Positions 1 to 64,000 of a stretch of DNA of 64,000 nt are shown here, piece after piece. The number at the start of each line of letters is the position of its first letter. The first letter of the stretch is position 1. A program made the position numbers and the translations under genes. This DNA is from Rhizobiaceae bacterium (GTDB lineage Bacteria > Pseudomonadota > Alphaproteobacteria > Rhizobiales > Rhizobiaceae). Below the pieces are notes generated by a model that saw nothing but the letters and a program-made list of their open reading frames with translations, did not search any database and had not been told where the DNA came from. The stretch lies in assembly GCA_017643495.1 (NCBI GenBank), contig JAEPNK010000001.1, positions 1,531,623 through 1,595,622 on the forward strand. Direction: 5' to 3'.

Positions 1-150
1 GGACATTCCCTGACACCGGGCGATGGAAGCAGAATGGAATTTTTAATCGGAATTGCAAACAAATGGGCCCATTCTGACAATGCATTCTGGTCGCTCCCGA
101 CACGCATTCGCTCCATTGCCGGTAGTCCTGAAGGAGGATTGAAACCGTGA
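1..150 (+). CDS. 3' end of an unidentified gene (partial)
   Basis: A reading frame is open from base 1 and ends at TGA 148-150, giving the last 49 residues of a protein whose start lies outside the window. The stop overlaps the GTG start of the next gene (GTGA), the usual sign of translational coupling in one operon. The tail contains GSRMEFLIGIANKWAHSDN and no motif I can assign. Codon use looks normal for the region. It could be a chance open frame, but the exact stop/start overlap plus a strong ribosome site inside its end argue for a real gene. Confidence 0.55.
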   Translation, partial: GHSLTPGDGSRMEFLIGIANKWAHSDNAFWSLPTRIRSIAGSPEGGLKP

Positions 151-1226
151 CCGGTGACACGCCGCTACCAAACAAAATTTGGCAAAGCGAGTGGGCGAGA
201 AATGTTCTTGCCCTGGTCATTGGTGTGGTCGGCTACCTGGTTGCAGATGCGTTGCATTTTCCTGCTCCCGCTCTGACAGGTCCTGCTCTTTTCACCAGTG
301 TGGTTTCGTTGTCAGGGCTCAAAATCGAGATTCACCCACGGTTCTGCAATATCATTTTCATGCTTATCGGGATCGCAACCGGCACGAGTGTTACGCCGGA
401 TGTATTGGAAGCGGCCCGCCTGTGGCCGGAAAGCTTTCTGTTGTTGTCAGTGGGGATTGTGGTGATTTTTCTGCTTTGCCGCTACATGCTGCAGCGTGTC
501 TGGGGCCTGGACAGGGAAACATCGACATTGGCATCCACTCCAGGACACATGAGTTACGTATTGGGCCTTACGATGGAATCAAAGGCCGACCTTGCTACGG
601 TAAGCGTTGTACAGAGTATTCGTGTATTGGCACTCACCTTGATTGTACCCCTGATCATAACATTGCTCGGCTATGAGCCGGTGGCCCTGGCTTCTTCAGG
701 CAAGCAGTTGCCTGTTCTTGAACTGGTTGTAATTCTCGGTCTTTCATTCCTATGCGCGCTTTGTTTCCAGCGCATACGTCTGGCAGCGGCCTATCTGTTG
801 GCTGGCATGTTTGTTTCGACGCTCATTTTTATAACGGGCACTGTTGAAGGTGTGATGCCGCAAACAATTTATCTGCCTACCATTGTGATCATGGGCACTA
901 TCATCGGGACCAGAATATCAGGGGTCAGTTTCAAGCTTTTCATATCTGCTGCGGGCAGTGGATTGGCCTTGATGATGGTGGCTGTGTTGCTGTCAGCATT
1001 AATGGCAAGTTTTTATGCATGGTGGAGTGGTCTGCCGTTTGGCCAATTGCTGATCGCATTTGCTCCCGGCGGCCTGGAAACGATGATCGCCATGTCGCTT
1101 CTGCTGGATGCTGATCCCGCATATGTGGCTGCCCATCATGTCTGGCGTCTGATCATTTTGACTTTTTTGGCGCCGTTGATGCTTGCAACCCCACGGCTTG
1201 GAAAACAAAAAGGCCCTGATGGTTAG
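147..1226 (+). CDS. AbrB-family integral membrane protein
   Basis: Membrane protein of 359 residues with about ten hydrophobic segments and an internally duplicated architecture, matching the AbrB/ammonia-monooxygenase-related membrane family (the name AbrB is historical; it is not the DNA-binding AbrB). The pattern TPGHMSYV near residue 131 and the related APGGLETMIAMSLLLDADPAYVAAHH near residue 305 are the two repeat cores typical of the family. Function is not established; a transport role is generally assumed. GTG start at 147 follows a perfect AAGGAGGA ribosome site. It is convergent with the chemoreceptor gene on the other strand. No sign of a link to motility. Confidence 0.8.
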   Translation: MTGDTPLPNKIWQSEWARNVLALVIGVVGYLVADALHFPAPALTGPALFTSVVSLSGLKIEIHPRFCNIIFMLIGIATGTSVTPDVLEAARLWPESFLLLSVGIVVIFLLCRYMLQRVWGLDRETSTLASTPGHMSYVLGLTMESKADLATVSVVQSIRVLALTLIVPLIITLLGYEPVALASSGKQLPVLELVVILGLSFLCALCFQRIRLAAAYLLAGMFVSTLIFITGTVEGVMPQTIYLPTIVIMGTIIGTRISGVSFKLFISAAGSGLALMMVAVLLSALMASFYAWWSGLPFGQLLIAFAPGGLETMIAMSLLLDADPAYVAAHHVWRLIILTFLAPLMLATPRLGKQKGPDG

Positions 1227-1234
1227 TCAGGGCC
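1207..1234 (-). terminator. Rho-independent terminator of the first chemoreceptor gene
   Basis: Arms GGCCCTGA (1212-1219) and TCAGGGCC (1227-1234) form an 8-bp stem with a 7-nt loop. Read on the minus strand the hairpin is followed by a T run (complement of 1207-1211). It lies just past the minus-strand chemoreceptor stop and overlaps the stop of the convergent gene. Confidence 0.75.
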
Positions 1235-1261
1235 ATAGCGCTTCGTTGAAGACGGGACTTG

Positions 1262-4069
1262 TCAGGAAACCTTGGCAAGTCTCAATTCTTGGTCCGGACT
1301 ATTCTGGTCATTGAGGTTTATTGCAAAGACAGCGAGCATCGTCGTCAACTCTGTTGCGAGATCAGCCAGTGCCTGGGTTGCTGCATTTGTCTGTTCTGCC
1401 ATCGCTGCATTCTGCTGGGTCATGTCATCAAGTTGACGTATCGCCTGGTTGATTTCTTCCAGGTCCTGTGACTGCTCCTTGGATGTGTTCGCAATCGAAA
1501 GCATGTGTTCGTTCATCAGGTTGACCTTTTCCTCAATCGTATGAATTGAGTCCCCTGTTCCTTTCACGAGTTTCACACCGTTTTCAACTTCACCAACAGA
1601 GGTTGAGATAAGTCCCTTGATCTCCTTGGCAGCTTCGGCAGTACGTCCGGCGAGTTCACGCACTTCTTGTGCGACAACCGCAAAGCCTCGTCCGGCTTCA
1701 CCAGCCCTTGCTGCTTCGACACCGGCATTCAGCGCGAGCAGATTGGTCTGGAATGCAATCTCGTCGATCAGGGAAATGATTTGCGAAATCTTGCCTGAAG
1801 TGTCCTCAATCCGGATCATTGCTTCAATCGCATTTTGGACGATCTTGGAAGCTTCATGCGCTGATGAATTGGTCACTTGCACAATGTCGCTGGCTTCTGT
1901 CGCTTTTTGCGAAGAGTTTACAACCTGTTCCGTAATGCGGCTGAGCGTGTTTGCCGTTTCCTCAATGGATGCAGCCTGTGATTCAGTACGATTGGAAAGG
2001 AGCGTTGCTGCTTCCCGCAATTCATGGCTGTTACCTGAAATGTCTTTGGTGTTCAGTGCAACTCTTGCAAGGGCTTCTTCAAGCTTCTCGAGAGACTGGT
2101 TGAAGTCATCCCGGACCACATCAAGATTGCCTACGAAACTGTCATTGATGCGGATTGTCAGATTGCCATCTGCAAGTTGTTTCAGGCCAGTGCCAAGCTT
2201 GTCCACAGCGAACTGTATCTGTGCCGCTTCTGAAGCTTTCGCCTGTTCGTTTTCCTCGCGTTCACGCTCGACATTCTGCTGAACCGCCTTCGCATCTTCT
2301 TCCATGCGGATTTTTTCAAGGCCGTTGTCCCGGAAGACCATCAGCGCGTTCGCCAACTGGCCGAGTTCGTCTCCACGTTTTGTATGATGCACCTCGGTTT
2401 CCAGATCACCCTTCGCGAGTTTTCGAGTCGAGTTGATCAGTTCGGAAAGCGGCTTGAGTATGCCCAAATGGACAATGAAAAAGCCGATCAGGACACTGGC
2501 AACGATTGCTGCGGCACCAAGCATAACCAGGAACCATGAGCTGCGCACCAGTTGTTCCTTCAGGCCTGCGGATGAAGCTGCAATTGTAGATTGCTCATTG
2601 GCCAGAATGTTTTGGATGGTTGCTGTGATCTCGTTCGTGTCTTTCTGCACCGCAGCAATGGTTTCATCGATTTCCGCTGTAATGCCCAGTTGAGCAATTC
2701 GCTGATCGATCAGTCCAAGTTCTCCCGTTGTGATTTTTTTCAGGGTCTCGAGCATGTCGGCAATGCGTTTGTTGTCAAAACCCGATGCCAGCTTTTCGAA
2801 TTTCTTCAGCACGAAGCCGGTTGACATCTTCATTGAGCCGACAACTTTTGCATCATTGCTCAGGGCGCCCTGAACGATAAGTGCCGTGTATTGTCTGACT
2901 GTCGAGATGGTTTCAAGCGCATTACGCACTTCGATCATTTTTACATTGACCAGATTATTGATCAGGTCCTTGTTGTTGCGGGCCGCTTCCTGGGAATTGA
3001 GAGCCATTGCATCAAACTTGAAGCCGATATCCCTTACCAGTTGGCGGTCGATCTTGGCCTGGGCTTCGACCATGTTGTTCAGTATTTCCGATACGGCAGG
3101 ACTGTCACGATAGAAACCGGGCTTCTTTTTCAGATCCTGAACTGCCTTGTCGTAGGCTGACAATGCAGTGAGTTCGGCATGGAGTTCTTCACCGATGGCA
3201 CCTGCCTCTTTCAGGTTGTCAACTTCTATCGCAATCTGGAAACCTGCTCGTGACATTGCAGTCTTGAACTGCTTTTCGTTCTGCGGATCGTTTGTCATCA
3301 GGAAGGACCCGGCAGCACCGGCCATCGAACCGACATCTGAACGAATAAGAAGAAGTTTCCTGAAACTGTCGAGGTCGACATTAATCAACCGGTCGATGAT
3401 TGCTGCTGCTTCGTTTGCAGCAGCAGTTCCGTCACTCTTGAGTTCCCGATAGGCCTTGTCGAGAAGGGGAGAAAGCAGGAATGACATCTGGTTGTTGATT
3501 TTGAACAATTGCTGGATCATTTGCGAAGAGTTTTCGCTTTTGGCCAGGTTTTCCCGCGTCAGCCGGTCCAGATCGGAGAGTCTTGATTGGAATCTTCCGA
3601 CCGCAGCCTGCAGCTTTTGCATGTCCGCAGAATTTTCCTGGGTCTGGGAGTCCGCTTCAACGACCTGGGTTAGTGCGTTCACATCACTCTCCAATGTATT
3701 GAAGGCGGTGATGCGGGTGTCTTCTGTTTTTGCGCCGATCAACTGTGATGCTGAAATCGTGATTTCGTTGCTCTTGATCGCAAGTTCACCTGCGCGGACC
3801 AGCGCAGGTACCCGGTTTTCGTTGAACTGGGTGAATTGTTGTTCGGCAGAGTTGAATGAAAGAACAGCAATAACCGTGGCTATTGCAGACAATCCGGCCA
3901 TAATTGTAATGGACGCCAACAATTTTGGACGAAGACCCAGTTTGGACAATCCGTTGCCTGAAAGCACTGGTTTCAGGTTGATTTTCGGCAAGTCGATTTT
4001 CGGAAGTTTCGAAAACACGGCAGCAACCCCGCAAAAATAGAGAATCGTTCGATACAAAATATTGAGCAA
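1262..4069 (-). CDS. Methyl-accepting chemotaxis protein (large periplasmic sensor)
   Basis: Chemoreceptor of up to 935 residues. Order: a basic N-terminal cytoplasmic tail with a repeated [12 protein letters not shown] stretch (residues 22-33), TM1 at about 50-72, a very large helical periplasmic domain of roughly 450 residues, TM2 near 520-548, HAMP ([19 protein letters not shown]), then the signalling domain with the hallmark hairpin tip ([20 protein letters not shown]). The periplasmic domain is about three times the usual length and looks like a long helical bundle, as in HBM-type receptors. The longest frame begins with TTG at 4069; a GTG at 4016-4018 behind a GGGG stretch is a plausible alternative. 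No CheR/CheB-binding pentapeptide at the C-terminus. Ligand unknown. Single gene with its own terminator. Confidence 0.93.
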
Positions 4070-4303
4070 TTCATTCGCGAGGCTTGCGTCAATCTGTCTG
4101 AAAACATGATTTAATCATCAGTTTGCAGGTATTGAACTGGTATCCGAAAACATATTGCGCTAGTTTTTTCAGATCATGCAGTCATACTGTATTGATTGCA
4201 TGATTCTCTGATTGCGGAAGCTGGACGCACATCATCAAATTCTAACTCTCTTGTTCTTGCTCACATTGCAGGAATACAAGCGTTGTTTCGATGAGGCTGT
4301 TAC

Positions 4304-4615
4304 GTGTCACCACTTTCTGCTGTTCAGGACATTTCAAACGAAATCGAAAATTCCCGTGCACAACAACTGATCGCCAGCTTTGCTGATGCTGATCGAGAAT
4401 TGTTGCAGCATATTCATGATGCCAATCACCATGCAGTCGCTGAACTTGGTCGACGCACCGATGAGTTGCTCAACCAGTTGGTTGAGTTTGACACGAGTGA
4501 CAAAAAGCAAATGAAAATGGTGTTGCGGTTCTTGATGGAACGATTTGTCATTCCCGAAAACTCAGGTCCGGAATTACGTCAGCGTATTGTGATGAAAGCT
4601 CTTGCTCAGGTGTAA
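4304..4615 (+). CDS. Hypothetical small helical protein
   Basis: A 103-residue, highly charged, mostly helical protein without signal peptide or membrane segment. GTG start at 4304 follows GATGAGGC. I do not recognise a family. It sits alone between the promoter region of the chemoreceptor gene and the LuxR-type regulator gene (convergent with the latter), inside an otherwise flagellar neighbourhood. The preserved frame and normal codon use support a real gene; a role in motility is only suggested by location. Confidence 0.6.
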   Translation: MSPLSAVQDISNEIENSRAQQLIASFADADRELLQHIHDANHHAVAELGRRTDELLNQLVEFDTSDKKQMKMVLRFLMERFVIPENSGPELRQRIVMKALAQV

Positions 4616-4659
4616 ATCCTGGCTGAAACGCGGCGATGGGAGGAGACTGTCCGCAGCGG

Positions 4660-5400
4660 TTAGATGTAGCCTCGCCGCAAGGCTATACCCACCATGTGCG
4701 GGCGATTGACTGCACCAAGTTTTCTGCCAACCGTAACCAGATAGTTGTTTATTGTATTTTCCGACAAACCAAGGATCATGCCGATTTCGTAACTTGTCTT
4801 GCCTTCGGACGTCCATAACAGGCATTCATATTCGCGCTTTGAAAGTTTTGAGTCGGTTCGACTCTTTTCGCCAATGATTTCCATGGCTTTGGCAAACACT
4901 TGATTTGCCAACTCTTGCAATTCGTCAAACTCTTCTTCGTTTTTTAAACTCTTGTTGCCTGTTAGAATCAGGAAGCCTTTCTGCCCCCCCTTGATGTTCG
5001 TTCTGATCCCGACACCATGTGACATTGAGCTTTGTGAGAAAAGCGTCCTGCCAACCGGTTCTTTTTGATCGCAACCGCTATTGTACATTTCCTTGGCGGT
5101 CCACAAGAAGGGCCGATCCGTATCACGGGTCTGTTCTGCAAACGGACTTTCTTTGAGAAGAAATGCATGATCGTAAGCTTTGACCATAGCTGCAGGCCAA
5201 TTGCCCGAAAGCATCAGCTCGTAAAGGCTGTAATGATAGTCTTCGGGATACTTCAACAAGGCAAAGTACTGATAACCGCATTCATTGGTGAATTCTTTGC
5301 ACGTTGCAAACAAGTCCACTTCAGACGTGCATTCGTCTACGTCCTGAATGTAATTCCTGAGACTGCCCACCAATTTCTGCTCCGCCAAACAGTTCATCAT
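4660..5400 (-). CDS. LuxR-family transcription regulator, VisN/VisR-like
   Basis: An N-terminal autoinducer-binding-type sensor domain is followed by a LuxR helix-turn-helix at about residues 185-246 (LSKREYECLLWTSEGKTSYE, then IGMILGLSENTINNYL). The frame extends to a GTG at 5448, but tandem ATGs at 5400/5397 give 246 residues, close to the roughly 245 residues of rhizobial VisN and VisR. The longer start would put a 16-bp palindrome (5435-5450) over the start codon. In Sinorhizobium a VisN-VisR pair is the master regulator of flagellar genes; here only one such gene is present, so the partner would have to be elsewhere, or this is an unrelated LuxR solo. The assignment rests on domain type, length and flagellar context. 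Confidence 0.75.
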   Translation of the reverse strand: MMNCLAEQKLVGSLRNYIQDVDECTSEVDLFATCKEFTNECGYQYFALLKYPEDYHYSLYELMLSGNWPAAMVKAYDHAFLLKESPFAEQTRDTDRPFLWTAKEMYNSGCDQKEPVGRTLFSQSSMSHGVGIRTNIKGGQKGFLILTGNKSLKNEEEFDELQELANQVFAKAMEIIGEKSRTDSKLSKREYECLLWTSEGKTSYEIGMILGLSENTINNYLVTVGRKLGAVNRPHMVGIALRRGYI

Positions 5401-5434
5401 GTTCTCGCATGACGTCGAAGATGATTGAGTGTAC

Positions 5435-5450
5435 AGGTGCGAACGCACCT
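5435..5450. promoter_or_regulatory. Inverted repeat upstream of the LuxR-type gene
   Basis: AGGTGCG-AA-CGCACCT is a perfect 7-bp inverted repeat with a 2-bp centre, 34 bp upstream of the preferred start of the LuxR-type regulator. Size and symmetry resemble a lux-box operator, suggesting autoregulation. It could alternatively form a small hairpin in the mRNA. Confidence 0.45.
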
Positions 5451-5588
5451 AGAACAAGGCTCACAGGAAAATAATTCCTGCCGTTTGTACGTGAGGCCAA
5501 ATCATCCGAGAATGGGAATGTATTCACGCGCATTCGAGGGGAGATACAACAAGCATCTGCCAGCTTTTTGCCGTGCATATCTACGAAA

Positions 5589-5621
5589 AAGCCGGCTTGC
5601 TGGGTGGGAGCAAGCCGGCTT
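5589..5621 (-). terminator. Strong hairpin terminator downstream of the flgF operon
   Basis: Perfect 13-bp arms AAGCCGGCTTGCT (5589-5601) and AGCAAGCCGGCTT (5609-5621) with loop GGGTGGG. On the minus strand the hairpin runs directly into TTTTT, so it should terminate the minus-strand operon whose last recognised gene ends at 5772. The 150 bp between that gene and the hairpin hold no convincing gene. Confidence 0.75.
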
Positions 5622-5771
5622 AAGTCGGCAGAAATTTTTTTGGGGAAAGCCTGCCAACCCTTGAGACGGGCTTTCGGAAAACCTTGGCCCTTGCACATAC
5701 AATAGGCATTCAATGTTGCGTCAAGCTTGTGCTGGCGGGTTAAGCAGGCTTCGCTGGAAGTTCATTTGTAA

Positions 5772-5969
5772 TTAGATAAGAGAAGAAAAATATACGCCTG
5801 TAATTGCAATGAATGCGCCGGCGGCGAGCCCCATCATGAAGGTGGCAAAAATATCGCTGTTTTGGTCTGCAGCCTTGTTGGCGAGAACCATTCCAACGGA
5901 ATCTGACAATGCTTTCTGCAGTTCCGCTTTGCTCAATTGGTCGATTGGCTTGTTTTTCCAGTGTAGCAT
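5772..5969 (-). CDS. Small single-pass membrane protein
   Basis: A 65-residue protein: polar N-terminus (MLHWKNKPIDQLSKAELQKAL) and one C-terminal hydrophobic segment (FATFMMGLAAGAFIAITGVY). The frame extends upstream to 6008, but the ATG at 5969 is preceded by GGAAAGAG at good spacing and is preferred. It is the last gene of the minus-strand operon after flgF. Small membrane proteins of this kind occur in rhizobial flagellar clusters, but I cannot name a family. It could be a motor-associated or regulatory membrane peptide; function unknown. Confidence 0.6.
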   Translation of the reverse strand: MLHWKNKPIDQLSKAELQKALSDSVGMVLANKAADQNSDIFATFMMGLAAGAFIAITGVYFSSLI

Positions 5970-6069
5970 TTTGCAACTCTTTCCGATTGTTTTCCGGAAG
6001 AGATGCAAAATGTGTGCCAGAATCTGGGGTTAACCCGATACTGGCGAAAACCGGGTAAGCGGGGCGCTC

Positions 6070-6792
6070 TTATCGTCCACCAAGCTCGTTAACTGCTTTG
6101 GAGATTGTGCTGTCTGTCCGCTCAATCATGGTGGAGGCGTTATTGAACGTCTTCGTAATTGCAATCAGACTTGCAAGTTCCTTCATGGGATTAACGTTCG
6201 AGTTTTCAATGAAGCCCTGGTTTACAGAGTTGTTCGTACCGGCAGCAATGGGAACGCCCGGGCGGTCCGTGAAGATGGCGGAGTTGGAATAACGGCCTAT
6301 CATGCTGTCCTGACTGATCTGGAAAATACCGAGATTGCCAACAGGACGGCCGTTCTCCAGAATGCGCCCGTCAGGGGCGATTTCAGGCGCACCATTTCTC
6401 GGATCAAGCTGGATCGGAGCGCCACCGGCATCGAGGACAGCATTTCCGTCGAGTGTTTGCAATTCACCGAATGCGGTTACCTTGAAACGACCATCCCGTG
6501 TATAGGCAGGTCCGCTTGGCGTGTTGATCGAAAACCATGCATCTCCTGATATCGCCACATCAAGCGGATTGCCGGTCTGTTCAAGCGTGCCTTGTTCCAG
6601 CGATGTATAAAGCTTGGCAACCGTCGGGTAGTGAACATCTTCGGATGAAGTTCTTGAAATCAGGCTTTTGAAGTCAACACTCTCGGTACGGTATCCGGCA
6701 GTGTTCATGTTCGCGATATTGTTAGCGATAACCGTTAGCTGCTTTTGCATGTTCCTTTGTGCGGCGGCGGCTACGTAAAGCGAGGATTCCAT
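6070..6792 (-). CDS. flgF: Flagellar basal-body rod protein FlgF
   Basis: Proximal rod component of the flagellar basal body, exported through the type III apparatus and assembled in the periplasm. The 240-residue protein opens with the rod/hook signature (NMQKQLTVIANNIANMNTAGYRTESV split over residues 14-39) and ends with the matching C-terminal helix (PMKELASLIAITKTFNNA), with the central FlgF/G/E fold (GDAWFSINTPSGPAYTRDG). Length is as expected. It is transcribed leftward after the DUF1217 gene, divergent from motA. In Sinorhizobium the export ATPase fliI follows flgF; here it does not. Confidence 0.95.
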   Translation of the reverse strand: MESSLYVAAAAQRNMQKQLTVIANNIANMNTAGYRTESVDFKSLISRTSSEDVHYPTVAKLYTSLEQGTLEQTGNPLDVAISGDAWFSINTPSGPAYTRDGRFKVTAFGELQTLDGNAVLDAGGAPIQLDPRNGAPEIAPDGRILENGRPVGNLGIFQISQDSMIGRYSNSAIFTDRPGVPIAAGTNNSVNQGFIENSNVNPMKELASLIAITKTFNNASTMIERTDSTISKAVNELGGR

Positions 6793-6825
6793 GATTTAGT
6801 GTCCTGATTGCGTGAAGGGGTGAAA

Positions 6826-7593
6826 TTACCTGCGGAAAGACTGCAGGGATGAGATGAGATCAAGAGACAGGCTTTGAACGCCCGAGAACATGCCGACCAG
6901 TGGAGGAACCGAGACCTGGCTTGAATTTTGAGTGTCCCAAAGGTTCAGAAACCGGTTTGTCAGCTCTTTCACTTTCTCGGGGTCTTTAAGGTCTTCCAGG
7001 TCAAGCCGGTCCTTGATGATGTCTGATTGCTTGTCGATATCCTGAAGGGCCATCTGTTCAGGGAGTTGGAAGGCGGTCTGGATCACCTGGAACAATGCCC
7101 GGTCACCAATGATTTCATAGGCATTGTCTATTTCCTCAGCCTTGCGCTCGAAATAAATGGCAAGCCGTGCACCGGTATTCTGATCGCCGGCTTCCTGTTC
7201 CAGTTGTGCCTGAAAGAAGCGATCGACAACGCCTTCGGTAGCACGTGTAAAACTTGTGGTTGCCGCACCAAAACTCTGAAAATCGAAATCATCCGCCAAC
7301 TCTTTGTAGCGCGGATCTGTAAGGCGGTCCGCAAGCCCGTCTTCACCATCCGCTTCGCCTTCGACGATTTTCTGGATAAATGCCCGGGCATAGCTCATTT
7401 CTTCAAGGCCATAAGCCTTGAGTGCAAAGTTGAGCAGGCGCTGGTCGGATACCAGATCTTCTGCGCTTTTCACATTGCCTATGTTTTCCCGGTAATATTC
7501 CACCTCACGCGAAATGACCGGTGAAGATGACAGGCGGTCGAGCGTTTTCTGGGAGTTCTCGGCAAATAGTTTGTAGGTGGTGACGGCGTCCAT
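6826..7593 (-). CDS. DUF1217 family flagellar-cluster protein
   Basis: A cytoplasmic, acidic, helical protein of 255 residues matching the DUF1217 family, which in rhizobia sits next to flgF and motA (the Sinorhizobium SMc03023 position, from memory). Visible features: N-terminal TYKLFAENSQKTLDRLSSSP, the core VEYYRENIGNVKSAEDLVSD and repeated helices with FALKAYGLE and FQTAF-like pieces. A GGAG ribosome site precedes ATG 7593. First gene of the minus-strand operon DUF1217-flgF-small membrane protein. Its biochemical function is not known; linkage implies a role in flagellar assembly or motor function. Confidence 0.85.
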   Translation of the reverse strand: MDAVTTYKLFAENSQKTLDRLSSSPVISREVEYYRENIGNVKSAEDLVSDQRLLNFALKAYGLEEMSYARAFIQKIVEGEADGEDGLADRLTDPRYKELADDFDFQSFGAATTSFTRATEGVVDRFFQAQLEQEAGDQNTGARLAIYFERKAEEIDNAYEIIGDRALFQVIQTAFQLPEQMALQDIDKQSDIIKDRLDLEDLKDPEKVKELTNRFLNLWDTQNSSQVSVPPLVGMFSGVQSLSLDLISSLQSFRR

Positions 7594-7680
7594 AAATCAC
7601 TCCGGCGGAAATTCAGTTGCATACTCTGCGGTCTTGCTTGTCTGAAGCTTGGCTCGGTTGCCACTGAAACATTTCGCGTT

Positions 7681-7698
7681 GCCAGCTTCACGCAAGGC
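7681..7698. promoter_or_regulatory. Shared 18-bp promoter element, copy upstream of motA
   Basis: GCCAGCTTCACGCAAGGC lies in the divergent interval between the flgF operon and motA, ending 67 bp before the preferred motA start. The identical 18-mer occurs upstream of flgE (39679-39696), and its core TTCACGCAAG upstream of flgB (13731-13740). Likely a binding site of a flagellar regulator or part of a promoter. Confidence 0.6.
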
Positions 7699-7765
7699 GC
7701 AGCATGCATGAATGAACGAAGCTATCGGCATTTCACTGCCAGCCATTGAACACGGGGAAAATGAA

Positions 7766-8638
7766 TTGACCATTATCGTTGGCTTTATATTTACCATGAT
7801 TTGCATGCTGGGTGGTTTTGTAGCCATGGGCGGAAAACTGGGTGTCCTCATCCAGCCTTGGGAATATGTGATCATCGGAGGCTCGGCCATTGGCACCTTT
7901 ATTGTCGCCAATCCCATGCCCGTGATCAAGGATACCGGGAAGGCGACCATGGAAGCCTTTGCCAACCGGGCGCCCAAAAACGAAGACTATCTTGAAATCA
8001 TTGGGCTGCTTTTCACCCTGATGCAGGAGATACGCGCAAAAACACGGGCGGAAGTTGAAGGTCATATCGATGAGCCAGAAAACTCTCCGATCTTCCAGAA
8101 TTACCAGCGTATCCTTGCCGACAAGGACAAACTCAATTTCATTACCGACTATGTCCGCCTGATCATGCTGGGCAATGCCCGTCCGCACGAAATCGAGGCG
8201 TTGATGGAAGAGGAAATTCACACACTTTCACAAGACCGTCTCAAGCCATACCAGGCGGTCCAGTCTGTGGCAGATGCACTGCCGGCTCTCGGCATCGTTG
8301 CCGCGGTTCTCGGTGTTATCAAGGCGATGGGTTCGCTGGACAAGCCACCAGAAATTCTTGGTGCGCTGATTGGTGCGGCTTTGGTGGGCACGTTCGCGGG
8401 GATTTTCATGTCATATGGCATGGCAGGCCCTCTTGCTGCCAAGATAAAATCGGTACGCCAGAAGCAAAGCCGTCAGTTTGTGGTGATCAAGCAAACCTTG
8501 ATTGCCTTCATGAATGGCGCGACGCCGCACATTGCGATTGAGCATGGCCGCAAAACCGTATCCGCCAAGGATCGGCCAACCCTGGACATGGTTGAAGAGC
8601 AGACGATGAATGCTCCTGTTGCGGTGGCAGCTGAATAA
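7766..8638 (+). CDS. motA: Flagellar stator protein MotA
   Basis: Proton-channel stator subunit that converts ion flow to torque against FliG. Four membrane segments are visible (TIIVGFIFTMICMLGGFVAM, WEYVIIGGSAIGTFIVA, LPALGIVAAVLGVI, ALVGTFAGIFMSYGM) with the large cytoplasmic loop between the second and third and the conserved channel proline in LPALG. The frame can be extended to ATG 7712, but TTG 7766 is preceded by GGGGAA and gives 290 residues beginning at the first membrane helix, the normal family start. The stop overlaps fliM. The partner motB is 26 kb away, the rhizobial arrangement. Confidence 0.95.
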   Translation: MTIIVGFIFTMICMLGGFVAMGGKLGVLIQPWEYVIIGGSAIGTFIVANPMPVIKDTGKATMEAFANRAPKNEDYLEIIGLLFTLMQEIRAKTRAEVEGHIDEPENSPIFQNYQRILADKDKLNFITDYVRLIMLGNARPHEIEALMEEEIHTLSQDRLKPYQAVQSVADALPALGIVAAVLGVIKAMGSLDKPPEILGALIGAALVGTFAGIFMSYGMAGPLAAKIKSVRQKQSRQFVVIKQTLIAFMNGATPHIAIEHGRKTVSAKDRPTLDMVEEQTMNAPVAVAAE

Positions 8639-9585
8639 TGAGCGAGCAGCTGGACAGTACAGCGACTGGTCCTGACGAGGTTCCGGAGATAGCCATGTCC
8701 AATCTGGACATGGCCAAGCTTCTTCGTGAGCAGGCGGGCGATGGTGTCAAAGCTGTCCCCGGTATTGAAGAAATGATCGTGGAGTTGACTGCCAAACTCC
8801 ATCAAACGCTGATTTCCTTTACCCGTGAGGACATAGAATTCCGTTTTTCGGGAATGCGCATGTTTGACGGATTGACTGAAGAGCAGGAAGAAGATCTGCT
8901 GAAGGTACGCGTCAACGGAGAAGAGAACAGCCGCATTGCCGCTGTACTGGTTTCTGCTGATCCGGTCCGGCACGTTCTTGCAATTCTTCTCGGTGGTGAA
9001 AAAGCTTCCATAAATGATTTTGCAGAGGGTCCTTTGAGGCCTTCAGAAGCAAGCCTGTTCATTCTGTTCGTGGACCAAATCGTGGATAGCCTTGTTGATA
9101 CAGTGGATGTGGTCGCAAGCCACGGTATCCCGGGTGCGCCAAGTGTCTCGACCAAAAAAGAATTTCGCAAATTTCATGAAGACAGTGAATTCGTTGCTCT
9201 TGGTTTTTCGCTCGGTTTTGAAAACGAACTGAAATCCTTTGAGCTTTTGGTGCCGCTGGAATTTTTCGACATATTGAAGGTTTCAAGGGAAGAGGAAAAT
9301 CACGAAGAAGTCGAGCTTTCAGATGAAGAGATCTGGAACAAGGACCTGCACAGCCACGTCGAAACGCTGAAAATTCCGATGGCTGTGGAACTTTCTGCCT
9401 TTGACGTAAGCCTCGCGAAACTTGGACAGATGCAAATTGGGCAGAGATTGGTCGTCACTCCGACTGAAGGTGGCTTGCGGGTTCTGGATGAGGATTGGGC
9501 GACCGCCTTTGTAGCGCAACTGGAAATGGATACGGGTAAATTTGGTCTGCGGGTTAGCAGTGCAGCCCGAAAAGAGGAAGCATGA
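8638..9585 (+). CDS. fliM: Flagellar motor switch protein FliM
   Basis: C-ring protein linking FliG to FliN and receiving the CheY signal. The 315-residue protein has the CheC-like middle domain (FREDIEFRFSG region, LRPSEASLFILFVDQIVDSLV, FVALGFSLGFENELKSFELLVPLEFFDIL) and a C-terminal SpoA domain (LKIPMAVELSAFDVSLAKL through MQIGQRLVVTP). The usual N-terminal CheY-binding sequence (LSQDEIDALL type) is not recognisable; residues 1-25 instead read as an acidic segment ending in SNLDMAKLLREQ. It overlaps motA by one base upstream and the next gene by ATGA. Confidence 0.92.
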   Translation: MSEQLDSTATGPDEVPEIAMSNLDMAKLLREQAGDGVKAVPGIEEMIVELTAKLHQTLISFTREDIEFRFSGMRMFDGLTEEQEEDLLKVRVNGEENSRIAAVLVSADPVRHVLAILLGGEKASINDFAEGPLRPSEASLFILFVDQIVDSLVDTVDVVASHGIPGAPSVSTKKEFRKFHEDSEFVALGFSLGFENELKSFELLVPLEFFDILKVSREEENHEEVELSDEEIWNKDLHSHVETLKIPMAVELSAFDVSLAKLGQMQIGQRLVVTPTEGGLRVLDEDWATAFVAQLEMDTGKFGLRVSSAARKEEA

Positions 9586-10493
9586 TGATGGAAAACCTGT
9601 TGTTGGTGTTCACATTGGGACTGGGCCTGCTGGCTTGCGGTGCGCTTTGTCTTTCCATTTTCTCATACCGGAAGATAAACGGGAACATGAGGCTTGTAGT
9701 TAGCCTGCTCCACAGGTCTTCACAGGACATAGGTACAGTTGGCAAGTCCGTCGATGCAGTCTTGTCCCAGAATCAGGAAGCCCTGGATCAGCAGAAAAAG
9801 ACCTCTGACCATCAGAGGGTACTTTTGGCCTCACTGAATCGTCAGCTCGTAACGCTTGAAAGCATGTTCGACAAAAATGAATCCCAGATGACCAAATTGA
9901 CCCGGTCTGTTCAGGCGCGACGTGCAGAGCCAAGGCCGCAACTGCCAACGCAAATGGCTCCGGCGCAACTCCCGTTGCACGAACTGTTGCGGGCAAATCC
10001 GAACCAGACCAGGCCAGAACAGGTACAGGTTGATGCAGTGTCAGAACAAGTGATGCCAAAAACCCAGCCTGCACCAATCCAGCAGCCATATGTACAGCCT
10101 GCGGCTTCAGTTCAGGATGACAATCATGTTTCTGGTGTTGATGCCGCGCAGACTCAAATGGAAAACCGGGTTCCAATGGCCGCTGAAAATATGGTTGCCG
10201 CTTCACAGGGGTTCGCTTCTCAGATGCATGAGGAACATGTACCCCCGAGCAACACATCTGCTACGGTGCAGACCGAACCTGCCCAGCGCGCAGCAAACAT
10301 ACCTCTTGCGCAACGTATTCGGTTGCAACAGCATTTGCGGCAGCAAGCCGCAGAAGCGCAGGCTGCCCAACAGCAACCTGCTGCAGAATCCGCACATGTA
10401 CCTACACAAACAATTAACCGGCGCCCGCTGATCCGGTCGCGTGAAACGATTGATGTTCTAAAATTGAAAGAACGGAGAGTTGCAAATGGCTGA
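9582..10493 (+). CDS. Unrecognised membrane-anchored protein between fliM and fliN
   Basis: A 303-residue protein without a family I can name. Residues 4-27 form one N-terminal membrane helix (LLLVFTLGLGLLACGALC). Residues about 40-115 are a polar, probably coiled-coil region (QNQEALDQQKKTSDHQRVLL). Residues about 115-270 are a low-complexity Pro/Gln/Ala-rich linker, and the last 25 residues form a compact basic tail (RPLIRSRETIDVLKLKERR). Start and stop overlap fliM (ATGA) and fliN, so it is made together with two switch-complex proteins. Being membrane-tethered with a long flexible cytoplasmic part, it could tie the C-ring or export machinery to the membrane; that is inference. Confidence 0.75.
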   Translation: MMMENLLLVFTLGLGLLACGALCLSIFSYRKINGNMRLVVSLLHRSSQDIGTVGKSVDAVLSQNQEALDQQKKTSDHQRVLLASLNRQLVTLESMFDKNESQMTKLTRSVQARRAEPRPQLPTQMAPAQLPLHELLRANPNQTRPEQVQVDAVSEQVMPKTQPAPIQQPYVQPAASVQDDNHVSGVDAAQTQMENRVPMAAENMVAASQGFASQMHEEHVPPSNTSATVQTEPAQRAANIPLAQRIRLQQHLRQQAAEAQAAQQQPAAESAHVPTQTINRRPLIRSRETIDVLKLKERRVANG

Positions 10494-11127
10494 TCATGAT
10501 GACCAGAGTGCAATGTCATCTGATGTTGAATTGCCTGATCTCGATGCACCGCAGGAAGACATAATGGATGCCGGATCATCAGACCTGCCTGATCTTGGGA
10601 TAGAGCCTGAAATGGGTGGTGGAGACTTGCCGGACCTTAATGAGCCAGCAACGGACAGCTTCGAGATGAATGAGGCGGGAGATTTGCCTGATCTTGGTGC
10701 TGGTCTGGAAATGGATAACGAAATTCAGGACGATCTTTCCACCCCTATGGAGGCGGAAAACTTTCAGGAACCCCAGGCATCTTCTACTTCCGGAGACTTT
10801 CAGGAATTGCCTGCAAGCGAGGCCCCGAAAATGGCAGGATTGGCAGATTTTGGCTCTGGCGACAGTATTCTGGCATTCAAGAAAATTCAGGGTATCAAGG
10901 TTCGCGTCCAGGTCATGTTGGGAGAAACCAAACTTTCCGTATCGCAACTTGCGGGTCTCAAAAAAGGTGACTTCGTTCAGTTGGATACGAAAGTCGGTGA
11001 GACAGTGAATATTTTCGCAAATGGTGCATTGATTGCTCGGGGTGAAATTGCAGTGGAAGATGAGGAAGCGCCACGCTTCGGTATCACGCTGACAGAAATC
11101 GTCGATTCCTCAATAGCTTCAAGCTAA
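10486..11127 (+). CDS. fliN: Flagellar motor switch protein FliN with repeated acidic N-terminus
   Basis: C-ring base protein. The C-terminal 85 residues are a SpoA domain (IKVRVQVMLGETKLSVSQLA, then GDFVQLDTKVGETVNIFANG, ending RFGITLTEIV). The N-terminal 120 residues are acidic and probably disordered, with four copies of [D/E]LPDL at residues 15-19, 33-37, 47-51 and 66-70. At 213 residues it is well above the ~137 of enteric FliN. The frame reaches 10480, but ATG 10486 behind GGAGAG is the better start; it overlaps the preceding gene by 8 bases. A fliM-X-fliN-fliG order keeps the switch genes together. Confidence 0.93.
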   Translation: MADHDDQSAMSSDVELPDLDAPQEDIMDAGSSDLPDLGIEPEMGGGDLPDLNEPATDSFEMNEAGDLPDLGAGLEMDNEIQDDLSTPMEAENFQEPQASSTSGDFQELPASEAPKMAGLADFGSGDSILAFKKIQGIKVRVQVMLGETKLSVSQLAGLKKGDFVQLDTKVGETVNIFANGALIARGEIAVEDEEAPRFGITLTEIVDSSIASS

Positions 11128-11146
11128 GCCCAGGCTGGTGGTGGAA

Positions 11147-12139
11147 ATGGATCAGATTGAATACTCCGAAGCACTGGTCAATTTGCGCGGACCTGAAAAA
11201 GCCGCGGCCATCCTCTTTGCCATGGGTAAGGATACGGCGCTCAAGCTTGCCGAATTTTTCTCTGCTGAAGAACTTCGTGAACTCAACGAGGCAGCAAACC
11301 GCCTGAAAAAGCTGAACTATGAAACCATTGATACAGTGGTCAAGGAGTTCGGTGACAATTATGTTCGTCATGGGGCATTTGCCGAGGCAGATGACCTTTC
11401 GGACATTCTTGGTGGCTTCAAGTCAAATGAGAAAAAGGGAGCAACCGAGGAAGAAACTTATGCCTTTGGCTCTGTAAAGCTTCCAAAGGTTGAAGAAATA
11501 ACCGCATTTGTTGGTGCGGAACCGGCAATTATCGGAGCTTTCCTGCTCGGCACGCTTCCAGACGAAGTGGCCGCAAAAATTCTGACTGATCTGGAAGCAG
11601 GCAAAAGAAATGAAGTGTTCAAGGTTTATCTTGAACGAAAGATTTTGCCGGAAAAACAGCAGCACCTGATGAAGACAAACCTGGTTGCGCTGATCAAGAA
11701 ACTGAATGAAGGCGACGGTTCAGAAGAACGAATTGCCGGAGCAGCAGGATTGATAAACTGCTTTTCCGAGGAAACCAGTGACCAACTGGTTGGCTTTATT
11801 GAATCCAATGACCCGACTGTTGCCGCCCGGATCAAGAAATTCATCTTCAAGTTTTCTTCCATCGTCAAACTGGACAAGGCATCACGCAGCAGGCTGTTTG
11901 ATGAGGTCGAAAGTGAAGAGATTGCCCGGGCCCTGGGAGGCGTTCAGCCCGAGTTGAAAGAAGCGGTTCTTGATGTTCTGAGCCAGCGCAACCGCCGCCT
12001 GATTGAATCGGAACTGGCCAGAGGCCTGCCTGCTCAGGAAGATGTAGAAGAGACGCAACGCAAAATTGCTTCACTTGCTCTCAAACTCGCCAAGGAAGGA
12101 AAGATAGTCCTGCCTTCCGAAGATGAACCCGGAAAATAG
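11147..12139 (+). CDS. fliG: Flagellar motor switch protein FliG
   Basis: Rotor protein that anchors the C-ring to FliF and contacts MotA. N-terminal domain: GPEKAAAILFAMGKDTALKL. The C-terminal torque domain is clear (FSSIVKLDKASRSRLFDEVE, ALGGVQPELKEAVLDVLSQR) with charged residues at the expected torque helix. In the middle domain the usual EHPQ motif is replaced by AEPAII (within VEEITAFVGAEPAIIGAFLL). Starts are GTG 11138 or ATG 11147; the ATG behind GGTGGTGG is preferred, giving 330 residues. It lies 20 bases after fliN and 12 before flhB. Confidence 0.94.
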   Translation: MDQIEYSEALVNLRGPEKAAAILFAMGKDTALKLAEFFSAEELRELNEAANRLKKLNYETIDTVVKEFGDNYVRHGAFAEADDLSDILGGFKSNEKKGATEEETYAFGSVKLPKVEEITAFVGAEPAIIGAFLLGTLPDEVAAKILTDLEAGKRNEVFKVYLERKILPEKQQHLMKTNLVALIKKLNEGDGSEERIAGAAGLINCFSEETSDQLVGFIESNDPTVAARIKKFIFKFSSIVKLDKASRSRLFDEVESEEIARALGGVQPELKEAVLDVLSQRNRRLIESELARGLPAQEDVEETQRKIASLALKLAKEGKIVLPSEDEPGK

Positions 12140-12150
12140 GGTAGTCATCC

Positions 12151-13224
12151 ATGTCGAGTGAAGAGGACAAGGACAGCAAGACCGAAGACGCTTCCGAGAA
12201 AAAGATCAATGACGCACTTGAAAAGGGCAAGGTGCCCTTTTCAAAGGAAGTCACCAATCTGGCATCGCTTACGGCAGTCCTCGTGGTTGCCTTCTTTTAT
12301 CTTCCGGATTTTGCCAATGACCTGATCCTTCTGCTTCGCTCCATGTTTGCGAACTTGAGTGAATGGCCTCTTGATGGGGGGGGAGATGTCTCCAAGATTG
12401 GCTACATCATCGTTACCAAGCTGATGCTTGGCATGGCACCGCTCATCCTGCCACTGTTGCTCTTTGGTCTGGTTGCATCCTTTTCCCAGAACCAGCCCCG
12501 CATGGTTCTGGATCGGATCAGCCCGAAACTCGAGCGCATTTCCCTCGCCAAGGGAGCAAAGCGGTTGTTTGGTTTTCACAGCGTCAAGGAATTCACCAAG
12601 TCGCTGTTCAAGTTTTCTGCAGCTGCAATCATCGGTACCATCATATGCGTCACCCAGGTTGACTGGGTGCTGTCGCACGTAATGATCGATGCAATACAGA
12701 TTCCGGCGACCATTTACCGGCTGTCGCTACAGGTGATCATGGGACTGGTTAGCACCATGACCGTTCTTGCATTCATTGATTTCATCTGGACCCGGCGCGA
12801 GTGGTACAACGATCTCAAAATGTCGCATCAGGAACTGAAGGACGAGCGCAAGCAGTCTGAAGGTGACCCGATGGTCAAAATGCGTAGCCGCTCCATTGCG
12901 CAGGACCGGGCCCGACGCCGCATGATCAATTCTGTTGATGAAGCAACACTGGTCATCGCCAACCCGACGCACTTTGCAGTCGCCTTGCGTTACGACCCTG
13001 CCCAGGACCGGGCACCGATTGTATTGGCAAAGGGCCAGGACCTGATTGCCCTGAAAATCCGCGAACGGGCAGAAGAGAATGATGTGCCAGTCATTGAAGA
13101 CAAGCCGCTTGCCCGTTCTCTCTACAAGGTTGCCCAGGTGGATCAGGAAATTCCGGTGGAGTTCTATGTCCCTGTCGCGAAACTCGTTCGTATCCTGTCA
13201 GAAAAAGAACAAAGAATGCATTGA
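12151..13224 (+). CDS. flhB: Flagellar export switch protein FlhB
   Basis: Inner-membrane component of the flagellar type III export gate that switches specificity from rod/hook to filament substrates by self-cleavage. Four membrane segments lie within residues about 30-215. The cytoplasmic domain carries the cleavage motif NPTH at residue 271 (VIANPTHFAVALRY). The charged N-terminus (EDKDSKTEDASEKKINDALE) is typical. Length 357 is normal. Its stop overlaps the start of the following small gene (TGATG), so the two are probably coupled. Confidence 0.96.
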   Translation: MSSEEDKDSKTEDASEKKINDALEKGKVPFSKEVTNLASLTAVLVVAFFYLPDFANDLILLLRSMFANLSEWPLDGGGDVSKIGYIIVTKLMLGMAPLILPLLLFGLVASFSQNQPRMVLDRISPKLERISLAKGAKRLFGFHSVKEFTKSLFKFSAAAIIGTIICVTQVDWVLSHVMIDAIQIPATIYRLSLQVIMGLVSTMTVLAFIDFIWTRREWYNDLKMSHQELKDERKQSEGDPMVKMRSRSIAQDRARRRMINSVDEATLVIANPTHFAVALRYDPAQDRAPIVLAKGQDLIALKIRERAEENDVPVIEDKPLARSLYKVAQVDQEIPVEFYVPVAKLVRILSEKEQRMH

Positions 13225-13643
13225 TGATGGCTTCTACCCAGCTTGCTATAACAGCTCACCGTGAAAACGTTCTTTATGATGCATGTGAAGAACTTGCGGT
13301 TGATCTGATGTCGATCGACCCGGCCCTTTTCTCGTCCTTCTTCCAGTATGGCGAGGCCCGGTTTGTGTATGACAATGTCAACAAGCTTCTGGATAAGCAT
13401 TTTTGCACCGGCTCGCTAAGTTTTGCCTGCACGGGCGATACGCTGGTAAGCTGGAATGAACCACCTGTAGTGGCCGTTGATCTTGAGTTTGTGCGAGATG
13501 GTATCTTTGCCTTCTTCCGTCTGGTTCTGACCGGCAAGACGCCCGTTGTGGAACTCCACCACATTACCTTTCAGGAAAGCAGGGGCGACCCGGAAGAAAA
13601 TACGGCAGAACTGGAAAAATCAATACGTGCTGCGCGTCGTTGA
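13224..13643 (+). CDS. Unrecognised protein between flhB and flgB
   Basis: A 139-residue soluble protein starting at ATG 13224, which overlaps the flhB stop by one base (13227 is an alternative). There is no signal peptide or membrane segment; it is alpha/beta-looking, with FFQYGEARFVYDNVNKLLDK and a hydrophobic core VAVDLEFVRDGIFAFFRLVL. In Sinorhizobium a hypothetical gene sits just before flgB (SMc03026 position), and this may be its counterpart. Possible roles include an export chaperone or assembly factor; nothing in the sequence decides it. Confidence 0.7.
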   Translation: MMASTQLAITAHRENVLYDACEELAVDLMSIDPALFSSFFQYGEARFVYDNVNKLLDKHFCTGSLSFACTGDTLVSWNEPPVVAVDLEFVRDGIFAFFRLVLTGKTPVVELHHITFQESRGDPEENTAELEKSIRAARR

Positions 13644-13712
13644 TAGCCATGGGTCCGGCATTGGCCGATTATTCAGCGGGTTAGAAGCTGCCAGCCCATG
13701 AATTGGTAAATG

Positions 13713-13726
13713 GTTTCTTAAGAAAC
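13713..13726. promoter_or_regulatory. Perfect 14-bp palindrome in the flgB promoter region
   Basis: GTTTCTTAAGAAAC is fully self-complementary and lies 80 bp before flgB, directly next to the TTCACGCAAG element. It could be a dimeric regulator site. No T run follows, so a terminator is unlikely. Confidence 0.4.
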
Positions 13727-13730
13727 AAGT

Positions 13731-13740
13731 TTCACGCAAG
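13731..13740 (+). promoter_or_regulatory. Short copy of the flagellar promoter element, upstream of flgB
   Basis: TTCACGCAAG matches the core of the 18-bp element found upstream of motA and flgE and ends 65 bp before the flgB ATG, a similar distance to the other copies (67 and 58 bp). Confidence 0.5.
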
Positions 13741-13805
13741 ACAACCTCCTTAGTTTGCATGACATGGCAAACGCAGATCCCATGACCGGGATCGGGAGAT
13801 AAAGA

Positions 13806-14183
13806 ATGTCCGAGATTTACCTTGGAAAACTGGCGGGAAATCATGCCGAATGGCTCGGTGTAAGACAGTCCCTGATAGCCAGCAACGTAGCCAATGCGAA
13901 TACCCCCGGCTTCCGGGCACAAGACGTCAAGGAAATGGATGAATCCGCAGCGATCTTTTCCAATCTGACGCAAACCGACTCAAAACATATTGCATCCGGA
14001 ATTGGAAATGTTTCTGGAATAGGAACCGGCGAGGATGACAGCTGGGAAATCTACCATTCCGGCGGCAACGTCAGTCTCCCGCAGGAGATGATGAAGGCCA
14101 GTGAAGTTGCCGGCGCATATGAACTCAACACGACTGTAATGAAAACATTCCACCGCATGGTGGTAGCAGTGTTCGGAAACTGA
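13806..14183 (+). CDS. flgB: Flagellar basal-body rod protein FlgB
   Basis: Proximal rod subunit, 125 residues, first gene of the rod/ring operon. It carries the rod signature near the N-terminus ([20 protein letters not shown]) and ends in the C-terminal rod helix ([20 protein letters not shown]). ATG 13806 follows GGGAGATAAAG. FlgC begins two bases after its stop. The promoter region upstream carries a palindrome and a copy of the shared flagellar element. Confidence 0.95.
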
Positions 14184-14185
14184 CC

Positions 14186-14602
14186 ATGACTGATCCGCTT
14201 TACGCAACCATGAAAATCGCCGGTTCGGGGCTTGAGGCACAGGCACACCGGATGCGCATCATTTCCCAGAATGTGGGTAATGCGAACACCACTGGCGCTA
14301 CTCCTGGTGCTGATCCTTACCAGCGCAAGACAATCAGTTTTGCGTCAGAAGTGGAGCGGGCAAGCGGTGTCACCACCGTCAAGGTCAGCAAGCTGGGGAC
14401 GGATGATTCTCCGTACACGCTTGTACATGACCCGGGTCACATTGCTGCCGATGAAAACGGCATGGTGAAAATGCCCAACGTCAACATGCTTCTGGAAATG
14501 GCCGATATGCGCGAAACCATACGCTCTTACGAAGCAAACATGAAAGCGGCCAAGCAGGCACGCGAACTTATCTCCATGACCATAGACATGATGCGGGGTT
14601 GA
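14186..14602 (+). CDS. flgC: Flagellar basal-body rod protein FlgC
   Basis: Proximal rod subunit, 138 residues. N-terminal signature: [21 protein letters not shown]-terminal rod helix: [20 protein letters not shown] followed by [15 protein letters not shown]. Length and both ends match the family. Tightly packed between flgB and fliE. Confidence 0.96.
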
Positions 14603-14604
14603 TC

Positions 14605-14928
14605 ATGAGTACAGGACTTGAAATATCATCTCTCAATCTTGACCTTGGTTTCGGCAATGTACGTCAGGTATCTTCGGCGTCGATTTCTGCGCCTGCAACT
14701 GGCGCCGAGCAAACAAGTTTTGCGGACACACTGAAATCGGCAGGGCTGGATGTAGTCAACTCCCTGAAAAATGCAGAAGCGGCATCCGTTGCCGGTATCA
14801 AGGGTGATGCCGGTCCTTACGAGGTTGCTGCAACGATGATGGAGGCTGAACAGAACTTGCGCATGACGGTAGCGATCCGTGACAAGTTCATACAGTCCTA
14901 TCTCGAAATTAGCCGCATGCAAATCTAG
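14605..14928 (+). CDS. fliE: Flagellar hook-basal body protein FliE
   Basis: Connects the MS ring (FliF) to the rod. The 107-residue protein has the typical C-terminal half: TSFADTLKSAGLDVVNSLKN, then GPYEVAATMMEAEQNLRMTV and AIRDKFIQSYLEISRMQI. The frame extends to a TTG overlapping the flgC stop, but ATG 14605 two bases after that stop is the likely start. Confidence 0.94.
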   Translation: MSTGLEISSLNLDLGFGNVRQVSSASISAPATGAEQTSFADTLKSAGLDVVNSLKNAEAASVAGIKGDAGPYEVAATMMEAEQNLRMTVAIRDKFIQSYLEISRMQI

Positions 14929-14952
14929 TCATTCAAGCACGAGGAAACATCA

Positions 14953-15747
14953 ATGAGCATCAAGGCACTCGCCATCGCTTCCACCGGCATGGATGCACAA
15001 CAGGTAAACTTGGAAGTTGTCGCCAACAACATTGCCAACATCAACACCACTGGCTTCAAGCGGGCACGGGCAGAATTTACTGACCTGATGTACCAGAACA
15101 TCCAAAGTCAGGGTGTTTCCAAGCAGGCTGGCCTGGATCTGATACCTGAAGGCAGCAAGCTGGGGTTGGGTGTAAAACTGGCTGCAGTTCGTGATGTCCA
15201 TACACAAGGCACACTTCAGCAAACAGGAAACCAGCTGGATATTGCCCTGAACGGCAAGGGCTTTTTGCAGGTAACTGGCCCCAATGGTGAAACCCTCTAC
15301 ACCCGGGCAGGCGCGCTAAACCTTAATCAGAACGGTCAGTTGGTAAACATCAACGGTTATCTGATCGATCCGCAAATCACAGTTCCTGAAAACTCCAAGC
15401 AGATCACCATCACGAATTCCGGACAGGTACAGGCTTTGTTGGATGGTGAGGTGGTGCCAACGGAACTTGGCCAGTTGACGCTTAGCAACTTTGCCAATGA
15501 GGCCGGTCTGGAGCCACTCGGTGACAACCTGTTTGCGCAGACCGATGCGTCAGGAGCTCCGGTTGAAGGTGTCGGTGGCGATCCGAACTTTGCAACGATT
15601 GAGCAAGGTTACCTCGAAGCATCAAATGTTGAGGCAATCAAGGAAATCACAAACATGATCAAGGCCCAGCGTGCCTATGAAATGAACTCCAAAGTTATTC
15701 AGGCCGCTGATGAAATGTCCAGTGTCGTAAGCCAGGGCATTACATGA
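14953..15747 (+). CDS. flgG: Flagellar distal rod protein FlgG
   Basis: Distal rod subunit, 264 residues. N-terminus ASTGMDAQQVNLEVVANNIA followed by NINTTGFKRARAEF; central hook-rod fold (GKGFLQVTGPNGETLYTRAG); C-terminus EASNVEAIKEITNMIKAQRA and YEMNSKVIQAADEM. A GAGGAAAC ribosome site precedes the ATG. The stop overlaps flgA by ATGA. Confidence 0.97.
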   Translation: MSIKALAIASTGMDAQQVNLEVVANNIANINTTGFKRARAEFTDLMYQNIQSQGVSKQAGLDLIPEGSKLGLGVKLAAVRDVHTQGTLQQTGNQLDIALNGKGFLQVTGPNGETLYTRAGALNLNQNGQLVNINGYLIDPQITVPENSKQITITNSGQVQALLDGEVVPTELGQLTLSNFANEAGLEPLGDNLFAQTDASGAPVEGVGGDPNFATIEQGYLEASNVEAIKEITNMIKAQRAYEMNSKVIQAADEMSSVVSQGIT

Positions 15748-16238
15748 TGTCTGCGCTTGTTCGCCCTTTCCGTAATGCAGTCATGCTTTCATTGCTCGTT
15801 TCGGGCATGTCTGCGGTTGCAGTGCATTCTTCACATGCTTCGGAGAGGACACCGATCCCGGTGCCAAAGAATATTGTCTATGCGGGGCAGGCCATCTCAG
15901 GTCAGTTGTTGCGTGACCGTTCTGTACCAACCGGCTACCTCAGTCGCGTTAGCGTTTTTACACGTCATTCGGATGTAGTCGGGAAAGTTGCCAAAACAAC
16001 GCTCATGCCGGGGCGACCGATACCGGTCAACTATGTCACGGAACCGGATGTCGTGAAGGTAAACCAAAGGGCCTTGATGCGTTATGAAATCAGCGGCCTC
16101 AAGATTACCGCTGAAGTATCTCCGCTTAATTCTGCCCAGGTGGGCGGGCAGGTCCGTGCACGCAATCTTCAGACCGGTATCATTGTTTATGGCACTGCCC
16201 AGAAAGATGGAACCATAGTGGCAGGAGCAATACAGTAA
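15744..16238 (+). CDS. flgA: P-ring assembly chaperone FlgA
   Basis: Periplasmic chaperone for FlgI polymerisation. It has a signal peptide (hydrophobic residues about 10-30, ending near SHAS) and a C-terminal SAF domain (KNIVYAGQAISGQLLRDRSV; TTLMPGRPIPVNYVTEPDVV; ALMRYEISGLKITAEVSPLN). At 164 residues it is the short alphaproteobacterial form. Its start overlaps flgG and its stop overlaps flgI, which it serves. Confidence 0.92.
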   Translation: MMSALVRPFRNAVMLSLLVSGMSAVAVHSSHASERTPIPVPKNIVYAGQAISGQLLRDRSVPTGYLSRVSVFTRHSDVVGKVAKTTLMPGRPIPVNYVTEPDVVKVNQRALMRYEISGLKITAEVSPLNSAQVGGQVRARNLQTGIIVYGTAQKDGTIVAGAIQ

Positions 16239-17350
16239 TGTACCGGCAGGCTAGAAAAATCCTGTTTGTGTTTTTCGCGATTTGCGGCCTGGCACCTCAC
16301 GCCTACTCCGATGTCCGTATCAAGGATGTCGTTGAACTCCAGGGTGTTCGGGACAACCAGTTGCTGGGCTATGGTCTGGTCGTGGGCCTGAATGCGACCG
16401 GTGACAGCCTTCGCAATGCTCCGTTTACAGAGGCTTCCATCAAGGCAATGCTTGATCAGCTTGGTATTGGACGCACGAGCGATGAATTTCGCACGCGTAA
16501 CGTGGCAGCGGTCATGGTTACTGCAAAACTGCCTGCCTTTGCCAACAAGGGTACTAGAATTGATGTGAATGTTTCCTCTATCGGTGATGCTTCCTCACTG
16601 CGGGGAGGGACTCTGGTTTTCACACCGCTTTATGGTGGCGATGGCAAGATTTATGCCTCGGCGCAGGGTGGCCTGGTTGTTAGCGGGTTCTCGGTAGAGG
16701 GCGATGCAGCGGATGTGGATAGCAGTACGCCAACGGCAGCCCGTGTTCCCAACGGTGCCATTGTGGAAATGCCGGCGCCGGGCAGCCTCAACGATGAGAA
16801 ACTGCTCGTGCTCCAGTTGTCCAACCCGGACTTTGATACCGCAATCGCAATTGTTGACCGGATCAACCAGCATACTTTGCGCAAATACAACCGGAAACTG
16901 GCCGAGGAGGTTGATCATCGCAGCATTGCGGTTCACGTCCCGCCGGGAATTTCTACAACGCGTTTCTATGCATCATTTGGCCAACTGACCGTGAAACCGG
17001 ATACGCCGGCACGTATCGTCGTTGATGAACGGACCGGTACGGTGATCATCGGGTCCAAGGTTACGGTTTCGGAAGTTGCCATCACCCATGGCGGGTTGAC
17101 AGTCAGCGTTACGGAATTGCCGGAAGTGTCCCAGCCATTGCCTTTCTCTGAAGGTGAAACTGTTGTGACCCCAAATACCCAGATCGAAGTCTTCGAAGAG
17201 CCGGGCAGTCTGGGAATTGTCGACGCCCCCACACTCCAGCAGCTTGTTAACGGGCTGAACATGATGGGTGCGAAACCGACCAGCATTATTGCAATTCTTC
17301 AGGGTATCAAGTCGGCAGGCGCCTTACAGGCAGATCTGGTGGTCCAGTAA
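16238..17350 (+). CDS. flgI: Flagellar P-ring protein FlgI
   Basis: Periplasmic ring protein surrounding the rod in the peptidoglycan layer. 370 residues with a cleavable signal peptide (residues 1-25, ending AYSDVRIKD), then the conserved VVELQGVRDNQLLGYGLVVG and GLNATGD, and the C-terminal AQLVNGL-like segment (TLQQLVNGLNMMGAKPTSII, then AILQGIKSAGALQADLVVQ). One-base overlaps on both sides with flgA and motE. Confidence 0.96.
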   Translation: MYRQARKILFVFFAICGLAPHAYSDVRIKDVVELQGVRDNQLLGYGLVVGLNATGDSLRNAPFTEASIKAMLDQLGIGRTSDEFRTRNVAAVMVTAKLPAFANKGTRIDVNVSSIGDASSLRGGTLVFTPLYGGDGKIYASAQGGLVVSGFSVEGDAADVDSSTPTAARVPNGAIVEMPAPGSLNDEKLLVLQLSNPDFDTAIAIVDRINQHTLRKYNRKLAEEVDHRSIAVHVPPGISTTRFYASFGQLTVKPDTPARIVVDERTGTVIIGSKVTVSEVAITHGGLTVSVTELPEVSQPLPFSEGETVVTPNTQIEVFEEPGSLGIVDAPTLQQLVNGLNMMGAKPTSIIAILQGIKSAGALQADLVVQ

Positions 17351-17976
17351 TGAAACATGCATCAGGAAAGAAGAAATCACTGCTGACTCCACTGATTGTG
17401 GCCGCATTCATGATGGTGCCTGGCTATAGCAGTTCTGCAAGCTCAATTGTTGATATTGTGGCCACGGAAGACACTTATCTTCCCGAAGACCTGAATACCA
17501 GTGATCTGGCCATCGACCAGGCAATCTCAGAGAAATTGGGCGTTGACCCGACTGTAACAGGCAGCATCAAGAAGGAGCCTGAGCTCCTCAGTTACTGCCT
17601 CAACATTCATGACAGTGCCCGCGAGGCACGGGCCGCAATACTCACTGAGCGGCTGAAAAAAGTCGAAGAGCAGGTTGATGCGAAACTGGAACTGCTTGCC
17701 GCCCGTGTCGAGGAATTGAGGACATGGACCGAGAAACGCGAGAAGTTTCTGGTCCGGGCAAATGAATCACTGGTTCAGATATTCCAGACAATGCGTGCTG
17801 ACGCGGCAGCCCAGCAACTCACCGAGGTTGGCCCGGCCATGGCAGCCGCCATCATTTCCAAGCTGGAACCGAAATACTCAAGTGCAATCATGACAGAGAT
17901 GAAACCACAGGATGCAGCCAAGATCGCAATGGTCTTGACAAATGCGCTGGGAAAAGAGGGTAAAGTTGTCAATTAA
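17350..17976 (+). CDS. motE: Motility protein MotE
   Basis: Periplasmic protein described in Sinorhizobium as a chaperone for MotC. It has a signal peptide at the N-terminus (LTPLIVAAFMMVPGYSSSAS), a central coiled coil (KVEEQVDAKLELLAARVEEL) and a C-terminal MgtE-N-like domain (EVGPAMAAAIISKLEPKYSS). The position between flgI and flgH is exactly that of rhizobial motE, and motC is present at 35.7 kb, so the pair is complete. Confidence 0.88.
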   Translation: MKHASGKKKSLLTPLIVAAFMMVPGYSSSASSIVDIVATEDTYLPEDLNTSDLAIDQAISEKLGVDPTVTGSIKKEPELLSYCLNIHDSAREARAAILTERLKKVEEQVDAKLELLAARVEELRTWTEKREKFLVRANESLVQIFQTMRADAAAQQLTEVGPAMAAAIISKLEPKYSSAIMTEMKPQDAAKIAMVLTNALGKEGKVVN

Positions 17977-18763
17977 ATCATTTGTCCCGTTCCCGGTTAA
18001 GATCTGTTTGTTTGCGTTTGCAGTTTTGGCGTTGCAAGGGTGTAACCGGTCATTTCATGATGTGGGAGCGCCACCAGAACTGACTAGTGTTGATTATGAA
18101 GTGCCGATTGAACAGGTGATCGTTGCACCTGAACCTGCTGTTGTGCGTGGTCCTCAACGGGTGGCCATGGCTGACAACAGTATTTGGAACAAACATGAAG
18201 TCGGTTATTTCCGTGATACCCGGGCGTTTCAGGTCGGAGATATTCTCACGGTGGACATTTCCATCGATGACAGTGCCCGGTTGAACAATACTTCCGGAAG
18301 GGAAAGCAGCCTGACTGGATCACTGGATGCAGGTGGTTCCATTACCCTGCCCGTGTTCGGCAAATTGCCGGAACTCACCTCGGATGCATCTCTCGGTGCA
18401 GGTCTGGAACTCGAGCGTGGCGGAAGCGTGAACCGAAACGAACGCATCAACCTTCAGGTTGCAGCGGCTGTCGTCGAATCATCCGAGAATGGCAACTTGC
18501 ACATTATTGGCAGCCAGGAAGTGCGCGTGAATCATGAATTGCGCATTCTGACAGTTGAGGGATTTGTTCGCGCAAAAGACATTCGTCCGGACAACACCAT
18601 CCCGTATGAGCGGATGGCAGAAGCAAGAATTACGTATGGCGGACACAATTCGCGCAGGAGACCAGTTCCAGTCAAGGATTGGAAGATATTCAGACCTTTC
18701 AGGCAGGCAACTTATGATGAGGTGCCTGGGGAATATGAACAGACAGCCGTCATATACAAGTGA
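17966..18763 (+). CDS. flgH: Flagellar L-ring lipoprotein FlgH
   Basis: Outer-membrane ring protein. The lipoprotein signal ends in the lipobox LQGC (VLALQGCNRS). The core motif SIWNKHEVGYFRDTRAFQVG, DILTVDISIDDSARLNN and the C-terminal VEGFVRAKDIRPDNTIPYER are diagnostic. The longest frame begins at ATG 17942, deep inside motE; TTG 17966 is preceded by AAGAGGG and gives 265 residues with a normal signal peptide, so it is preferred. The last 40 residues extend somewhat past the usual FlgH end. Confidence 0.93.
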   Translation: MSIKSFVPFPVKICLFAFAVLALQGCNRSFHDVGAPPELTSVDYEVPIEQVIVAPEPAVVRGPQRVAMADNSIWNKHEVGYFRDTRAFQVGDILTVDISIDDSARLNNTSGRESSLTGSLDAGGSITLPVFGKLPELTSDASLGAGLELERGGSVNRNERINLQVAAAVVESSENGNLHIIGSQEVRVNHELRILTVEGFVRAKDIRPDNTIPYERMAEARITYGGHNSRRRPVPVKDWKIFRPFRQATYDEVPGEYEQTAVIYK

Positions 18764-18773
18764 GTAAATCGAA

Positions 18774-19325
18774 TTGGGTGACGAAACCGCTGACATAGAC
18801 GACTTTCTCTCGGATGAGCCGAAGAAAAAGAAAGATTCGTTTCTGCCATTCCTGGCAGCTTTGGGGTTGATATCAGTTGTTGCAGTTGGTGCAGGCTGGA
18901 TATTGAGTGATCGTCTGGGAGGCAGCAATTGGCAGCCGGAGGCTTCCGCCAAGAATGCCGATAACGGTAAAAAAACTGCGGAAAAGGGCGATAAACCTAG
19001 CCAAAACGGATCGGTATATGTTGATCACGGTCCTTCAAAAGTTGTCAAACTTGAGCCTGTACTGGTTTCACTTGCAGGAAACAGCAAGACTTTCCTGAGA
19101 ATGGAACTGGCGCTCGTTCTGGATGAAGACGCTCCCAAACAGAACGAAGAAGCCAGATTGCGCGTTGGAAGCGAAATAGCTTCTTATGCCAGCACACTTT
19201 CAATACAACAGATTTCAGGGCCAAGCGGTTTTCTTCACTTGCGTGAGGATTTGCTTGACCGTGCAAGACTGGCAACTGCGGGCGCTGTAAATGACCTGCT
19301 CATTCTTTCCATGGTGGCAGAATGA
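18774..19325 (+). CDS. fliL: Flagellar protein FliL
   Basis: Stator-associated membrane protein. One membrane helix (FLPFLAALGLISVVAVGAGW, residues about 21-42), a polar linker, then the periplasmic FliL domain (VKLEPVLVSLAGNSKTFLRM, ELALVLDEDA, RARLATAGAVNDLLILS). 183 residues. The only in-frame start is TTG 18774 with a weak ribosome site, 10 bases after flgH, so translation may depend on coupling. It overlaps fliP by ATGA. A second FliL-like protein (MotF candidate) is at 48.9 kb. Confidence 0.88.
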   Translation: MGDETADIDDFLSDEPKKKKDSFLPFLAALGLISVVAVGAGWILSDRLGGSNWQPEASAKNADNGKKTAEKGDKPSQNGSVYVDHGPSKVVKLEPVLVSLAGNSKTFLRMELALVLDEDAPKQNEEARLRVGSEIASYASTLSIQQISGPSGFLHLREDLLDRARLATAGAVNDLLILSMVAE

Positions 19326-20056
19326 GAGCTTTTCTGACAATTGCCATACTGGCCATGACAACACAGATTGCCGCAGGTCAGGAATTCCAGTTGGGCGAAC
19401 TGGTGCCGCAAGGTGAGGGGACATTCTCTGCCCGGATTATTCAAGGCCTCGTCGTCCTCACGGTCCTGTCGCTCGCGCCTGGTCTTTTGATAACGACAAC
19501 CTGTTTTACACGGTTCATCATCTCGTTTTCCTTTTTGCGAAGTGGTCTTGGACTGCAATCAACGCCATCGAACCTGATTGTCATCTCGCTTTCGCTGTTC
19601 ATGACCTATTTCGTGATGGCGCCGATTTTTGAACAATCGTGGAAAGATGGGGTCAAGCCGCTGCTTGAGAACAGTATCTCGCAGGAAGAAGCTTTCGAAA
19701 AAACTGTCGAGCCATTGAAAAAGTTCATGCTTCAACATATCCGTGAAAAGGATATAGACCTGTTTGAGCAATTCGTGGTTCTAGACAATCCCGATGCTCC
19801 GGTGTCAGAGGAGCCTGAACTGAGGACCATCGTTCCCGCTTTCTTGCTGTCAGAACTTCGTAGAGGGTTTGAAATCGGCTTCCTTATCCTGCTGCCGTTT
19901 CTGGTTATTGATTTGGTCGTGTCTACAGTCACCATGTCCATGGGCATGATGATGTTGCCGCCCACAGTCGTTTCATTGCCTTTCAAGGTCCTGTTTTTCA
20001 TATTGATTGACGGGTGGAATCTCCTTGTCGGAGAATTGCTGAAATCGGTGGTCTGA
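19322..20056 (+). CDS. fliP: Flagellar export gate protein FliP
   Basis: Core subunit of the export gate with FliQ and FliR. A signal-like N-terminus is followed by membrane segments LTVLSLAPGLLITTTCFTRF, ISFSFLRSGLGLQSTPSNLI, FLILLPFLVIDLVVSTVTMS and the signature MGMMMLPPTVVSLPFKVLFF. 244 residues, normal. Last gene of the rod/ring operon; fliQ and fliR are 25 kb downstream. No fliO is seen. Confidence 0.96.
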   Translation: MRAFLTIAILAMTTQIAAGQEFQLGELVPQGEGTFSARIIQGLVVLTVLSLAPGLLITTTCFTRFIISFSFLRSGLGLQSTPSNLIVISLSLFMTYFVMAPIFEQSWKDGVKPLLENSISQEEAFEKTVEPLKKFMLQHIREKDIDLFEQFVVLDNPDAPVSEEPELRTIVPAFLLSELRRGFEIGFLILLPFLVIDLVVSTVTMSMGMMMLPPTVVSLPFKVLFFILIDGWNLLVGELLKSVV

Positions 20057-20072
20057 TTAACGATTAATTAAT
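20057..20072. promoter_or_regulatory. CtrA-like box upstream of the first flagellin gene
   Basis: TTAA (20057-20060), seven bases, TTAA-T (20068-20072): matches the CtrA consensus TTAA-N7-TTAAC except the last base. It lies immediately after the fliP stop and 166 bp before the flagellin ATG. Confidence 0.45.
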
Positions 20073-20162
20073 CACGTCCCTTCACCGGGCCTTTAGAATC
20101 AGTGCTTATACCTTTGCTTGGACAAAGGCATGAACATCCAGATGAAATGAGATGACGTTGCC

Positions 20163-20197
20163 GGCATGATGCCACTTGTCTGAACCGGCGGAGCCGG
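20163..20197 (+). promoter_or_regulatory. Two-hairpin flagellin mRNA leader, copy 1
   Basis: Hairpin 1 is GGC-ATGAT-GCC (20163-20173); after 11 bases hairpin 2 is CCGGC-GGA-GCCGG (20185-20197), followed by AATGTCCC. The ATG of the flagellin gene is 40 bases further on. The same arrangement and spacing occurs in three more leaders (21384, 22619 and 23862). A candidate target for FlbT, whose gene is at 43937. Confidence 0.65.
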
Positions 20198-20237
20198 AAT
20201 GTCCCATGACTAGTATTGATCCAGAGGGGACAACACA

Positions 20238-21185
20238 ATGAACAATAGTATTAACACTAACGGCAACGCCATGACTGCTCTGCAGTCACTCAACCAGACA
20301 AACAAGATGCTCAGCAAAACGCAGTCCGCTATTGCTACGGGCTTCAAGGTTGCAAGCGCTTCTGACAACGCTGCCTACTGGTCGATCGCAACAACCATGC
20401 GTTCGGACAACAAGGCCCTTGGCACAGTTCAGGATGCTCTTGGTCTTGGTTCTGCAAAGGTCGACATCGCTTCAAACGGTCTTGAAGCTTCAATCGACGT
20501 TGTATCGGAAATCAAGGCGAAACTGGTTGCTGCTCGTGAGCCAGGCGTCGACAAGACAAAGGTTCAAAGCGAGATCGATGAACTGAAGAACCAGCTTTCC
20601 TCAATTGCTGAATCTTCTTCATTCAACGGTACAAACTGGTTGCAGAATGATGCAGCTACAGCAGCTGGTACTGCGGAAATTGTTGGCTCATTCAGCCGTG
20701 ATGCCGCTGGAAACGTAAGCGTTTCTACAGTTGATGTTGATGTTACAGGCATCACACTTGTAGGTACTGACAACGAGCAGCTTGGTCTGTTGACCAACAC
20801 AGTCAACGTTGCAACGGGTCAGAACTTCCGTCTGATCGATGTAGCGGGTGAAACGACTGCTGCTACCGGTACTGTCATTTCTGTTGACAACACAACGACT
20901 GATGCTGCTCTCGACAACATGATCCAGGCTGTAGACACAATCATCGAATCGATGACTGATGCTGCTGCCGATCTTGGTTCTACCAAGTCCCGTGTTGATT
21001 TGCAGAAAGACTTCGTTGGCAACCTGATGGATTCCATCGAAGCAGGTATCAGCACACTGGTTGATGCGGACCTCAGTGAAGAATCAACCAAGCTTCAGGC
21101 CCTTCAGGCTCAGCAACAGCTTGGTATTCAGGCACTGTCTATCGCGAACTCAAACAGCCAGAACTTGCTGGCCCTGTTCCGCTAA
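20238..21185 (+). CDS. Flagellin 1
   Basis: Filament subunit, 315 residues. Conserved N-terminal helix (MTALQSLNQTNKMLSKTQSA, ATGFKVASASDNAAYWSIAT) and C-terminal helix (STKLQALQAQQQLGIQALSI, ANSNSQNLLALFR) flank a short variable centre (about residues 150-230). First of three tandem paralogues of identical length, each with its own leader and terminator. A strong AGAGGGGAC ribosome site precedes the ATG. Rhizobia commonly have 3-4 such genes (flaA, flaB, flaC, flaD); I do not assign letters because they cannot be told apart here. Confidence 0.97.
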   Translation: MNNSINTNGNAMTALQSLNQTNKMLSKTQSAIATGFKVASASDNAAYWSIATTMRSDNKALGTVQDALGLGSAKVDIASNGLEASIDVVSEIKAKLVAAREPGVDKTKVQSEIDELKNQLSSIAESSSFNGTNWLQNDAATAAGTAEIVGSFSRDAAGNVSVSTVDVDVTGITLVGTDNEQLGLLTNTVNVATGQNFRLIDVAGETTAATGTVISVDNTTTDAALDNMIQAVDTIIESMTDAAADLGSTKSRVDLQKDFVGNLMDSIEAGISTLVDADLSEESTKLQALQAQQQLGIQALSIANSNSQNLLALFR

Positions 21186-21225
21186 GAAGCTGAATAGGGA
21201 GTAGCGATACTCCTTGAGTTTTCAG

Positions 21226-21256
21226 GCCGTCGCCATTTGTTTGGCGGCGGCTTTTT
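21226..21256 (+). terminator. Terminator of flagellin 1
   Basis: Stem GCCGTCGCCA (21226-21235) with TGGCGGCGGC (21242-21251), one G-T pair, followed by TTTTT. Ends the monocistronic flagellin transcript. Confidence 0.88.
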
Positions 21257-21383
21257 ATTGTTCGGATCTGTTTTTGTCGTGTTAACCAAATAAAAAAACG
21301 GGCTGTTAACCACCTCTTCAGCACTAGCCGCTAGTTTGTCGTTCGGACATAGTTAAAAGTACTGCTAATGAAGCAGGTTTTTC

Positions 21384-21418
21384 GGCATGAAGCCATTTGT
21401 CTGAACCGGCAGGGCCGG
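21384..21418 (+). promoter_or_regulatory. Two-hairpin flagellin mRNA leader, copy 2
   Basis: GGC-ATGAA-GCC (21384-21394), 11 bases, then CCGGC-AGG-GCCGG (21406-21418) and AATGTTCCC. The flagellin ATG follows after 40 bases. Loop bases differ from copy 1 while stems are kept. Confidence 0.65.
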
Positions 21419-21458
21419 AATGTTCCCAAGTAAGTTTTGATCCGTAGGGGACAACAAA

Positions 21459-22406
21459 ATGAACAACAGCATTAATACAAATACCAATGCAATGACTGCA
21501 CTGCAGTCACTAAACCAAACCAACAAAATGCTTTCCGAAACCCAGAATGCAATTGCTACCGGCTTCAAGGTTGCAAGTGCTTCTGACAACGCTGCTTATT
21601 GGTCGATCGCAACAACCATGCGTTCGGACAACAAGGCTCTTGGCACAGTTCAGGACGCTCTAGGTCTTGGTTCCGCAAAAGTCGATATCGCATCAAGCGG
21701 TCTTGAATCATCAATCGAAGTCGTTTCTGAAATCAAGGCGAAATTGGTTGCTGCACGTGAGCCAGGTGTCGACAAGACAAAGGTTCAAAGCGAGATCGAT
21801 GAACTGAAGAACCAGCTTTCTTCAATTGCTGAATCTTCTTCATTCAACGGTGTTAACTGGTTGCAGAATGACACTGCCGCTTCCGCTGGTACTGCACAGA
21901 TTGTCGGTTCTTTCAGCCGTGCAGCAAACGGAACAGTGGGTGTTTCTACAATAGACATCGATGTTTCAAGCTTTACCCTTATCGGTACAGACGACGAAAA
22001 CCTGGGTCTTTTGACCAACACAGTCAACGTTTCAACCGGCCAGAACTTCCGTCTGATCGATGTAACGGGTGAAACAACTTCTGCTACCGGCACGGTCATC
22101 GCTGTTGACGGTACAACAACCGATGCTGCACTCGACAACATGATCCAGGCTGTCGACACCATCATCGATTCAATGACTGATGCTGCTGCCGATCTTGGTT
22201 CTGCCAAGTCCCGTGTTGACCTGCAGAAAGACTTTGTTTCAAAGCTGATGGACTCCATCGACTCAGGTATCAGTGCACTTGTTGATGCAGACCTCAGTGA
22301 AGAATCAACCAAGCTTCAGGCCCTTCAGGCCCAACAGCAGCTTGGTATCCAGGCTCTGTCGATTGCCAACTCGAACGGCCAGAACCTGCTCTCGCTGTTC
22401 AGATAA
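21459..22406 (+). CDS. Flagellin 2
   Basis: Filament subunit, 315 residues, same architecture as flagellin 1 with identical stretches such as SDNAAYWSIATTMRSDNKAL and EPGVDKTKVQSEIDELKNQL. Differences cluster in the centre (about residues 145-215), the surface-exposed part of the filament. Own leader (hairpins at 21384-21418), AGGGGAC ribosome site and terminator. Long segments are identical to flagellin 1 at the DNA level including silent sites, pointing to recent duplication or gene conversion. Confidence 0.97.
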   Translation: MNNSINTNTNAMTALQSLNQTNKMLSETQNAIATGFKVASASDNAAYWSIATTMRSDNKALGTVQDALGLGSAKVDIASSGLESSIEVVSEIKAKLVAAREPGVDKTKVQSEIDELKNQLSSIAESSSFNGVNWLQNDTAASAGTAQIVGSFSRAANGTVGVSTIDIDVSSFTLIGTDDENLGLLTNTVNVSTGQNFRLIDVTGETTSATGTVIAVDGTTTDAALDNMIQAVDTIIDSMTDAAADLGSAKSRVDLQKDFVSKLMDSIDSGISALVDADLSEESTKLQALQAQQQLGIQALSIANSNGQNLLSLFR

Positions 22407-22440
22407 TAAAAACTTTCCGGACTATATTCCGGGGTTTCAG

Positions 22441-22470
22441 ACCGTCGCCACTATCGTGGCGGCGGTTTTC
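22441..22470 (+). terminator. Terminator of flagellin 2
   Basis: Stem ACCGTCGCCAC (22441-22451), loop TATC, GTGGCGGCGGT (22456-22466), then TTTC. Confidence 0.85.
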
Positions 22471-22618
22471 TGCATTTTGACCCAATGCCGGGGTGATAAA
22501 CGTTAACAAAAAAATTCCCTGGGTCATTTTGGAAAGATTCCGTTAACCATGTTTTTAGATTTGCTGCCTATGTTCCAACATGAAAACAAGATTTGTACTG
22601 CGTAAGAATCATTTTGTA

Positions 22619-22654
22619 GGCATGACGCCACTCATTCTTCGCCGGTTTCGCCGG
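22619..22654 (+). promoter_or_regulatory. Two-hairpin flagellin mRNA leader, copy 3
   Basis: GGC-ATGAC-GCC (22619-22629), 12 bases, then CCGG-TTTCG-CCGG (22642-22654) and AATGTCCCC. The sequence between the hairpins is unlike copies 1 and 2, so the structure rather than the whole sequence is conserved. ATG follows after 39 bases. Confidence 0.6.
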
Positions 22655-22693
22655 AATGTCCCCATTGGTTGATAGAAAAATAGGGGCACCTTT

Positions 22694-23641
22694 ATGTACA
22701 ACAGTATTAATACCAATACCGCAGCGATGACCGCGCTTCAGTCCTTGAACCAGACAAACAAGGCACTGTCTGATACCCAAAGCGCGATTGCTACGGGCTT
22801 CAAGGTTGCTAACGCATCCGATAATGCCGCTTACTGGTCAATTGCAACAACAATGCGCTCGGACAACAAGGCACTTGGTACGGTTCAGGACGCCCTTGGC
22901 CTGGGTGCCGCCAAGGTGGATATCGCAACCACCGGACTTGAATCTTCAATTGAGGTTATCACCGAAATCAAGGCGAAACTGGTTGCTGCACGTGAACCTG
23001 GTGTCGACAAGACAAAGGTTCAAAGCGAGATCGATGAGTTGAAGAACCAGCTTTCTTCGATCGCCGAATCATCCTCATTCAATGGTGTGAACTGGCTTCA
23101 AAACGACACTGCAGTTGCCGCTGGTACAGAGGAAATTGTTGCTTCTTTCAGCCGGACAGCAAACGGAACGGTTGGTGTTTCGACAATTGACATCAATGTG
23201 ACCAATTTCACCCTGATCGGCACAGATAATGAGCAGCTCGGGATATTGACGAACACCGTCAACATCGCCACGGGTGCAAACTACCGACTGATTGATGTTG
23301 TGGGTGAAACCACAGCAGCTACCGGCACGGTTATCGAGATCAACAACGCGACTACTGATGCGATCATGGACGAGATGATCCAGGCCGTCGACAACCTGAT
23401 TGAAAACCTGACAACCTCTGCTTCAGACCTCGGTTCTGCCAAATCCCGCGTTGACATGCAGAAAGAGTTTGTCGACAAACTGATGGATTCTATTGAGACC
23501 GGCATCAGTGCTTTGGTTGATGCAGACCTCAGTGAGGAGTCGACCAAACTTCAAGCGCTTCAGGCCCAGCAGCAGCTTGGTATTCAGGCCTTGTCGATTG
23601 CCAACTCCAACGGCCAGAACATTCTTGCACTCTTCCGCTAA
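22694..23641 (+). CDS. Flagellin 3
   Basis: Filament subunit, 315 residues, the most divergent of the three (for example NATTDAIMDEMIQAVDNLIE in place of TTTDAALDNMIQAVDTII). N- and C-terminal polymerisation helices are intact (ATGFKVANASDNAAYWSIAT; LQALQAQQQLGIQALSIANS). Own leader, ribosome site (AGGGGCACC) and terminator. Independent regulation of the three genes is therefore possible, while the shared leader would allow joint control of mRNA stability. Confidence 0.97.
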   Translation: MYNSINTNTAAMTALQSLNQTNKALSDTQSAIATGFKVANASDNAAYWSIATTMRSDNKALGTVQDALGLGAAKVDIATTGLESSIEVITEIKAKLVAAREPGVDKTKVQSEIDELKNQLSSIAESSSFNGVNWLQNDTAVAAGTEEIVASFSRTANGTVGVSTIDINVTNFTLIGTDNEQLGILTNTVNIATGANYRLIDVVGETTAATGTVIEINNATTDAIMDEMIQAVDNLIENLTTSASDLGSAKSRVDMQKEFVDKLMDSIETGISALVDADLSEESTKLQALQAQQQLGIQALSIANSNGQNILALFR

Positions 23642-23682
23642 GCGACGAAACTCAAGAGATTTATCTGTTTCACGTTATCTTT

Positions 23683-23709
23683 CCGCCGCTGGTCTCCAGC
23701 GGCGGTTTT
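23683..23709 (+). terminator. Terminator of flagellin 3
   Basis: Stem CCGCCGCTGG (23683-23692), loop TCT, CCAGCGGCGG (23696-23705), followed by TTTT. Confidence 0.88.
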
Positions 23710-23861
23710 CATTTCTCCGGTCATTTTCAGGCAAGGGTCTGGGACTAGGTTTTCTGGAACGCGATAGCGCATGGTTAGTGATTTATCCCGTATGTGAATT
23801 CATCGCTTGTTAATGGTTAACTGGTTAACTGCAAGCCCTCGGAGAAAGGCATTCTGGCCTT

Positions 23862-23897
23862 GGTATGAAACCCTCTCCGAAGCCCGGACGCGCCCGG
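23862..23897 (+). promoter_or_regulatory. Two-hairpin leader upstream of the chemotaxis operon
   Basis: GGT-ATGAA-ACC (23862-23872), 11 bases, then CCGG-ACGCGC-CCGG (23884-23897) and AATGTC. The first stem has GGT/ACC instead of the GGC/GCC of the flagellin leaders, a compensatory change that supports real pairing. The preferred ATG of the receptor gene follows after 31 bases. Confidence 0.55.
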
Positions 23898-23928
23898 AAT
23901 GTCTGTAAAGATCGTATCCGAGGCATTG

Positions 23929-25995
23929 ATGGCGGACACCCAATCACCTGAAATTACTGAAGACATGGAGCGAACACGCGCTGGCTCATTAGCAAGAAGT
24001 GTTTGGGTCTTCACTGCTGCACTGACCCTTGTCTTTGCATTGATTCTTGGTGTTTCAAACTACCGCAACAATCAGCTTTCCATCGGCGGAGTATCTTCTG
24101 AGCGACAAGGGCTTGCGCAGGATTTGCTTGCTGGCGCCTCTGCTCCGTCGGCGTCCGCTCTTGAAGCGTATGTTGTTGTACTTCAGGCCGTGAAGTATCC
24201 GGATCAGGCAAGCGAGTATTTTGAAAAGTTCAAACAGCATAAACAGGCATATCTTGCGGGTGCCTCAAAATGGGAACAGGCAGATATCCCGGATGAGTTG
24301 CGTCAAAAGATTGTTTCTGATGCACAAAATGCACTGACCGGTTTCTGGGCTGTTGCTGAAGACAAGGTATTTGGTCCTCTCATTGAATCCGGGAACGAGG
24401 ATGTTTCGGCCGCCTTGCAGGAAGCAGATGTGACTTTTTCCGAATACAGGGAAACCATTGAGGGCTCTCGTTCCGATGCCGCTAATTATCTGTCAGCAAT
24501 TGAAAGCGGGATTGCTCAGAAAAAATCGACGCTTGATTTAGCTTACGCAAGCCTGCTTGTGATTGGCACTCTTTTACTGGCTGCCAGCATGTATTTGCTG
24601 ATTACCCGGGTTGTCCGCCCGTTGGGGGAGATCGCCAACTACACAATGGAAATGGCCAACGGGAAAGCTGATGATGAAATCCCGTACAAGGATCGTGATG
24701 ATGAGCTTGGTAACATTGCTACGGCCCTGACAATTCTATCAAGTGCGAGCGAAGAAAAGCTTAGGGCGGAGCAAGGCATTAGCGAAGAACGCGAACGCCT
24801 GTTGAAGCTGACTGAAGAAAAAGATCTTGAGCGTGCCAGGCTGGAACAGGAAACCGCACAGGCTGTTCAAGAGATCGCTTCCACATTGAAGAAAATGGCG
24901 AAGGGCGATCTGCTCTGCCGTATCGAAAATTCATTTCCGGGTGAACTCGACAGGCTGCGCCTTGATCTGAATGCGACCATAGACCAGTTTTCCGGCACTT
25001 TCAGAAAGATCATCAACACGAGTGAGAGTCTCAATACGGGCGTCCGGGAAATGGTAACGGCGTCGGATGACCTTTCTGTTAGAACAGAGAAGCAGGCTTC
25101 CGCTCTTGAGGAGACCGCCGCGACTGTGGGGCAGATAACGGAAACGGTCCACAAATCCTCGGAAGGCGCAGAGCACACCCGAAAATTGGTTGATGCAGCA
25201 AAAACCGATGCCCAGGTGAGTGGTGATGTCGTTGAAAAGGCACTTCTTGCCATGCGGGAAATTGAAGATTCCGCAAAAGAAATAAATCAGATCATATCTG
25301 TGATCGATGAAATTGCATTCCAGACAAATCTTCTCGCTCTTAACGCGGGTGTTGAGGCGGCAAGGGCCGGTGAAGCCGGGCAGGGGTTTGCAGTGGTAGC
25401 TTCTGAGGTGCGTGCCCTTGCGCAGCGCTCGGCAACCGCAGCCAAGGAAATCAAGGAACTTATTTCCAAGTCCAGCGAACAGGTGTCCGGTGGTTCCAAA
25501 CTGGTTGGAGAAACCGGCGAAACTTTGCATCGCATCGCAAACCAGGTGATTGAGATCAGTTCTGTTGTCGGTGAAATTGCTGACGGGGCGAAGGAACAAC
25601 ACCGTTCACTGAACGAGCTCAATTTGACCGTTTCCGAGATGGATACCAGTACGCAGCAGAATGCCGCCATGGCGGAGGAAGCAACAGCTGCCTGTCATTC
25701 GTTGAAAAACGAGGCAGATGAGCTTGCCAGCCTGATGGCTTCATTCAACGTGGGGGCGTCCCACCGGAGCGCGGCATTAGCCACCATGGCAAACAAGCCA
25801 GCAGAACAATTTGTGTCAGTTCCCAAGGCTGCCAATACGTCCTCCGCCCCCATGGCTTCGCCTGCAAAGGAATTGCTCTCCAAAGTAAAGGGCGCATTCG
25901 CAAAAAATGATGATTTGGAGGACGGCAACCAGTCCCAGTCAGCCAATTTCTCCGGCAATGCGGCAATCAAGGAAGATGACTGGGAGGAATTTTAA
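23929..25995 (+). CDS. Methyl-accepting chemotaxis protein heading the che operon
   Basis: Chemoreceptor of 688 residues: TM1 (residues about 24-42), periplasmic sensor of about 160 residues, TM2 (LLVIGTLLLAASMYLLITRV), HAMP, a second HAMP-like linker (EIASTLKKMAKGDLLCRIEN) and signalling domain ([20 protein letters not shown]). The C-terminus ends in DWEEF, matching the aromatic-x-x-aromatic tether that recruits CheR/CheB. The frame opens at ATG 23899, but that ATG is part of the conserved leader; ATG 23929 preceded by CCGAGG is preferred. In rhizobia the first gene of this operon is a receptor gene (icpA/mcpE position). The next gene, cheS, starts 2 bases after the stop. Confidence 0.93.
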   Translation: MADTQSPEITEDMERTRAGSLARSVWVFTAALTLVFALILGVSNYRNNQLSIGGVSSERQGLAQDLLAGASAPSASALEAYVVVLQAVKYPDQASEYFEKFKQHKQAYLAGASKWEQADIPDELRQKIVSDAQNALTGFWAVAEDKVFGPLIESGNEDVSAALQEADVTFSEYRETIEGSRSDAANYLSAIESGIAQKKSTLDLAYASLLVIGTLLLAASMYLLITRVVRPLGEIANYTMEMANGKADDEIPYKDRDDELGNIATALTILSSASEEKLRAEQGISEERERLLKLTEEKDLERARLEQETAQAVQEIASTLKKMAKGDLLCRIENSFPGELDRLRLDLNATIDQFSGTFRKIINTSESLNTGVREMVTASDDLSVRTEKQASALEETAATVGQITETVHKSSEGAEHTRKLVDAAKTDAQVSGDVVEKALLAMREIEDSAKEINQIISVIDEIAFQTNLLALNAGVEAARAGEAGQGFAVVASEVRALAQRSATAAKEIKELISKSSEQVSGGSKLVGETGETLHRIANQVIEISSVVGEIADGAKEQHRSLNELNLTVSEMDTSTQQNAAMAEEATAACHSLKNEADELASLMASFNVGASHRSAALATMANKPAEQFVSVPKAANTSSAPMASPAKELLSKVKGAFAKNDDLEDGNQSQSANFSGNAAIKEDDWEEF

Positions 25996-25997
25996 GG

Positions 25998-26279
25998 ATG
26001 GATGCAATGTCAAGTCTCAAGCTTCAGGAAACCGTAACAGGTGATTATGCGGAAACGCTAGCCAGCGAAATTCTGGCCAACAGGAGTAAGCCACTGGAAA
26101 TTGATGCAAGTGAGGTTAGGCGGATCGATACGCCCTGTCTGGAGGTTCTGATCGCAGCCCGCAAGCAGTGGGCTGATGAAGATTGCCAACTGGCCTACGG
26201 TTCCATGTCCGACCAGTTCAATAGCGCCCTTGAAATACTGGGGTTGCAAAAAACGATGATTGAAACAGGAGATAACTGA
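25998..26279 (+). CDS. cheS: STAS-domain chemotaxis protein CheS
   Basis: Small 93-residue STAS-like protein (KPLEIDASEVRRIDTPCLEV, LIAARKQWADEDCQLAYGSM). In Sinorhizobium CheS, encoded between the receptor and cheY1, binds CheA and speeds up dephosphorylation of CheY1, the phosphate sink. Position, size and fold agree. ATG 25998 is used here; ATG 26007 with AAGGA is an alternative start. Confidence 0.85.
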   Translation: MDAMSSLKLQETVTGDYAETLASEILANRSKPLEIDASEVRRIDTPCLEVLIAARKQWADEDCQLAYGSMSDQFNSALEILGLQKTMIETGDN

Positions 26280-26280
26280 A

Positions 26281-26646
26281 ATGTCTGCAACAGTATTGAC
26301 CGTTGATGACTCCAAGACAATGCGACAGATGCTGAGCATGTGCCTGTCTGGTGCCGGGTTCAACGTAGTCACGGCAGAAGACGGCGCAGATGGTATTGAA
26401 AAACTCAAGGAATCCGAGCCTGATGTTGTCATTACAGACATCAACATGCCGATCATGGATGGCTTTGAGTTTATCGAAACGGTCCGTGGCGGTGGCTTCA
26501 ATGCCAGACTGCCGATTCTCGTTCTTACTACTGAGAGCGATGCTGCAAAGAAAGCCAGAGCCAGGGACGCTGGTGCGACTGGCTGGATCGTAAAGCCGTT
26601 TGACCCTGAAAAACTTATCAGTGCCGTTAATCGGGTAGCTCCCTAA
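26281..26646 (+). CDS. cheY1: Chemotaxis response regulator CheY1
   Basis: Single receiver domain, 121 residues: acidic pocket DD (9-10), phosphoacceptor D53 (VVITDINMPIMDGF), T/S switch (LTTES) and K105 (WIVKPFD). In the rhizobial two-CheY system CheY1 acts mainly as a phosphate sink, and CheS next to it fits that. The frame extends a few codons upstream, but ATG 26281 one base after the cheS stop is the natural start. Confidence 0.92.
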   Translation: MSATVLTVDDSKTMRQMLSMCLSGAGFNVVTAEDGADGIEKLKESEPDVVITDINMPIMDGFEFIETVRGGGFNARLPILVLTTESDAAKKARARDAGATGWIVKPFDPEKLISAVNRVAP

Positions 26647-26660
26647 CAAGAGGTGATTTT

Positions 26661-28841
26661 GTGCAACTGGATTCAATCAGAGAAACCTATTTCGCAGAGT
26701 GCGTAGACCAACTCGCAGAACTCGAAACCGGTCTCTTTACGATATCGAGCGACGGGCCGGATATTGAAACGGTCAACTCTGTTTTCCGTGCGGTTCATTC
26801 CATCAAGGGCGGGGCGGGTGCCTTCGCCCTGGATAAACTCGTGTCATTTGCTCACGTGTTTGAAAATGCCCTTGATGTCATACGCAATGACCTGTCCCAG
26901 TCCAGTGAATCCCGAATAGACCTTCTCTTGCGCTCCGCCGATGTTCTTACTGACATCGTGCAGGCGGCAAAGGATGACAGCGAGCCGGTGGATTTTACCG
27001 AGATTGCTGCAGAACTCGAGAAGGAGTTTAATCTGGAAGCGGAGCCTGAAGAGGAAGAGGTGGCATTCGATGTCGTGCCGATTTCTCTTGATGATCTCGA
27101 GATTGAAGTTGAAGAAAACAAGAACCGGTTCGAAATAAGTTTTGCACCCAAGCAGGAACTTTACCTGAATGGCCATGACCCCCAGAAAATATTCCGGGAA
27201 CTCATGGATCTCGGTGAGTGCACAATAACACCGGATGACAGTCGGGTGGCTGGTCTCGAAAGGCATGATCTTGCCAATGATCATCTTTCATGGACGATCA
27301 CTCTCGAGACAACTTCACTTGAAAACGAGGTTCAGGCGGTTTTTGAGTGGGTGCTCGACGCCTGTGAGCTTGATATCAAGGAAATTGAAACCGGCAGCGC
27401 TGCGGATGCGGACTTCAGCATCGACGATTTTCTTGATGATGTTTCGGATCTTCCTGAAGTGGAGGAGGACGACCCCGGGCTTGCCCCTGCACCGGAGCTT
27501 GACGAGGGCGTGTCGGCAATTGAAGCAATCTCAGAAGTTGCGGGCATTGATGACCTGTCATCCGGGGAAGCCCTTGCGGGAAAGCCTGAAGCGGCTCCTT
27601 CCCCCAAGGCCGCCGAAACAAAGGAAAAGCCCAAAACATCGAAATCCATTCGCGTTGATTCCGAAAAAGTGGATCGTCTTATCAACCTGATGGGTGAGAT
27701 GGTGATCAGCCAGTCAATGCTTACCCTGCAGGTAAACGAGGCAGGATTTGCTTCAGCCAGCCCTACAGGACTGGCGTTGAACGAACTGCAGACACTGACG
27801 CGTGAAATCCAGTCAAGCGTTATGTCCATTCGCGCGCAACCGATCAAGCCGGTATTCATGCGCATGTCACGTGTTGTACGGGAAGTGTGCAGTGCAACGG
27901 GCAAGAAGGCGCATCTGGTGCTTGAGGGCGAGCATACAGAAGTTGATACGACGGTTATCGAAGGTCTTTCTGACCCGTTGACCCACATGATCAGGAACTC
28001 TGTTGATCACGGAATTGAAAGCATTGAAGACCGTGTCGCCGCAGGCAAGCCGGAAGCTGGCGAGATCAAGCTGGTGGCCTCGCACAGCTCCGGCAAAATT
28101 GTTATTGAAATCCATGATGATGGTGGCGGAATAAATCGCGACAAGGTCCTGAGCCTTGCAATTGACAAAGGCATTGTATCGCCCGAAGCAAAACTCAGCG
28201 ATGAAGAAATTGACAACCTGATTTTCGCGCCAGGCTTCTCGACTGCTGACGAAATCACAGATGTGTCTGGCCGTGGCGTGGGTATGGATGTGGTGCGACA
28301 GTCAATCCAGGGTCTTGGCGGCCGGGTCAATATTTCATCCATCCCCGGCAAGGGATCGGTATTCACGATGAGTCTTCCGTTGACCCTCGCCATACTTGAC
28401 GGAATGTTGGTCAAGACCGCTGATCAGATGTTCGTCATTCCGGTGAGCTCGATGATTGAAACAATCCGCCTGAAGAGCGCCGATGTGTTTCAGATAGGCG
28501 ATCAGCACATGGTGTTCAAACTCAGGAACCAGCTCATCCCGATTGTGGATGTCGGTCCTGAACTGGGCTTCGCAGACAAGCGTACACAGTATGATGAAGG
28601 TACTGTTCTTGTTGTGGAATCCGGCAACAATTCCATGAGCGCATTCCTGGTTGACTCCATCGTTGGCCAACAACAGGTCGTCATCAAGAGCATGGAAAGC
28701 AACTATGCCCGCATACCAAGCATTGCGGCTGCCACCATTCTCGGCAATGGGCGTATCGCTCTCATACTGGATGTCGAAGAAATTGTTTCAAGGAAGGTAA
28801 GAGAGGTGCCACCTCAGCCGGTCCTGGATGAAATTGCATGA
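26661..28841 (+). CDS. cheA: Chemotaxis sensor kinase CheA
   Basis: Histidine kinase of 726 residues. P1 phosphotransfer domain with H46 (FRAVHSIKGGAGAF), an acidic linker with a P2-like CheY-binding region (about 150-260), P3 dimerisation, P4 kinase (HMIRNSVDHGIE N-box, DDGGGINRDKV and GRGVGMDVVRQSIQGLGG nucleotide boxes) and C-terminal P5/CheW-like domain. GTG start at 26661 follows AAGAGGTG. The gene order cheY1-cheA-cheW is the rhizobial one. Confidence 0.96.
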   Translation: MQLDSIRETYFAECVDQLAELETGLFTISSDGPDIETVNSVFRAVHSIKGGAGAFALDKLVSFAHVFENALDVIRNDLSQSSESRIDLLLRSADVLTDIVQAAKDDSEPVDFTEIAAELEKEFNLEAEPEEEEVAFDVVPISLDDLEIEVEENKNRFEISFAPKQELYLNGHDPQKIFRELMDLGECTITPDDSRVAGLERHDLANDHLSWTITLETTSLENEVQAVFEWVLDACELDIKEIETGSAADADFSIDDFLDDVSDLPEVEEDDPGLAPAPELDEGVSAIEAISEVAGIDDLSSGEALAGKPEAAPSPKAAETKEKPKTSKSIRVDSEKVDRLINLMGEMVISQSMLTLQVNEAGFASASPTGLALNELQTLTREIQSSVMSIRAQPIKPVFMRMSRVVREVCSATGKKAHLVLEGEHTEVDTTVIEGLSDPLTHMIRNSVDHGIESIEDRVAAGKPEAGEIKLVASHSSGKIVIEIHDDGGGINRDKVLSLAIDKGIVSPEAKLSDEEIDNLIFAPGFSTADEITDVSGRGVGMDVVRQSIQGLGGRVNISSIPGKGSVFTMSLPLTLAILDGMLVKTADQMFVIPVSSMIETIRLKSADVFQIGDQHMVFKLRNQLIPIVDVGPELGFADKRTQYDEGTVLVVESGNNSMSAFLVDSIVGQQQVVIKSMESNYARIPSIAAATILGNGRIALILDVEEIVSRKVREVPPQPVLDEIA

Positions 28842-28851
28842 GGAAGAAAAA

Positions 28852-29307
28852 ATGTCAGAAAACAACGTAGAAAAAGAAGAGTTCATTGTTTTCCGCGTCG
28901 GACAGCAGGAATTCTGCGTGGAAATCACGATGACTCGGGAAATCCGGGGTTGGACGCAGTCGACAACCTTGCCGCATTCGCCCTCCTTTCTGATGGGGGT
29001 GATCAATCTTCGCGGAACGATCTTGCCAATCGTAAACCTCGCCAAGCGTTTGGGGCTTCCGTATGAGGAGCCGACGGAAAGGCACGTCATCATTGTTGTT
29101 CAGGTCGAGGACAAGACGTTCGGTATGCTAGTGGACTCCGTATCAGACATTCTTGATGTCGGAACGGAAAACCTGCGTTCTGTCCCTGAGCTTGATACGA
29201 AAATTGCAGAAGATTTCTTCAACCGTGTTATCGTTCTGGAGGACCGTATTATCTGCGAGATCATTCCTGACAAGCTTATGCCTGACATGGAGTCTCTCGC
29301 TGCATGA
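28852..29307 (+). CDS. cheW: Chemotaxis coupling protein CheW
   Basis: Scaffold linking CheA to receptors; 151 residues from ATG 28852, preceded by GAGGAAG. CheW fold motifs: FIVFRVGQQEFCVEITMTRE, SPSFLMGVINLRGTILPIVN and the C-terminal VDSVSDILDV. The frame extends into the end of cheA, but that extension has no ribosome site. Overlaps cheR by ATGA. Confidence 0.95.
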   Translation: MSENNVEKEEFIVFRVGQQEFCVEITMTREIRGWTQSTTLPHSPSFLMGVINLRGTILPIVNLAKRLGLPYEEPTERHVIIVVQVEDKTFGMLVDSVSDILDVGTENLRSVPELDTKIAEDFFNRVIVLEDRIICEIIPDKLMPDMESLAA

Positions 29308-30185
29308 ACCAGTTTGCGACAATGCCGGCGGCTGACGCCGGCGCCGCATTATATTCCAGCGAACTGAGTGCAGCAGATTTCCGCGAGATTTCTGAACTGG
29401 TTCGCAGCATGGTGGGTATTCAGCTTACTGAAGCCAAACAGGGACTTGTTAAGTCACGCCTGCAAAAGCGCTTGCGCCGGCTCGGGATGACCCAATTTTC
29501 ACAATATGTTGCTTTTATCAAGACAGCAGAAGGTGCTGGCGAAGTTGAAGAGCTGATCTCGGCAATCTCCACAAATGTGACTGCCTTTAATCGTGAACCA
29601 CATCATTTCGAACATTTTCGTGAAAATGTGATTCCTCTTCTGGCAAAGAAAATCCATAGCCGTGAGCCCGTTCGCATCTGGTCGGCGGGATGTTCAAATG
29701 GCAGCGAACCCTACACCATTGCGTGTGCCGTACTGGATGCAATCCCGAATGCCGGGGACCATGATTTTCACATTCTGGCAACAGACATTGACAAGTATTC
29801 GCTCGCGACCGGCAAACAGGGAATCTACACAGAAGAAATGGTTTCCAAGATGCCTTCCGAGAAGGCAAAGAGCTGGTTTCAGAAAACAGACCAGGGATAT
29901 GAGGTGCACCCCAAGGCGAGAAAACTGGTAAGCTTCAAGACACTGAACCTGATGACTTCATGGCCTATCAAACGCAAATATGATGCTATCTTCTGCCGCA
30001 ACGTCATGATTTATTTTTGCGCTGAGGATCAGGCCCGTATCATTTCGCAATTTGCAAACCATCTTTATCCCGGTGCTTTCTTGTACATCGGTCATTCAGA
30101 GCGGGTTCTCGGACCTGCCGCCGAAAAGTTTGTTTCTGCTGGTGCCACAACATACCAATATGATCCCAAAAAGGTGTCAACATGA
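29304..30185 (+). CDS. cheR: Chemoreceptor methyltransferase CheR
   Basis: SAM-dependent glutamate methyltransferase, 293 residues. N-terminal helical domain (LVKSRLQKRLRRLGMTQFSQ), then TNVTAFNREPHHFEHF, the SAM pocket WSAGCSNGSEPYTIAC and ILATDIDKYSLA, and IFCRNVMIYF. Translationally coupled to cheW and cheB by ATGA overlaps. It can act on both receptors in this window; the DWEEF tail of the operon receptor is a candidate docking site. Confidence 0.96.
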   Translation: MNQFATMPAADAGAALYSSELSAADFREISELVRSMVGIQLTEAKQGLVKSRLQKRLRRLGMTQFSQYVAFIKTAEGAGEVEELISAISTNVTAFNREPHHFEHFRENVIPLLAKKIHSREPVRIWSAGCSNGSEPYTIACAVLDAIPNAGDHDFHILATDIDKYSLATGKQGIYTEEMVSKMPSEKAKSWFQKTDQGYEVHPKARKLVSFKTLNLMTSWPIKRKYDAIFCRNVMIYFCAEDQARIISQFANHLYPGAFLYIGHSERVLGPAAEKFVSAGATTYQYDPKKVST

Positions 30186-31213
30186 CTGTTAGGGTACTCG
30201 TAGTCGATGATTCCGCGTCCATGCAGCGCTTGCTTGCAGCAGTTCTGGAGACCGATCCGGAAATCAAGGTGGTTGGAACAGCTGCAGATCCGATGGAAGC
30301 GCGTACTGCCATCAAGGCTCTCAATCCGGATGTTGTAACGCTTGATGTGGAAATGCCCGGCATGAACGGTATCCAGTTTCTGGAAAAAATCATGGCCTTG
30401 CGGCCAATGCCGGTTGTCATGATTTCCAGCCATACCCAGCGTGGTACAGAAGTTTCCATGGAGGCGCTGTCAATTGGGGCATTCTGTTGTCTGCCCAAGC
30501 CCCGCCTTGATGATGAGCAGGCGCTTCGTGAAATTTGTGTGATGGTGAAGCAGGCGGCCCACTCTGCAGATTCAATCAAGCGCAAGGCAAAGGCGTCTGC
30601 AAAACCTGCACCGGCAAATTCTGACAATGTCGCAGTCAATAATTCAATAGCGACGGATTTGATTGTGATCGGTTCTTCAACCGGTGGCGTCGAGGCTTTG
30701 ACGTCATTGTTCAGAATGTTTCCGGCTGACTGCCCGCCAACGGTGGTGACCCAGCACATGCCTGCTGCATTTACAGCCAGCCTGGCAGGTCGGCTTAACA
30801 AGATTTGTGCGCCAAGTGTTTCGGAAGCAAGAAATAATGAACCACTTGAGCGTGGTCACATTTACATTGCACCGGGCGGAATAGGACACACTACGGTCGC
30901 AGGCAATGTCCACTGGAGAATGCGAATAGAGGAAGGTTCGCAAATCAGTGGTCATATGCCGTCTGTCGATCGGTTGTTTGAGACAGCAGCTTCGACGAAA
31001 AGAGGCCGGACTGTCCATGCGGCACTGCTCACTGGAATGGGTGCAGATGGTGCCAAGGGAATGTTGAAATTGAAAGAGGCGGGAGCAAAGACCATCGCAC
31101 AGGATGAAGATACCTGCCTCGTCTACGGAATGCCCGCTGCCGCCGTTCGCCTGGGCGCAGCGCAGCATGTACTGCCATTGGGAAAAATTGCCAGTGCATT
31201 GTTCAGTGACTGA
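30182..31213 (+). CDS. cheB: Chemotaxis methylesterase/response regulator CheB
   Basis: Removes receptor methyl groups for adaptation. Receiver domain at residues 1-120 with D55 (VVTLDVEMPGMNG), then the esterase domain from about 160 with the catalytic serine in IGSSTGGVEAL, histidine in TQHMPAAFT and aspartate in LTGMGADGAKGM. 343 residues. Overlaps cheR. Confidence 0.96.
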   Translation: MTVRVLVVDDSASMQRLLAAVLETDPEIKVVGTAADPMEARTAIKALNPDVVTLDVEMPGMNGIQFLEKIMALRPMPVVMISSHTQRGTEVSMEALSIGAFCCLPKPRLDDEQALREICVMVKQAAHSADSIKRKAKASAKPAPANSDNVAVNNSIATDLIVIGSSTGGVEALTSLFRMFPADCPPTVVTQHMPAAFTASLAGRLNKICAPSVSEARNNEPLERGHIYIAPGGIGHTTVAGNVHWRMRIEEGSQISGHMPSVDRLFETAASTKRGRTVHAALLTGMGADGAKGMLKLKEAGAKTIAQDEDTCLVYGMPAAAVRLGAAQHVLPLGKIASALFSD

Positions 31214-31234
31214 CTTGTAGAGGAACAAAAAGAA

Positions 31235-31624
31235 ATGGCTTTGAAAGACAAACTGCATGTGATGGTCGTTGATGATCACATTTCAAGCCGGATGGTCACC
31301 GTTGAGGGGCTTCAAAGCCTCGGAATTAGTCAAATTCAGGTGGCGAAAGACGGGCGAGAAGCATTTACGAAACTGGTTGAAAGACCGGTTCACCTGATAA
31401 TATCCGATCTTTACATGCCGGAAATTGATGGTTTCAAACTGATCCAGGCTGTTAGAAAACACCCGAAGATTGGCAAAACAGCCGTCATTATTCTTACCGG
31501 TAAAAAAGACCAGAACGTTGTCGCCACCGCCAGTCGGTTGGGGGTCAACAACGTTCTTTCAAAACCGTTCACGCCCAGCGGTCTCAAAATGGCAATTGAA
31601 TCAATCGTGGGGGCCCTTAATTGA
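31235..31624 (+). CDS. cheY2: Chemotaxis response regulator CheY2
   Basis: Receiver domain protein, 129 residues: DD at 13-14, phosphoacceptor D58 (LIISDLYMPEIDGF), T88 (ILTGKKD) and K110 (NVLSKPF). In Sinorhizobium CheY2 is the form that acts on the motor. An AGAGGAAC ribosome site precedes the ATG. It ends in a TTGA overlap with cheD. Confidence 0.93.
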   Translation: MALKDKLHVMVVDDHISSRMVTVEGLQSLGISQIQVAKDGREAFTKLVERPVHLIISDLYMPEIDGFKLIQAVRKHPKIGKTAVIILTGKKDQNVVATASRLGVNNVLSKPFTPSGLKMAIESIVGALN

Positions 31625-32166
31625 GTTTTGATGTACCTAACAGATACACCGTTCACCAATGCACACATCTTGTTTCCGATGATGATTCCACGGTCCTGAC
31701 ATCAATACTCGGGTCGTGCGTTGCGGCGTGCATTTTTGATCCGGTTGCAAAGGTGGGCGGCATGAATCACATTTTGCTGCCGGGCAAGGCAGATGATGAC
31801 ATTGATGCGCGTGCCGGAATGTATGGCGCAAACCTTATGGAATTGCTGTTGAACGACCTCTTCAAGATGGGTGCAACTAAGCGCAGTCTTGAAGTGAAAT
31901 TGTTCGGTGGCTCCAGGATGGGTATGTCTGCACTGGAAACCGGTAAAAGAAATATCGAATTTATTCAAGAATTCATAAGGAATGAGGGGTTAAAAGTGGT
32001 CTCGGAGAGCCTTGGCGGTTCTCAGGGGCGGCGAGTGGAATTCCATCCTGCTACTGGCAGATCGCGGCAAAGGCTTCTGGATGAAGTAAGCTTTGGTGCC
32101 TCGGAAGTGCAACCGCCAAAACCGGTGGTACCGGCTCCGGAAGCAGGGTCTATGGAGTTGTTTTGA
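31621..32166 (+). CDS. cheD: Receptor glutamine deamidase CheD
   Basis: Deamidates receptor glutamines. Catalytic Cys33 (ILGSCVAACIFD) and His50 (GGMNHILLPG) are present, with the conserved KLFGGSRMG. 181 residues. TTG start at 31621 overlaps the cheY2 stop; no ATG is available before the conserved region. Confidence 0.93.
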   Translation: MSFDVPNRYTVHQCTHLVSDDDSTVLTSILGSCVAACIFDPVAKVGGMNHILLPGKADDDIDARAGMYGANLMELLLNDLFKMGATKRSLEVKLFGGSRMGMSALETGKRNIEFIQEFIRNEGLKVVSESLGGSQGRRVEFHPATGRSRQRLLDEVSFGASEVQPPKPVVPAPEAGSMELF

Positions 32167-32468
32167 TGTCTTCCAGTAATGCACTCAAGAAAGAAAGTGC
32201 CAGTCCAGTATCGGTAATGGAGATTCTTTCGTCTGAAATATCTTCAATTGCCAGGGAGATCGAGGATTTGCCCGAAGGAGCCTTGGGTCAGATGACGCAT
32301 GAGCAAATGGTCTGGATGCAGCAGATTGATTTCTGTAGCCAGCGTTTGTCGGAAGTCTCCAAGTTGATCCGCCATCTTTCTGCACTTGAGGCAGGATCAG
32401 CAGAAAATTTGAGCGATCTCATGCGGGCTTCTGCAAATCTCGAGCATGTGAGAAATCTCTTCGATTGA
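32166..32468 (+). CDS. cheT: Chemotaxis accessory protein CheT (by position)
   Basis: A 100-residue helical protein starting at ATG 32166, overlapping the cheD stop by one base. It has no catalytic motif; helices include MEILSSEISSIAREIEDLPE and MVWMQQIDFCSQRLSEVSKL. In Sinorhizobium the last gene of the che operon, just before fliF, is cheT, whose small product is reported to work with CheR. Name given on synteny and size; sequence identity is not something I can verify. Confidence 0.72.
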   Translation: MSSSNALKKESASPVSVMEILSSEISSIAREIEDLPEGALGQMTHEQMVWMQQIDFCSQRLSEVSKLIRHLSALEAGSAENLSDLMRASANLEHVRNLFD

Positions 32469-32544
32469 TTGGCACAATCAGTGCCATTAAGCGATCCATA
32501 CGAATATTTGCCATCTCAGGTAACGTTGCCATGGGTTAACAACC

Positions 32545-32555
32545 TTCAGGCAAGG
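32545..32555 (+). promoter_or_regulatory. Variant of the flagellar promoter element upstream of fliF
   Basis: TTCAGGCAAGG differs by one base from the TTCACGCAAGG core seen upstream of motA and flgE; it ends 42 bp before the fliF ATG. The same 11-mer also occurs at about 23726 between flagellin 3 and the chemotaxis operon. Confidence 0.4.
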
Positions 32556-32597
32556 TAGCTCTTTTAGTTTTCAGGTCACATACAAAATGGGTGACCT

Positions 32598-34292
32598 ATG
32601 AACTTCAAACAACGTCTAGATCAACTGCTTCAAAGCCTGCTTTCGCTCGATCCGCGCAAGAAGATGGTTTTGGGGGGAGCAATCGTCATTACGCTTGCTG
32701 CCGCCATCCTTGCCAGCGTTTATGTTGGAAAGCCGGTAACATCTCCTCTTTATTCAAATCTCTCCAAAGAAGATTTGAACAGCATGAGCCGCGTTCTTTC
32801 GGAAAATGGCTTGCAATTTGTGATCGTGCCGGAAAACAGCTCGATTGAGGTTGAAACTGCTGCAACGGCGAACGCCAGAATGCTTTTGGCTGAGCACGGC
32901 CTGCCGTCGAGCCAGGAAAGCGGTTATGAATTGTTCGATCGGGTAAACACGCTTGGTCTGACGTCGTTCATGCAGGGTGTTACCAACAAGCGTGCGATTG
33001 AAGGGGAACTCGTACGTACAATCCAGATGATCAACGGCGTCAACTCCGCACGTGTGCATCTGGTAATGGAGGAAAAGAACCTGTTCAGGCGCAGGGCCGG
33101 TGCTCCGCCATCCGCATCCGTGGTGCTGAAAACATATGGCCGGATACCCCAGAGGTCGGTCAATGCGATCCGGCACATGGTTTCATCGGCAGTTCCCGGT
33201 CTTTCTGCCGGTAATGTCACGATTGTCGGTTCTGATGGCACACTCATGACTACCAAGGACGATCTGATCGGTAGCTCGACCAAGCTCGTCGAGATGGAAA
33301 AGGAATATGAGCGTGACATTGAAACCAAGATTGCATCAGCTCTTGGGGCACATCTGGGACAGGAAAACCTTCGTGTTTCTGTCTCGGTCAAGCTGAACAG
33401 TGACAAGAAGCGAATTGATGAAACGGTTTTCGATCCGGACTCTCGTGTGGAGCGTTCTGTACAGGTAGTGCGGGAAGCAGGCACAACCGAGAACAAGGAG
33501 ACATCACGCCCGACAACCATCGACCAGAATTTGCCTGAGGAGGAGCTGAGTGCAAACGCTGGCCAATCCTCGCTGGAGAATTCCGAGCGTCGTGAAGAAC
33601 TCACGAATTATGAGATCAATGAGAAGAAAATCTCGGTTGTAAGTGACGGCTACAGCATTGAAAATCTTTCGATTGCATTGCTGGTCAACAAGAGCCGCCT
33701 GACGGATATCCTTGGTGGTACTCCTGATCAGGCGCAATTGGATGCAAAACAGGCCGAACTTGAGCAGATCGTCAAGGCTGCCGTATCCGTATCAGAAAAC
33801 CGTGGTGACCAAGTTATGGTCAACCTGGTTGAATTCATGCCTGTTGAAGCAAGCGGTTATGAAGGCGGCCAGGGTGCATTCTCCAGCTTCCTGGCAATGC
33901 ACATGGGGGCAATCTTCAACATGATTGGCCTGATTGTTGCAGCAGTCCTGTTTGCCCTTCTCGGAATTCGGCCATTGATTGCCTTCCTTGGCAAGGATAG
34001 CGGAAATTCTCTTGCTTCAAATGATCCCATGTCCCTTCCGTCTCTGGATCCGGCCGGGGATTATCTGGGAGATCCGTCAGCCCTTGATGATCCGGACCTT
34101 CTGGCTTCAATGGGAGCCGGTGGTTACTCCGGTGGCGTAGATGATTACGGCGGAAACGATGTCAATCTTGACAGCATAGTTGAGCGTGAATCCCGCATCC
34201 GTGAGCAGCTTGGAAGCATGGTTGAGCAAAGCCAGGATCGCGCAGCGATAGCAATCAAGCACTGGCTGCATGAGGACAAGGCCCATGCCTGA
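32598..34292 (+). CDS. fliF: Flagellar MS-ring protein FliF
   Basis: Inner-membrane ring on which the rotor is built. 564 residues with TM1 (VLGGAIVITLAAAILASVYV), the YscJ/FliF periplasmic repeats (SPLYSNLSKEDLNSMSRVLS; RAIEGELVRTIQMINGVNSA, RVHLVMEEKNLF) and TM2 (MGAIFNMIGLIVAAVLFALL), followed by the C-terminal FliG-binding tail (REQLGSMVEQSQDRAAIAIK). Heads the operon fliF-motB-motC-fliK. Confidence 0.96.
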   Translation: MNFKQRLDQLLQSLLSLDPRKKMVLGGAIVITLAAAILASVYVGKPVTSPLYSNLSKEDLNSMSRVLSENGLQFVIVPENSSIEVETAATANARMLLAEHGLPSSQESGYELFDRVNTLGLTSFMQGVTNKRAIEGELVRTIQMINGVNSARVHLVMEEKNLFRRRAGAPPSASVVLKTYGRIPQRSVNAIRHMVSSAVPGLSAGNVTIVGSDGTLMTTKDDLIGSSTKLVEMEKEYERDIETKIASALGAHLGQENLRVSVSVKLNSDKKRIDETVFDPDSRVERSVQVVREAGTTENKETSRPTTIDQNLPEEELSANAGQSSLENSERREELTNYEINEKKISVVSDGYSIENLSIALLVNKSRLTDILGGTPDQAQLDAKQAELEQIVKAAVSVSENRGDQVMVNLVEFMPVEASGYEGGQGAFSSFLAMHMGAIFNMIGLIVAAVLFALLGIRPLIAFLGKDSGNSLASNDPMSLPSLDPAGDYLGDPSALDDPDLLASMGAGGYSGGVDDYGGNDVNLDSIVERESRIREQLGSMVEQSQDRAAIAIKHWLHEDKAHA

Positions 34293-34319
34293 ACGGGTCT
34301 CTAGCCAAAGGAGCGTGTC

Positions 34320-35708
34320 ATGAACAAGGATGAGATGGCACATGGCGAAATCATCATTGTTCGCCGCGGCAAACACGCGGGTGAAGATGATCATCATGGC
34401 GGTGTCTGGAAGATTGCATTTGCCGACTTCATGACAGCCATGATGGCATTCTTCCTGGTAATGTGGCTGATCAATGCTTCGAACGAGCAGACCAAAAAGG
34501 CGGTCGCAAGTTATTTCAATCCGATCAAGTTGACGGATGAAACGACAAACTCGAAGGGGGTTAAAAACCCCAAATACGGGATTGATGACGCCAAGAAAAA
34601 ATCCACTGAAGACGTCACCACAATCGAGACGCCGGCCAAAATGGAGATCAAACTCTCCACACAGGAAAAGAAGTTTGAAGAACAGGCTCTTTTTGTGGAC
34701 CCATACACCATCCTGGCTGAAATAGAGGGCGGTGTTGGCAAGGAACAGGGTGACGATACGCAATTCAGTGGTACTGAACCCGGCGATGGTGGAAGCTTAA
34801 ACAAGGGCGTTTCATTTCAGGACCCGTTCGATCCAAATTCCTGGAGCGAACAGAAAACCGCTGATTCCTCGGATATAGCCGCAGAAATACCCGATGAAGA
34901 AGTGTTTGACGCTGAACAGACCAGTGGTTTGGTTGGAACACAAAACGGCCTCATGAAAGCTGAACAGAACGATTTCGTGGAAATCGACGAAAGCGAGTTG
35001 CAGCTTGATCAGAATAAAGACCAGCAGAAAGAAGCGCTTGCCGGAGAAGAAGGGCAGAAAGCTGAATCAGGAGAGATGGTTCCTCCAGTCCAGGAAGATA
35101 TGGAAATTGCTGCACTGGACAACAGCGAGCTGCCATCTTCTGCGCAACAGCAGATAGAAGCCGGGCTTGATGCAAATGACAAGAGTGTTGAACCTGTAAC
35201 TGATACAGAAGAAGCCAAGCTTGATCAGGAAGCGGTTGTTTCTGAAAAAATAACGGAAGCCGAAACAAGAATTCGCGAAGAACTTCAAGCTGCCCTGACG
35301 GAAAGCAAGCTGACAGGTCTGGATGTTGAAGTCGTCGCAAGCAGCGATGGCGTAACCGTTGTACTGTCTGACAATAACCGGAACGGCATGTTCAATATCG
35401 GGTCGGCACGTCCGACGCCGGAACTGGTCAAAACAATGGCCAAGCTTGGTGAAGTTGTTGCCGGTGAAAATGGCAAGGTGGAAATCAGCGGGCATACCGA
35501 TGGCCGCAAGTACCAGTCCGAGGACTATGATAACTGGCGCCTCTCAACGGCTAGGGCCCATATGGCTTATTACATGTTGGTGCGTGGAGGCATGGCGGAA
35601 GACCGGGTTGAAAAGATCGTTGGACAGGCTGATGTGAATCTTAAGATGCCGGATGATCCTAACTCCGCTGCCAACCGCCGGATCGAGATTTTTCTGAAAC
35701 CCGAATGA
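34320..35708 (+). CDS. motB: Flagellar stator protein MotB with long periplasmic linker
   Basis: Peptidoglycan-anchored stator subunit. One membrane helix (FMTAMMAFFLVMWLI) with the proton-carrying aspartate D36 in FADFMTAMMAF, and a C-terminal OmpA-like domain (VEISGHTDGRKYQSED, NSAANRRIEIFLKPE). At 462 residues it is about 150 longer than enteric MotB because of an acidic linker (about 70-290), where rhizobial MotB is known to interact with MotC. AAGGAG ribosome site. Overlaps motC by ATGA. Confidence 0.95.
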   Translation: MNKDEMAHGEIIIVRRGKHAGEDDHHGGVWKIAFADFMTAMMAFFLVMWLINASNEQTKKAVASYFNPIKLTDETTNSKGVKNPKYGIDDAKKKSTEDVTTIETPAKMEIKLSTQEKKFEEQALFVDPYTILAEIEGGVGKEQGDDTQFSGTEPGDGGSLNKGVSFQDPFDPNSWSEQKTADSSDIAAEIPDEEVFDAEQTSGLVGTQNGLMKAEQNDFVEIDESELQLDQNKDQQKEALAGEEGQKAESGEMVPPVQEDMEIAALDNSELPSSAQQQIEAGLDANDKSVEPVTDTEEAKLDQEAVVSEKITEAETRIREELQAALTESKLTGLDVEVVASSDGVTVVLSDNNRNGMFNIGSARPTPELVKTMAKLGEVVAGENGKVEISGHTDGRKYQSEDYDNWRLSTARAHMAYYMLVRGGMAEDRVEKIVGQADVNLKMPDDPNSAANRRIEIFLKPE

Positions 35709-37078
35709 AGAAGCTGCCCCAAATAGGTATTGCTCTGTTCGCTGCCATGACTCTGGTTGCCGTAACCAGTTCTCATGCTGTCAGCGCCGTTGAGGATTCC
35801 GCTGATCCTGCTGCAAGCGAGAAAAGTGCAGCTAAGGATGGTGAGAAGCCGGTGGAACAGGTTTACGGGGTCGAGGGTGGGCCACAATATCTTCGTAAAA
35901 GCTCTGAATATGTCGAGTTGCCATCAGGAGAACACCAGCCTTGGCGGGCTGTTAGAAAACTTCAAAAGCTGCAGGACGATATAGTCGCCGGAGTTCCGTT
36001 CGCCCAGGACGCTTACACTGAGTATCTTCGTATCGCCGCAGTAGAAATGGACAAGCTCGGAGACGATGCTTGGGAGTACGAACGTAATCTTGACGCATTG
36101 GCTGTCTTCCTGATGTTTGGCGGGGCAACTGAACTTGGCTACAAGGCGCTGCGCAAAAGCAGTCGTGAACGGGTTCACCGGATATTTCTCGAAGCTGCAC
36201 TTTCCTTCGTGGAAAGAGATGTTGGCAGAGCGTATGGTTTGATGCAGGTAATTGATCACACAGCATTGCCTGCCTCAATGGGGGCGCAACTGGCTCTGGC
36301 CAAATCAATGACCCTGTCATCAAGCAATCTGGAACTTAGCCGGACTTATCTTGATGAAGCGCGTCGTCTTGCTCCCGGTTCACTTGTTGAAGAGGCATCA
36401 TTACGCAGGCTGATACGCATTGCTGGTGAGACGAAATCATTTGAAAGCCTGAAGGCATACTTTCAGGCATATTTGATGCGATTCGAAAAATCGTACTATT
36501 TCAATGACTTCGTTAGAAATTTTGGTTTTGCAGCTGTTCGGATGCCAGCCCGGCATGAGACTGAAATTCTTGAAATGCTTAATCACCTGGTCAGGCACAC
36601 GACGACGCGGCAGACAGCATCCATCGCTGTCTATGTAGCCAGATACGCTGCGATATCAGCACGTAGTCAACTGGCTGCCTGGTCGGAAATGCAGACGAAA
36701 GGGAAACTTCGTCCAAACAGCAAGCTCCACACACGGATGAAGCTTTATGCTGCAGCATCACGAATTGTCATGTCGGAAGAAACGATGCGAACCATGGAAA
36801 CAGCAGGCTCTATAAGTCCGGAAATGCTGGACCAGGGTGACGTCAAAATTCTGAATGCAGTAAATCTGATCGGCGACCGGATATTGATGAATCAGGAAAA
36901 CATGCTTCTGGAGCTTGAGACCCGGATGTCGGCGCCTGATCGTTCGCAGAAGCAAAAGGAAACGGACCTGCAGGAACAGGAAGTGATCAGAAACGAAGTC
37001 GAACACAATCCTGTTGTTCAAAGGGCAACGACCTTGTTTGAAGAAATTGGTTCGTTGGCTCCGGAGCTTGCCCAGTGA
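35705..37078 (+). CDS. motC: Periplasmic motility protein MotC
   Basis: Rhizobia-specific periplasmic motor protein that works with MotB. Signal peptide at residues 1-27 (IGIALFAAMTLVAVTSSHAV), then a helical body of 430 residues (EHQPWRAVRKLQKLQDDIVA and later helices). Located between motB and fliK as in Sinorhizobium; its chaperone MotE is at 17.4 kb. Stop overlaps fliK (GTGA). Confidence 0.93.
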   Translation: MKKLPQIGIALFAAMTLVAVTSSHAVSAVEDSADPAASEKSAAKDGEKPVEQVYGVEGGPQYLRKSSEYVELPSGEHQPWRAVRKLQKLQDDIVAGVPFAQDAYTEYLRIAAVEMDKLGDDAWEYERNLDALAVFLMFGGATELGYKALRKSSRERVHRIFLEAALSFVERDVGRAYGLMQVIDHTALPASMGAQLALAKSMTLSSSNLELSRTYLDEARRLAPGSLVEEASLRRLIRIAGETKSFESLKAYFQAYLMRFEKSYYFNDFVRNFGFAAVRMPARHETEILEMLNHLVRHTTTRQTASIAVYVARYAAISARSQLAAWSEMQTKGKLRPNSKLHTRMKLYAAASRIVMSEETMRTMETAGSISPEMLDQGDVKILNAVNLIGDRILMNQENMLLELETRMSAPDRSQKQKETDLQEQEVIRNEVEHNPVVQRATTLFEEIGSLAPELAQ

Positions 37079-38535
37079 ATATTTCCAGTCAGTTACTTTC
37101 TGCGGTTGCAAAACCTCTCGCGGCTATTCGTTCTCCACTCGGAAATGAAGTTACCGGTCAGGATGGCAATCCTGCAATGTCTGGTGCATTCGATTTTGCT
37201 TCACTCATGAAGGATGGCGCGCTCAGTGGAGGTTCTGCATCTGCTGATATCATGTCTGCTTTGCAGGAATTCGAGAATACTACCGACATTGATATACCCG
37301 AAGAAATCATGGACCTGGTGGAAGGTTTTTCTGATCCGGCACGGCTTGACCAGTTTCTCGAAACTAACTCACAAAATGTTCAGGCAGGGTTTGGTGGTGC
37401 TTCCGGCAATCACTTCAATCTGATCAGTTCTGCTATCCAGGCAGCGTTGTCGGAAGCAGGCATGAAGGGTTCTGGTCCATCCGTGGATCAGGATATTGGT
37501 TCCGAACTGACAGAAGAAATTCCGGAAGTCCCGGTAACCGCTTTAAACCAGCAGTCCCCCGTTGTTTCAATGGACGGTGCTGATTTGGCTGACCAATCTG
37601 AACAGTCGGCGGAACTGATTACGCCCGTTGTTGCCGCGTCATCAAGGCAGTCGGCCATGACGGGTGGGAATGATCTGCTTGATCGCAACGGATCTCCAAC
37701 CTTCTTCAGGCCAGCGACAGGCAACACGGTTGCATCAAATGCGTCCGGGCAGGATGCTTTGGCAAACTTCAATAACCTGCAAGGCAGGGGTAGCAGTGTA
37801 TTGGAACTCTTTAACCTGAGGGCTCAGGTTGCCGGGAACACCAATCAGCCATCCAATGGAGCCGGGGCGGGTTTGGCCGGCCCGTCATCCAACTCGGCAA
37901 TCCCGGCGAACGCTCTCAACAACATGTTGGGCAACCAGTCGTCAGTGGCGATCAATCAAACAGGTTTTAATGTCGGCACCCAGATTCCGGTTGTTCCGCT
38001 TTCAACAGTACCTGGTTTGTCCAACCATGTCTTGATGCAGGTTCATCCAGCGATAACAGAACGTGCGAATGCGATTGAAAGTTCATTGATCACACCAAGC
38101 CCGGTACGAGCCGGCAAGTCGATCGAGTTGCAGCTTGTACCGCGCTCTTTGGGGGTGGTTGATATGAAAATCGTCAACCAGAACGGTATTATTCGCATAT
38201 CGATTGAAACAGAGACTGTAGAGGCTCAACGCCTCATAAGGTCGGAAGTGTCAGGCATGATGGAAAGCTTCCGCAGTGCTGGCCTCAAACTGGAAGATTT
38301 TACTGTTACCCATAACAGCCGCCTTGATGCTGCCAATCAGGGTGAGCGGGATGGCAGGGGAGAAAGCCAGAGCTTCAACCAGCAGCAAAGTGAAAATGAT
38401 GCCACCTCGCGACAACAGGCCTATGGGCAAGATGCTGCGGAGCATGTGTTTGCCGATGGCACTGACGGTGCTGGAAAAGATGCCGCCACTGAAGTGGATG
38501 GCAAGCGTCCGGAGCGCCAGGGCCTGTATTTGTAA
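37075..38535 (+). CDS. fliK: Flagellar hook-length control protein FliK (rhizobial MotD)
   Basis: Exported ruler protein that signals FlhB when the hook is complete. 486 residues; low-complexity Ser/Asn/Gln-rich body, then the C-terminal hook-length domain (VRAGKSIELQLVPRSLGVVD, RLIRSEVSGMMESFRSAGLK, LEDFTVTHN). GTG start overlapping motC. First named MotD in Sinorhizobium. The tail after residue 420 is Gln/Asp-rich, as in other FliK. Confidence 0.9.
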   Translation: MNISSQLLSAVAKPLAAIRSPLGNEVTGQDGNPAMSGAFDFASLMKDGALSGGSASADIMSALQEFENTTDIDIPEEIMDLVEGFSDPARLDQFLETNSQNVQAGFGGASGNHFNLISSAIQAALSEAGMKGSGPSVDQDIGSELTEEIPEVPVTALNQQSPVVSMDGADLADQSEQSAELITPVVAASSRQSAMTGGNDLLDRNGSPTFFRPATGNTVASNASGQDALANFNNLQGRGSSVLELFNLRAQVAGNTNQPSNGAGAGLAGPSSNSAIPANALNNMLGNQSSVAINQTGFNVGTQIPVVPLSTVPGLSNHVLMQVHPAITERANAIESSLITPSPVRAGKSIELQLVPRSLGVVDMKIVNQNGIIRISIETETVEAQRLIRSEVSGMMESFRSAGLKLEDFTVTHNSRLDAANQGERDGRGESQSFNQQQSENDATSRQQAYGQDAAEHVFADGTDGAGKDAATEVDGKRPERQGLYL

Positions 38536-38557
38536 ATTCAACCAATGGTTGAATTTT
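38534..38557 (+). terminator. Probable terminator after fliK
   Basis: AAATTCAACC (38534-38543), loop AAT, GGTTGAATTT (38547-38556) and a further T. A/T-rich stem with a short T tail, so probably leaky. It begins inside the fliK stop codon. Confidence 0.5.
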
Positions 38558-38853
38558 GGCAAGTTTGACAAAAGATATCCAGTTTAGAAATTTCTGCATA
38601 CAACTGCACTGAGCCATAGCCTGCGCGAAACGTGTCACAATCATGTCGGAAATGTGAAGCGATTCTTTTTTCCGTCATTTTTCAGGTAACGACTTGTTAA
38701 CCTTTTGGTAACTGTTTCTTAAAAATCGTTAAAATTCTAATCAATTCGCCAATAATAGGTGATTTATTATCTATTGATATCCATCTATTGGATTTGTGAC
38801 TCCTGCCATTAACCATTGAGACACCTTACAAACCAACGATTCGCGGGGGATCA
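38536..38853. other. 318-bp intergenic region carrying the rem promoter
   Basis: No gene seen. It contains the fliK terminator, a CtrA-like box (38697-38712), several TTAA repeats and a strongly A/T-rich 38715-38790. AATTCTAATCAA is the only short motif besides these. The length and A/T content suggest a well-regulated promoter for the downstream regulator. Confidence 0.6.
38697..38712. promoter_or_regulatory. CtrA-like box upstream of rem
   Basis: TTAA (38697-38700), seven bases, GTAAC (38708-38712): one mismatch to the CtrA consensus TTAA-N7-TTAAC. It sits 142 bp before the regulator ATG. Confidence 0.4.
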
Positions 38854-39567
38854 ATGATTATATTTGTGGAAGATAGGCAGCTGGTCGTGGACGGGTACAA
38901 AGAGCGTTTCGAAAAAGCGGGAGAAACGTTAATCCGGATTGCATCTCAGGATATCGTAGAGTGGCTGGAAACCAGTTCCGTACAGGAATTGGCGTCTGTG
39001 GAAGCCATTCTCGTCGGGGAAACAGAAGATTCAGCAATCGTTATGGAAGCGGTTCGCAGGAAAATGGATGTACCGGTGGTTGCATTGCTGGACAACAGGT
39101 CTTTGGAGCAAACCATACGCTTCTACCGTCTTGGTGTAGACGATGTGGTTTCCAAGCCCGTACATTACGAAGAGCTTCTCATTCGCATTGCCACGATCAA
39201 GAAGCGGTTTTTCAAGCCTGCAGCAAAAACGGAAGTTCAGCCGATCGTTGTATTTTTTGATGGCCGCGATCCGGAAATCGCAGGCGAACAAATTCTCTTG
39301 CCGCGTCGTGAGCGCCGTATTCTGGAATACCTTGCAGGCATCAATGGGCGCCGGGCTTCGAAGTCCCAGATTTTTGGAGCAATTTATGGTGTGTTCGACG
39401 AGATGATCGAAGAAAACGTTGTTGAAAGTCATATCAGCAAACTTCGCAAAAAGCTGCGGGCAAAGCTTGGCAAGGACCCAATCGATTCAAAACGCTATCT
39501 CGGGTACCGACTGGACCCTTCAGTAGTTCAGGTCGAACGGCACATCGCCCAAACAATGGTCGCCTGA
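38854..39567 (+). CDS. rem: OmpR-type flagellar regulator Rem/FtcR
   Basis: Transcription factor of 237 residues: N-terminal receiver-like domain (MIIFVEDRQLVVDGYKERFE) and C-terminal winged helix (LPRRERRILEYLAGINGRRA, VVESHISKLRKKLRAKLG, RYLGYRLDP). The receiver keeps K101 (VVSKPVHYEEL) but has Glu55 in ILVGETED at the usual phospho-aspartate place, so it probably works without phosphorylation, as described for the Rem/FtcR group. In Sinorhizobium Rem, made under VisNR control, activates flagellar class II genes; it lies just before flgE there as well. The ATG follows GCGGGGGAT. Confidence 0.9.
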   Translation: MIIFVEDRQLVVDGYKERFEKAGETLIRIASQDIVEWLETSSVQELASVEAILVGETEDSAIVMEAVRRKMDVPVVALLDNRSLEQTIRFYRLGVDDVVSKPVHYEELLIRIATIKKRFFKPAAKTEVQPIVVFFDGRDPEIAGEQILLPRRERRILEYLAGINGRRASKSQIFGAIYGVFDEMIEENVVESHISKLRKKLRAKLGKDPIDSKRYLGYRLDPSVVQVERHIAQTMVA

Positions 39568-39602
39568 CCTGACTGCTTCCTTATGGAGGTACAGAGCGCT
39601 TC

Positions 39603-39627
39603 AAAGCCCGGTTTTAAGCCGGGCTTT
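39603..39627 (+). terminator. Terminator of rem
   Basis: AAAGCCCGG (39603-39611) pairs with CCGGGCTTT (39619-39627) around a 7-nt loop. The stem itself ends in TTT; no long T run follows. Confidence 0.7.
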
Positions 39628-39678
39628 GTGACTTCTGCTGACGCATTGTCTCTGTTTTCTGTTGGTTTTCTCTGCCCT

Positions 39679-39696
39679 GCCAGCTTCACGCAAGGC
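39679..39696 (+). promoter_or_regulatory. Shared 18-bp promoter element, copy upstream of flgE
   Basis: GCCAGCTTCACGCAAGGC is identical to 7681-7698 upstream of motA and ends 58 bp before the flgE ATG. Adjacent sequences differ, so this is a conserved site rather than a duplicated segment. Confidence 0.6.
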
Positions 39697-39754
39697 AAAT
39701 GAGGCAAGCTCAATGATGAGAGAATATCCACTGTAACAGTAATGGAAGTTTATC

Positions 39755-41005
39755 ATGAGCCTTTTCGGAATGATGCGGACAAGTGTATCTGGGCTGGCAG
39801 CACAGTCAGGCCGGCTTGCTACCGTGGCCGACAACATCGCAAATGCGGGTACCATTGGCTACAAGCGCTCCGCGATTGAGTTCAGTACCCAGGTTCTGGA
39901 TTCCAACACCGGCACATACAATTCCGGTAGTGTGAGCACGGTTGTACGTTCTGAAATTTCCAGGCAGGGCCCGGTAAGGTCGTCCACATCTCCTACTGAT
40001 CTCGCAATTTCAGGCTCGGGTTTCTTTGTTGTTGAAAACAGCGCGGGTGACAATTTTCTGACCCGTGCCGGCTCTTTTCAGCTTGCAGATGACGGTTCGC
40101 TGGTCAATGCGGCCGGATACAAACTTCTTGGCTATGACCTGACTACAACTGGTGCGCCACCGGTTGCCAACGGTTTTGGAGGTCTGACAGCAGTCAACGC
40201 AGGGGTGCTGGAACTTTCGGCGGAACCTACAACTGATGCTCAGTTGCTGCCAAACCTCCCTTCAAATGCTGCAGTAGTTGCCGCAGGCTCCCTGCCATCC
40301 GATAACGTTGCCGGGGCAGAGTTTTCAGGCAAGACGTCTCTTCTACTCTATGACAATCTTGGTGACGAACGACAGGTTGATGTTTACTTTGCAAAAACAG
40401 CGACCGATGAATGGGAGGTGGCAGTATATGATACTGCCGACGCCACAAATGGTGGTTTTCCCTACGCAAGTGCGGCACTGGCCACGAGCACCATTACATT
40501 CGATCCAAGTAGCGGCCGCGATATTACGGGTGGTCCAACCACACTGAACTTCACGGTTCCAGGTGGTGCTGTTGCAGAACTGGACATGACCGGGATCAGC
40601 CAGCTCAGCAGTGATTATCAAGTCATTGCAGCCAAAGCGAATGGTAACGCACCGGGCTCTATTGACCGGGTGGAGATAAGCACGGATGGAACCGTGTTTG
40701 GTATCTACCAGAACGGTGAGGCCATCCCGATCTCCCAGATTGCACTGGCAAAAGTGCCAAGCCCCGACAATCTGAACAATCTGCCCGGCAATGCTTTTGC
40801 TGTGACGGTTGATTCCGGCGATGTGCTGGTTGGTGTGGCGGAAACCGACGGCTTTGGAAGCATACAGTCGGGTGCACTCGAAGAGTCGAATGTGGACCTT
40901 TCAACTGAACTGACCATCATGATCGAATCCCAGCGCAGTTACACAGCGAACTCGCGTGTATTCCAGACCGGATCTGAACTGCTGGATGTATTGATTAACC
41001 TGTAA
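39755..41005 (+). CDS. flgE: Flagellar hook protein FlgE
   Basis: Hook subunit, 416 residues. N-terminus VSGLAAQSGRLATVADNIAN and AGTIGYKRSAIEFSTQV; central D domains (FSGKTSLLLYDNLGDERQVD); C-terminus EESNVDLSTELTIMIESQRS and YTANSRVFQTGSELLDVLIN. First gene of the hook/junction operon, preceded by the 18-bp promoter element. Confidence 0.96.
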   Translation: MSLFGMMRTSVSGLAAQSGRLATVADNIANAGTIGYKRSAIEFSTQVLDSNTGTYNSGSVSTVVRSEISRQGPVRSSTSPTDLAISGSGFFVVENSAGDNFLTRAGSFQLADDGSLVNAAGYKLLGYDLTTTGAPPVANGFGGLTAVNAGVLELSAEPTTDAQLLPNLPSNAAVVAAGSLPSDNVAGAEFSGKTSLLLYDNLGDERQVDVYFAKTATDEWEVAVYDTADATNGGFPYASAALATSTITFDPSSGRDITGGPTTLNFTVPGGAVAELDMTGISQLSSDYQVIAAKANGNAPGSIDRVEISTDGTVFGIYQNGEAIPISQIALAKVPSPDNLNNLPGNAFAVTVDSGDVLVGVAETDGFGSIQSGALEESNVDLSTELTIMIESQRSYTANSRVFQTGSELLDVLINL

Positions 41006-41035
41006 TCCTGAGTTGGCTGGGGACCTGACAACGTC

Positions 41036-42502
41036 ATGAATCTGACAAGTGCAATCCGAACTGCGACTAGCTCGCTTGCCGCGCAGTCGCAGCAGATTTC
41101 GAATGTATCGCGTAACATTTCGGGCGTCGGCGACCCCAATTATGTAAGGCGGGATTCGGAAATACTGACTGGGAGTTTTGGTTCCTCCCGCGTTGAAACA
41201 CAACGTTATGTAAGTGCATCAGTCTATGCAGCAACGGTTCAGGCGAATGGCAATGCAGTCAGGGCAGGGGTAATAGCAACCGGTATTGACCAGATTGCTT
41301 CCTTCCAGGATGCAAACGGCTTCAATTTTTCGCCTTCCAGCCTGTTGGCCGATCTGCAGCGAATGACAGAATTTGCTGCAGCGGCTCCTTCTGACGGTTC
41401 AGCCCTTTCCTCACTGGTTGAGCAGGCAAGAAGCGTGGCAGGCTCACTAAATACATCGTATTCGGAACTGCTTGATATGCGGGCTGACGCAGACAAGCAG
41501 GTAGCGAACAGTGTAACAACTATCAATTCGTTATTGTCGGATATTTCTGACCTGAACACCAAGATCGTACAAGGCAGCCAGACAGGGCAGGATGTCTTTG
41601 ACAGCATGGATTCCCGGGACCGGCTTATCAGCCAGCTCTCGGAGGAAATTGGTGTCCGGGTAATCCCGGCTGAAAATAACGGCGTTGTGCTCACCACGAA
41701 TTCCGGGGCAATGCTTTTTGAAGGTGCACCACGAGCTGTCACCTTTGAGGCCACCCCGGCCTATGGAGCAGGCACTGCAGGCAATGAACTCCGGGTTGAC
41801 GGCGTTGTCGTCAGCGGGCCGAATGCCAGCTTGCCACTGCGTTCGGGTCGCATAGCAGGAAACCTGGAGATGCGCGACAATGTTATTGTCGGACAGCTAA
41901 ACCAGCTTGATGAAATAGCTCGCACACTCGTCGATACGTTTGCTGAGGAAGACCAGACGGCGGGCGGCAAGCCCAAACTGGCCGGCTTGTTCACATGGGC
42001 AGGTGGACCAGGGGTGCCTGCAGCAGGCACACTCAGTACGGGAATAGCCTCTACACTTGCCGTAAATCCGCTTGCTGATCCTACGGTCGGAGGAGATCCT
42101 GCCCTTATTCGTGACGGGGTTCTCAACGGTGACCCGGACTATCTTTACAATACCAATGGTGGAACCGGTTTTTCTGATCGACTGTACGCCCTATCAGCGG
42201 CTTTCGATACCACAAACCTTTTTGATGCAAATGCGGGTCTCGCCACCAATGTCTCGCTGAACCAGTTTGCAGAAGCATCGCTCGACCAGTTAAACGCAAA
42301 TCGGTCGGCGGCGCTCGATGAAAGTGAATTCCAGACCCAGCTTTCGATACAGTTTACTGAAACCTTGCAAAGCGAGAGCGGTGTGAACCTGGACTATGAA
42401 ATGTCCCGTCTTCTCGAAGTCGAACGTGCTTACCAGGCGAGTGCACGCCTGTTGAGTGTGGTTGATCAGATGCTGGGTACCCTCCTGGAGGCAACACGGT
42501 AG
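41036..42502 (+). CDS. flgK: Hook-filament junction protein FlgK
   Basis: First hook-associated protein, 488 residues. N-terminus with SLAAQSQQISNVSRNISGVG (a variant of the usual SNNIAN motif), coiled segments around 110-190, and the C-terminal SGVNLDYEMSRLLEVERAYQ followed by ASARLLSVVDQML. 30 bases after flgE. Confidence 0.95.
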   Translation: MNLTSAIRTATSSLAAQSQQISNVSRNISGVGDPNYVRRDSEILTGSFGSSRVETQRYVSASVYAATVQANGNAVRAGVIATGIDQIASFQDANGFNFSPSSLLADLQRMTEFAAAAPSDGSALSSLVEQARSVAGSLNTSYSELLDMRADADKQVANSVTTINSLLSDISDLNTKIVQGSQTGQDVFDSMDSRDRLISQLSEEIGVRVIPAENNGVVLTTNSGAMLFEGAPRAVTFEATPAYGAGTAGNELRVDGVVVSGPNASLPLRSGRIAGNLEMRDNVIVGQLNQLDEIARTLVDTFAEEDQTAGGKPKLAGLFTWAGGPGVPAAGTLSTGIASTLAVNPLADPTVGGDPALIRDGVLNGDPDYLYNTNGGTGFSDRLYALSAAFDTTNLFDANAGLATNVSLNQFAEASLDQLNANRSAALDESEFQTQLSIQFTETLQSESGVNLDYEMSRLLEVERAYQASARLLSVVDQMLGTLLEATR

Positions 42503-42505
42503 GTC

Positions 42506-43555
42506 ATGAAAATAAACTACGTTAGTACGCTTTCACTGAATAGCAGCCTCAGGGCTTCGACCCTGAACAAACAGTCGGAACTGGCTGATGTTCAAAAGGA
42601 GGTCGCAACCGGACGCAAGGCGGATATCGGACGCGACCTGGGTGCATTTACATCTTCTGCAGTATCGGTTGAATCCGAAATTGAACTGATCAAACAGATC
42701 AAGGTCACCAATTCGTTTGTTGAAAACCGCCTTCAGACCATGCAGTCAGGGATCGATCAGCTGGTCGCAAACGGAAATGATTTCATGGGCCAGTTGACTG
42801 CTGAAATCAACTCGGCACTTGATCGCAGTCTTCTCGAAACACTTGGCAACACAGCATTCGGCTCTCTCCAGGCTACCGTCAATGTATCCATCAAGGGCGA
42901 ATATGTTTTCTCCGGCGTAAACACCGATTCAAGGGCGATGGTAGATTATCAAGCTGCTGATGGTGCGCCGGCAAAGGCTGCCGTGCAGGCTGCATTTTCT
43001 GCCCATTTCGGCTTTGCAGTCAATGATCCGGCAGCAGAAACCATTACACCTGCAGCGATGGAAACCTTCCTTGATGGTCCTTTTGCAGATCTTTTCAATG
43101 ATGCGAACTGGGGCACCTTGTGGTCTGGCAGTTCGGAATTCGGCACCCGGTCGAAAATATCCACTCGGGAACTGGTCGAAACTCCGGTAACGGCAAATGC
43201 CACGGCATTCCGTGATGCGGCCTCAGCATCGGTCATGATTGCCGAGTTTTCAGACACGGCGATCACCGAAGAAACAATGACAGCTCTGGCCACAAAGGCA
43301 TTTGAGCAGATGGCCAACGCGGTCAGCCAACTCGGCGATGAGCAATCCAGGCTTGGTGTAGTGGAGGAGAGGGTCAAAACAGCCACCGAACGGATGGACT
43401 TCCAGAAGACCATTCTGACTAATCAGTTGTCAGGTCTGGTGGATGTGGACCCCTATGAGGCAGCAACAAGACTGACAAACCTTACTACAAGTCTCGAAGC
43501 CTCTTATGCGGTAACGGCCAGAATTCAGTCTTTGTCTCTACTGAACTTCATATGA
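42506..43555 (+). CDS. flgL: Hook-filament junction protein FlgL
   Basis: Second junction protein, flagellin-like ends. 349 residues: N-terminus LNSSLRASTLNKQSELADVQ, KEVATGRKADIGRDLG; C-terminus YEAATRLTNLTTSLEASYAV, TARIQSLSLLNFI. Starts 3 bases after flgK. Confidence 0.95.
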   Translation: MKINYVSTLSLNSSLRASTLNKQSELADVQKEVATGRKADIGRDLGAFTSSAVSVESEIELIKQIKVTNSFVENRLQTMQSGIDQLVANGNDFMGQLTAEINSALDRSLLETLGNTAFGSLQATVNVSIKGEYVFSGVNTDSRAMVDYQAADGAPAKAAVQAAFSAHFGFAVNDPAAETITPAAMETFLDGPFADLFNDANWGTLWSGSSEFGTRSKISTRELVETPVTANATAFRDAASASVMIAEFSDTAITEETMTALATKAFEQMANAVSQLGDEQSRLGVVEERVKTATERMDFQKTILTNQLSGLVDVDPYEAATRLTNLTTSLEASYAVTARIQSLSLLNFI

Positions 43556-43589
43556 TCCAACGATAACGAAACGGGAGCGATAAACCAAA

Positions 43590-43937
43590 ATGTTCATGCA
43601 GGCTTATGAAGATGTGATGGAGGACGAACAGGATGCCTTGCGGAGCAGTGAAGCTCAAGTAATCGACAGGACAATACGCCTGATGCAGGAAAGTGATCAA
43701 AAACCGTCAGATCGCATGCTCCGCACAAGGGCGATTCATTTAACTAGTCAGGTATGGAGTTATTTTCTCAATGATTTGGCTTCATCGGAAAACGCAACTC
43801 CAAAGGAACTCAAGGCTTCTTTGATATCGATCGGAATCTACATCATGAAGCACCTTAACGCGATGCGAAGTGAGGAAAGTCTCGGCTTTGGTGCCGTGAC
43901 AGAAGTTTCGATCAACATAAGGGAAGGACTCAAATAG
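43590..43937 (+). CDS. flaF: Flagellin assembly regulator FlaF
   Basis: Small cytoplasmic helical protein, 115 residues (RTIRLMQESDQKPSDRMLRT, LTSQVWSYFLNDLASSENAT, LKASLISIGIYIMKHLNAMR). In Caulobacter FlaF is needed for flagellin secretion and works against FlbT in controlling flagellin production. Stop TAG overlaps the GTG start of flbT. Confidence 0.93.
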   Translation: MFMQAYEDVMEDEQDALRSSEAQVIDRTIRLMQESDQKPSDRMLRTRAIHLTSQVWSYFLNDLASSENATPKELKASLISIGIYIMKHLNAMRSEESLGFGAVTEVSINIREGLK

Positions 43938-44407
43938 TGGGCAACATCCGGATTTACCTAAAGCCGAACGAAAAGATTTTCATAAACGGCGCGGTTCTGA
44001 AGGTTGATCGAAAGGTTTCCTTCGAGCTTCTGAACGATGTCACGTTCCTTCTGGAAAGCCATGTCATGCAGAAGGAAGATGCAAACACACCCATCAAGCA
44101 GTTGTACTTCGTGGTGCAGATGATGCTGATGCATCCGATCGATATTGAACAACCAATGGCTCTGTTCAAGTCAATGACTGCGAACTTGCTGCGAACCGTG
44201 CAAACGCAGGAATTGGTAACCGGACTCAAGAACATAGATGTAGAGGTATCAACCGGCAAATATTTCACGGGCCTCAAGCTTATCCGCGAAATGATCCCGC
44301 TTGAGGAAGAAATCCTGGGTGCCGAAGAGACACCTTCCATGAACACGGTTATGTCCGAGCATGCCGGTTCAGGACAACTGCGCTCGGTTGCAGGGGGAGT
44401 GGTCTGA
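43937..44407 (+). CDS. flbT: Flagellin mRNA regulator FlbT
   Basis: RNA-associated regulator, 156 residues: IRIYLKPNEKIFINGAVLKV, FLLESHVMQKEDANTPIKQL, YFVVQMMLMHPI. In Caulobacter FlbT binds the 5' leader of flagellin mRNA and shortens its life until hook assembly is complete; in Brucella it activates. The GTG start overlaps flaF. The structured leaders upstream of the three flagellin genes in this window are natural candidates for its target. Confidence 0.94.
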   Translation: MGNIRIYLKPNEKIFINGAVLKVDRKVSFELLNDVTFLLESHVMQKEDANTPIKQLYFVVQMMLMHPIDIEQPMALFKSMTANLLRTVQTQELVTGLKNIDVEVSTGKYFTGLKLIREMIPLEEEILGAEETPSMNTVMSEHAGSGQLRSVAGGVV

Positions 44408-44829
44408 TGAGCGGCGTAGAAGGTGTAGGGGCCACAAACTCTTCTTCAGCAACCAAATCCTCCGGAGCCTTGTCTTCTGCCCAGAGTGCAACGGTCGATT
44501 ATGATGCATTCCTGTCCTTGCTGGTTACCCAGTTGCGCAACCAGGACCCGACTGAGCCTACTGATAATGCGCAGCTTATGTCACAACTTGCTTCATTCTC
44601 CGCAGTTGAGCAGCAGATTCAGACCAATGAAAAACTCGACTCGCTTCTGGCTTCCAACGTGCTTGGCGACGCCAGCAATCTGATCGGCAAAACGATAACC
44701 TCACCCGATGGGTCAGAATCCGGCAAGGTTACGTCTGTAATTCTTAGTGAGAGTGGTGTTCTCGCTGAGCTCGAAGATGGTTCCAAGGTGGATGTAACAA
44801 CAGGAACACGGATCAGCGGAGACACTTAA
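44407..44829 (+). CDS. flgD: Hook-cap protein FlgD
   Basis: Scaffold for hook polymerisation, 140 residues, the short alphaproteobacterial form lacking the C-terminal Ig-like extension. Conserved VDYDAFLSLLVTQLRNQDPT, EPTDNAQLMSQLASFSAVEQ and SNLIGKTITSPDGSESGKVT. One-base overlap with flbT. Confidence 0.94.
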   Translation: MSGVEGVGATNSSSATKSSGALSSAQSATVDYDAFLSLLVTQLRNQDPTEPTDNAQLMSQLASFSAVEQQIQTNEKLDSLLASNVLGDASNLIGKTITSPDGSESGKVTSVILSESGVLAELEDGSKVDVTTGTRISGDT

Positions 44830-44859
44830 ACAGGTATTCAAGGGGAAAGCGAATACAAG

Positions 44860-45126
44860 ATGAATGAAGCTGAAGCACTGGAGATTGTGCAATTTGCCTT
44901 TCAGATATTGCTGAAAGTATCTGCTCCGATAGTCATTACCGCGATGCTGGTGGGTACCCTCATCGCCCTGTTTCAGGCCCTGACACAGATTCAGGAAGTT
45001 ACCCTTACCTTTATTCCCAAGATTGTTGCCGTAATGGTTGTGGCCTCCCTTGCCGCGCCGTTCATGGCGTCCCAGCTGAACCTGCTGGCCATTCTGTCCT
45101 TCTCAAAAATTTCTGAGGGCTTCTAA
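44860..45126 (+). CDS. fliQ: Flagellar export gate protein FliQ
   Basis: Two-helix membrane protein of the export gate, 88 residues: VSAPIVITAMLVGTLIALFQ, ALTQIQEVTLTFIPKIVAV. Length and motif are exactly those of FliQ. AAGGGGAAAG ribosome site. Followed by flhA and fliR. Confidence 0.96.
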   Translation: MNEAEALEIVQFAFQILLKVSAPIVITAMLVGTLIALFQALTQIQEVTLTFIPKIVAVMVVASLAAPFMASQLNLLAILSFSKISEGF

Positions 45127-45159
45127 ACTTTACTGAAATTCCGGAAGGTACTGATTTCA

Positions 45160-47253
45160 ATGACTGACTTCAGCTTAAACCCGACAGCCCAGCCCCAGGC
45201 AGATAATAGCCGAGATGTTATTTTCGCGATCGGCATCCTGGTCATACTGGCTGTACTGTTCCTGCCCATGCCGCCGATTTTCATTGATATCGGCCTGGCC
45301 ATATCGATTGCGCTTTCGGTCCTCATTCTGATGGTGGCCCTGTGGATCAACAAGCCTCTCGACTTTTCATCTTTCCCGACAATTCTGCTCATCGCAACGA
45401 TGATCCGACTGTCACTCAACATTTCCACGACGCGGTTAATTCTGTCGAACGGTAATGAAGGGGAATCAGCTGCCGGCGGAATTATTGAAGGATTTGCCAG
45501 TTTTGTAATGGGCGGCGATTTCGTCATCGGAGTGATTGTTTTCATCATCCTGATTGTCGTGAACTTCATGGTTATCACCAAAGGTGCGACCCGTATCGCC
45601 GAGGTTGGCGCCCGGTTTACGCTTGATGCAATTCCAGGCAAGCAGATGGCGATTGATGCCGATCTGTCAGCCGGTTTGCTCGATGAAAAAGAAGCGCAGT
45701 TGCGTCGCCGCGAACTGGAAGAGGAAAGTTCCTTTTTTGGTGCCATGGACGGTGCCTCCAAATTCGTTCGTGGAGATGCAATCGCAGGCCTGATCATCAC
45801 GGCGATCAATGTTGTCGGTGGCATCATCATTGGTGTGTGGCGCTACGGAATGGAATTTTCCGAAGCTGCAGATGTCTTTGTGAAACTGTCTGTCGGCGAT
45901 GGTCTTGTTTCCCAGATCCCGGCCCTGATCATCTCGCTTGGTGCAGGTCTCCTTGTTTCCAAGGGTGGCACGCGCGGTGCTGCCGAGACTGCAGTACTGG
46001 GTCAGCTAACTAACTACCCGAAGGCTCTGTATATGGCCGCGGGTCTTCTGTTCATTCTTGCAGTAACACCCAACCTTCCGTTTCTTCCCTTTGCCCTGCT
46101 GGCTACGCTGACGGCATCCTCCGGTTACGTGATTTCAAATACCCGCCGTGAGAATGCTCGTTTGGAGCAGCACCAGAAAGAGGACAACGACAAGAAGAAG
46201 AAAGCCGAGGAACAGGATTCCGTCAAACATTCCCTGGAGCTTCCTGAAGTTGAACTGGTTATCGGTCGCCAGTTGCAAGGCAAGGTCATAACCGAGGAAG
46301 GAGAGATGGGTTTCCGTATCAGCCGGATGCGGAAGAAATTCGCCAAAGCTTACGGTTTTGTCATACCGGAAATCAAGATTTCCCAGGAAATGTCTCTCAA
46401 ACCGCGCTCATACCAGATAAAGATTTTCGGCACGACAGTGGCTTCTTCAGAGGTTTCACTGACCGACGTCATGGTGATTGCGAACAAGGAAACGCCACCG
46501 CCGTTCCCGCATGAGGAAATTGTGGAACCAGCATTCAATACAAAAGCCTGGCGCATCCCTGACAGCTATTCCGCTGAACTGAAAGAGCATGGCTACAAGA
46601 CTGTTGATCCGATGTCACAAATTCTGACGCATGTCAGTGAAGTGATCCGGAACAACCTCTCGCAGCTTTTCTCATACAAGGACATGCGCCGCCTGATCGA
46701 TGGCATGGACAAGGAATACCTGAAGCTTGTTGAGGAAATCTGTCCGACCCATCTTTCATTTTCCGGTCTTCAGGCGGTCTTCAAATTGCTTCTTGCTGAG
46801 CGCGTTTCAGTACGCAACGTGCCGATGCTTCTGGAAGCAATCGCCGAAGTTGCACCTTACTCCAAGCGTGGTGAGCAGATCGTTGCCCATGTTCGGACAC
46901 GCATCTCGCAACAAATTTGCGGCGACCTGCTGCAGGATGGGCAGTTGAAACTTCTGCGTCTTGGTGATGAATGGGAACTGGCATTTGCCAATGCCCTAAA
47001 GAAAGATCAGCGCGGAGAGATTGTAGATTTCCAGATGGGAACAGAACAACTCGAAAAGTTTGGCGTTCTGGCTACCAGGAAAATTCAGGCATTGATTGAC
47101 GACAGGCAGGTATTCGCATTGTCAACATCGCCCGAAAACCGAAGCTATGTTCGCATGATTGTTGAACGCATATTCCCGACTCTTCCAGTGATTTCCAACC
47201 TGGAGATTGCGCGGGGAATGGATGTGAAAATCATTGGTTCGGTTGCCGAATGA
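45160..47253 (+). CDS. flhA: Flagellar export protein FlhA
   Basis: Major export-gate component, 697 residues. About eight membrane helices in the N-terminal half with the FHIPEP signature region ([58 protein letters not shown]), and a cytoplasmic C-terminal domain that docks substrates and chaperones. No ATPase partner (FliI) is encoded in the window. Overlaps fliR by ATGA. Confidence 0.97.
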
Positions 47254-48002
47254 CAATAGCGGGCTTCGCTCTGTTTGACTATTTTGCGGTTTTCATCCGC
47301 ACGGCCGGGTGCATCATGCTGCTGCCCGGCTTTTCCATGCGCCAGTTGCCGGTGCGGATTCGGCTGTACTTTGCCATTGGTGCCAGTATTTCCATATTTG
47401 CCCTGATCGGAAATACATTTTCCCTCAAGGCGAATCCAAACATTGCGGAAATTACAGCACTGGTTTTCACAGAGCTTACCATTGCCGCAGCACTCGTGTT
47501 CTCCGTACGGTTTTTCTTTCTTGCCCTGTCCTTCCTCGGGGAAATCATCATGAGTTTCATGGGCATGAACCCGATGCCGGGAACGCCCATCGGTGATGAT
47601 CAGGCAACCACCACATTGTCCTCTCTGTTCAACATTACGGCTGTCGTGCTGTTTTTCTCCACAGGGCTTATGATGGAGTTCTTTGGCGCATTGATTGAAT
47701 CGTTCGCTATATTTCCACCAGGTGAAGTGATCCTTGGTGGCGATATCGTCGAACGGCTGACAGAAAACCTTAGTGCATTCTTCATGATTGTTTTGCGGCT
47801 CGGTGCGCCGATTGTAATCTATGCAATCGTGATGAACCTGATAGCTGGTATGGTGAACAAGCTTACACCGCAGATCCCCGTTTACTTCGTTACAACACCA
47901 TTCCTGATTTGTGGTGGTCTGGTTATCCTTGTCTGGATGGCAGATGACATGTTGATGCTCTTCAACGTTGAGCTGCAAAAGCTGATAGACAATCTGCTCT
48001 GA
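47250..48002 (+). CDS. fliR: Flagellar export gate protein FliR
   Basis: Membrane protein of 250 residues with six hydrophobic segments ([60 protein letters not shown]). Motif [13 protein letters not shown] at the N-terminus is typical. Ends the fliQ-flhA-fliR export block. Confidence 0.95.
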
Positions 48003-48087
48003 TGATGCCGGTTATTTGCTTGAGCAAGCTTCAGACAAGTGACCCATGTAACTCTTTGGTCAATGGAATTTTCCGAGTGAGAGTTTG

Positions 48088-48447
48088 ATGGAAGCCATCG
48101 ATAGCCTGACAGCCCTGCAAACCAGACAAATGACCGTTGCCGAACCTGCCGCCGCACGGACCAGGTTTACCGGGAAGCTGGAATCCTTTGATACAGCCAT
48201 GGGTTCTCTGGACAGGGTTGCAAACTCAACCGGTGGCGGTGTGTCTGAAATGGACGACGCAACCAAGAAGCTCCAGGCAATGTTTGTCTCCCAGATGATG
48301 AGTGAACTGTTCAGGGAGCAAACTGCGTCCACCTTCGGAGAAGGGCCGCAAGGCGATTTCTATGCCTCCGTGTTTGCTGATGCGGTGGCGGAGAAAATGG
48401 CGGATCAGGACATTCTCGGTTTTGGGCAGTTCCTGAACGTCAAATAA
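48088..48447 (+). CDS. FlgJ-like rod-binding protein
   Basis: 119-residue protein with the rod-capping domain of FlgJ (KKLQAMFVSQMMSELFREQT, GDFYASVFADAVAEKMADQD) but without the muramidase domain, the usual alphaproteobacterial form. ATG 48088 is preferred over the TTG three bases upstream. A separate peptidoglycan hydrolase would be needed; none is seen in the window. Confidence 0.85.
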   Translation: MEAIDSLTALQTRQMTVAEPAAARTRFTGKLESFDTAMGSLDRVANSTGGGVSEMDDATKKLQAMFVSQMMSELFREQTASTFGEGPQGDFYASVFADAVAEKMADQDILGFGQFLNVK

Positions 48448-48481
48448 AAATTCGATCTAACAACATTAGTAGAGATTGCGT

Positions 48482-48871
48482 ATGGAACAGATACAGACTT
48501 CCACAGCCGTTAACGCCCCCGTCAGTGTGATTGCGCCCCATTTGCAAAACCTGAAAGACATATTGATGGAAGAAAGAGAACATCTGTCTACGGGTAAGAT
48601 GGACAGGCTGGAATCTTTTGCCCGCAAGAAAATGCAAGCGCTTGCACAGATCAACATGTTTGTCAGCAATGACTCCAGCCATGAATTGGCAAAGGCCAAT
48701 GAAGAGGAATTGCGAGCGATTGACGGCCTGCTACGTGAAAACATGAAGAAACTGAACTTCCGCATAGCTGCAATCGGAGAGATTACCGAAACAATTCGTA
48801 CCGCAGTGAAGGACGCTGAAAGCGACGGTACCTACCAGCCCGGCAGCTTTTTCATCAGAAAACGGAAATGA
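48482..48871 (+). CDS. FlgN-like export chaperone (probable)
   Basis: 129-residue helical protein (NLKDILMEEREHLSTGKMDR, LESFARKKMQALAQINMFVS, ELRAIDGLLRENMKKLNFRI). The pattern of long helices with early LxxLLxxE-like and late N-x-x-L repeats resembles FlgN, the chaperone for FlgK and FlgL. It sits between the flgJ-like gene and the motF-like gene, as the rhizobial SMc03056-type gene does (from memory). ATG 48482 preferred over TTG 48476. Overlaps the next gene by ATGA. Confidence 0.65.
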   Translation: MEQIQTSTAVNAPVSVIAPHLQNLKDILMEEREHLSTGKMDRLESFARKKMQALAQINMFVSNDSSHELAKANEEELRAIDGLLRENMKKLNFRIAAIGEITETIRTAVKDAESDGTYQPGSFFIRKRK

Positions 48872-49344
48872 TAAAACTTCTTCTCACAGGCATCTGGGGG
48901 GTTATTCTCCTTTCCGGATCAATCTACTTTTTCAGTGGCATGCCTGAACCGCAGGCCGGTGACGGTGGACCGGATGGCAAGCCGTATTTTGGCAAACTGG
49001 AAACAATACACCTCGATACCATGAGCGTTGCCTTTATCCAGAAAAATGCCGTCCAAGGATATGTCATTCTTGATGTCGCTTTTGCTGTCGATTCTGCCAG
49101 AAACAAAAAGCTTAGCGTGCCGGCAAAGTTGATTGTACAGAATGAAGTCAATAACGCCTTTCTCAAGAACAGGCGGTTGAACATCAACCGGCTTGACGAG
49201 TTTGACCCTGACAAGCTGGAACAACAACTGGCAGACCAGATCAACGAGAAGGTCGGAGAGTTGCTTGTAAGTGAAGTGATGATACAGCGAATTGATTTTC
49301 TAAGTTCCGAAGAGGTGCGTGATACCAAGCTTCGCGGGGGATGA
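48868..49344 (+). CDS. FliL-like membrane protein, candidate MotF
   Basis: 158 residues: one N-terminal membrane helix (LLLTGIWGVILLSGSIYFFS) and a periplasmic domain with FliL-like strands and helices (GYVILDVAFAVDSARNKKLS; LADQINEKVGELLVSEVMIQ). Sinorhizobium has a FliL paralogue, MotF, needed for stator activity and encoded shortly after fliR; position, size and topology agree. FliL itself is at 18.8 kb. The match is by topology and synteny, so the name is not assigned as certain. Confidence 0.65.
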   Translation: MIKLLLTGIWGVILLSGSIYFFSGMPEPQAGDGGPDGKPYFGKLETIHLDTMSVAFIQKNAVQGYVILDVAFAVDSARNKKLSVPAKLIVQNEVNNAFLKNRRLNINRLDEFDPDKLEQQLADQINEKVGELLVSEVMIQRIDFLSSEEVRDTKLRGG

Positions 49345-49384
49345 CACCCAATTGATTACAGCCCTCAAAAGTCTGCATCTGATA

Positions 49385-49411
49385 CCCGGGACACCAGTTC
49401 CGGGCTTTTTT
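49385..49411 (+). terminator. Terminator ending the flagellar region
   Basis: CCCGGGAC (49385-49392), loop ACCA, GTTCCGGG (49397-49404), with one G-T pair, followed by CTTTTTT. Marks the end of the hook/export operon. Confidence 0.85.
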
Positions 49412-49451
49412 GTCTTGCCTATAATATAGAAGCTTCTGAAATAATCATTTA

Positions 49452-49467
49452 TTAACATAAGGTTAAT
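49452..49467. promoter_or_regulatory. CtrA-like box upstream of the VasI-like gene
   Basis: TTAA (49452-49455), seven bases, TTAA-T (49463-49467). Matches TTAA-N7-TTAAC except the last base and lies about 30 bp before the preferred start at 49496, overlapping the longest possible ATG (49466). Confidence 0.45.
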
Positions 49468-49495
49468 GGTGTTTCGTCAGGTCTGGGAAAGCCGC

Positions 49496-50314
49496 ATGCA
49501 ATATCATGACGCTATTCAGTTAGCACATGGTATGATCCCAATGAACAGCTTGCCCCGAACATTGCTGAAGCTCGGAATGATTGCCGGTTTTATCGTCTTG
49601 TCTGGTGTCGGTGTGGCTTCTGCCAGCTCACCGTGTGGTGGTTTTTATGGAAGCTGTGATACCAGGGCCGGTGGGCTTGTCGGCCTGTTTCGTTCGGACA
49701 ATGCGAGTACCTCCACCCGGTCTGAAGGCGTTGCGCAGGGCCGTTCGTTTTTTCTTCCCTACACTGCACCAAAACAGGATTTTGTCTCAGCAGTTACCGT
49801 TCCGGCAACAGTTCCGCTGCAACAGCAAAAACCCGCGAGCAGTCCGCGACATGCTTCATTGCAACGTGAACCGGACAATTTTGAACCGCATCAATTGCCG
49901 GTTTACCAGGGAAATACCCAGCTTCTGGTTATGCGTTCGGAGAACCGGCAGCTATCATCAAAGGGGCATAGTACCCAAGCGATCCTGATGATGCGTTGCC
50001 GTTCTGGTGACTTGAATGTCCTGCTTGATTTCCCTGGTTACCCGATGAGTGACGATGGCAATGCCAAGCTTGTATCCTACCAGTTGGATAATCGCCAAAC
50101 GAAACGGACGGGGTTTTCGACATCAAACCAGTTGTCGGTTGTGGGAATGTGGCAATCGTCTCAAGCGCGCAAACTTGCGAAGGAAATCCTGAAAAGCAAT
50201 TCCATGAAACTGCAGACACAGGATTCCGAAAACACAAAAATCAATGCGCGCTTCAATGTCGACAAGATCAGGTCATCGGCCGGAGCTTTTGCTAAAAAGT
50301 GCGGAATAAGCTGA
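49496..50314 (+). CDS. Secreted protein with VasI-like C-terminal domain
   Basis: 272 residues from ATG 49496 (GGGAAAG ribosome site); ATG 49541 would give a shorter signal sequence, ATG 49466 overlaps the CtrA-like box. Signal peptide LLKLGMIAGFIVLSGVGVAS ending ASAS. A low-complexity Pro/Gln middle is followed by a C-terminal 130-residue domain whose pattern (ILMMRCRSGDLNVLLDF, LVSYQLDNRQ, ARFNVDKIRSSAGAFAKKC) resembles the VasI family associated with type VI secretion. Two Cys pairs are consistent with periplasmic disulphides. No other secretion gene is near. The family link is by eye. Confidence 0.6.
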   Translation: MQYHDAIQLAHGMIPMNSLPRTLLKLGMIAGFIVLSGVGVASASSPCGGFYGSCDTRAGGLVGLFRSDNASTSTRSEGVAQGRSFFLPYTAPKQDFVSAVTVPATVPLQQQKPASSPRHASLQREPDNFEPHQLPVYQGNTQLLVMRSENRQLSSKGHSTQAILMMRCRSGDLNVLLDFPGYPMSDDGNAKLVSYQLDNRQTKRTGFSTSNQLSVVGMWQSSQARKLAKEILKSNSMKLQTQDSENTKINARFNVDKIRSSAGAFAKKCGIS

Positions 50315-50333
50315 TCGCCTTCAATCTGAAGTT

Positions 50334-50864
50334 TTAAAACCGTTTCAAATGGGCAGCACCAACCCCGTTCAGCAAGGTAGGTGGTTGTGGCGTGGTGCCG
50401 GCAGAACTCCGGTCGTCTGGTTCACGATTATTCCTGGAGGGCGCAGCTTTGTCCCGTAAGCGGGAATTCACCTGTTTGTCCAAATCGGCGAATGATGAAC
50501 GATTAAACGCGATCTCAGAGTAAGTGCCTTTGGAGTACGTAGACGGTTCTGCGTGAGGCAAGGAGGTTGTTTCCGGGTTCGTGAGGTAACAATCCAGATC
50601 CTGTTCCAACGTGTTGGCGAGCGCCTGGACAGAAAAGGCATCCGAAGTGTTCTCAATATCTCCTTGCAACCGGCTTATAAAGAAACGAAGTTTTGCGATG
50701 AGTTCGGGAGTGGTCTGCGGTTGGAAGTCCCTGATGGAACAAAGATATTTTTGAGTCCGGCTATCAAGTGAAGCAATCTCATCCTGTGGACAATCGGTGT
50801 GGGTCAGGTCGCGGAGTTTTTCGTCTGCTTCATAAAATCCGGATATCAGGTTTAACAATTCCAT
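50334..50864 (-). CDS. Hypothetical cytoplasmic protein
   Basis: 176 residues starting at ATG 50864, which is preceded by GAGGAGA; the frame itself continues to 50951 without a better site. Acidic helical N-terminal part (MELLNLISGFYEADEKLRDL, then THTDCPQDEIASLDSRTQKY) and a Ser/Arg/Pro-rich C-terminus. No known domain. Convergent with the VasI-like gene, 20 bases apart. The N-terminal half has the look of a small helical chaperone, but that is weak. Confidence 0.55.
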   Translation of the reverse strand: MELLNLISGFYEADEKLRDLTHTDCPQDEIASLDSRTQKYLCSIRDFQPQTTPELIAKLRFFISRLQGDIENTSDAFSVQALANTLEQDLDCYLTNPETTSLPHAEPSTYSKGTYSEIAFNRSSFADLDKQVNSRLRDKAAPSRNNREPDDRSSAGTTPQPPTLLNGVGAAHLKRF

Positions 50865-51365
50865 GGCAGTCTCCTCGCTTCGTTGATTTGCGATGATGAC
50901 TAGCAAATGCAGACAGTATTTCAATTCGGCCAGAAAGGCAGAAATCGGCATTCGGTTATTGACACAAGGTTTTGGGACTGTGTTCGAAACGTGCTGGGTC
51001 GGAGATTGAACAGTCAGCAGGTTGCGTTTTAGGCAACGGTACGCCTCTCGCGTGCAGTAGGCCAGAATGCCTAAATTGCAGTGATAAAAGCGGTTTTTTG
51101 AAAATAGGTGAAAACTTACTGTTTCCGGTTGGCGTGATTGTGCAAAAGTTAGCGGACTTTCTCAAAATTGTTCCTGATTTGTTTTTGCTGTTTTCCAGAG
51201 GAAAAAATCTTCCATAGCGGAGCGGAAAAAATTTAAAAATAAAGTTCTTGACCCGTAGTGGTTCCTGATTTGTTCAGTGGCGTGACCAATAAAAATGGGA
51301 GGACGTCAGGTCCTCCCATTGTATGGCTGTTGAAAGTACCAGCCGGTGAACTGAAAACAGGCGTC
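50865..51365. other. 501-bp gene-free interval
   Basis: No convincing reading frame on either strand. It holds a possible promoter start TTGACA (about 50958), a 14-base direct repeat GTTCCTGATTTGTT at 51170-51183 and 51261-51274, and the terminator hairpin at 51294-51320. A/T-rich toward the right end. It separates the motility region from the catabolic region. Confidence 0.5.
51294..51320 (-). terminator. Terminator of the minus-strand catabolic operon
   Basis: Perfect 11-bp arms AATGGGAGGAC (51294-51304) and GTCCTCCCATT (51310-51320), loop GTCAG; on the minus strand it is followed by TTTATT. Ends the operon of the molybdenum hydroxylase and DapA-like genes. Confidence 0.85.
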
Positions 51366-52328
51366 TTATGAATTCGACAGCTTCAAGCCACAATTCTCGA
51401 AAGCGGCTTTGGTTCGTGCTTTTTCATCATCGGTAAGTTGCAGAAGTGGTTCCCGAACCGGCCCGCCAGCCTGACCAAGCAATTGTTGCCAGTATTTCTG
51501 GTGAGCTTGGGGTTTTCCGCCAGGGCGTGTGGATTTAAGAGCCTGGCGAACTGGCTCAAGGCTGTCACGAACCTGCCGGGCTTTGTCTATTTCACCGGCG
51601 AATGCGAGTTCGGTATACTCGTGCATGCGTGTGTCATTTGCCGTTTGAAGCAGGTAGGGAGGTGAGGAACAAAGATAAAGTTGCCAGTTCAACTCGACAA
51701 TGTTGTCAAACCATTCGTCCTCCGATGCGGTGCTGACCAGAATGCGGTCTCCGGCCAGAGAGGTCAGTTCCTTGTACATGTCGCGTGGAACGGAATACTT
51801 GATCGCCATGATGTTGGGCAGTTCTGCAATTCTTGCACACAGTTCCGGGCTCATGAGATAACCTGAATCCGGATGGCTCCACATTGCAATGCCGATATCC
51901 ACCCGGTCGCAGATTTCCTTGTAATAATTGAACAGGGTATCATCCCTGTCATTGATGAAATGCAGTACCGGTGCATGAACCACGATATAGTCCGCACCAA
52001 CATCCTGCGCATGCTTGGCCAGTTCAACCACAGTGGAAAAGTTCTGGTCTGAACAGGACATGATTGTACCGGCCTTGCCGTCACAGGCTTCGACTGCCAG
52101 TTCAAAATTTCGCTTTCTTTCCTCCAGTGACATCGAAAAGAATTCACCTTGCTTTCCGGCAATGAAGAACCCCCGGATTTTCAAGTCGTCTATCCAATGC
52201 TGGATATTTCGTCTAAGTCCGGCTTCATCAATCGAGAAGTCCGGTGTCATCGGATTGAGCGCTGCTGCCCAGATCCCTTTCATGTTTTCCCGGGAGTATT
52301 CCTTGGCTTCGTTCTTTTTGTATTTCAT
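51366..52328 (-). CDS. DapA/NanA-family lyase, atypical
   Basis: 320-residue TIM-barrel enzyme of the dihydrodipicolinate synthase/N-acetylneuraminate lyase family. The Schiff-base lysine is K177 (IMAIKYSVP). The usual GTTGE box reads GKQGE (58-62), and at the position of the catalytic tyrosine (PPYY-type motif) the sequence is HAPVLHF, without tyrosine. It is therefore unlikely to be lysine-pathway DapA; a keto-acid aldolase or dehydratase acting on a sugar or aromatic-ring fragment is more likely. ATG 52328 lies 3 bases after the stop of the molybdenum hydroxylase gene, so the two are co-transcribed. Confidence 0.85.
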   Translation of the reverse strand: MKYKKNEAKEYSRENMKGIWAAALNPMTPDFSIDEAGLRRNIQHWIDDLKIRGFFIAGKQGEFFSMSLEERKRNFELAVEACDGKAGTIMSCSDQNFSTVVELAKHAQDVGADYIVVHAPVLHFINDRDDTLFNYYKEICDRVDIGIAMWSHPDSGYLMSPELCARIAELPNIMAIKYSVPRDMYKELTSLAGDRILVSTASEDEWFDNIVELNWQLYLCSSPPYLLQTANDTRMHEYTELAFAGEIDKARQVRDSLEPVRQALKSTRPGGKPQAHQKYWQQLLGQAGGPVREPLLQLTDDEKARTKAAFENCGLKLSNS

Positions 52329-52331
52329 CGA

Positions 52332-54512
52332 TCATTCCTGTTCTTGTTGGAGTCGCTCGATTTCGTTCCAGATTTTGTTGCTGGTAAGCGGCATGGAAAG
52401 ATTTGCATTACCCAATTCAGCCAATGCATCCGCGGTTGCATTGAAGATCGCAATCGGGGCACCGATTGTTCCGGCTTCGCCCACGCCTTTGGCTCCAAGC
52501 AAGTTACGGGGGGAGGGAGTTTCTGTATGGTCAAGGGTGATAGCAGGCATGTCGCTGGCTCGTGGCAAGGCGTAATCCATTAGCGAGCCGGTCTGCAATT
52601 GACCACTGTCATCGTAACTTACCGACTCCATCAATGCTTCGCCCAGTCCCTGGGCTACGCCGCCGATAATTTGTCCCGATACCATCTTTGGATTGATAAT
52701 TTTGCCGGCATCATCAAGACAATGCATGTGGTGCACTGTTAGCTTGCCGGTATCCGGGTCGATTTCCACTTCTGCAAGATAACAACCATACCCCCATGCC
52801 TCACCATCGGCATGATATTTTACGCATGCCTCGACGGTTTCTTTCGGGTTCGTATGATTATCAAGTTTTGCCCGTAACTCCTGCGCCGCCGCCCGTACTG
52901 CACTACCGCCTATTCCGGTGCTGCGGCTTGCCAGTGCTCCTATTCCATTGGGACAGTCCTGTGTGTCACCGCATCGAACAGTTATGTTGTCCGGATCAAC
53001 ATCGAGTTCATCTGCTGCAATCTGTGCATAGGCAGTTTCACGTCCATGTCCTTGCGTACTGCCACCGGACAAGACTTCGATTTTGCCATCCGGATGGCAG
53101 CGAATGGTTGCGCTTTCCCATCCCTGGCCGCTGGGTTCGACAAAAAAGCCGGTGCCAATGCCTGCAAGCCTGCCCGCGTCACGCAACTTCGAGCGAGTTT
53201 CCAAGGCTTCCTTGTAGTGATCCGAATTCATCAGCCGATCAAGCAGCTCTGTGTAATTGCCGCTGTCAAGCCGGACATCTGTTGACCGGCGTTGATCAAG
53301 CTCGTCCGATGCAAGAAGGTTCTTGCGTCGAAGTTCGTTCGATTCAATTCCGGTTTTTCGGGAAGCTTCCTCGACCAGTCTTTCCATCAGCATGGCTGCT
53401 TCAGGCCTGCCTGCACCCCGGTAAATGCCAAATGGGGCCGTATGCGTTTCGTAAGCCCTGGATCGCAGGTCGTAATTGGTGACACGATACGGGCCAGGCA
53501 ATATGCGGGCTGCATTCCAGGCCGGTATTGCCGAACTGGTTGTTAGCCAACTACCCAGAGGAGCATTGACTTCAGCATCAAGGGCCAGAAATGTGCCTTC
53601 CTTGTCCACGGCCAGTTTTCCTCGGCAAATCAATCCACGGCCATGACTGGCAGCCAGAAAATCCTCGTTTCGCCATGCGATCCAGCGAACCGAACGTTTC
53701 AACGTCATGGCAGCCCAGACAGCAAAAATTTCCTCGGGATAAAGTGAGGCTTTCATGCCGAATGCCCCGCCTACGTCAGGCGATATCAGCCTGATGGATG
53801 TCCCATCACAATCAAGGATTTTGGCCAACATCTTTCTGGCCCTGTGGGGTGTTTGTGTGGAAAGCCAAACAGTAACGCCACCGGTGTCTTCATGATATTT
53901 TACAGCGATGCCCCGGGTTTCCATGGGGCTGGGAGCGAGCCTTGAATGTTCCACCTCCACTTCTACAGTGGCATGTGCAGCAGATAATGTTTTTTCGAGA
54001 TCGCCTTCTTGCCAGCGCTTGTCAAACACGGGACAGCAGTCTGTATCAATGGCTGCGCGCAAGCTGGTTACGCGATGGCTGTCTGCATCGGAAGTGTCGG
54101 CATAGATTGCCTCCGCGGCATCGTCTGCATGGGAGAGGGTATCTGCAAGGACTGCTGCAAAGGGTTGTCCAACAAAGTGCAGCGCGTTTCTCGCCAGCAT
54201 TTCGAAATTCTGGTTTTCAGCCTCCCCAAGGATGGGATTGACCTCAAGAGGAGAGAGTTCCGGACAATCCCTGCCACTGAATACCGCCGCAACACCGGGC
54301 ATTTCCTGTGCATCGTCGCAATGAACTTCGTCAATTCTGCAATTTGCTTCGCTGGCACGCACAAAGGATATGTGAAGCGGCTCATCCAGCTGTACATCTG
54401 CAACATATTGCGCAGATCCGGTCACAAGGGGGGCATCCTCCCGACGGGCGACAGAAGCACCAATCAGTTGAGACCGGGTTTTCGCGTGTAACTGATCGTT
54501 TTTATCAAGCAA
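52332..54512 (-). CDS. Molybdenum hydroxylase large subunit (xanthine dehydrogenase family)
   Basis: 726-residue molybdopterin-cytosine-dinucleotide-type subunit of the xanthine/aldehyde oxidase family. N-terminal small domain (VARREDAPLVTGSAQYVADV), pterin-binding SPDVGGAFGMKASLYPEEIF, the GSTQGHGRETAYAQIAADEL box and the catalytic Glu at about 679 in GAKGVGEAGTIGAPIAIFNA. The FAD and 2Fe-2S subunits it needs are not adjacent. Longest frame starts at TTG 54512; the true start may be a little further in, since the family normally begins just before RREDAP. Likely hydroxylates an aldehyde or N-heterocycle. Divergent from the aspartate dehydrogenase gene across a perfect inverted repeat. Confidence 0.88.
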   Translation of the reverse strand: MLDKNDQLHAKTRSQLIGASVARREDAPLVTGSAQYVADVQLDEPLHISFVRASEANCRIDEVHCDDAQEMPGVAAVFSGRDCPELSPLEVNPILGEAENQNFEMLARNALHFVGQPFAAVLADTLSHADDAAEAIYADTSDADSHRVTSLRAAIDTDCCPVFDKRWQEGDLEKTLSAAHATVEVEVEHSRLAPSPMETRGIAVKYHEDTGGVTVWLSTQTPHRARKMLAKILDCDGTSIRLISPDVGGAFGMKASLYPEEIFAVWAAMTLKRSVRWIAWRNEDFLAASHGRGLICRGKLAVDKEGTFLALDAEVNAPLGSWLTTSSAIPAWNAARILPGPYRVTNYDLRSRAYETHTAPFGIYRGAGRPEAAMLMERLVEEASRKTGIESNELRRKNLLASDELDQRRSTDVRLDSGNYTELLDRLMNSDHYKEALETRSKLRDAGRLAGIGTGFFVEPSGQGWESATIRCHPDGKIEVLSGGSTQGHGRETAYAQIAADELDVDPDNITVRCGDTQDCPNGIGALASRSTGIGGSAVRAAAQELRAKLDNHTNPKETVEACVKYHADGEAWGYGCYLAEVEIDPDTGKLTVHHMHCLDDAGKIINPKMVSGQIIGGVAQGLGEALMESVSYDDSGQLQTGSLMDYALPRASDMPAITLDHTETPSPRNLLGAKGVGEAGTIGAPIAIFNATADALAELGNANLSMPLTSNKIWNEIERLQQEQE

Positions 54513-54590
54513 ACGTAAGGCCTGTCATTGTTCCTGCTCAATGAATGACGCAGACTGTCAATGACGCAGGCAAGAATCGCAATTCCAAAA

Positions 54591-54618
54591 ATTCGATTTT
54601 GATATAACAAAATCGAAT
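54591..54618. promoter_or_regulatory. Perfect inverted repeat between divergent catabolic genes
   Basis: Arms ATTCGATTTTG (54591-54601) and CAAAATCGAAT (54608-54618), centre ATATAA. 11-bp perfect symmetry in the 168-bp divergent promoter between the molybdenum hydroxylase and aspartate dehydrogenase genes. A strong operator candidate for a dimeric regulator. Confidence 0.6.
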
Positions 54619-54680
54619 AACAATGTCCTTGGCTATGTGTATTATGTTAAGGCAAGGCAGGCAGAGCACAACAGGAAATA

Positions 54681-55487
54681 ATGACACGTCAGATAAACAT
54701 AGCATTGGTTGGTCATGGAGCGATTGCTGGCTATGTTGTGGACCGGATTTTGCCTGTTTACGGTATCAATATTGCCGCGCTGGTCTGTCGGGAGGAATCA
54801 TTTGAACAGGCCAGACGCTTCGCGGATAATCGCTTCCCGGTATTTACCTCAATAGAGAAACTGGATCCAGCACCGGGCTTGCTGGTGGACTGTGCCGGGC
54901 ATTCTGGTCTCCAGTGCCATGCACCTGCGGCTCTCGAAAACGGAATTGACGTTATATCCATCTCCACAGGCGCACTTGCAGATGTGTCTCTGGCTGAAAA
55001 GCTTGAGGATTGCGCAAAACGGGGCAATTCCCGCATCCGCTTCCTTTCCGGCGCAGTGGGTGGAATCGATGCCCTGACGGCTGCGAGCGTAGGTGAAATT
55101 GACCGGGTGGTTTATACTGGAAGAAAACCCCCGGCAGGATGGCAGGGCTCTCCGGCGGAAGACCATTTTGATCTTGAAACACTTTCAGAGGCCAAAGTAC
55201 ATTTTGAGGGAACTGCCCGTGAAGCCGCCCGGCTTTATCCGAAAAACGCCAATGTTGCTGCCACGCTTGCATTGGCCAGCATCGGGCTTGATGCCGTTCA
55301 GGTCAGGTTGATTGCGGACCCTTCCGTCGAGCGCAACACGCACGAAATAGAAGCGGTTGGTGATTTTGGACGACTGTCAGTCGTAATCGAGGGAAATCCG
55401 CTTCCCGGTAATCCCAAATCATCGGGATTGGCTGCCATGAGCATTGTTGGTGCTCTCAAACAATATCTCAACCGGCTCGCATTTTAG
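54681..55487 (+). CDS. L-aspartate dehydrogenase family protein
   Basis: 268 residues. N-terminal Rossmann fold (IALVGHGAIAGYVVDRIL) and C-terminal DUF108 domain (RFLSGAVGGIDALTAASVGE; YPKNANVAATLALASIGLDA; NTHEIEAVGDFG), the signature of NAD(P)-dependent aspartate dehydrogenase (NadX), which forms iminosuccinate from aspartate or runs in reverse. Near genes point to aromatic or pyridine metabolism rather than only NAD synthesis. Convergent with the LysR gene, 7 bases apart. Confidence 0.9.
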   Translation: MTRQINIALVGHGAIAGYVVDRILPVYGINIAALVCREESFEQARRFADNRFPVFTSIEKLDPAPGLLVDCAGHSGLQCHAPAALENGIDVISISTGALADVSLAEKLEDCAKRGNSRIRFLSGAVGGIDALTAASVGEIDRVVYTGRKPPAGWQGSPAEDHFDLETLSEAKVHFEGTAREAARLYPKNANVAATLALASIGLDAVQVRLIADPSVERNTHEIEAVGDFGRLSVVIEGNPLPGNPKSSGLAAMSIVGALKQYLNRLAF

Positions 55488-55494
55488 AGTGCTT

Positions 55495-56478
55495 TCAGTC
55501 TGTCGCGCTTTCGCGTTCCTTTATGGCCTTGGCGTGTTTTCTCAGTTCATCAAGAAATGATGCGGCTGCAGGGGACAATGCTTTCTCACTTCGATAGGTA
55601 ACACCAACGGGGCTGTTGGAAATCTGTAACGGACACTGGACGGTGACAAGTTCTCCGGCCAGGATTTCCTTTCTGACCACATGCAGCGGAAAGACGCCGA
55701 TCATGTCGGTCGACATGAGAAGGGCGCGGTTGGTCAGGAAGGAAACACACTCAACAGGATTGGGTGGCGGAGGAAGGTCCTGGTCCAAAAATTCCTTGTC
55801 CACCTGCCTTCTGAGGGTTGTCTGGGTGGGGGGCAGTATCCAGTCCTGTTCAACAAGTTGTGAAAACGGAACATGCTTTGCCTTGGCTAGTTGATGACCG
55901 CTCCGACAGACAACGACCGCAGGTTCATTGTATAAAACCTCCTGACTGAGGTCTTCTCGATATCGATATTCCGCAAGGCGGCCAACGACCATGTCCACTT
56001 CGCCGGTATAAACGAGCGGCATCAGAAAATCATTGGTTCCGTCGCGAACAATGATGCTGACATTGGGGCGTTGTTCATGCACATTACGAATGGTTTCAGG
56101 CAGCAGTTCCGCTGAGGCGGCGAGCAGCGTTCCGACAACCACACGCCCACCCAATCCCTCGTTAAGGTCGTCCAGTTCCTGTGCAGCATGGGAAATCTGG
56201 GCGAGAATTAGTTTTCCGTGCCTGACCAGAGCTTCTCCAAATTCCGTCGGTATTACGCCCCTGTTCGTTCGTGAAAAGAGTGTGACTCCAAAATCCGTTT
56301 CCAGATCTTTCAAGAGTTTGGTTGCAGCCGGTTGCGAAATGAACAATTCTTCTGCAGCATGGAGAATGCTGGAATGTTCTGCTATCGCAACCAGAAGGCG
56401 CAGTTGTTTCAGTTTTAACCGGGTGGAGACCCGTTCAGTGATTTTGACGTGGCTGTTTCTGTGAAGTTGTTTGGACAT
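55495..56478 (-). CDS. LysR-family transcription regulator
   Basis: 327 residues from ATG 56478 (frame extends to 56511). Winged helix-turn-helix (LKLKQLRLLVAIAEHSSILH, AAEELFISQPAATKLLKDLE) and two-lobe effector domain. General look is of the GbpR/PcaQ-like group. It is divergent from the 3-hydroxyanthranilate dioxygenase gene, whose promoter holds an ACAAAT...ATTTGT inverted repeat, the usual arrangement of a LysR activator and its target. Confidence 0.92.
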   Translation of the reverse strand: MSKQLHRNSHVKITERVSTRLKLKQLRLLVAIAEHSSILHAAEELFISQPAATKLLKDLETDFGVTLFSRTNRGVIPTEFGEALVRHGKLILAQISHAAQELDDLNEGLGGRVVVGTLLAASAELLPETIRNVHEQRPNVSIIVRDGTNDFLMPLVYTGEVDMVVGRLAEYRYREDLSQEVLYNEPAVVVCRSGHQLAKAKHVPFSQLVEQDWILPPTQTTLRRQVDKEFLDQDLPPPPNPVECVSFLTNRALLMSTDMIGVFPLHVVRKEILAGELVTVQCPLQISNSPVGVTYRSEKALSPAAASFLDELRKHAKAIKERESATD

Positions 56479-56507
56479 GGGTCTTCCAGGTATTCTTTTT
56501 TTGAATA

Positions 56508-56531
56508 ACAAATTCAGTTAAATTCATTTGT
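56508..56531. promoter_or_regulatory. Candidate LysR-binding inverted repeat
   Basis: ACAAAT (56508-56513) and ATTTGT (56526-56531) around a 12-base centre, located between the LysR gene and the dioxygenase gene. Six-base arms in A/T-rich sequence, so moderate support only. Confidence 0.35.
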
Positions 56532-56601
56532 GCGAAATAGCAAATTTTCATCATCTGTTGTTTGGAAACAGGCGCCACACACACCACAGAGAGGTTTCAA
56601 G

Positions 56602-57156
56602 ATGAATCTTCATCCGGCTTTCAAACCATTCAATTTTGAAGATTGGATCGAGAGAAATCGCGAGCATCTCAAGCCGCCTGTTTCCAACAAGCAATTGTTT
56701 GACGAAGAAACAGGCATGGTTGTCATGATCGTGGGTGGCCCCAATACACGGGTGGATTTTCACGATGATCCGGTTGAGGAATTTTTCTACCAGTTGCAAG
56801 GCGACATGTTGCTGAAAATCGCCGAAGGCGGCAAGATTTATGATGTGCCTATTCGTGAAGGCGAAGTTTTCATTCTGCCGCCACATGCAAGGCATTCTCC
56901 TCAACGTCCGGTCCCTGGTTCAGTCGGGCTGGTTGTGGAAGGAACCCGCAGGGAATCCGACTATGACGGCTTTGAATGGTTCTGCTTCAATTGCGGTGAG
57001 CAGGTGCATCGTGTTGAGGTAAAAGTGACAGACATCGTAAAAGACTTGCCACCACTGTTTGATGCTTTCTACAATAGCGAGACAGACCGCACCTGCAAGG
57101 CGTGTGGTACGGTTCATCCAGGCAAGGAGCCACCTCAAGGCTGGGCGACACTTTAA
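56602..57156 (+). CDS. nbaC: 3-hydroxyanthranilate 3,4-dioxygenase
   Basis: Cupin enzyme opening the ring of 3-hydroxyanthranilate to 2-amino-3-carboxymuconate semialdehyde, which closes spontaneously to quinolinate. 184 residues. Iron ligands H54, E60 and H98 (VDFHDDPVEEFFYQ; PPHARHSPQRP), substrate arginines R50 and R102, and the rubredoxin-like C128-C131/C165-C168 pairs (CFNC, CKAC) are all present, as in the Ralstonia enzyme. ATG 56602 after AGAGAGG is preferred over the longer frame from 56530. No kynureninase or other kynurenine-pathway gene is in the window, so substrate may be imported or made elsewhere. Confidence 0.93.
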   Translation: MNLHPAFKPFNFEDWIERNREHLKPPVSNKQLFDEETGMVVMIVGGPNTRVDFHDDPVEEFFYQLQGDMLLKIAEGGKIYDVPIREGEVFILPPHARHSPQRPVPGSVGLVVEGTRRESDYDGFEWFCFNCGEQVHRVEVKVTDIVKDLPPLFDAFYNSETDRTCKACGTVHPGKEPPQGWATL

Positions 57157-57190
57157 CAACGATAACGACATTGATCGGGAGGGAAACTAG

Positions 57191-58180
<990 letters not shown>

Positions 58181-58199
58181 GCTTGGTTAACAAGTGAAG

Positions 58200-58233
58200 A
58201 TCTGCCCTCCTTTGCGGAGGGCAGATTGTTTTT
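58200..58233 (+). terminator. Hairpin terminator/attenuator between dctP and dctQ
   Basis: ATCTGCCCTCC (58200-58210), loop TTTGC, GGAGGGCAGAT (58216-58226), TG, TTTTT. A full intrinsic terminator inside the transporter operon; partial read-through would give much more binding protein than membrane subunits. Confidence 0.85.
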
Positions 58234-58244
58234 GGCGAGGGGCA

Positions 58245-58787
58245 ATGTTGCGCAGCATTTCTGCTTTTTGGGCAAAGATCGAGATGTATTGTGCATCGGT
58301 TTTTGCTGGCTTGATAACGTTGCTGATTTTGCTCAACGTCGTCACAAGGGCTTTCAACACATCCATTTACTGGGTTGATGAAGCTGCGATCTATGCCATG
58401 GCATGGATGGCGTTTCTGGCCGCATCCTCGGCAACCCATTACGGGCACTCGGTAGCGGTCACGATTGTAACCGACTATCTGCCAAGAAAGCCCGCGCTGA
58501 TTTTTGCCAAGTTTGTTGATGTCTGCGTACTTGTATTTGCAGTCATGATGGTCTGGTTTTGCTGGCGCTGGTTTCTGCCTCTTGAATTTGCCAAGGTAGG
58601 ATTTGATCCGGAAACGTTTCAGAGCAATACTTTCAACTTCATTTACGCCGAGCCAACCCTGACCCTGGGCATAAAAAAAGCATGGGTGTGGTTGATAATG
58701 TGGATTTTTTCAATCGGCCTGTTGTTGCACGCAGTCTCCAATCTGCTGACTGTCCACCCACTGGACGAAAAGGTTGACGCTGCATGA
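58245..58787 (+). CDS. dctQ: TRAP transporter small membrane subunit DctQ
   Basis: Four-helix membrane subunit, 180 residues from ATG 58245 with GCGAGGGG before it. A longer frame from 58194 would be read across the terminator hairpin and is rejected. Helices include VFAGLITLLILLNVVTRAFN (with the conserved N-V-x-x-R) and WMAFLAASSATHYGHSVAVT. Overlaps dctM by ATGA. Confidence 0.9.
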   Translation: MLRSISAFWAKIEMYCASVFAGLITLLILLNVVTRAFNTSIYWVDEAAIYAMAWMAFLAASSATHYGHSVAVTIVTDYLPRKPALIFAKFVDVCVLVFAVMMVWFCWRWFLPLEFAKVGFDPETFQSNTFNFIYAEPTLTLGIKKAWVWLIMWIFSIGLLLHAVSNLLTVHPLDEKVDAA

Positions 58788-60046
58788 TCACTTCAGCTGT
58801 TTTTGTGATTTTGCTTTTTGGTGCTGTCCCCATCGCCATGGTGCTTGGTCTTGTGGCAATCGTGTATATTCTGGAAAGCGGCAACCTCATTCTGTTTGAC
58901 AGTTTTGCCCAACAGATGTTTTCCGGTCTGGAAAATTATGGATTGCTGGCGATACCGCTTTTCATGCTTACCGGTGAATTGATGAATGAGGGAGGGGTTA
59001 CTTCTCGCCTTATAGCCGCAGCCCGTGTTTTTGTTGGCGGTTTCCGCGGTGGCCTTGCCTGGATCAACATAGTGGCCAACATGTTCATGGCAGCCATTAT
59101 CGGTTCGGCTGTTTCACAGATAGCAATCATGTCCCGCGCCATGGTTCCGGCCATGGAAAAGGATGGCTACGACAAGGGGTTTGCTGCAGCGACAACGGCA
59201 GCAGGGGGTCTCCTGGCTCCGGTCATTCCCCCATCCATGCTGTTCGTGATTTTTGCTGTTCTGGCACAGGTGCCTGTAGGTGACATGTTTCTGGCGGGCA
59301 TCTTGCCGGGAATATTGATGTTTATCGGCTTTGTGCTGGTGATATGCTGTATTGGCTTTTTCTCGCCATTTCCCGAGGGAAAATGGATGAGCCGGTCGGA
59401 ATCGGTGTCTGCCCTTCTGGCCTGCATACCTGCGATGTTTATACCCGCTGCGATAATTGGCGGGATCCTCATGGGAATAGCCACACCTACCGAGTCAGCC
59501 GCTGTGGCGTCCGTTATCGCATTTGTGCTCGGTAAATTCCTCTACAGGGAAATTCACATGTCGGACATGGCAACAGTATTTGTCCGCACAGCCCGCAATT
59601 CGGCTCTTGTGATTTTCATGATAGCTGCTGCAAATGTATTCGGCTGGGTTGTGATATATGAAGCGCTGCCGCAAAAACTGGCCGCATTCATCACGTCTGT
59701 AACGTCTGATCCTTTTGTGTTCCTGTTGATTGTCAATGTCGTGTTGCTGATAGTCGGCATGCTGATTGACGGCATTGCCGCAATCATTCTGGTCACACCA
59801 ATCCTGCTGCCGATTGCAATGTCTTCCTATTCGATCAGCCCGTTGCAGTTCGGTGTCGTTGTCAGTATCAACCTGACACTTGGTCTCCTCACGCCACCGG
59901 TTGGCATTGGTCTTTATATTGCTTCGGCAATGGCGGAGGTGAAGCCAACCCGGATATTCAGGAAATTGTGGCCATTCCTTCTTGCGACGCTCATCATTCT
60001 TGTAACCCTGAGCGGTGTGCCCTGGTTGTCGACTGCATTCGTCTGA
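58784..60046 (+). CDS. dctM: TRAP transporter large membrane subunit DctM
   Basis: Channel subunit, 420 residues, about 12 hydrophobic segments. Typical stretches: LLAIPLFMLTGELMNEGGVT, TTAAGGLLAPVIPPSMLFVI, GIATPTESAAVASVIAFVLG and LTLGLLTPPVGIGLYIASAM. Completes a DctPQM system driven by the ion gradient. Convergent with the GntR gene 42 bases away. Confidence 0.95.
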   Translation: MITSAVFVILLFGAVPIAMVLGLVAIVYILESGNLILFDSFAQQMFSGLENYGLLAIPLFMLTGELMNEGGVTSRLIAAARVFVGGFRGGLAWINIVANMFMAAIIGSAVSQIAIMSRAMVPAMEKDGYDKGFAAATTAAGGLLAPVIPPSMLFVIFAVLAQVPVGDMFLAGILPGILMFIGFVLVICCIGFFSPFPEGKWMSRSESVSALLACIPAMFIPAAIIGGILMGIATPTESAAVASVIAFVLGKFLYREIHMSDMATVFVRTARNSALVIFMIAAANVFGWVVIYEALPQKLAAFITSVTSDPFVFLLIVNVVLLIVGMLIDGIAAIILVTPILLPIAMSSYSISPLQFGVVVSINLTLGLLTPPVGIGLYIASAMAEVKPTRIFRKLWPFLLATLIILVTLSGVPWLSTAFV

Positions 60047-60088
60047 GTGCGGTATTTCCGAACAATCAGGATTGGTTTTAAGCAGAGT

Positions 60089-60802
60089 TCAGACGGTATG
60101 AAAGCCGTACTGTTCCAGCAATGAAACAAGCATCAGCTTTGCTTGCACCCTGTGGTCACGGTGTATTTTGCGGGCCTGTTCAGCCTCACCATTCCGGATG
60201 GCCTGCAATACATCCCTGTGGGCGTCGTTTGATTTTGTCGGCTTTGGCCTCAGATGCAACGTCACTTTTCTGGCCCTGCGCACCTGGTCACCGTACATTC
60301 GGCAGATATTGCCAATTCGCCGGTTGCCCCCCAGTCGCACCAGTTCCGAGTGGAACAGCTCGTCAGCATTGGCCCATGCTTCCAGATCACCCGCGTTCAG
60401 CGCATCATCCATTTTCTGAATAGCCTGTTCCGCAGGGTGGAACTCGCCGGAGGGATGCTTCTTCCTCGCAGCCAATTCTGCCGAAAGGCTTTCAAGTTCC
60501 GTAAGCACGTCATAAATCTCGGCCATGTCTTCTGACGACAAGGCCAGGACCCGAACACCGTGTCTGGGTTTCACTTCAACCAGACCCTGGGCTTCAAGGA
60601 TCAGCGTGGCTTCGCGAATTGGGGTACGAGACATGCCGAGCATTTCGGCAAGTTCGCTTTCCAGATGGTTGGAGCCGGAAGCAAGCCTGTTTTCAAGAAT
60701 CAGGTTTTTCAAAACCTCAACTGCATGCTGCGTGTTTGACTTGCCCCTGATGGGCCGTTTCCTGCCAGCTGTTTCGGTTGCCGTTTCATCCATTACAGAC
60801 AT
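60089..60802 (-). CDS. GntR-family regulator with FCD domain
   Basis: 237 residues. N-terminal winged helix (AVEVLKNLILENRLASGSNH, LESELAEMLGMSRTPIREAT) and C-terminal FCD ligand domain with the usual metal-binding Asp/His residues (ADELFHSELV, DAHRDVLQAI, HRDHRVQAKLML). Usually a repressor responding to a carboxylic acid. It overlaps the oxidoreductase gene by 10 bases and ends the three-gene minus-strand operon, so it may control that operon and the divergent TctC gene. Confidence 0.92.
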   Translation of the reverse strand: MSVMDETATETAGRKRPIRGKSNTQHAVEVLKNLILENRLASGSNHLESELAEMLGMSRTPIREATLILEAQGLVEVKPRHGVRVLALSSEDMAEIYDVLTELESLSAELAARKKHPSGEFHPAEQAIQKMDDALNAGDLEAWANADELFHSELVRLGGNRRIGNICRMYGDQVRRARKVTLHLRPKPTKSNDAHRDVLQAIRNGEAEQARKIHRDHRVQAKLMLVSLLEQYGFHTV

Positions 60803-61806
60803 ACCTTCTGCCCGCTCTCTGCTGATTTGTAGATCGCTTCTTCGATTTTGAGAACGTCCAGATAATCGTGCGCCGAATTTTCAAATTTACCATCGCCTCT
60901 GATTGCATTCACTACATGGGATTGTAGGGCAAAAACACAATCTCCGGCAAATCCTGCATACTCCCGTATCGGGATCAGGGTGCGCAGTGTTCGGGAGCCG
61001 AATGAACGGAAACGGACCCGTCCGGTACCTTCGAGGCTGATGGTACCCTTGCTGCCTTCAAGCAAGGCTTCCCCCAAAGTTGTGCGGCAATTTTCCGCAT
61101 CATGGTCGAGGTGGCGGTTTGCATCGAACAGGGCACGCCTCTCTTGGGCAAACTCCATTATGAAGTAACCCGCATCCTCGCCTGCGATGGCCGGGTTCAA
61201 CTGGCGAAGGTCGGCATAGACCGACAGTGGCTTGCCGAAAAGAAAACGGAACGTGTCAATCCAGTGTACGCCTGTTTCATGAATTAGGAAGCGCGGCATT
61301 TTCTGAAAGTAGGGCTGGCGATCGAGATAAGCCTTGTCACCCTGACCGTCTCCGGTACGCAGTCTGAACGTCAACTGGTGTACCTGCCCCAACAGTTCGT
61401 CTTCCATCACCCGTTTCATGCAGCGATACCAGGGTTGAAACCTGAAATTCTCATGAATGATGAGGTTTACACCTGCCTGTTCACAAAGCTCTGTAGCTAG
61501 CATTGCTTCTTCAAGTGAGTTGCAGAAGGGTTTTTGGCAGATGATTGTCTTTACATCTCTGGAAAGACAAGAACGGATTAACCCCAAATGGCTGTCAGAA
61601 GGAGTTATGATATCAACCAGTTCAGGTTTGGCATCGGCCAGCATGGCGTTGACGTTTTTGAATGCAGGCAATCCCGTTTTCTTTGCAGCAGCAAAATCCA
61701 GGCTGGCAGATGCTACAAGTTCGATACCTTTAATCCGCCGCCAGGCATCAAGATGGAACTGGCTGAAATACCCGGTTCCAACACATGCCGTTCGGATGCT
61801 GCCCAT
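60793..61806 (-). CDS. Gfo/Idh/MocA-family oxidoreductase
   Basis: 337 residues from ATG 61806. NAD(P)-binding fold (IRTACVGTGYFSQFHLDAWR), the EKP-like motif as CQKPFCNSLEEAM (Gln in place of Glu), and a C-terminal substrate domain (FLIHETGVHWIDTFRFLFGK). These enzymes oxidise sugar-like or cyclic alcohols; substrate unknown. Starts 2 bases after the stop of the isopropylmalate-dehydrogenase-like gene. Confidence 0.9.
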   Translation of the reverse strand: MGSIRTACVGTGYFSQFHLDAWRRIKGIELVASASLDFAAAKKTGLPAFKNVNAMLADAKPELVDIITPSDSHLGLIRSCLSRDVKTIICQKPFCNSLEEAMLATELCEQAGVNLIIHENFRFQPWYRCMKRVMEDELLGQVHQLTFRLRTGDGQGDKAYLDRQPYFQKMPRFLIHETGVHWIDTFRFLFGKPLSVYADLRQLNPAIAGEDAGYFIMEFAQERRALFDANRHLDHDAENCRTTLGEALLEGSKGTISLEGTGRVRFRSFGSRTLRTLIPIREYAGFAGDCVFALQSHVVNAIRGDGKFENSAHDYLDVLKIEEAIYKSAESGQKVCL

Positions 61807-61808
61807 TG

Positions 61809-62897
61809 TCAGGCCACCAGTTTCGCAATGACAGCTTCTGCGCAACTGTTCGTGTCGGAATTGCCGCCAAGGTCACGGGTCAGATAGCGGTTCTCACCGA
61901 GAACAGCATCGACTGCGGTACGAAGACGCTTCGCATCATCGATCATGCGCGGGTTTTCATGGCGGTGCCCCAGCCATTCAAGCATCATGCCTGCGGAAAG
62001 GATCATTGCAAACGGATTGGCGATACCCATGCCTGCTATGTCCGGTGCCGAGCCGTGGCAGGGTTGGAAGACGGCCTGCTCGTCTCCGATATCTGCAGAA
62101 GGGGCCAGTCCAAGCCCACCCATTAATCCTGCTCCCAGGTCAGAAAGAATGTCACCAAACATGTTTTCGGTAACGAGCACATCAAACTCCCAGGGCTTTT
62201 GCACCATCCAGAGTGCAGTGGCATCTACATAGGCATGTTCTGCCTTGATATCCGGAAACCGTTTTGCACGTTCATAAAAAATTTCCCTGAAAAACGCGAA
62301 AGCACGAAACACATTTGCCTTGTCCACACATGTAACGGTTCCCATGCTGCAGCCATCCGATTTTCGTTGGGCAGCAAGTGAGAACGCAAAATCAAACAGT
62401 TTTTCACTTACATCTCTCGTGATGCGAAGAGTTTCGCGGGCTTCGGCATCGCTGACCTCGCCCCGCCCTTGGGTGTAAAACAACCCTTCAGTGCTTTCGC
62501 GGATGAGAACCAGGTCAATCTTTTTGCCTTCCGGCAGGGTAAGGGGACTGGTTGCGCCCGGTGAAACGGTCACAGGTCGTACACCGGCATACAGGTTGAG
62601 TGCCTTCCGCAACTCGATCTGTGGAGAAATTTCGGTGCCGTCATCATATCTGACATCCGGCAAGCCCATGGCTGAAAGCAGGATCGCGTCCGAGTTTCTG
62701 GCTGCTTCAAGAGATGACGAGGGAAGGGATTCTCCGGTTTTCGCATAATGTGCTGCGCCGGCCGGGGCAGTTTCAAACGAGAATGAATACTCACCGCCAT
62801 TACCCTGAACGGATTTCAGCACATCAAGAGTGGGTGCCATGATTTCAGGACCAATTCCGTCCCCCTCGAATACGGTAATTCTGAAGTCCGATTTCAT
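61809..62897 (-). CDS. Isopropylmalate/tartrate dehydrogenase family enzyme
   Basis: NAD-dependent beta-decarboxylating dehydrogenase, 362 residues from ATG 62897; the longer frame to 62969 lacks the conserved start. Motifs: ITVFEGDGIGPEI, LNLYAGVRPV, VLIRESTEGLFYTQG, VTCVDKANVFRAF and VTENMFGDILSDLGAGLMGG. Without the leu genes nearby and next to organic-acid uptake genes, a catabolic role on a malate-like acid (for example tartrate) is more likely than leucine synthesis. First gene of the minus-strand operon with the oxidoreductase and GntR genes. Confidence 0.9.
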   Translation of the reverse strand: MKSDFRITVFEGDGIGPEIMAPTLDVLKSVQGNGGEYSFSFETAPAGAAHYAKTGESLPSSSLEAARNSDAILLSAMGLPDVRYDDGTEISPQIELRKALNLYAGVRPVTVSPGATSPLTLPEGKKIDLVLIRESTEGLFYTQGRGEVSDAEARETLRITRDVSEKLFDFAFSLAAQRKSDGCSMGTVTCVDKANVFRAFAFFREIFYERAKRFPDIKAEHAYVDATALWMVQKPWEFDVLVTENMFGDILSDLGAGLMGGLGLAPSADIGDEQAVFQPCHGSAPDIAGMGIANPFAMILSAGMMLEWLGHRHENPRMIDDAKRLRTAVDAVLGENRYLTRDLGGNSDTNSCAEAVIAKLVA

Positions 62898-63074
62898 GAT
62901 CTCGCCTGTCTCCGCACTAATGTCCGCCCCTTGAAAGCCAGCAGGAAGCAAGCCTGCCCGCAAAGCCATTCGGGGTCGTTATTTTCGTTATATTCCGGCC
63001 CAGACACAAAGTCTTGTCACCCAAATTCCTCCCATTTCCATAGATCGCAATAATGCGTTTGACAACTAATTTTT

Positions 63075-63090
63075 TAATGTATACGTAATT
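63075..63090. promoter_or_regulatory. Candidate GntR operator in the divergent promoter
   Basis: TAATGTATACGTAATT contains the palindrome GTATAC (63079-63084) flanked by TAA/TAA-type bases, the form of many FCD-type GntR operators. It sits in the interval between the isopropylmalate-dehydrogenase-like gene and the TctC gene. Support is motif form and position only. Confidence 0.35.
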
Positions 63091-63124
63091 TCGTGAGTTA
63101 AGTCGCGTTACAGGGAGGAAAATC

Positions 63125-64000
63125 ATGAGGCGCACATTCTTGAAGCTTGCAACAGCAGCTGCCGTTGCTCTTTCTGCTGGATCATATGCATCCGCGCAGG
63201 AATACCCGTTTAGGGATATCACTACTGCCGTTGTGTGGGGTGCCGGTGGTGGTACCGATACAATCAACCGCATGATCATGGCGGAAATGGAAAAGCATTT
63301 GCCAGTGGGTATATCCGTGATCAACCAGACGGGCGGTGTCGCCGGGTCCAACGGCATGGTCTATGTGATGAACCAGCCTGATGACGGCTACACACTGGTT
63401 GGCCTTTCCGAATCCAACGTCACTGCCGCTGTCCAGGGTGGCTGGGACAAAAAGTTTTCTTTCTGGCATCCCTTTATAGTGGGCGGTTCGCCGGATCTGA
63501 TTTCAGTACCAGCCGATTCCCCATACAATACAATCGAAGACCTGGTGAATGCAGCCAAGGAGAAACCCGGCACGATTCCGGCCGCCGCATCGGGTTCAGG
63601 TTCGATCCACCACCTCAATCTGCTGGCTATCGAGAACGGTTCCGGCGCCAAGTTCAAGTTTGTCCCCTACAAGGGATCGGCACCTGGTCAGGAGGCTGCC
63701 ATCGCCGGTGAAGTCGATCTTGTTGTCACGTCACTGGCTGAACAGGCCCCCCTGATCGAAGGTGGCAAACTCAAGCCATTGGCAATGTTGACACCGGAGG
63801 ACGCAAAATTTGGTGACGTCACGATACCGTCTGCTTTCAACTCGTTTGATGGACTGGACAAGTATTTGCCCTTGAAACAGGCAATAGGGTTTGCGGTTCA
63901 TGCATCAGCCCCTGATGACGCCAAGGCAGCATTGACCGATGCCTTCAACAAGGCCATTGCATCGGATGTCGTCGCTGAATGGGCGAAGTCCAACAACTAT
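63125..64000 (+). CDS. Tripartite tricarboxylate transporter binding protein TctC (partial)
   Basis: First 292 residues of a periplasmic binding protein of the TctC/Bug family; the gene runs past the window end. Signal peptide LKLATAAAVALSAGSYASAQ, then the family start YPFRDITTAVVWGAGGGTDT, VINQTGGVAGSNGMVYV and SGSGSIHHLNLLAIENGSGA. GGGAGG ribosome site before ATG 63125. Membrane partners TctA/TctB, if present, would follow outside the window. It takes up di- or tricarboxylates or aromatic acids; divergent from the isopropylmalate-dehydrogenase-like gene. Confidence 0.93.
   Translation, partial: MRRTFLKLATAAAVALSAGSYASAQEYPFRDITTAVVWGAGGGTDTINRMIMAEMEKHLPVGISVINQTGGVAGSNGMVYVMNQPDDGYTLVGLSESNVTAAVQGGWDKKFSFWHPFIVGGSPDLISVPADSPYNTIEDLVNAAKEKPGTIPAAASGSGSIHHLNLLAIENGSGAKFKFVPYKGSAPGQEAAIAGEVDLVVTSLAEQAPLIEGGKLKPLAMLTPEDAKFGDVTIPSAFNSFDGLDKYLPLKQAIGFAVHASAPDDAKAALTDAFNKAIASDVVAEWAKSNNY

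What the first reader, a model, noticed from the sequence alone, without database searches (positions are those of the whole stretch)
20163..23928. Two-hairpin leader shared by three flagellin mRNAs and the chemotaxis operon
Seen: four leaders contain GGY-ATGAN-RCC, a spacer of 11, 11, 12 and 11 bases, a CCGG-based second hairpin with different loops (GGA, AGG, TTTCG, ACGCGC), then AATGT and the start codon 31-40 bases on (20163, 21384, 22619, 23862). The first stem changes from GGC/GCC to GGT/ACC in the chemotaxis leader, a compensatory change, and the second loops vary while stems stay. Known: in Caulobacter FlbT binds the 5' leader of flagellin mRNA and controls its decay. Inference: this is a FlbT-type RNA element, and it appears to extend control from filament genes to the chemoreceptor/che operon, which I do not know to be described.
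Basis: partly seen in the sequence, partly recalled or inferred. Interest (0 to 1): 0.78.

Follow-up and report, generated by a model that had tools for sequence, protein, structure and literature searches.

The report
RNA switch on flagellin and chemotaxis mRNAs
The messenger RNAs for the bacterium's swimming filament and for its chemical-sensing machinery begin with the same folded RNA element, conserved across many rhizobia-related bacteria and not found in the RNA-family database, which probably lets the cell switch both on together.

Summary
All four leaders exist as described. A covariance model built only from other genomes ranks exactly these four leaders first in the window's 3.7 Mb genome. 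Compensatory changes are extensive. The element occurs in 68 of 297 genomes of the order, 15 families, and precedes chemotaxis operons or receptor genes in 17 further genomes, so the che link is real. No Rfam family reaches its cut-off. It is not RF01736, and was not found at 29 flagellin loci outside the order. FlbT binding is untested, but the 22 FlbT sampled with the element form one clade, apart from 46 others. Papers seen in passages report FlbT as a flagellin activator in Brucella and Bradyrhizobium, so I favour FlbT-dependent activation over Caulobacter-type repression or decay. New variant of a known kind; interest 0.74.

The parts
20118..20232 (+). Leader element of flagellin 1 (20238-21185): P0 20118-20125/20176-20183, P1 GGC-ATGAT-GCC 20163-20173, P2 20185-20189/20193-20197, P3 TGTCCC 20200-20205 / GGGACA (Shine-Dalgarno) 20227-20232
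   Evidence: R1 hit 20137-20241 (its P0/Pb alignment differs there), E 1.2e-8 genome-wide
20238..21185 (+). flagellin 1
   Evidence: Pfam Flagellin_N/C
21342..21453 (+). Leader element of flagellin 2: P0 21342-21349/21398-21405, Pb 21362-21366/21372-21376, P1 21384-21394, P2 21406-21410/21414-21418, P3 21421-21427/21447-21453
   Evidence: R1 E 3.6e-9
21459..22406 (+). flagellin 2
   Evidence: 88% identical to flagellin 1
22604..22688 (+). Leader element of flagellin 3: weak P0 22604-22609/22634-22639, P1 22619-22629, P2 22642-22646/22650-22654, P3 TGTCCCC 22657-22663 / GGGGCA 22683-22688
   Evidence: R1 E 1.9e-7
22694..23641 (+). flagellin 3
   Evidence: 83% identical to flagellin 2
23839..23927 (+). 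Leader element of the chemotaxis operon: P0 23839-23845/23874-23880, Pb 23846-23850/23857-23861, P1 GGT-ATGAA-ACC 23862-23872, P2 23884-23887/23894-23897, P3 AATGTCT 23898-23904 / AGGCATT 23921-23927
   Evidence: R1 E 0.0026 genome-wide, next best site 0.32. RNAfold alone prefers another fold
23929..25995 (+). methyl-accepting chemotaxis protein, first gene of the che operon (alternative start 23899)
   Evidence: Pfam MCPsignal, HAMP
25998..32166 (+). STAS protein, CheY-like, CheA, CheW, CheR, CheB-like, CheY-like, CheD
   Evidence: Pfam for STAS, CheA, CheW, CheR, response regulator, CheD; the CheB and first CheY labels rest on position and on homologues in the same order
43590..43937 (+). 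flaF
   Evidence: PF07309, 2.2e-24
43937..44407 (+). flbT, of the clade found with the element: candidate trans-acting factor
   Evidence: PF07378, 3e-38; tree

Best explanation
The 5' ends of the three flagellin mRNAs and the che-operon mRNA carry one family of cis-regulatory RNA: a three-way junction (P0 closing over Pb and P1), then hairpin P2, then, on flagellin mRNAs, a helix P3 that hides the Shine-Dalgarno sequence. The nearly invariant AUGA loop of P1 and the CCGG stem of P2 are the likely recognition surface of an RNA-binding protein. The most likely protein is the FlbT encoded about 20 kb downstream, whose clade travels with the element. Binding would open P3 or otherwise recruit ribosomes or stabilise the mRNA, switching filament and chemotaxis proteins on together at the late stage of flagellar assembly. 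Shown by computation: the RNA family, its structure in outline, its spread and its place on both gene classes. Inferred: Shine-Dalgarno hiding (predicted pairing), the protein and the sign of control. My estimates: structured cis-acting RNA 0.95; acts after transcription 0.85; Shine-Dalgarno hiding matters on flagellin mRNAs 0.7; FlbT is the partner 0.55.
For: A2, 22 flagellin leaders of other genomes aligned by MAFFT without structure: 16 of 27 pairs change on both sides, 41 such cells against 14.1 (sd 3.2) in shuffles, 89.1% paired against 30-48% when slid. A5, 149 distinct rows: 642 double-change cells against 177.5 shuffled and at most 157 slid; all 8 P0 and 6 Pb pairs have changes on both sides. 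19 chemotaxis leaders: 75 against 27.0 shuffled. R1 ranks the four window leaders first in the genome; without structure the che leader is lost. AUGA found in 147 of 149 A5 rows and in 19 of 19 chemotaxis rows. P3: 165 of 186 flagellin leaders have the canonical arm, all 165 can form at least 5 pairs with the leader downstream of it, and mean paired probability of the Shine-Dalgarno GGG was 0.987 in the first 150. In 117 leaders 42 of 67 TTAACC boxes (CtrA-like, recalled) lie 26-35 bases before P0, placing the mRNA 5' end near P0 in those. FlbT clade. Activator role of FlbT in Brucella and of the lateral-system FlbT of Bradyrhizobium (passages of reviews).
Against: No RNA, binding or expression data. 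Single leaders are not unusually stable. RNAalifold on plain MAFFT alignments recovers P1 and P2 for the chemotaxis set and P1 only for the mixed set, because P0 shifts register. The A2 rows were chosen because their predicted fold showed the junction, and A5 and A6 are fitted to the structure. On chemotaxis leaders alone the unselected P0 test is weak (Fisher p 0.0125, 11 leaders, 3 with p<0.05), and inner P3 columns are gaps in 12 of 19 chemotaxis rows, so Shine-Dalgarno hiding is not general. Most P3 pairs hardly vary, which proves little. The TTAACC box is not seen before the leaders of several other families (f44, f11). The FlbT clade match may only reflect inheritance of a whole flagellar system, and the tree program warned of long branches.
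Confidence: 0.6

Rival explanations
1. The leader is a post-transcriptional element read by something other than FlbT: another RNA-binding protein, an RNase or 5' stabilising structure, or a small RNA.
For: The nearly invariant unpaired AUGA fits any sequence-specific binder. FlbT is common in the order (210 of 297 genomes) while the element was seen in 68, and no solved structure relates FlbT to an RNA-binding fold.
Against: FlbT is a known flagellin-leader regulator in alphaproteobacteria and in the sampled tree its clade tracks the element without exception.
Confidence: 0.25
2. P3 works alone: an intrinsic, protein-free switch (temperature or metabolite sensing, or translation-level tuning), with the junction as ligand pocket or scaffold.
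For: P3 can pair the Shine-Dalgarno region in nearly all flagellin leaders. Three-way junctions with an invariant loop also occur in riboswitches (recalled).
Against: Inner P3 columns are gaps in 12 of 19 chemotaxis leaders although the junction and P2 are kept. No ligand logic is evident.
Confidence: 0.1
3. The conservation is of DNA: a promoter or operator (CtrA, Rem or other) shared by late flagellar genes, the hairpins being by-products.
For: TTAACC boxes often lie 26-35 bases upstream of P0, and CtrA motifs are reported before flaA, flaC, flaD, mcpE and mcpY in S. meliloti (passage).
Against: Helices keep pairing while their sequence changes on both sides. DNA sites conserve letters, but P0 and Pb letters are free. 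A sequence-only model loses the che leader.
Confidence: 0.04
4. The flagellin leaders are a real RNA family but the che leader is a chance or decayed copy.
For: The che leader scores lower (24.3 against 39.8-46.3 bits), RNAfold alone prefers another fold for it and its P3 differs.
Against: 19 further chemotaxis loci in 17 genomes, including families f2 and f42, carry it with their own compensatory changes.
Confidence: 0.03

Closest known systems
FlbT control of the fljK flagellin leader in Caulobacter crescentus (Anderson and Gober 2000, not read; known here from passages of PMC4347634, PMC8781033, PMC9812332 and PMC7591256)
   Same: 5' leader of flagellin mRNA as the target; flbT and flaF present; late flagellar genes.
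   Different: R1 has no match on 29 flagellin loci outside the order. The FlbT belongs to another clade than that of sampled genomes without the element. Reported action is repression or decay in Caulobacter and activation in Brucella and for lateral flagellins of Bradyrhizobium. Chemotaxis genes carry the leader here.
flg-Rhizobiales RNA, RF01736 (Weinberg 2010, PMC2864571, table passage)
   Same: Cis-regulatory RNA of Rhizobiales flagellar genes.
   Different: GGGA-loop hairpins directly before a gene whose start reads as flgF (gene name is my reading). No match over its cut-off in the window genome.
Lateral-type flagellar system of Rhizobiales (PMC6406911, abstract and passages)
   Same: The spread of the element and of its FlbT clade resembles that described for this system: sole type in Rhizobiaceae, second system in some other genera.
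   Different: No leader RNA is mentioned in the passages I saw.
Leaders that hide the Shine-Dalgarno sequence (riboswitches, ribosomal-protein leaders, CsrA targets; recalled)
   Same: P3 pairs the ribosome-binding site.
   Different: Upstream junction with invariant AUGA loop; two functional gene classes; no known ligand.

Membership tests
RF01736 flg-Rhizobiales | Match to the Rfam model above its gathering score (55 bits) | tested here: not met
   best 14.9 bits, elsewhere in the genome; no Rfam family at its cut-off in the window
RF01736 flg-Rhizobiales | GGGA-loop hairpins before a flgF-like start | tested here: not met
   loops here are AUGAN and variable; genes are flagellin and MCP
FlbT-controlled flagellin leader | Structured 5' leader on flagellin mRNA | tested here: met
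   (comparative; transcript itself not shown)
FlbT-controlled flagellin leader | flbT present in the genome | tested here: met
   window 43937-44407; 67 of 68 element-bearing genomes (tables compared by eye; exception G113, 86% complete)
FlbT-controlled flagellin leader | FlbT binds the leader | not testable with these tools
   needs a binding assay; clade co-occurrence only
FlbT-controlled flagellin leader | FlbT changes decay or translation of the mRNA | not testable with these tools
   needs half-life and reporter data
FlbT-controlled flagellin leader, Caulobacter type | Same RNA in other alphaproteobacterial flagellin leaders | tested here: not met
   0 of 29 loci at E<=1; that every locus includes its leader was not checked, and Caulobacter itself could not be fetched
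Shine-Dalgarno-hiding leader | Ribosome-binding site paired in the leader | tested here: met
   predicted for flagellin leaders; not for most chemotaxis leaders
Shine-Dalgarno-hiding leader | Alternative fold that frees it on a signal | tested here: inconclusive
   no alternative helix was found by eye; P3 arms hardly vary
Part of the lateral-type flagellar system | Tracks one FlbT clade, not the organism | tested here: met
   22 of 22 against 0 of 46 sampled; in G035, G253, G143 and G236 it lies about 12 kb from one FlbT copy, the other copy being elsewhere

The most novel reading that the evidence does not exclude
FlbT is two regulators. One clade, in the lateral-type flagellar system of Hyphomicrobiales, is a translation activator that recognises this three-way-junction leader and couples filament and chemosensory gene expression. 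The other clade acts on unrelated leaders and can repress, as in Caulobacter. The RNA partner, not the protein name, would set the sign of control, which would explain the conflicting reports on FlbT.
Probability: 0.4. Interest if true: 0.86.

Novelty: new variant of a known kind. Interest (0 to 1): 0.74.

Why it matters
It gives a defined RNA, spread over at least 15 families of one order, as a candidate target for a regulator (FlbT) whose mechanism a review calls unresolved and whose sign differs between species. It shows that the same leader sits on flagellin and chemotaxis genes, so production of propeller and steering may be coupled after transcription. Named Sinorhizobium, Rhizobium, Hoeflea and Aurantimonas genomes carry it, so it can be tested in harmless soil bacteria.

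Tried and rejected
Filing under RF01736: rejected. Energy alone as evidence: leaders fold no better than shuffles. RNAalifold on MAFFT alignments: P1 and P2, or P1 only. First swap control for P0: weak, 11 of 44 above the 95% quantile, because linkers resemble each other. Counting any enclosing pairs in the fold: 176 of 189 against a shuffled mean of 153 (sd 4.9, highest of 20 shuffles 163), above chance but hardly discriminating. The per-leader duplex test on 118 non-redundant leaders gave Fisher p 1.7e-28 for 107 flagellin leaders (42 with p<0.05) and 0.0125 for 11 chemotaxis leaders; own against swapped linkers, Mann-Whitney p 1.5e-16 (relatedness not removed). An alternative pairing of GGCAU with AUGUCC was considered: the AUGUCCC arm mostly stays constant while P1 changes, so it is not supported. 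Class-wide R1 search: of 16 hits outside the order (E 9.8e-4 to 0.05) I read 11, none before a flagellin gene; only about 9 candidates per genome were scored. FlbT fold: single-sequence model useless (pLDDT 40); profile search of solved structures found one match at E 0.54. Unexplained R1 hits: L258 (genome E 1.3e-4, upstream of what looks like a polysaccharide region), L343 (E 2.6e-4), and weaker hits L264 and L266-L271 without flagellin or che genes. Chemoreceptor loci without a clear element: 25 of 26 (L101 at E 0.1).
Full report
1. The observation. The four leaders are in the sequence as described. They precede three 315-residue flagellin genes and a chemoreceptor gene followed by STAS, cheY-like, cheA, cheW, cheR, cheB-like, cheY-like and cheD genes. 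In the whole genome (3.74 Mb, 18 contigs) the strict pattern finds these four and one site without the CCGG hairpin. Taken singly, none of the leaders folds better than its shuffles, so comparison had to decide.

2. Relatives. The pattern in 397 genomes of the order hit 45; the backward control hit 2. Of the matches fetched and read, those with a CCGG hairpin mostly precede flagellin genes. Flagellin leaders from the window's family and from 74 named loci (Aurantimonas, Hoeflea, Rhizobium, Sinorhizobium, Ciceribacter, Neorhizobium, Agrobacterium vitis and others) showed that the 'spacer' pairs with a stretch mostly 20-45 bases upstream, enclosing P1 and often another hairpin. The stretch after P2 pairs with the Shine-Dalgarno sequence.

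3. Test of the structure. Alignment A2 holds 22 flagellin leaders of other genomes, none from the window, aligned by MAFFT; they were chosen because their predicted fold showed the junction (118 of 189 leaders had at least 6 contiguous P0 pairs). With the five-helix structure 89.1% of cells pair (30-48% when slid), 16 of 27 pairs change on both sides, and 41 cells show double changes against 14.1 (sd 3.2) in shuffles. Model R1 from A2 finds in the window genome, best first: flagellin 2 (E 3.6e-9), flagellin 1 (1.2e-8), flagellin 3 (1.9e-7), che (0.0026), then 0.32 (E-values of this tool are rough). A sequence-only model of the same alignment (R2) finds the three flagellin leaders but not the che leader at E<=10. 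It does find 18 of the 19 chemotaxis loci, missing L272, so sequence alone carries much of the signal elsewhere. R1 over 81 loci (80 of the 104 loci L037-L066 and L127-L200, the rest left out by me as false pattern hits or repeats, plus L208) gives 233 matches at E<=1e-4; the best 150, 149 distinct, give 642 double-change cells against 177.5 shuffled and at most 157 slid (alignment fitted to the model). An unselected test, duplex energy of linker and upstream region against dinucleotide shuffles on 118 non-redundant leaders, gives Fisher p 1.7e-28 for 107 flagellin leaders and 0.0125 for 11 chemotaxis leaders.

4. Chemotaxis genes. R1 on 41 genomes of the family gives, by my count, 69 matches at E<=0.003. 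By coordinates compared by eye with the flagellin table, about 60 abut flagellin genes (G418 confirmed). Eight, the window included, are che operons and one is unassigned (L258). Of 17 secondary hits fetched, 9 precede MCP-(STAS)-CheY-CheA-type operons and 8 do not (L258, L264, L266-L271, all but L258 weak). Three more che operons came from chemoreceptor homologues (L272-L274). Among 26 further chemoreceptor loci one more has a match (L102, E 2e-4). Of 18 regions fetched, 10 are flagellin genes, 7 chemotaxis loci (L333, L335-L340) and one neither (L343). G238 (family f42) has three chemotaxis loci and one flagellin gene with the element. The 19 chemotaxis leaders of A6 (17 genomes) show 75 double-change cells against 27.0 shuffled. 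P1 and P2 are nearly invariant there, P0 and Pb pair in 79.5% and 73.9% of cells, and inner P3 columns are gaps in 12 of 19 rows.

5. Spread. R1 hits 68 of 297 genomes of the order, 32 of 123 genera, 15 families (f1, f2, f11, f16, f18, f23, f28, f30, f34, f35, f36, f41, f42, f44, f45), with strict filters that lose weak matches. It has no match at E<=1 on 29 flagellin loci from other alphaproteobacterial orders. In the class-wide search (385 genomes) hits below E 9e-4 lay only within the order. No Rfam family reaches its cut-off in the window or in 18 relatives; a permissive search of 20050-24000 gave 5 sub-threshold matches, none over the four elements.

6. Anatomy. P1 is 3 pairs whose outer pairs change (GGC/GCC, GAC/GTC, TGC/GCA, AGC/GCT, CGC/GCG) around a loop AUGAN; AUGA was found in 147 of 149 A5 rows and 19 of 19 A6 rows. 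P3: 165 of 186 flagellin leaders have AUGUCCC after P2, all 165 can form at least 5 pairs with the leader downstream of it, and mean paired probability of the Shine-Dalgarno GGG is 0.987 in the first 150. Of 21 deviant arms some keep pairing through other letters (L170 TGCCCT/GGGGCA, L081 TGCCT/AGGTA) and others do not. In 117 leaders, 42 of 67 TTAACC boxes lie 26-35 bases before P0, as expected if transcription begins near P0; f44 and f11 leaders show no such box. A start-site study of S. meliloti lists CtrA motifs before flaA, flaC, flaD, mcpE and mcpY (PMC3616915, passages); its start-site tables were not open to me, nor those of an agrobacterial study (PMC10469942, passages).

7. FlbT. The window encodes flaF and flbT. 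FlbT occurs in 210 of 297 genomes and, comparing the tables by eye, in 67 of the 68 with the element. 25 genomes have two copies, 21 of them with the element (by eye). A tree of 68 rows (the window, copies near the element or sole copies of element-bearing genomes, other copies, and copies of genomes without the element) splits at 100/100 support, with a very long branch, into 22 element-associated FlbT and 46 others (32 from genomes without the element, 14 other copies). The tree program warned of long branches. Two duplicate rows were dropped and one duplicate locus was not used. For f44, f11 and f41 genomes the second copy was not fetched. In four f35 genomes both copies are known and the element lies about 12 kb from the clade-associated one. 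13 of the 29 loci from other orders hold flbT; 12 are closer to the non-element clade and one (L304) to the other. The split resembles the published division into a lateral-type system, the only one in Rhizobiaceae, and a subpolar type (PMC6406911, abstract and passages). FlbT is reported to promote mRNA decay or translational repression in Caulobacter (PMC4347634, PMC9812332, PMC7591256), to act as a proposed activator in Brucella (PMC4347634, PMC8781033), and to induce the lateral flagellins of Bradyrhizobium translationally (PMC8429497), all seen in passages. This co-occurrence supports, but does not prove, that FlbT reads the element: whole-system inheritance would give the same picture.

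8. Known or new. A genetic screen of A. fabrum motility mentions Class III transcripts for flagellins and Che proteins under FlbT-type control in the Caulobacter system (PMC9812332, passage), so the idea of shared late control is not new. I found no description of this RNA or of its presence on che mRNAs in the ten searches of the open-access library, of which I saw listings and the passages named; the library lacks most subscription journals, including the original FlbT papers. I call it a new variant of a known kind.

Noticed in passing
L007, L008, L009 (RF01736 matches): flg-Rhizobiales RF01736 runs into a start that reads MENALLIGLSRQ in the consensus (flgF-like, my reading). In G035 it lies about 21 kb from the FlbT copy of the other clade, so the two flagellar systems may each have their own leader RNA.
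   Followed up: partly
L258 7083-7175 (-): R1 match (genome E 1.3e-4) with a good three-way junction in G400, upstream of a region that looks like polysaccharide biosynthesis; no che or flagellin homologue within the 7.8 kb fetched.
   Followed up: partly
L079 near 2685, L081 near 2661, L089 near 1509, L094 near 1506: Some second flagellin genes lack the element; three of these four have a GGTTGGTTCC-like stretch just before a GTG or TTG start.
   Followed up: no
G406 and G503 (same genus as the window): G406 has no flagellin match and neither genome has a match to the chemoreceptor, suggesting loss of motility within the genus.
   Followed up: no
window 38854-39567 (+): Protein with a response-regulator DNA-binding domain and a receiver domain below the Pfam cut-off, just before flgE; possibly a Rem/FtcR-type regulator (recalled).
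   Followed up: no
L345 479-594 (+), G164: A 1.5 Mb genome of the window's family keeps one flagellin with the element and a FlbT.
   Followed up: no
window 8926-9017 (+): Weak R1 match (E 0.11 in the window, below the four) inside an open frame, 8638-9585; probably chance.
   Followed up: no
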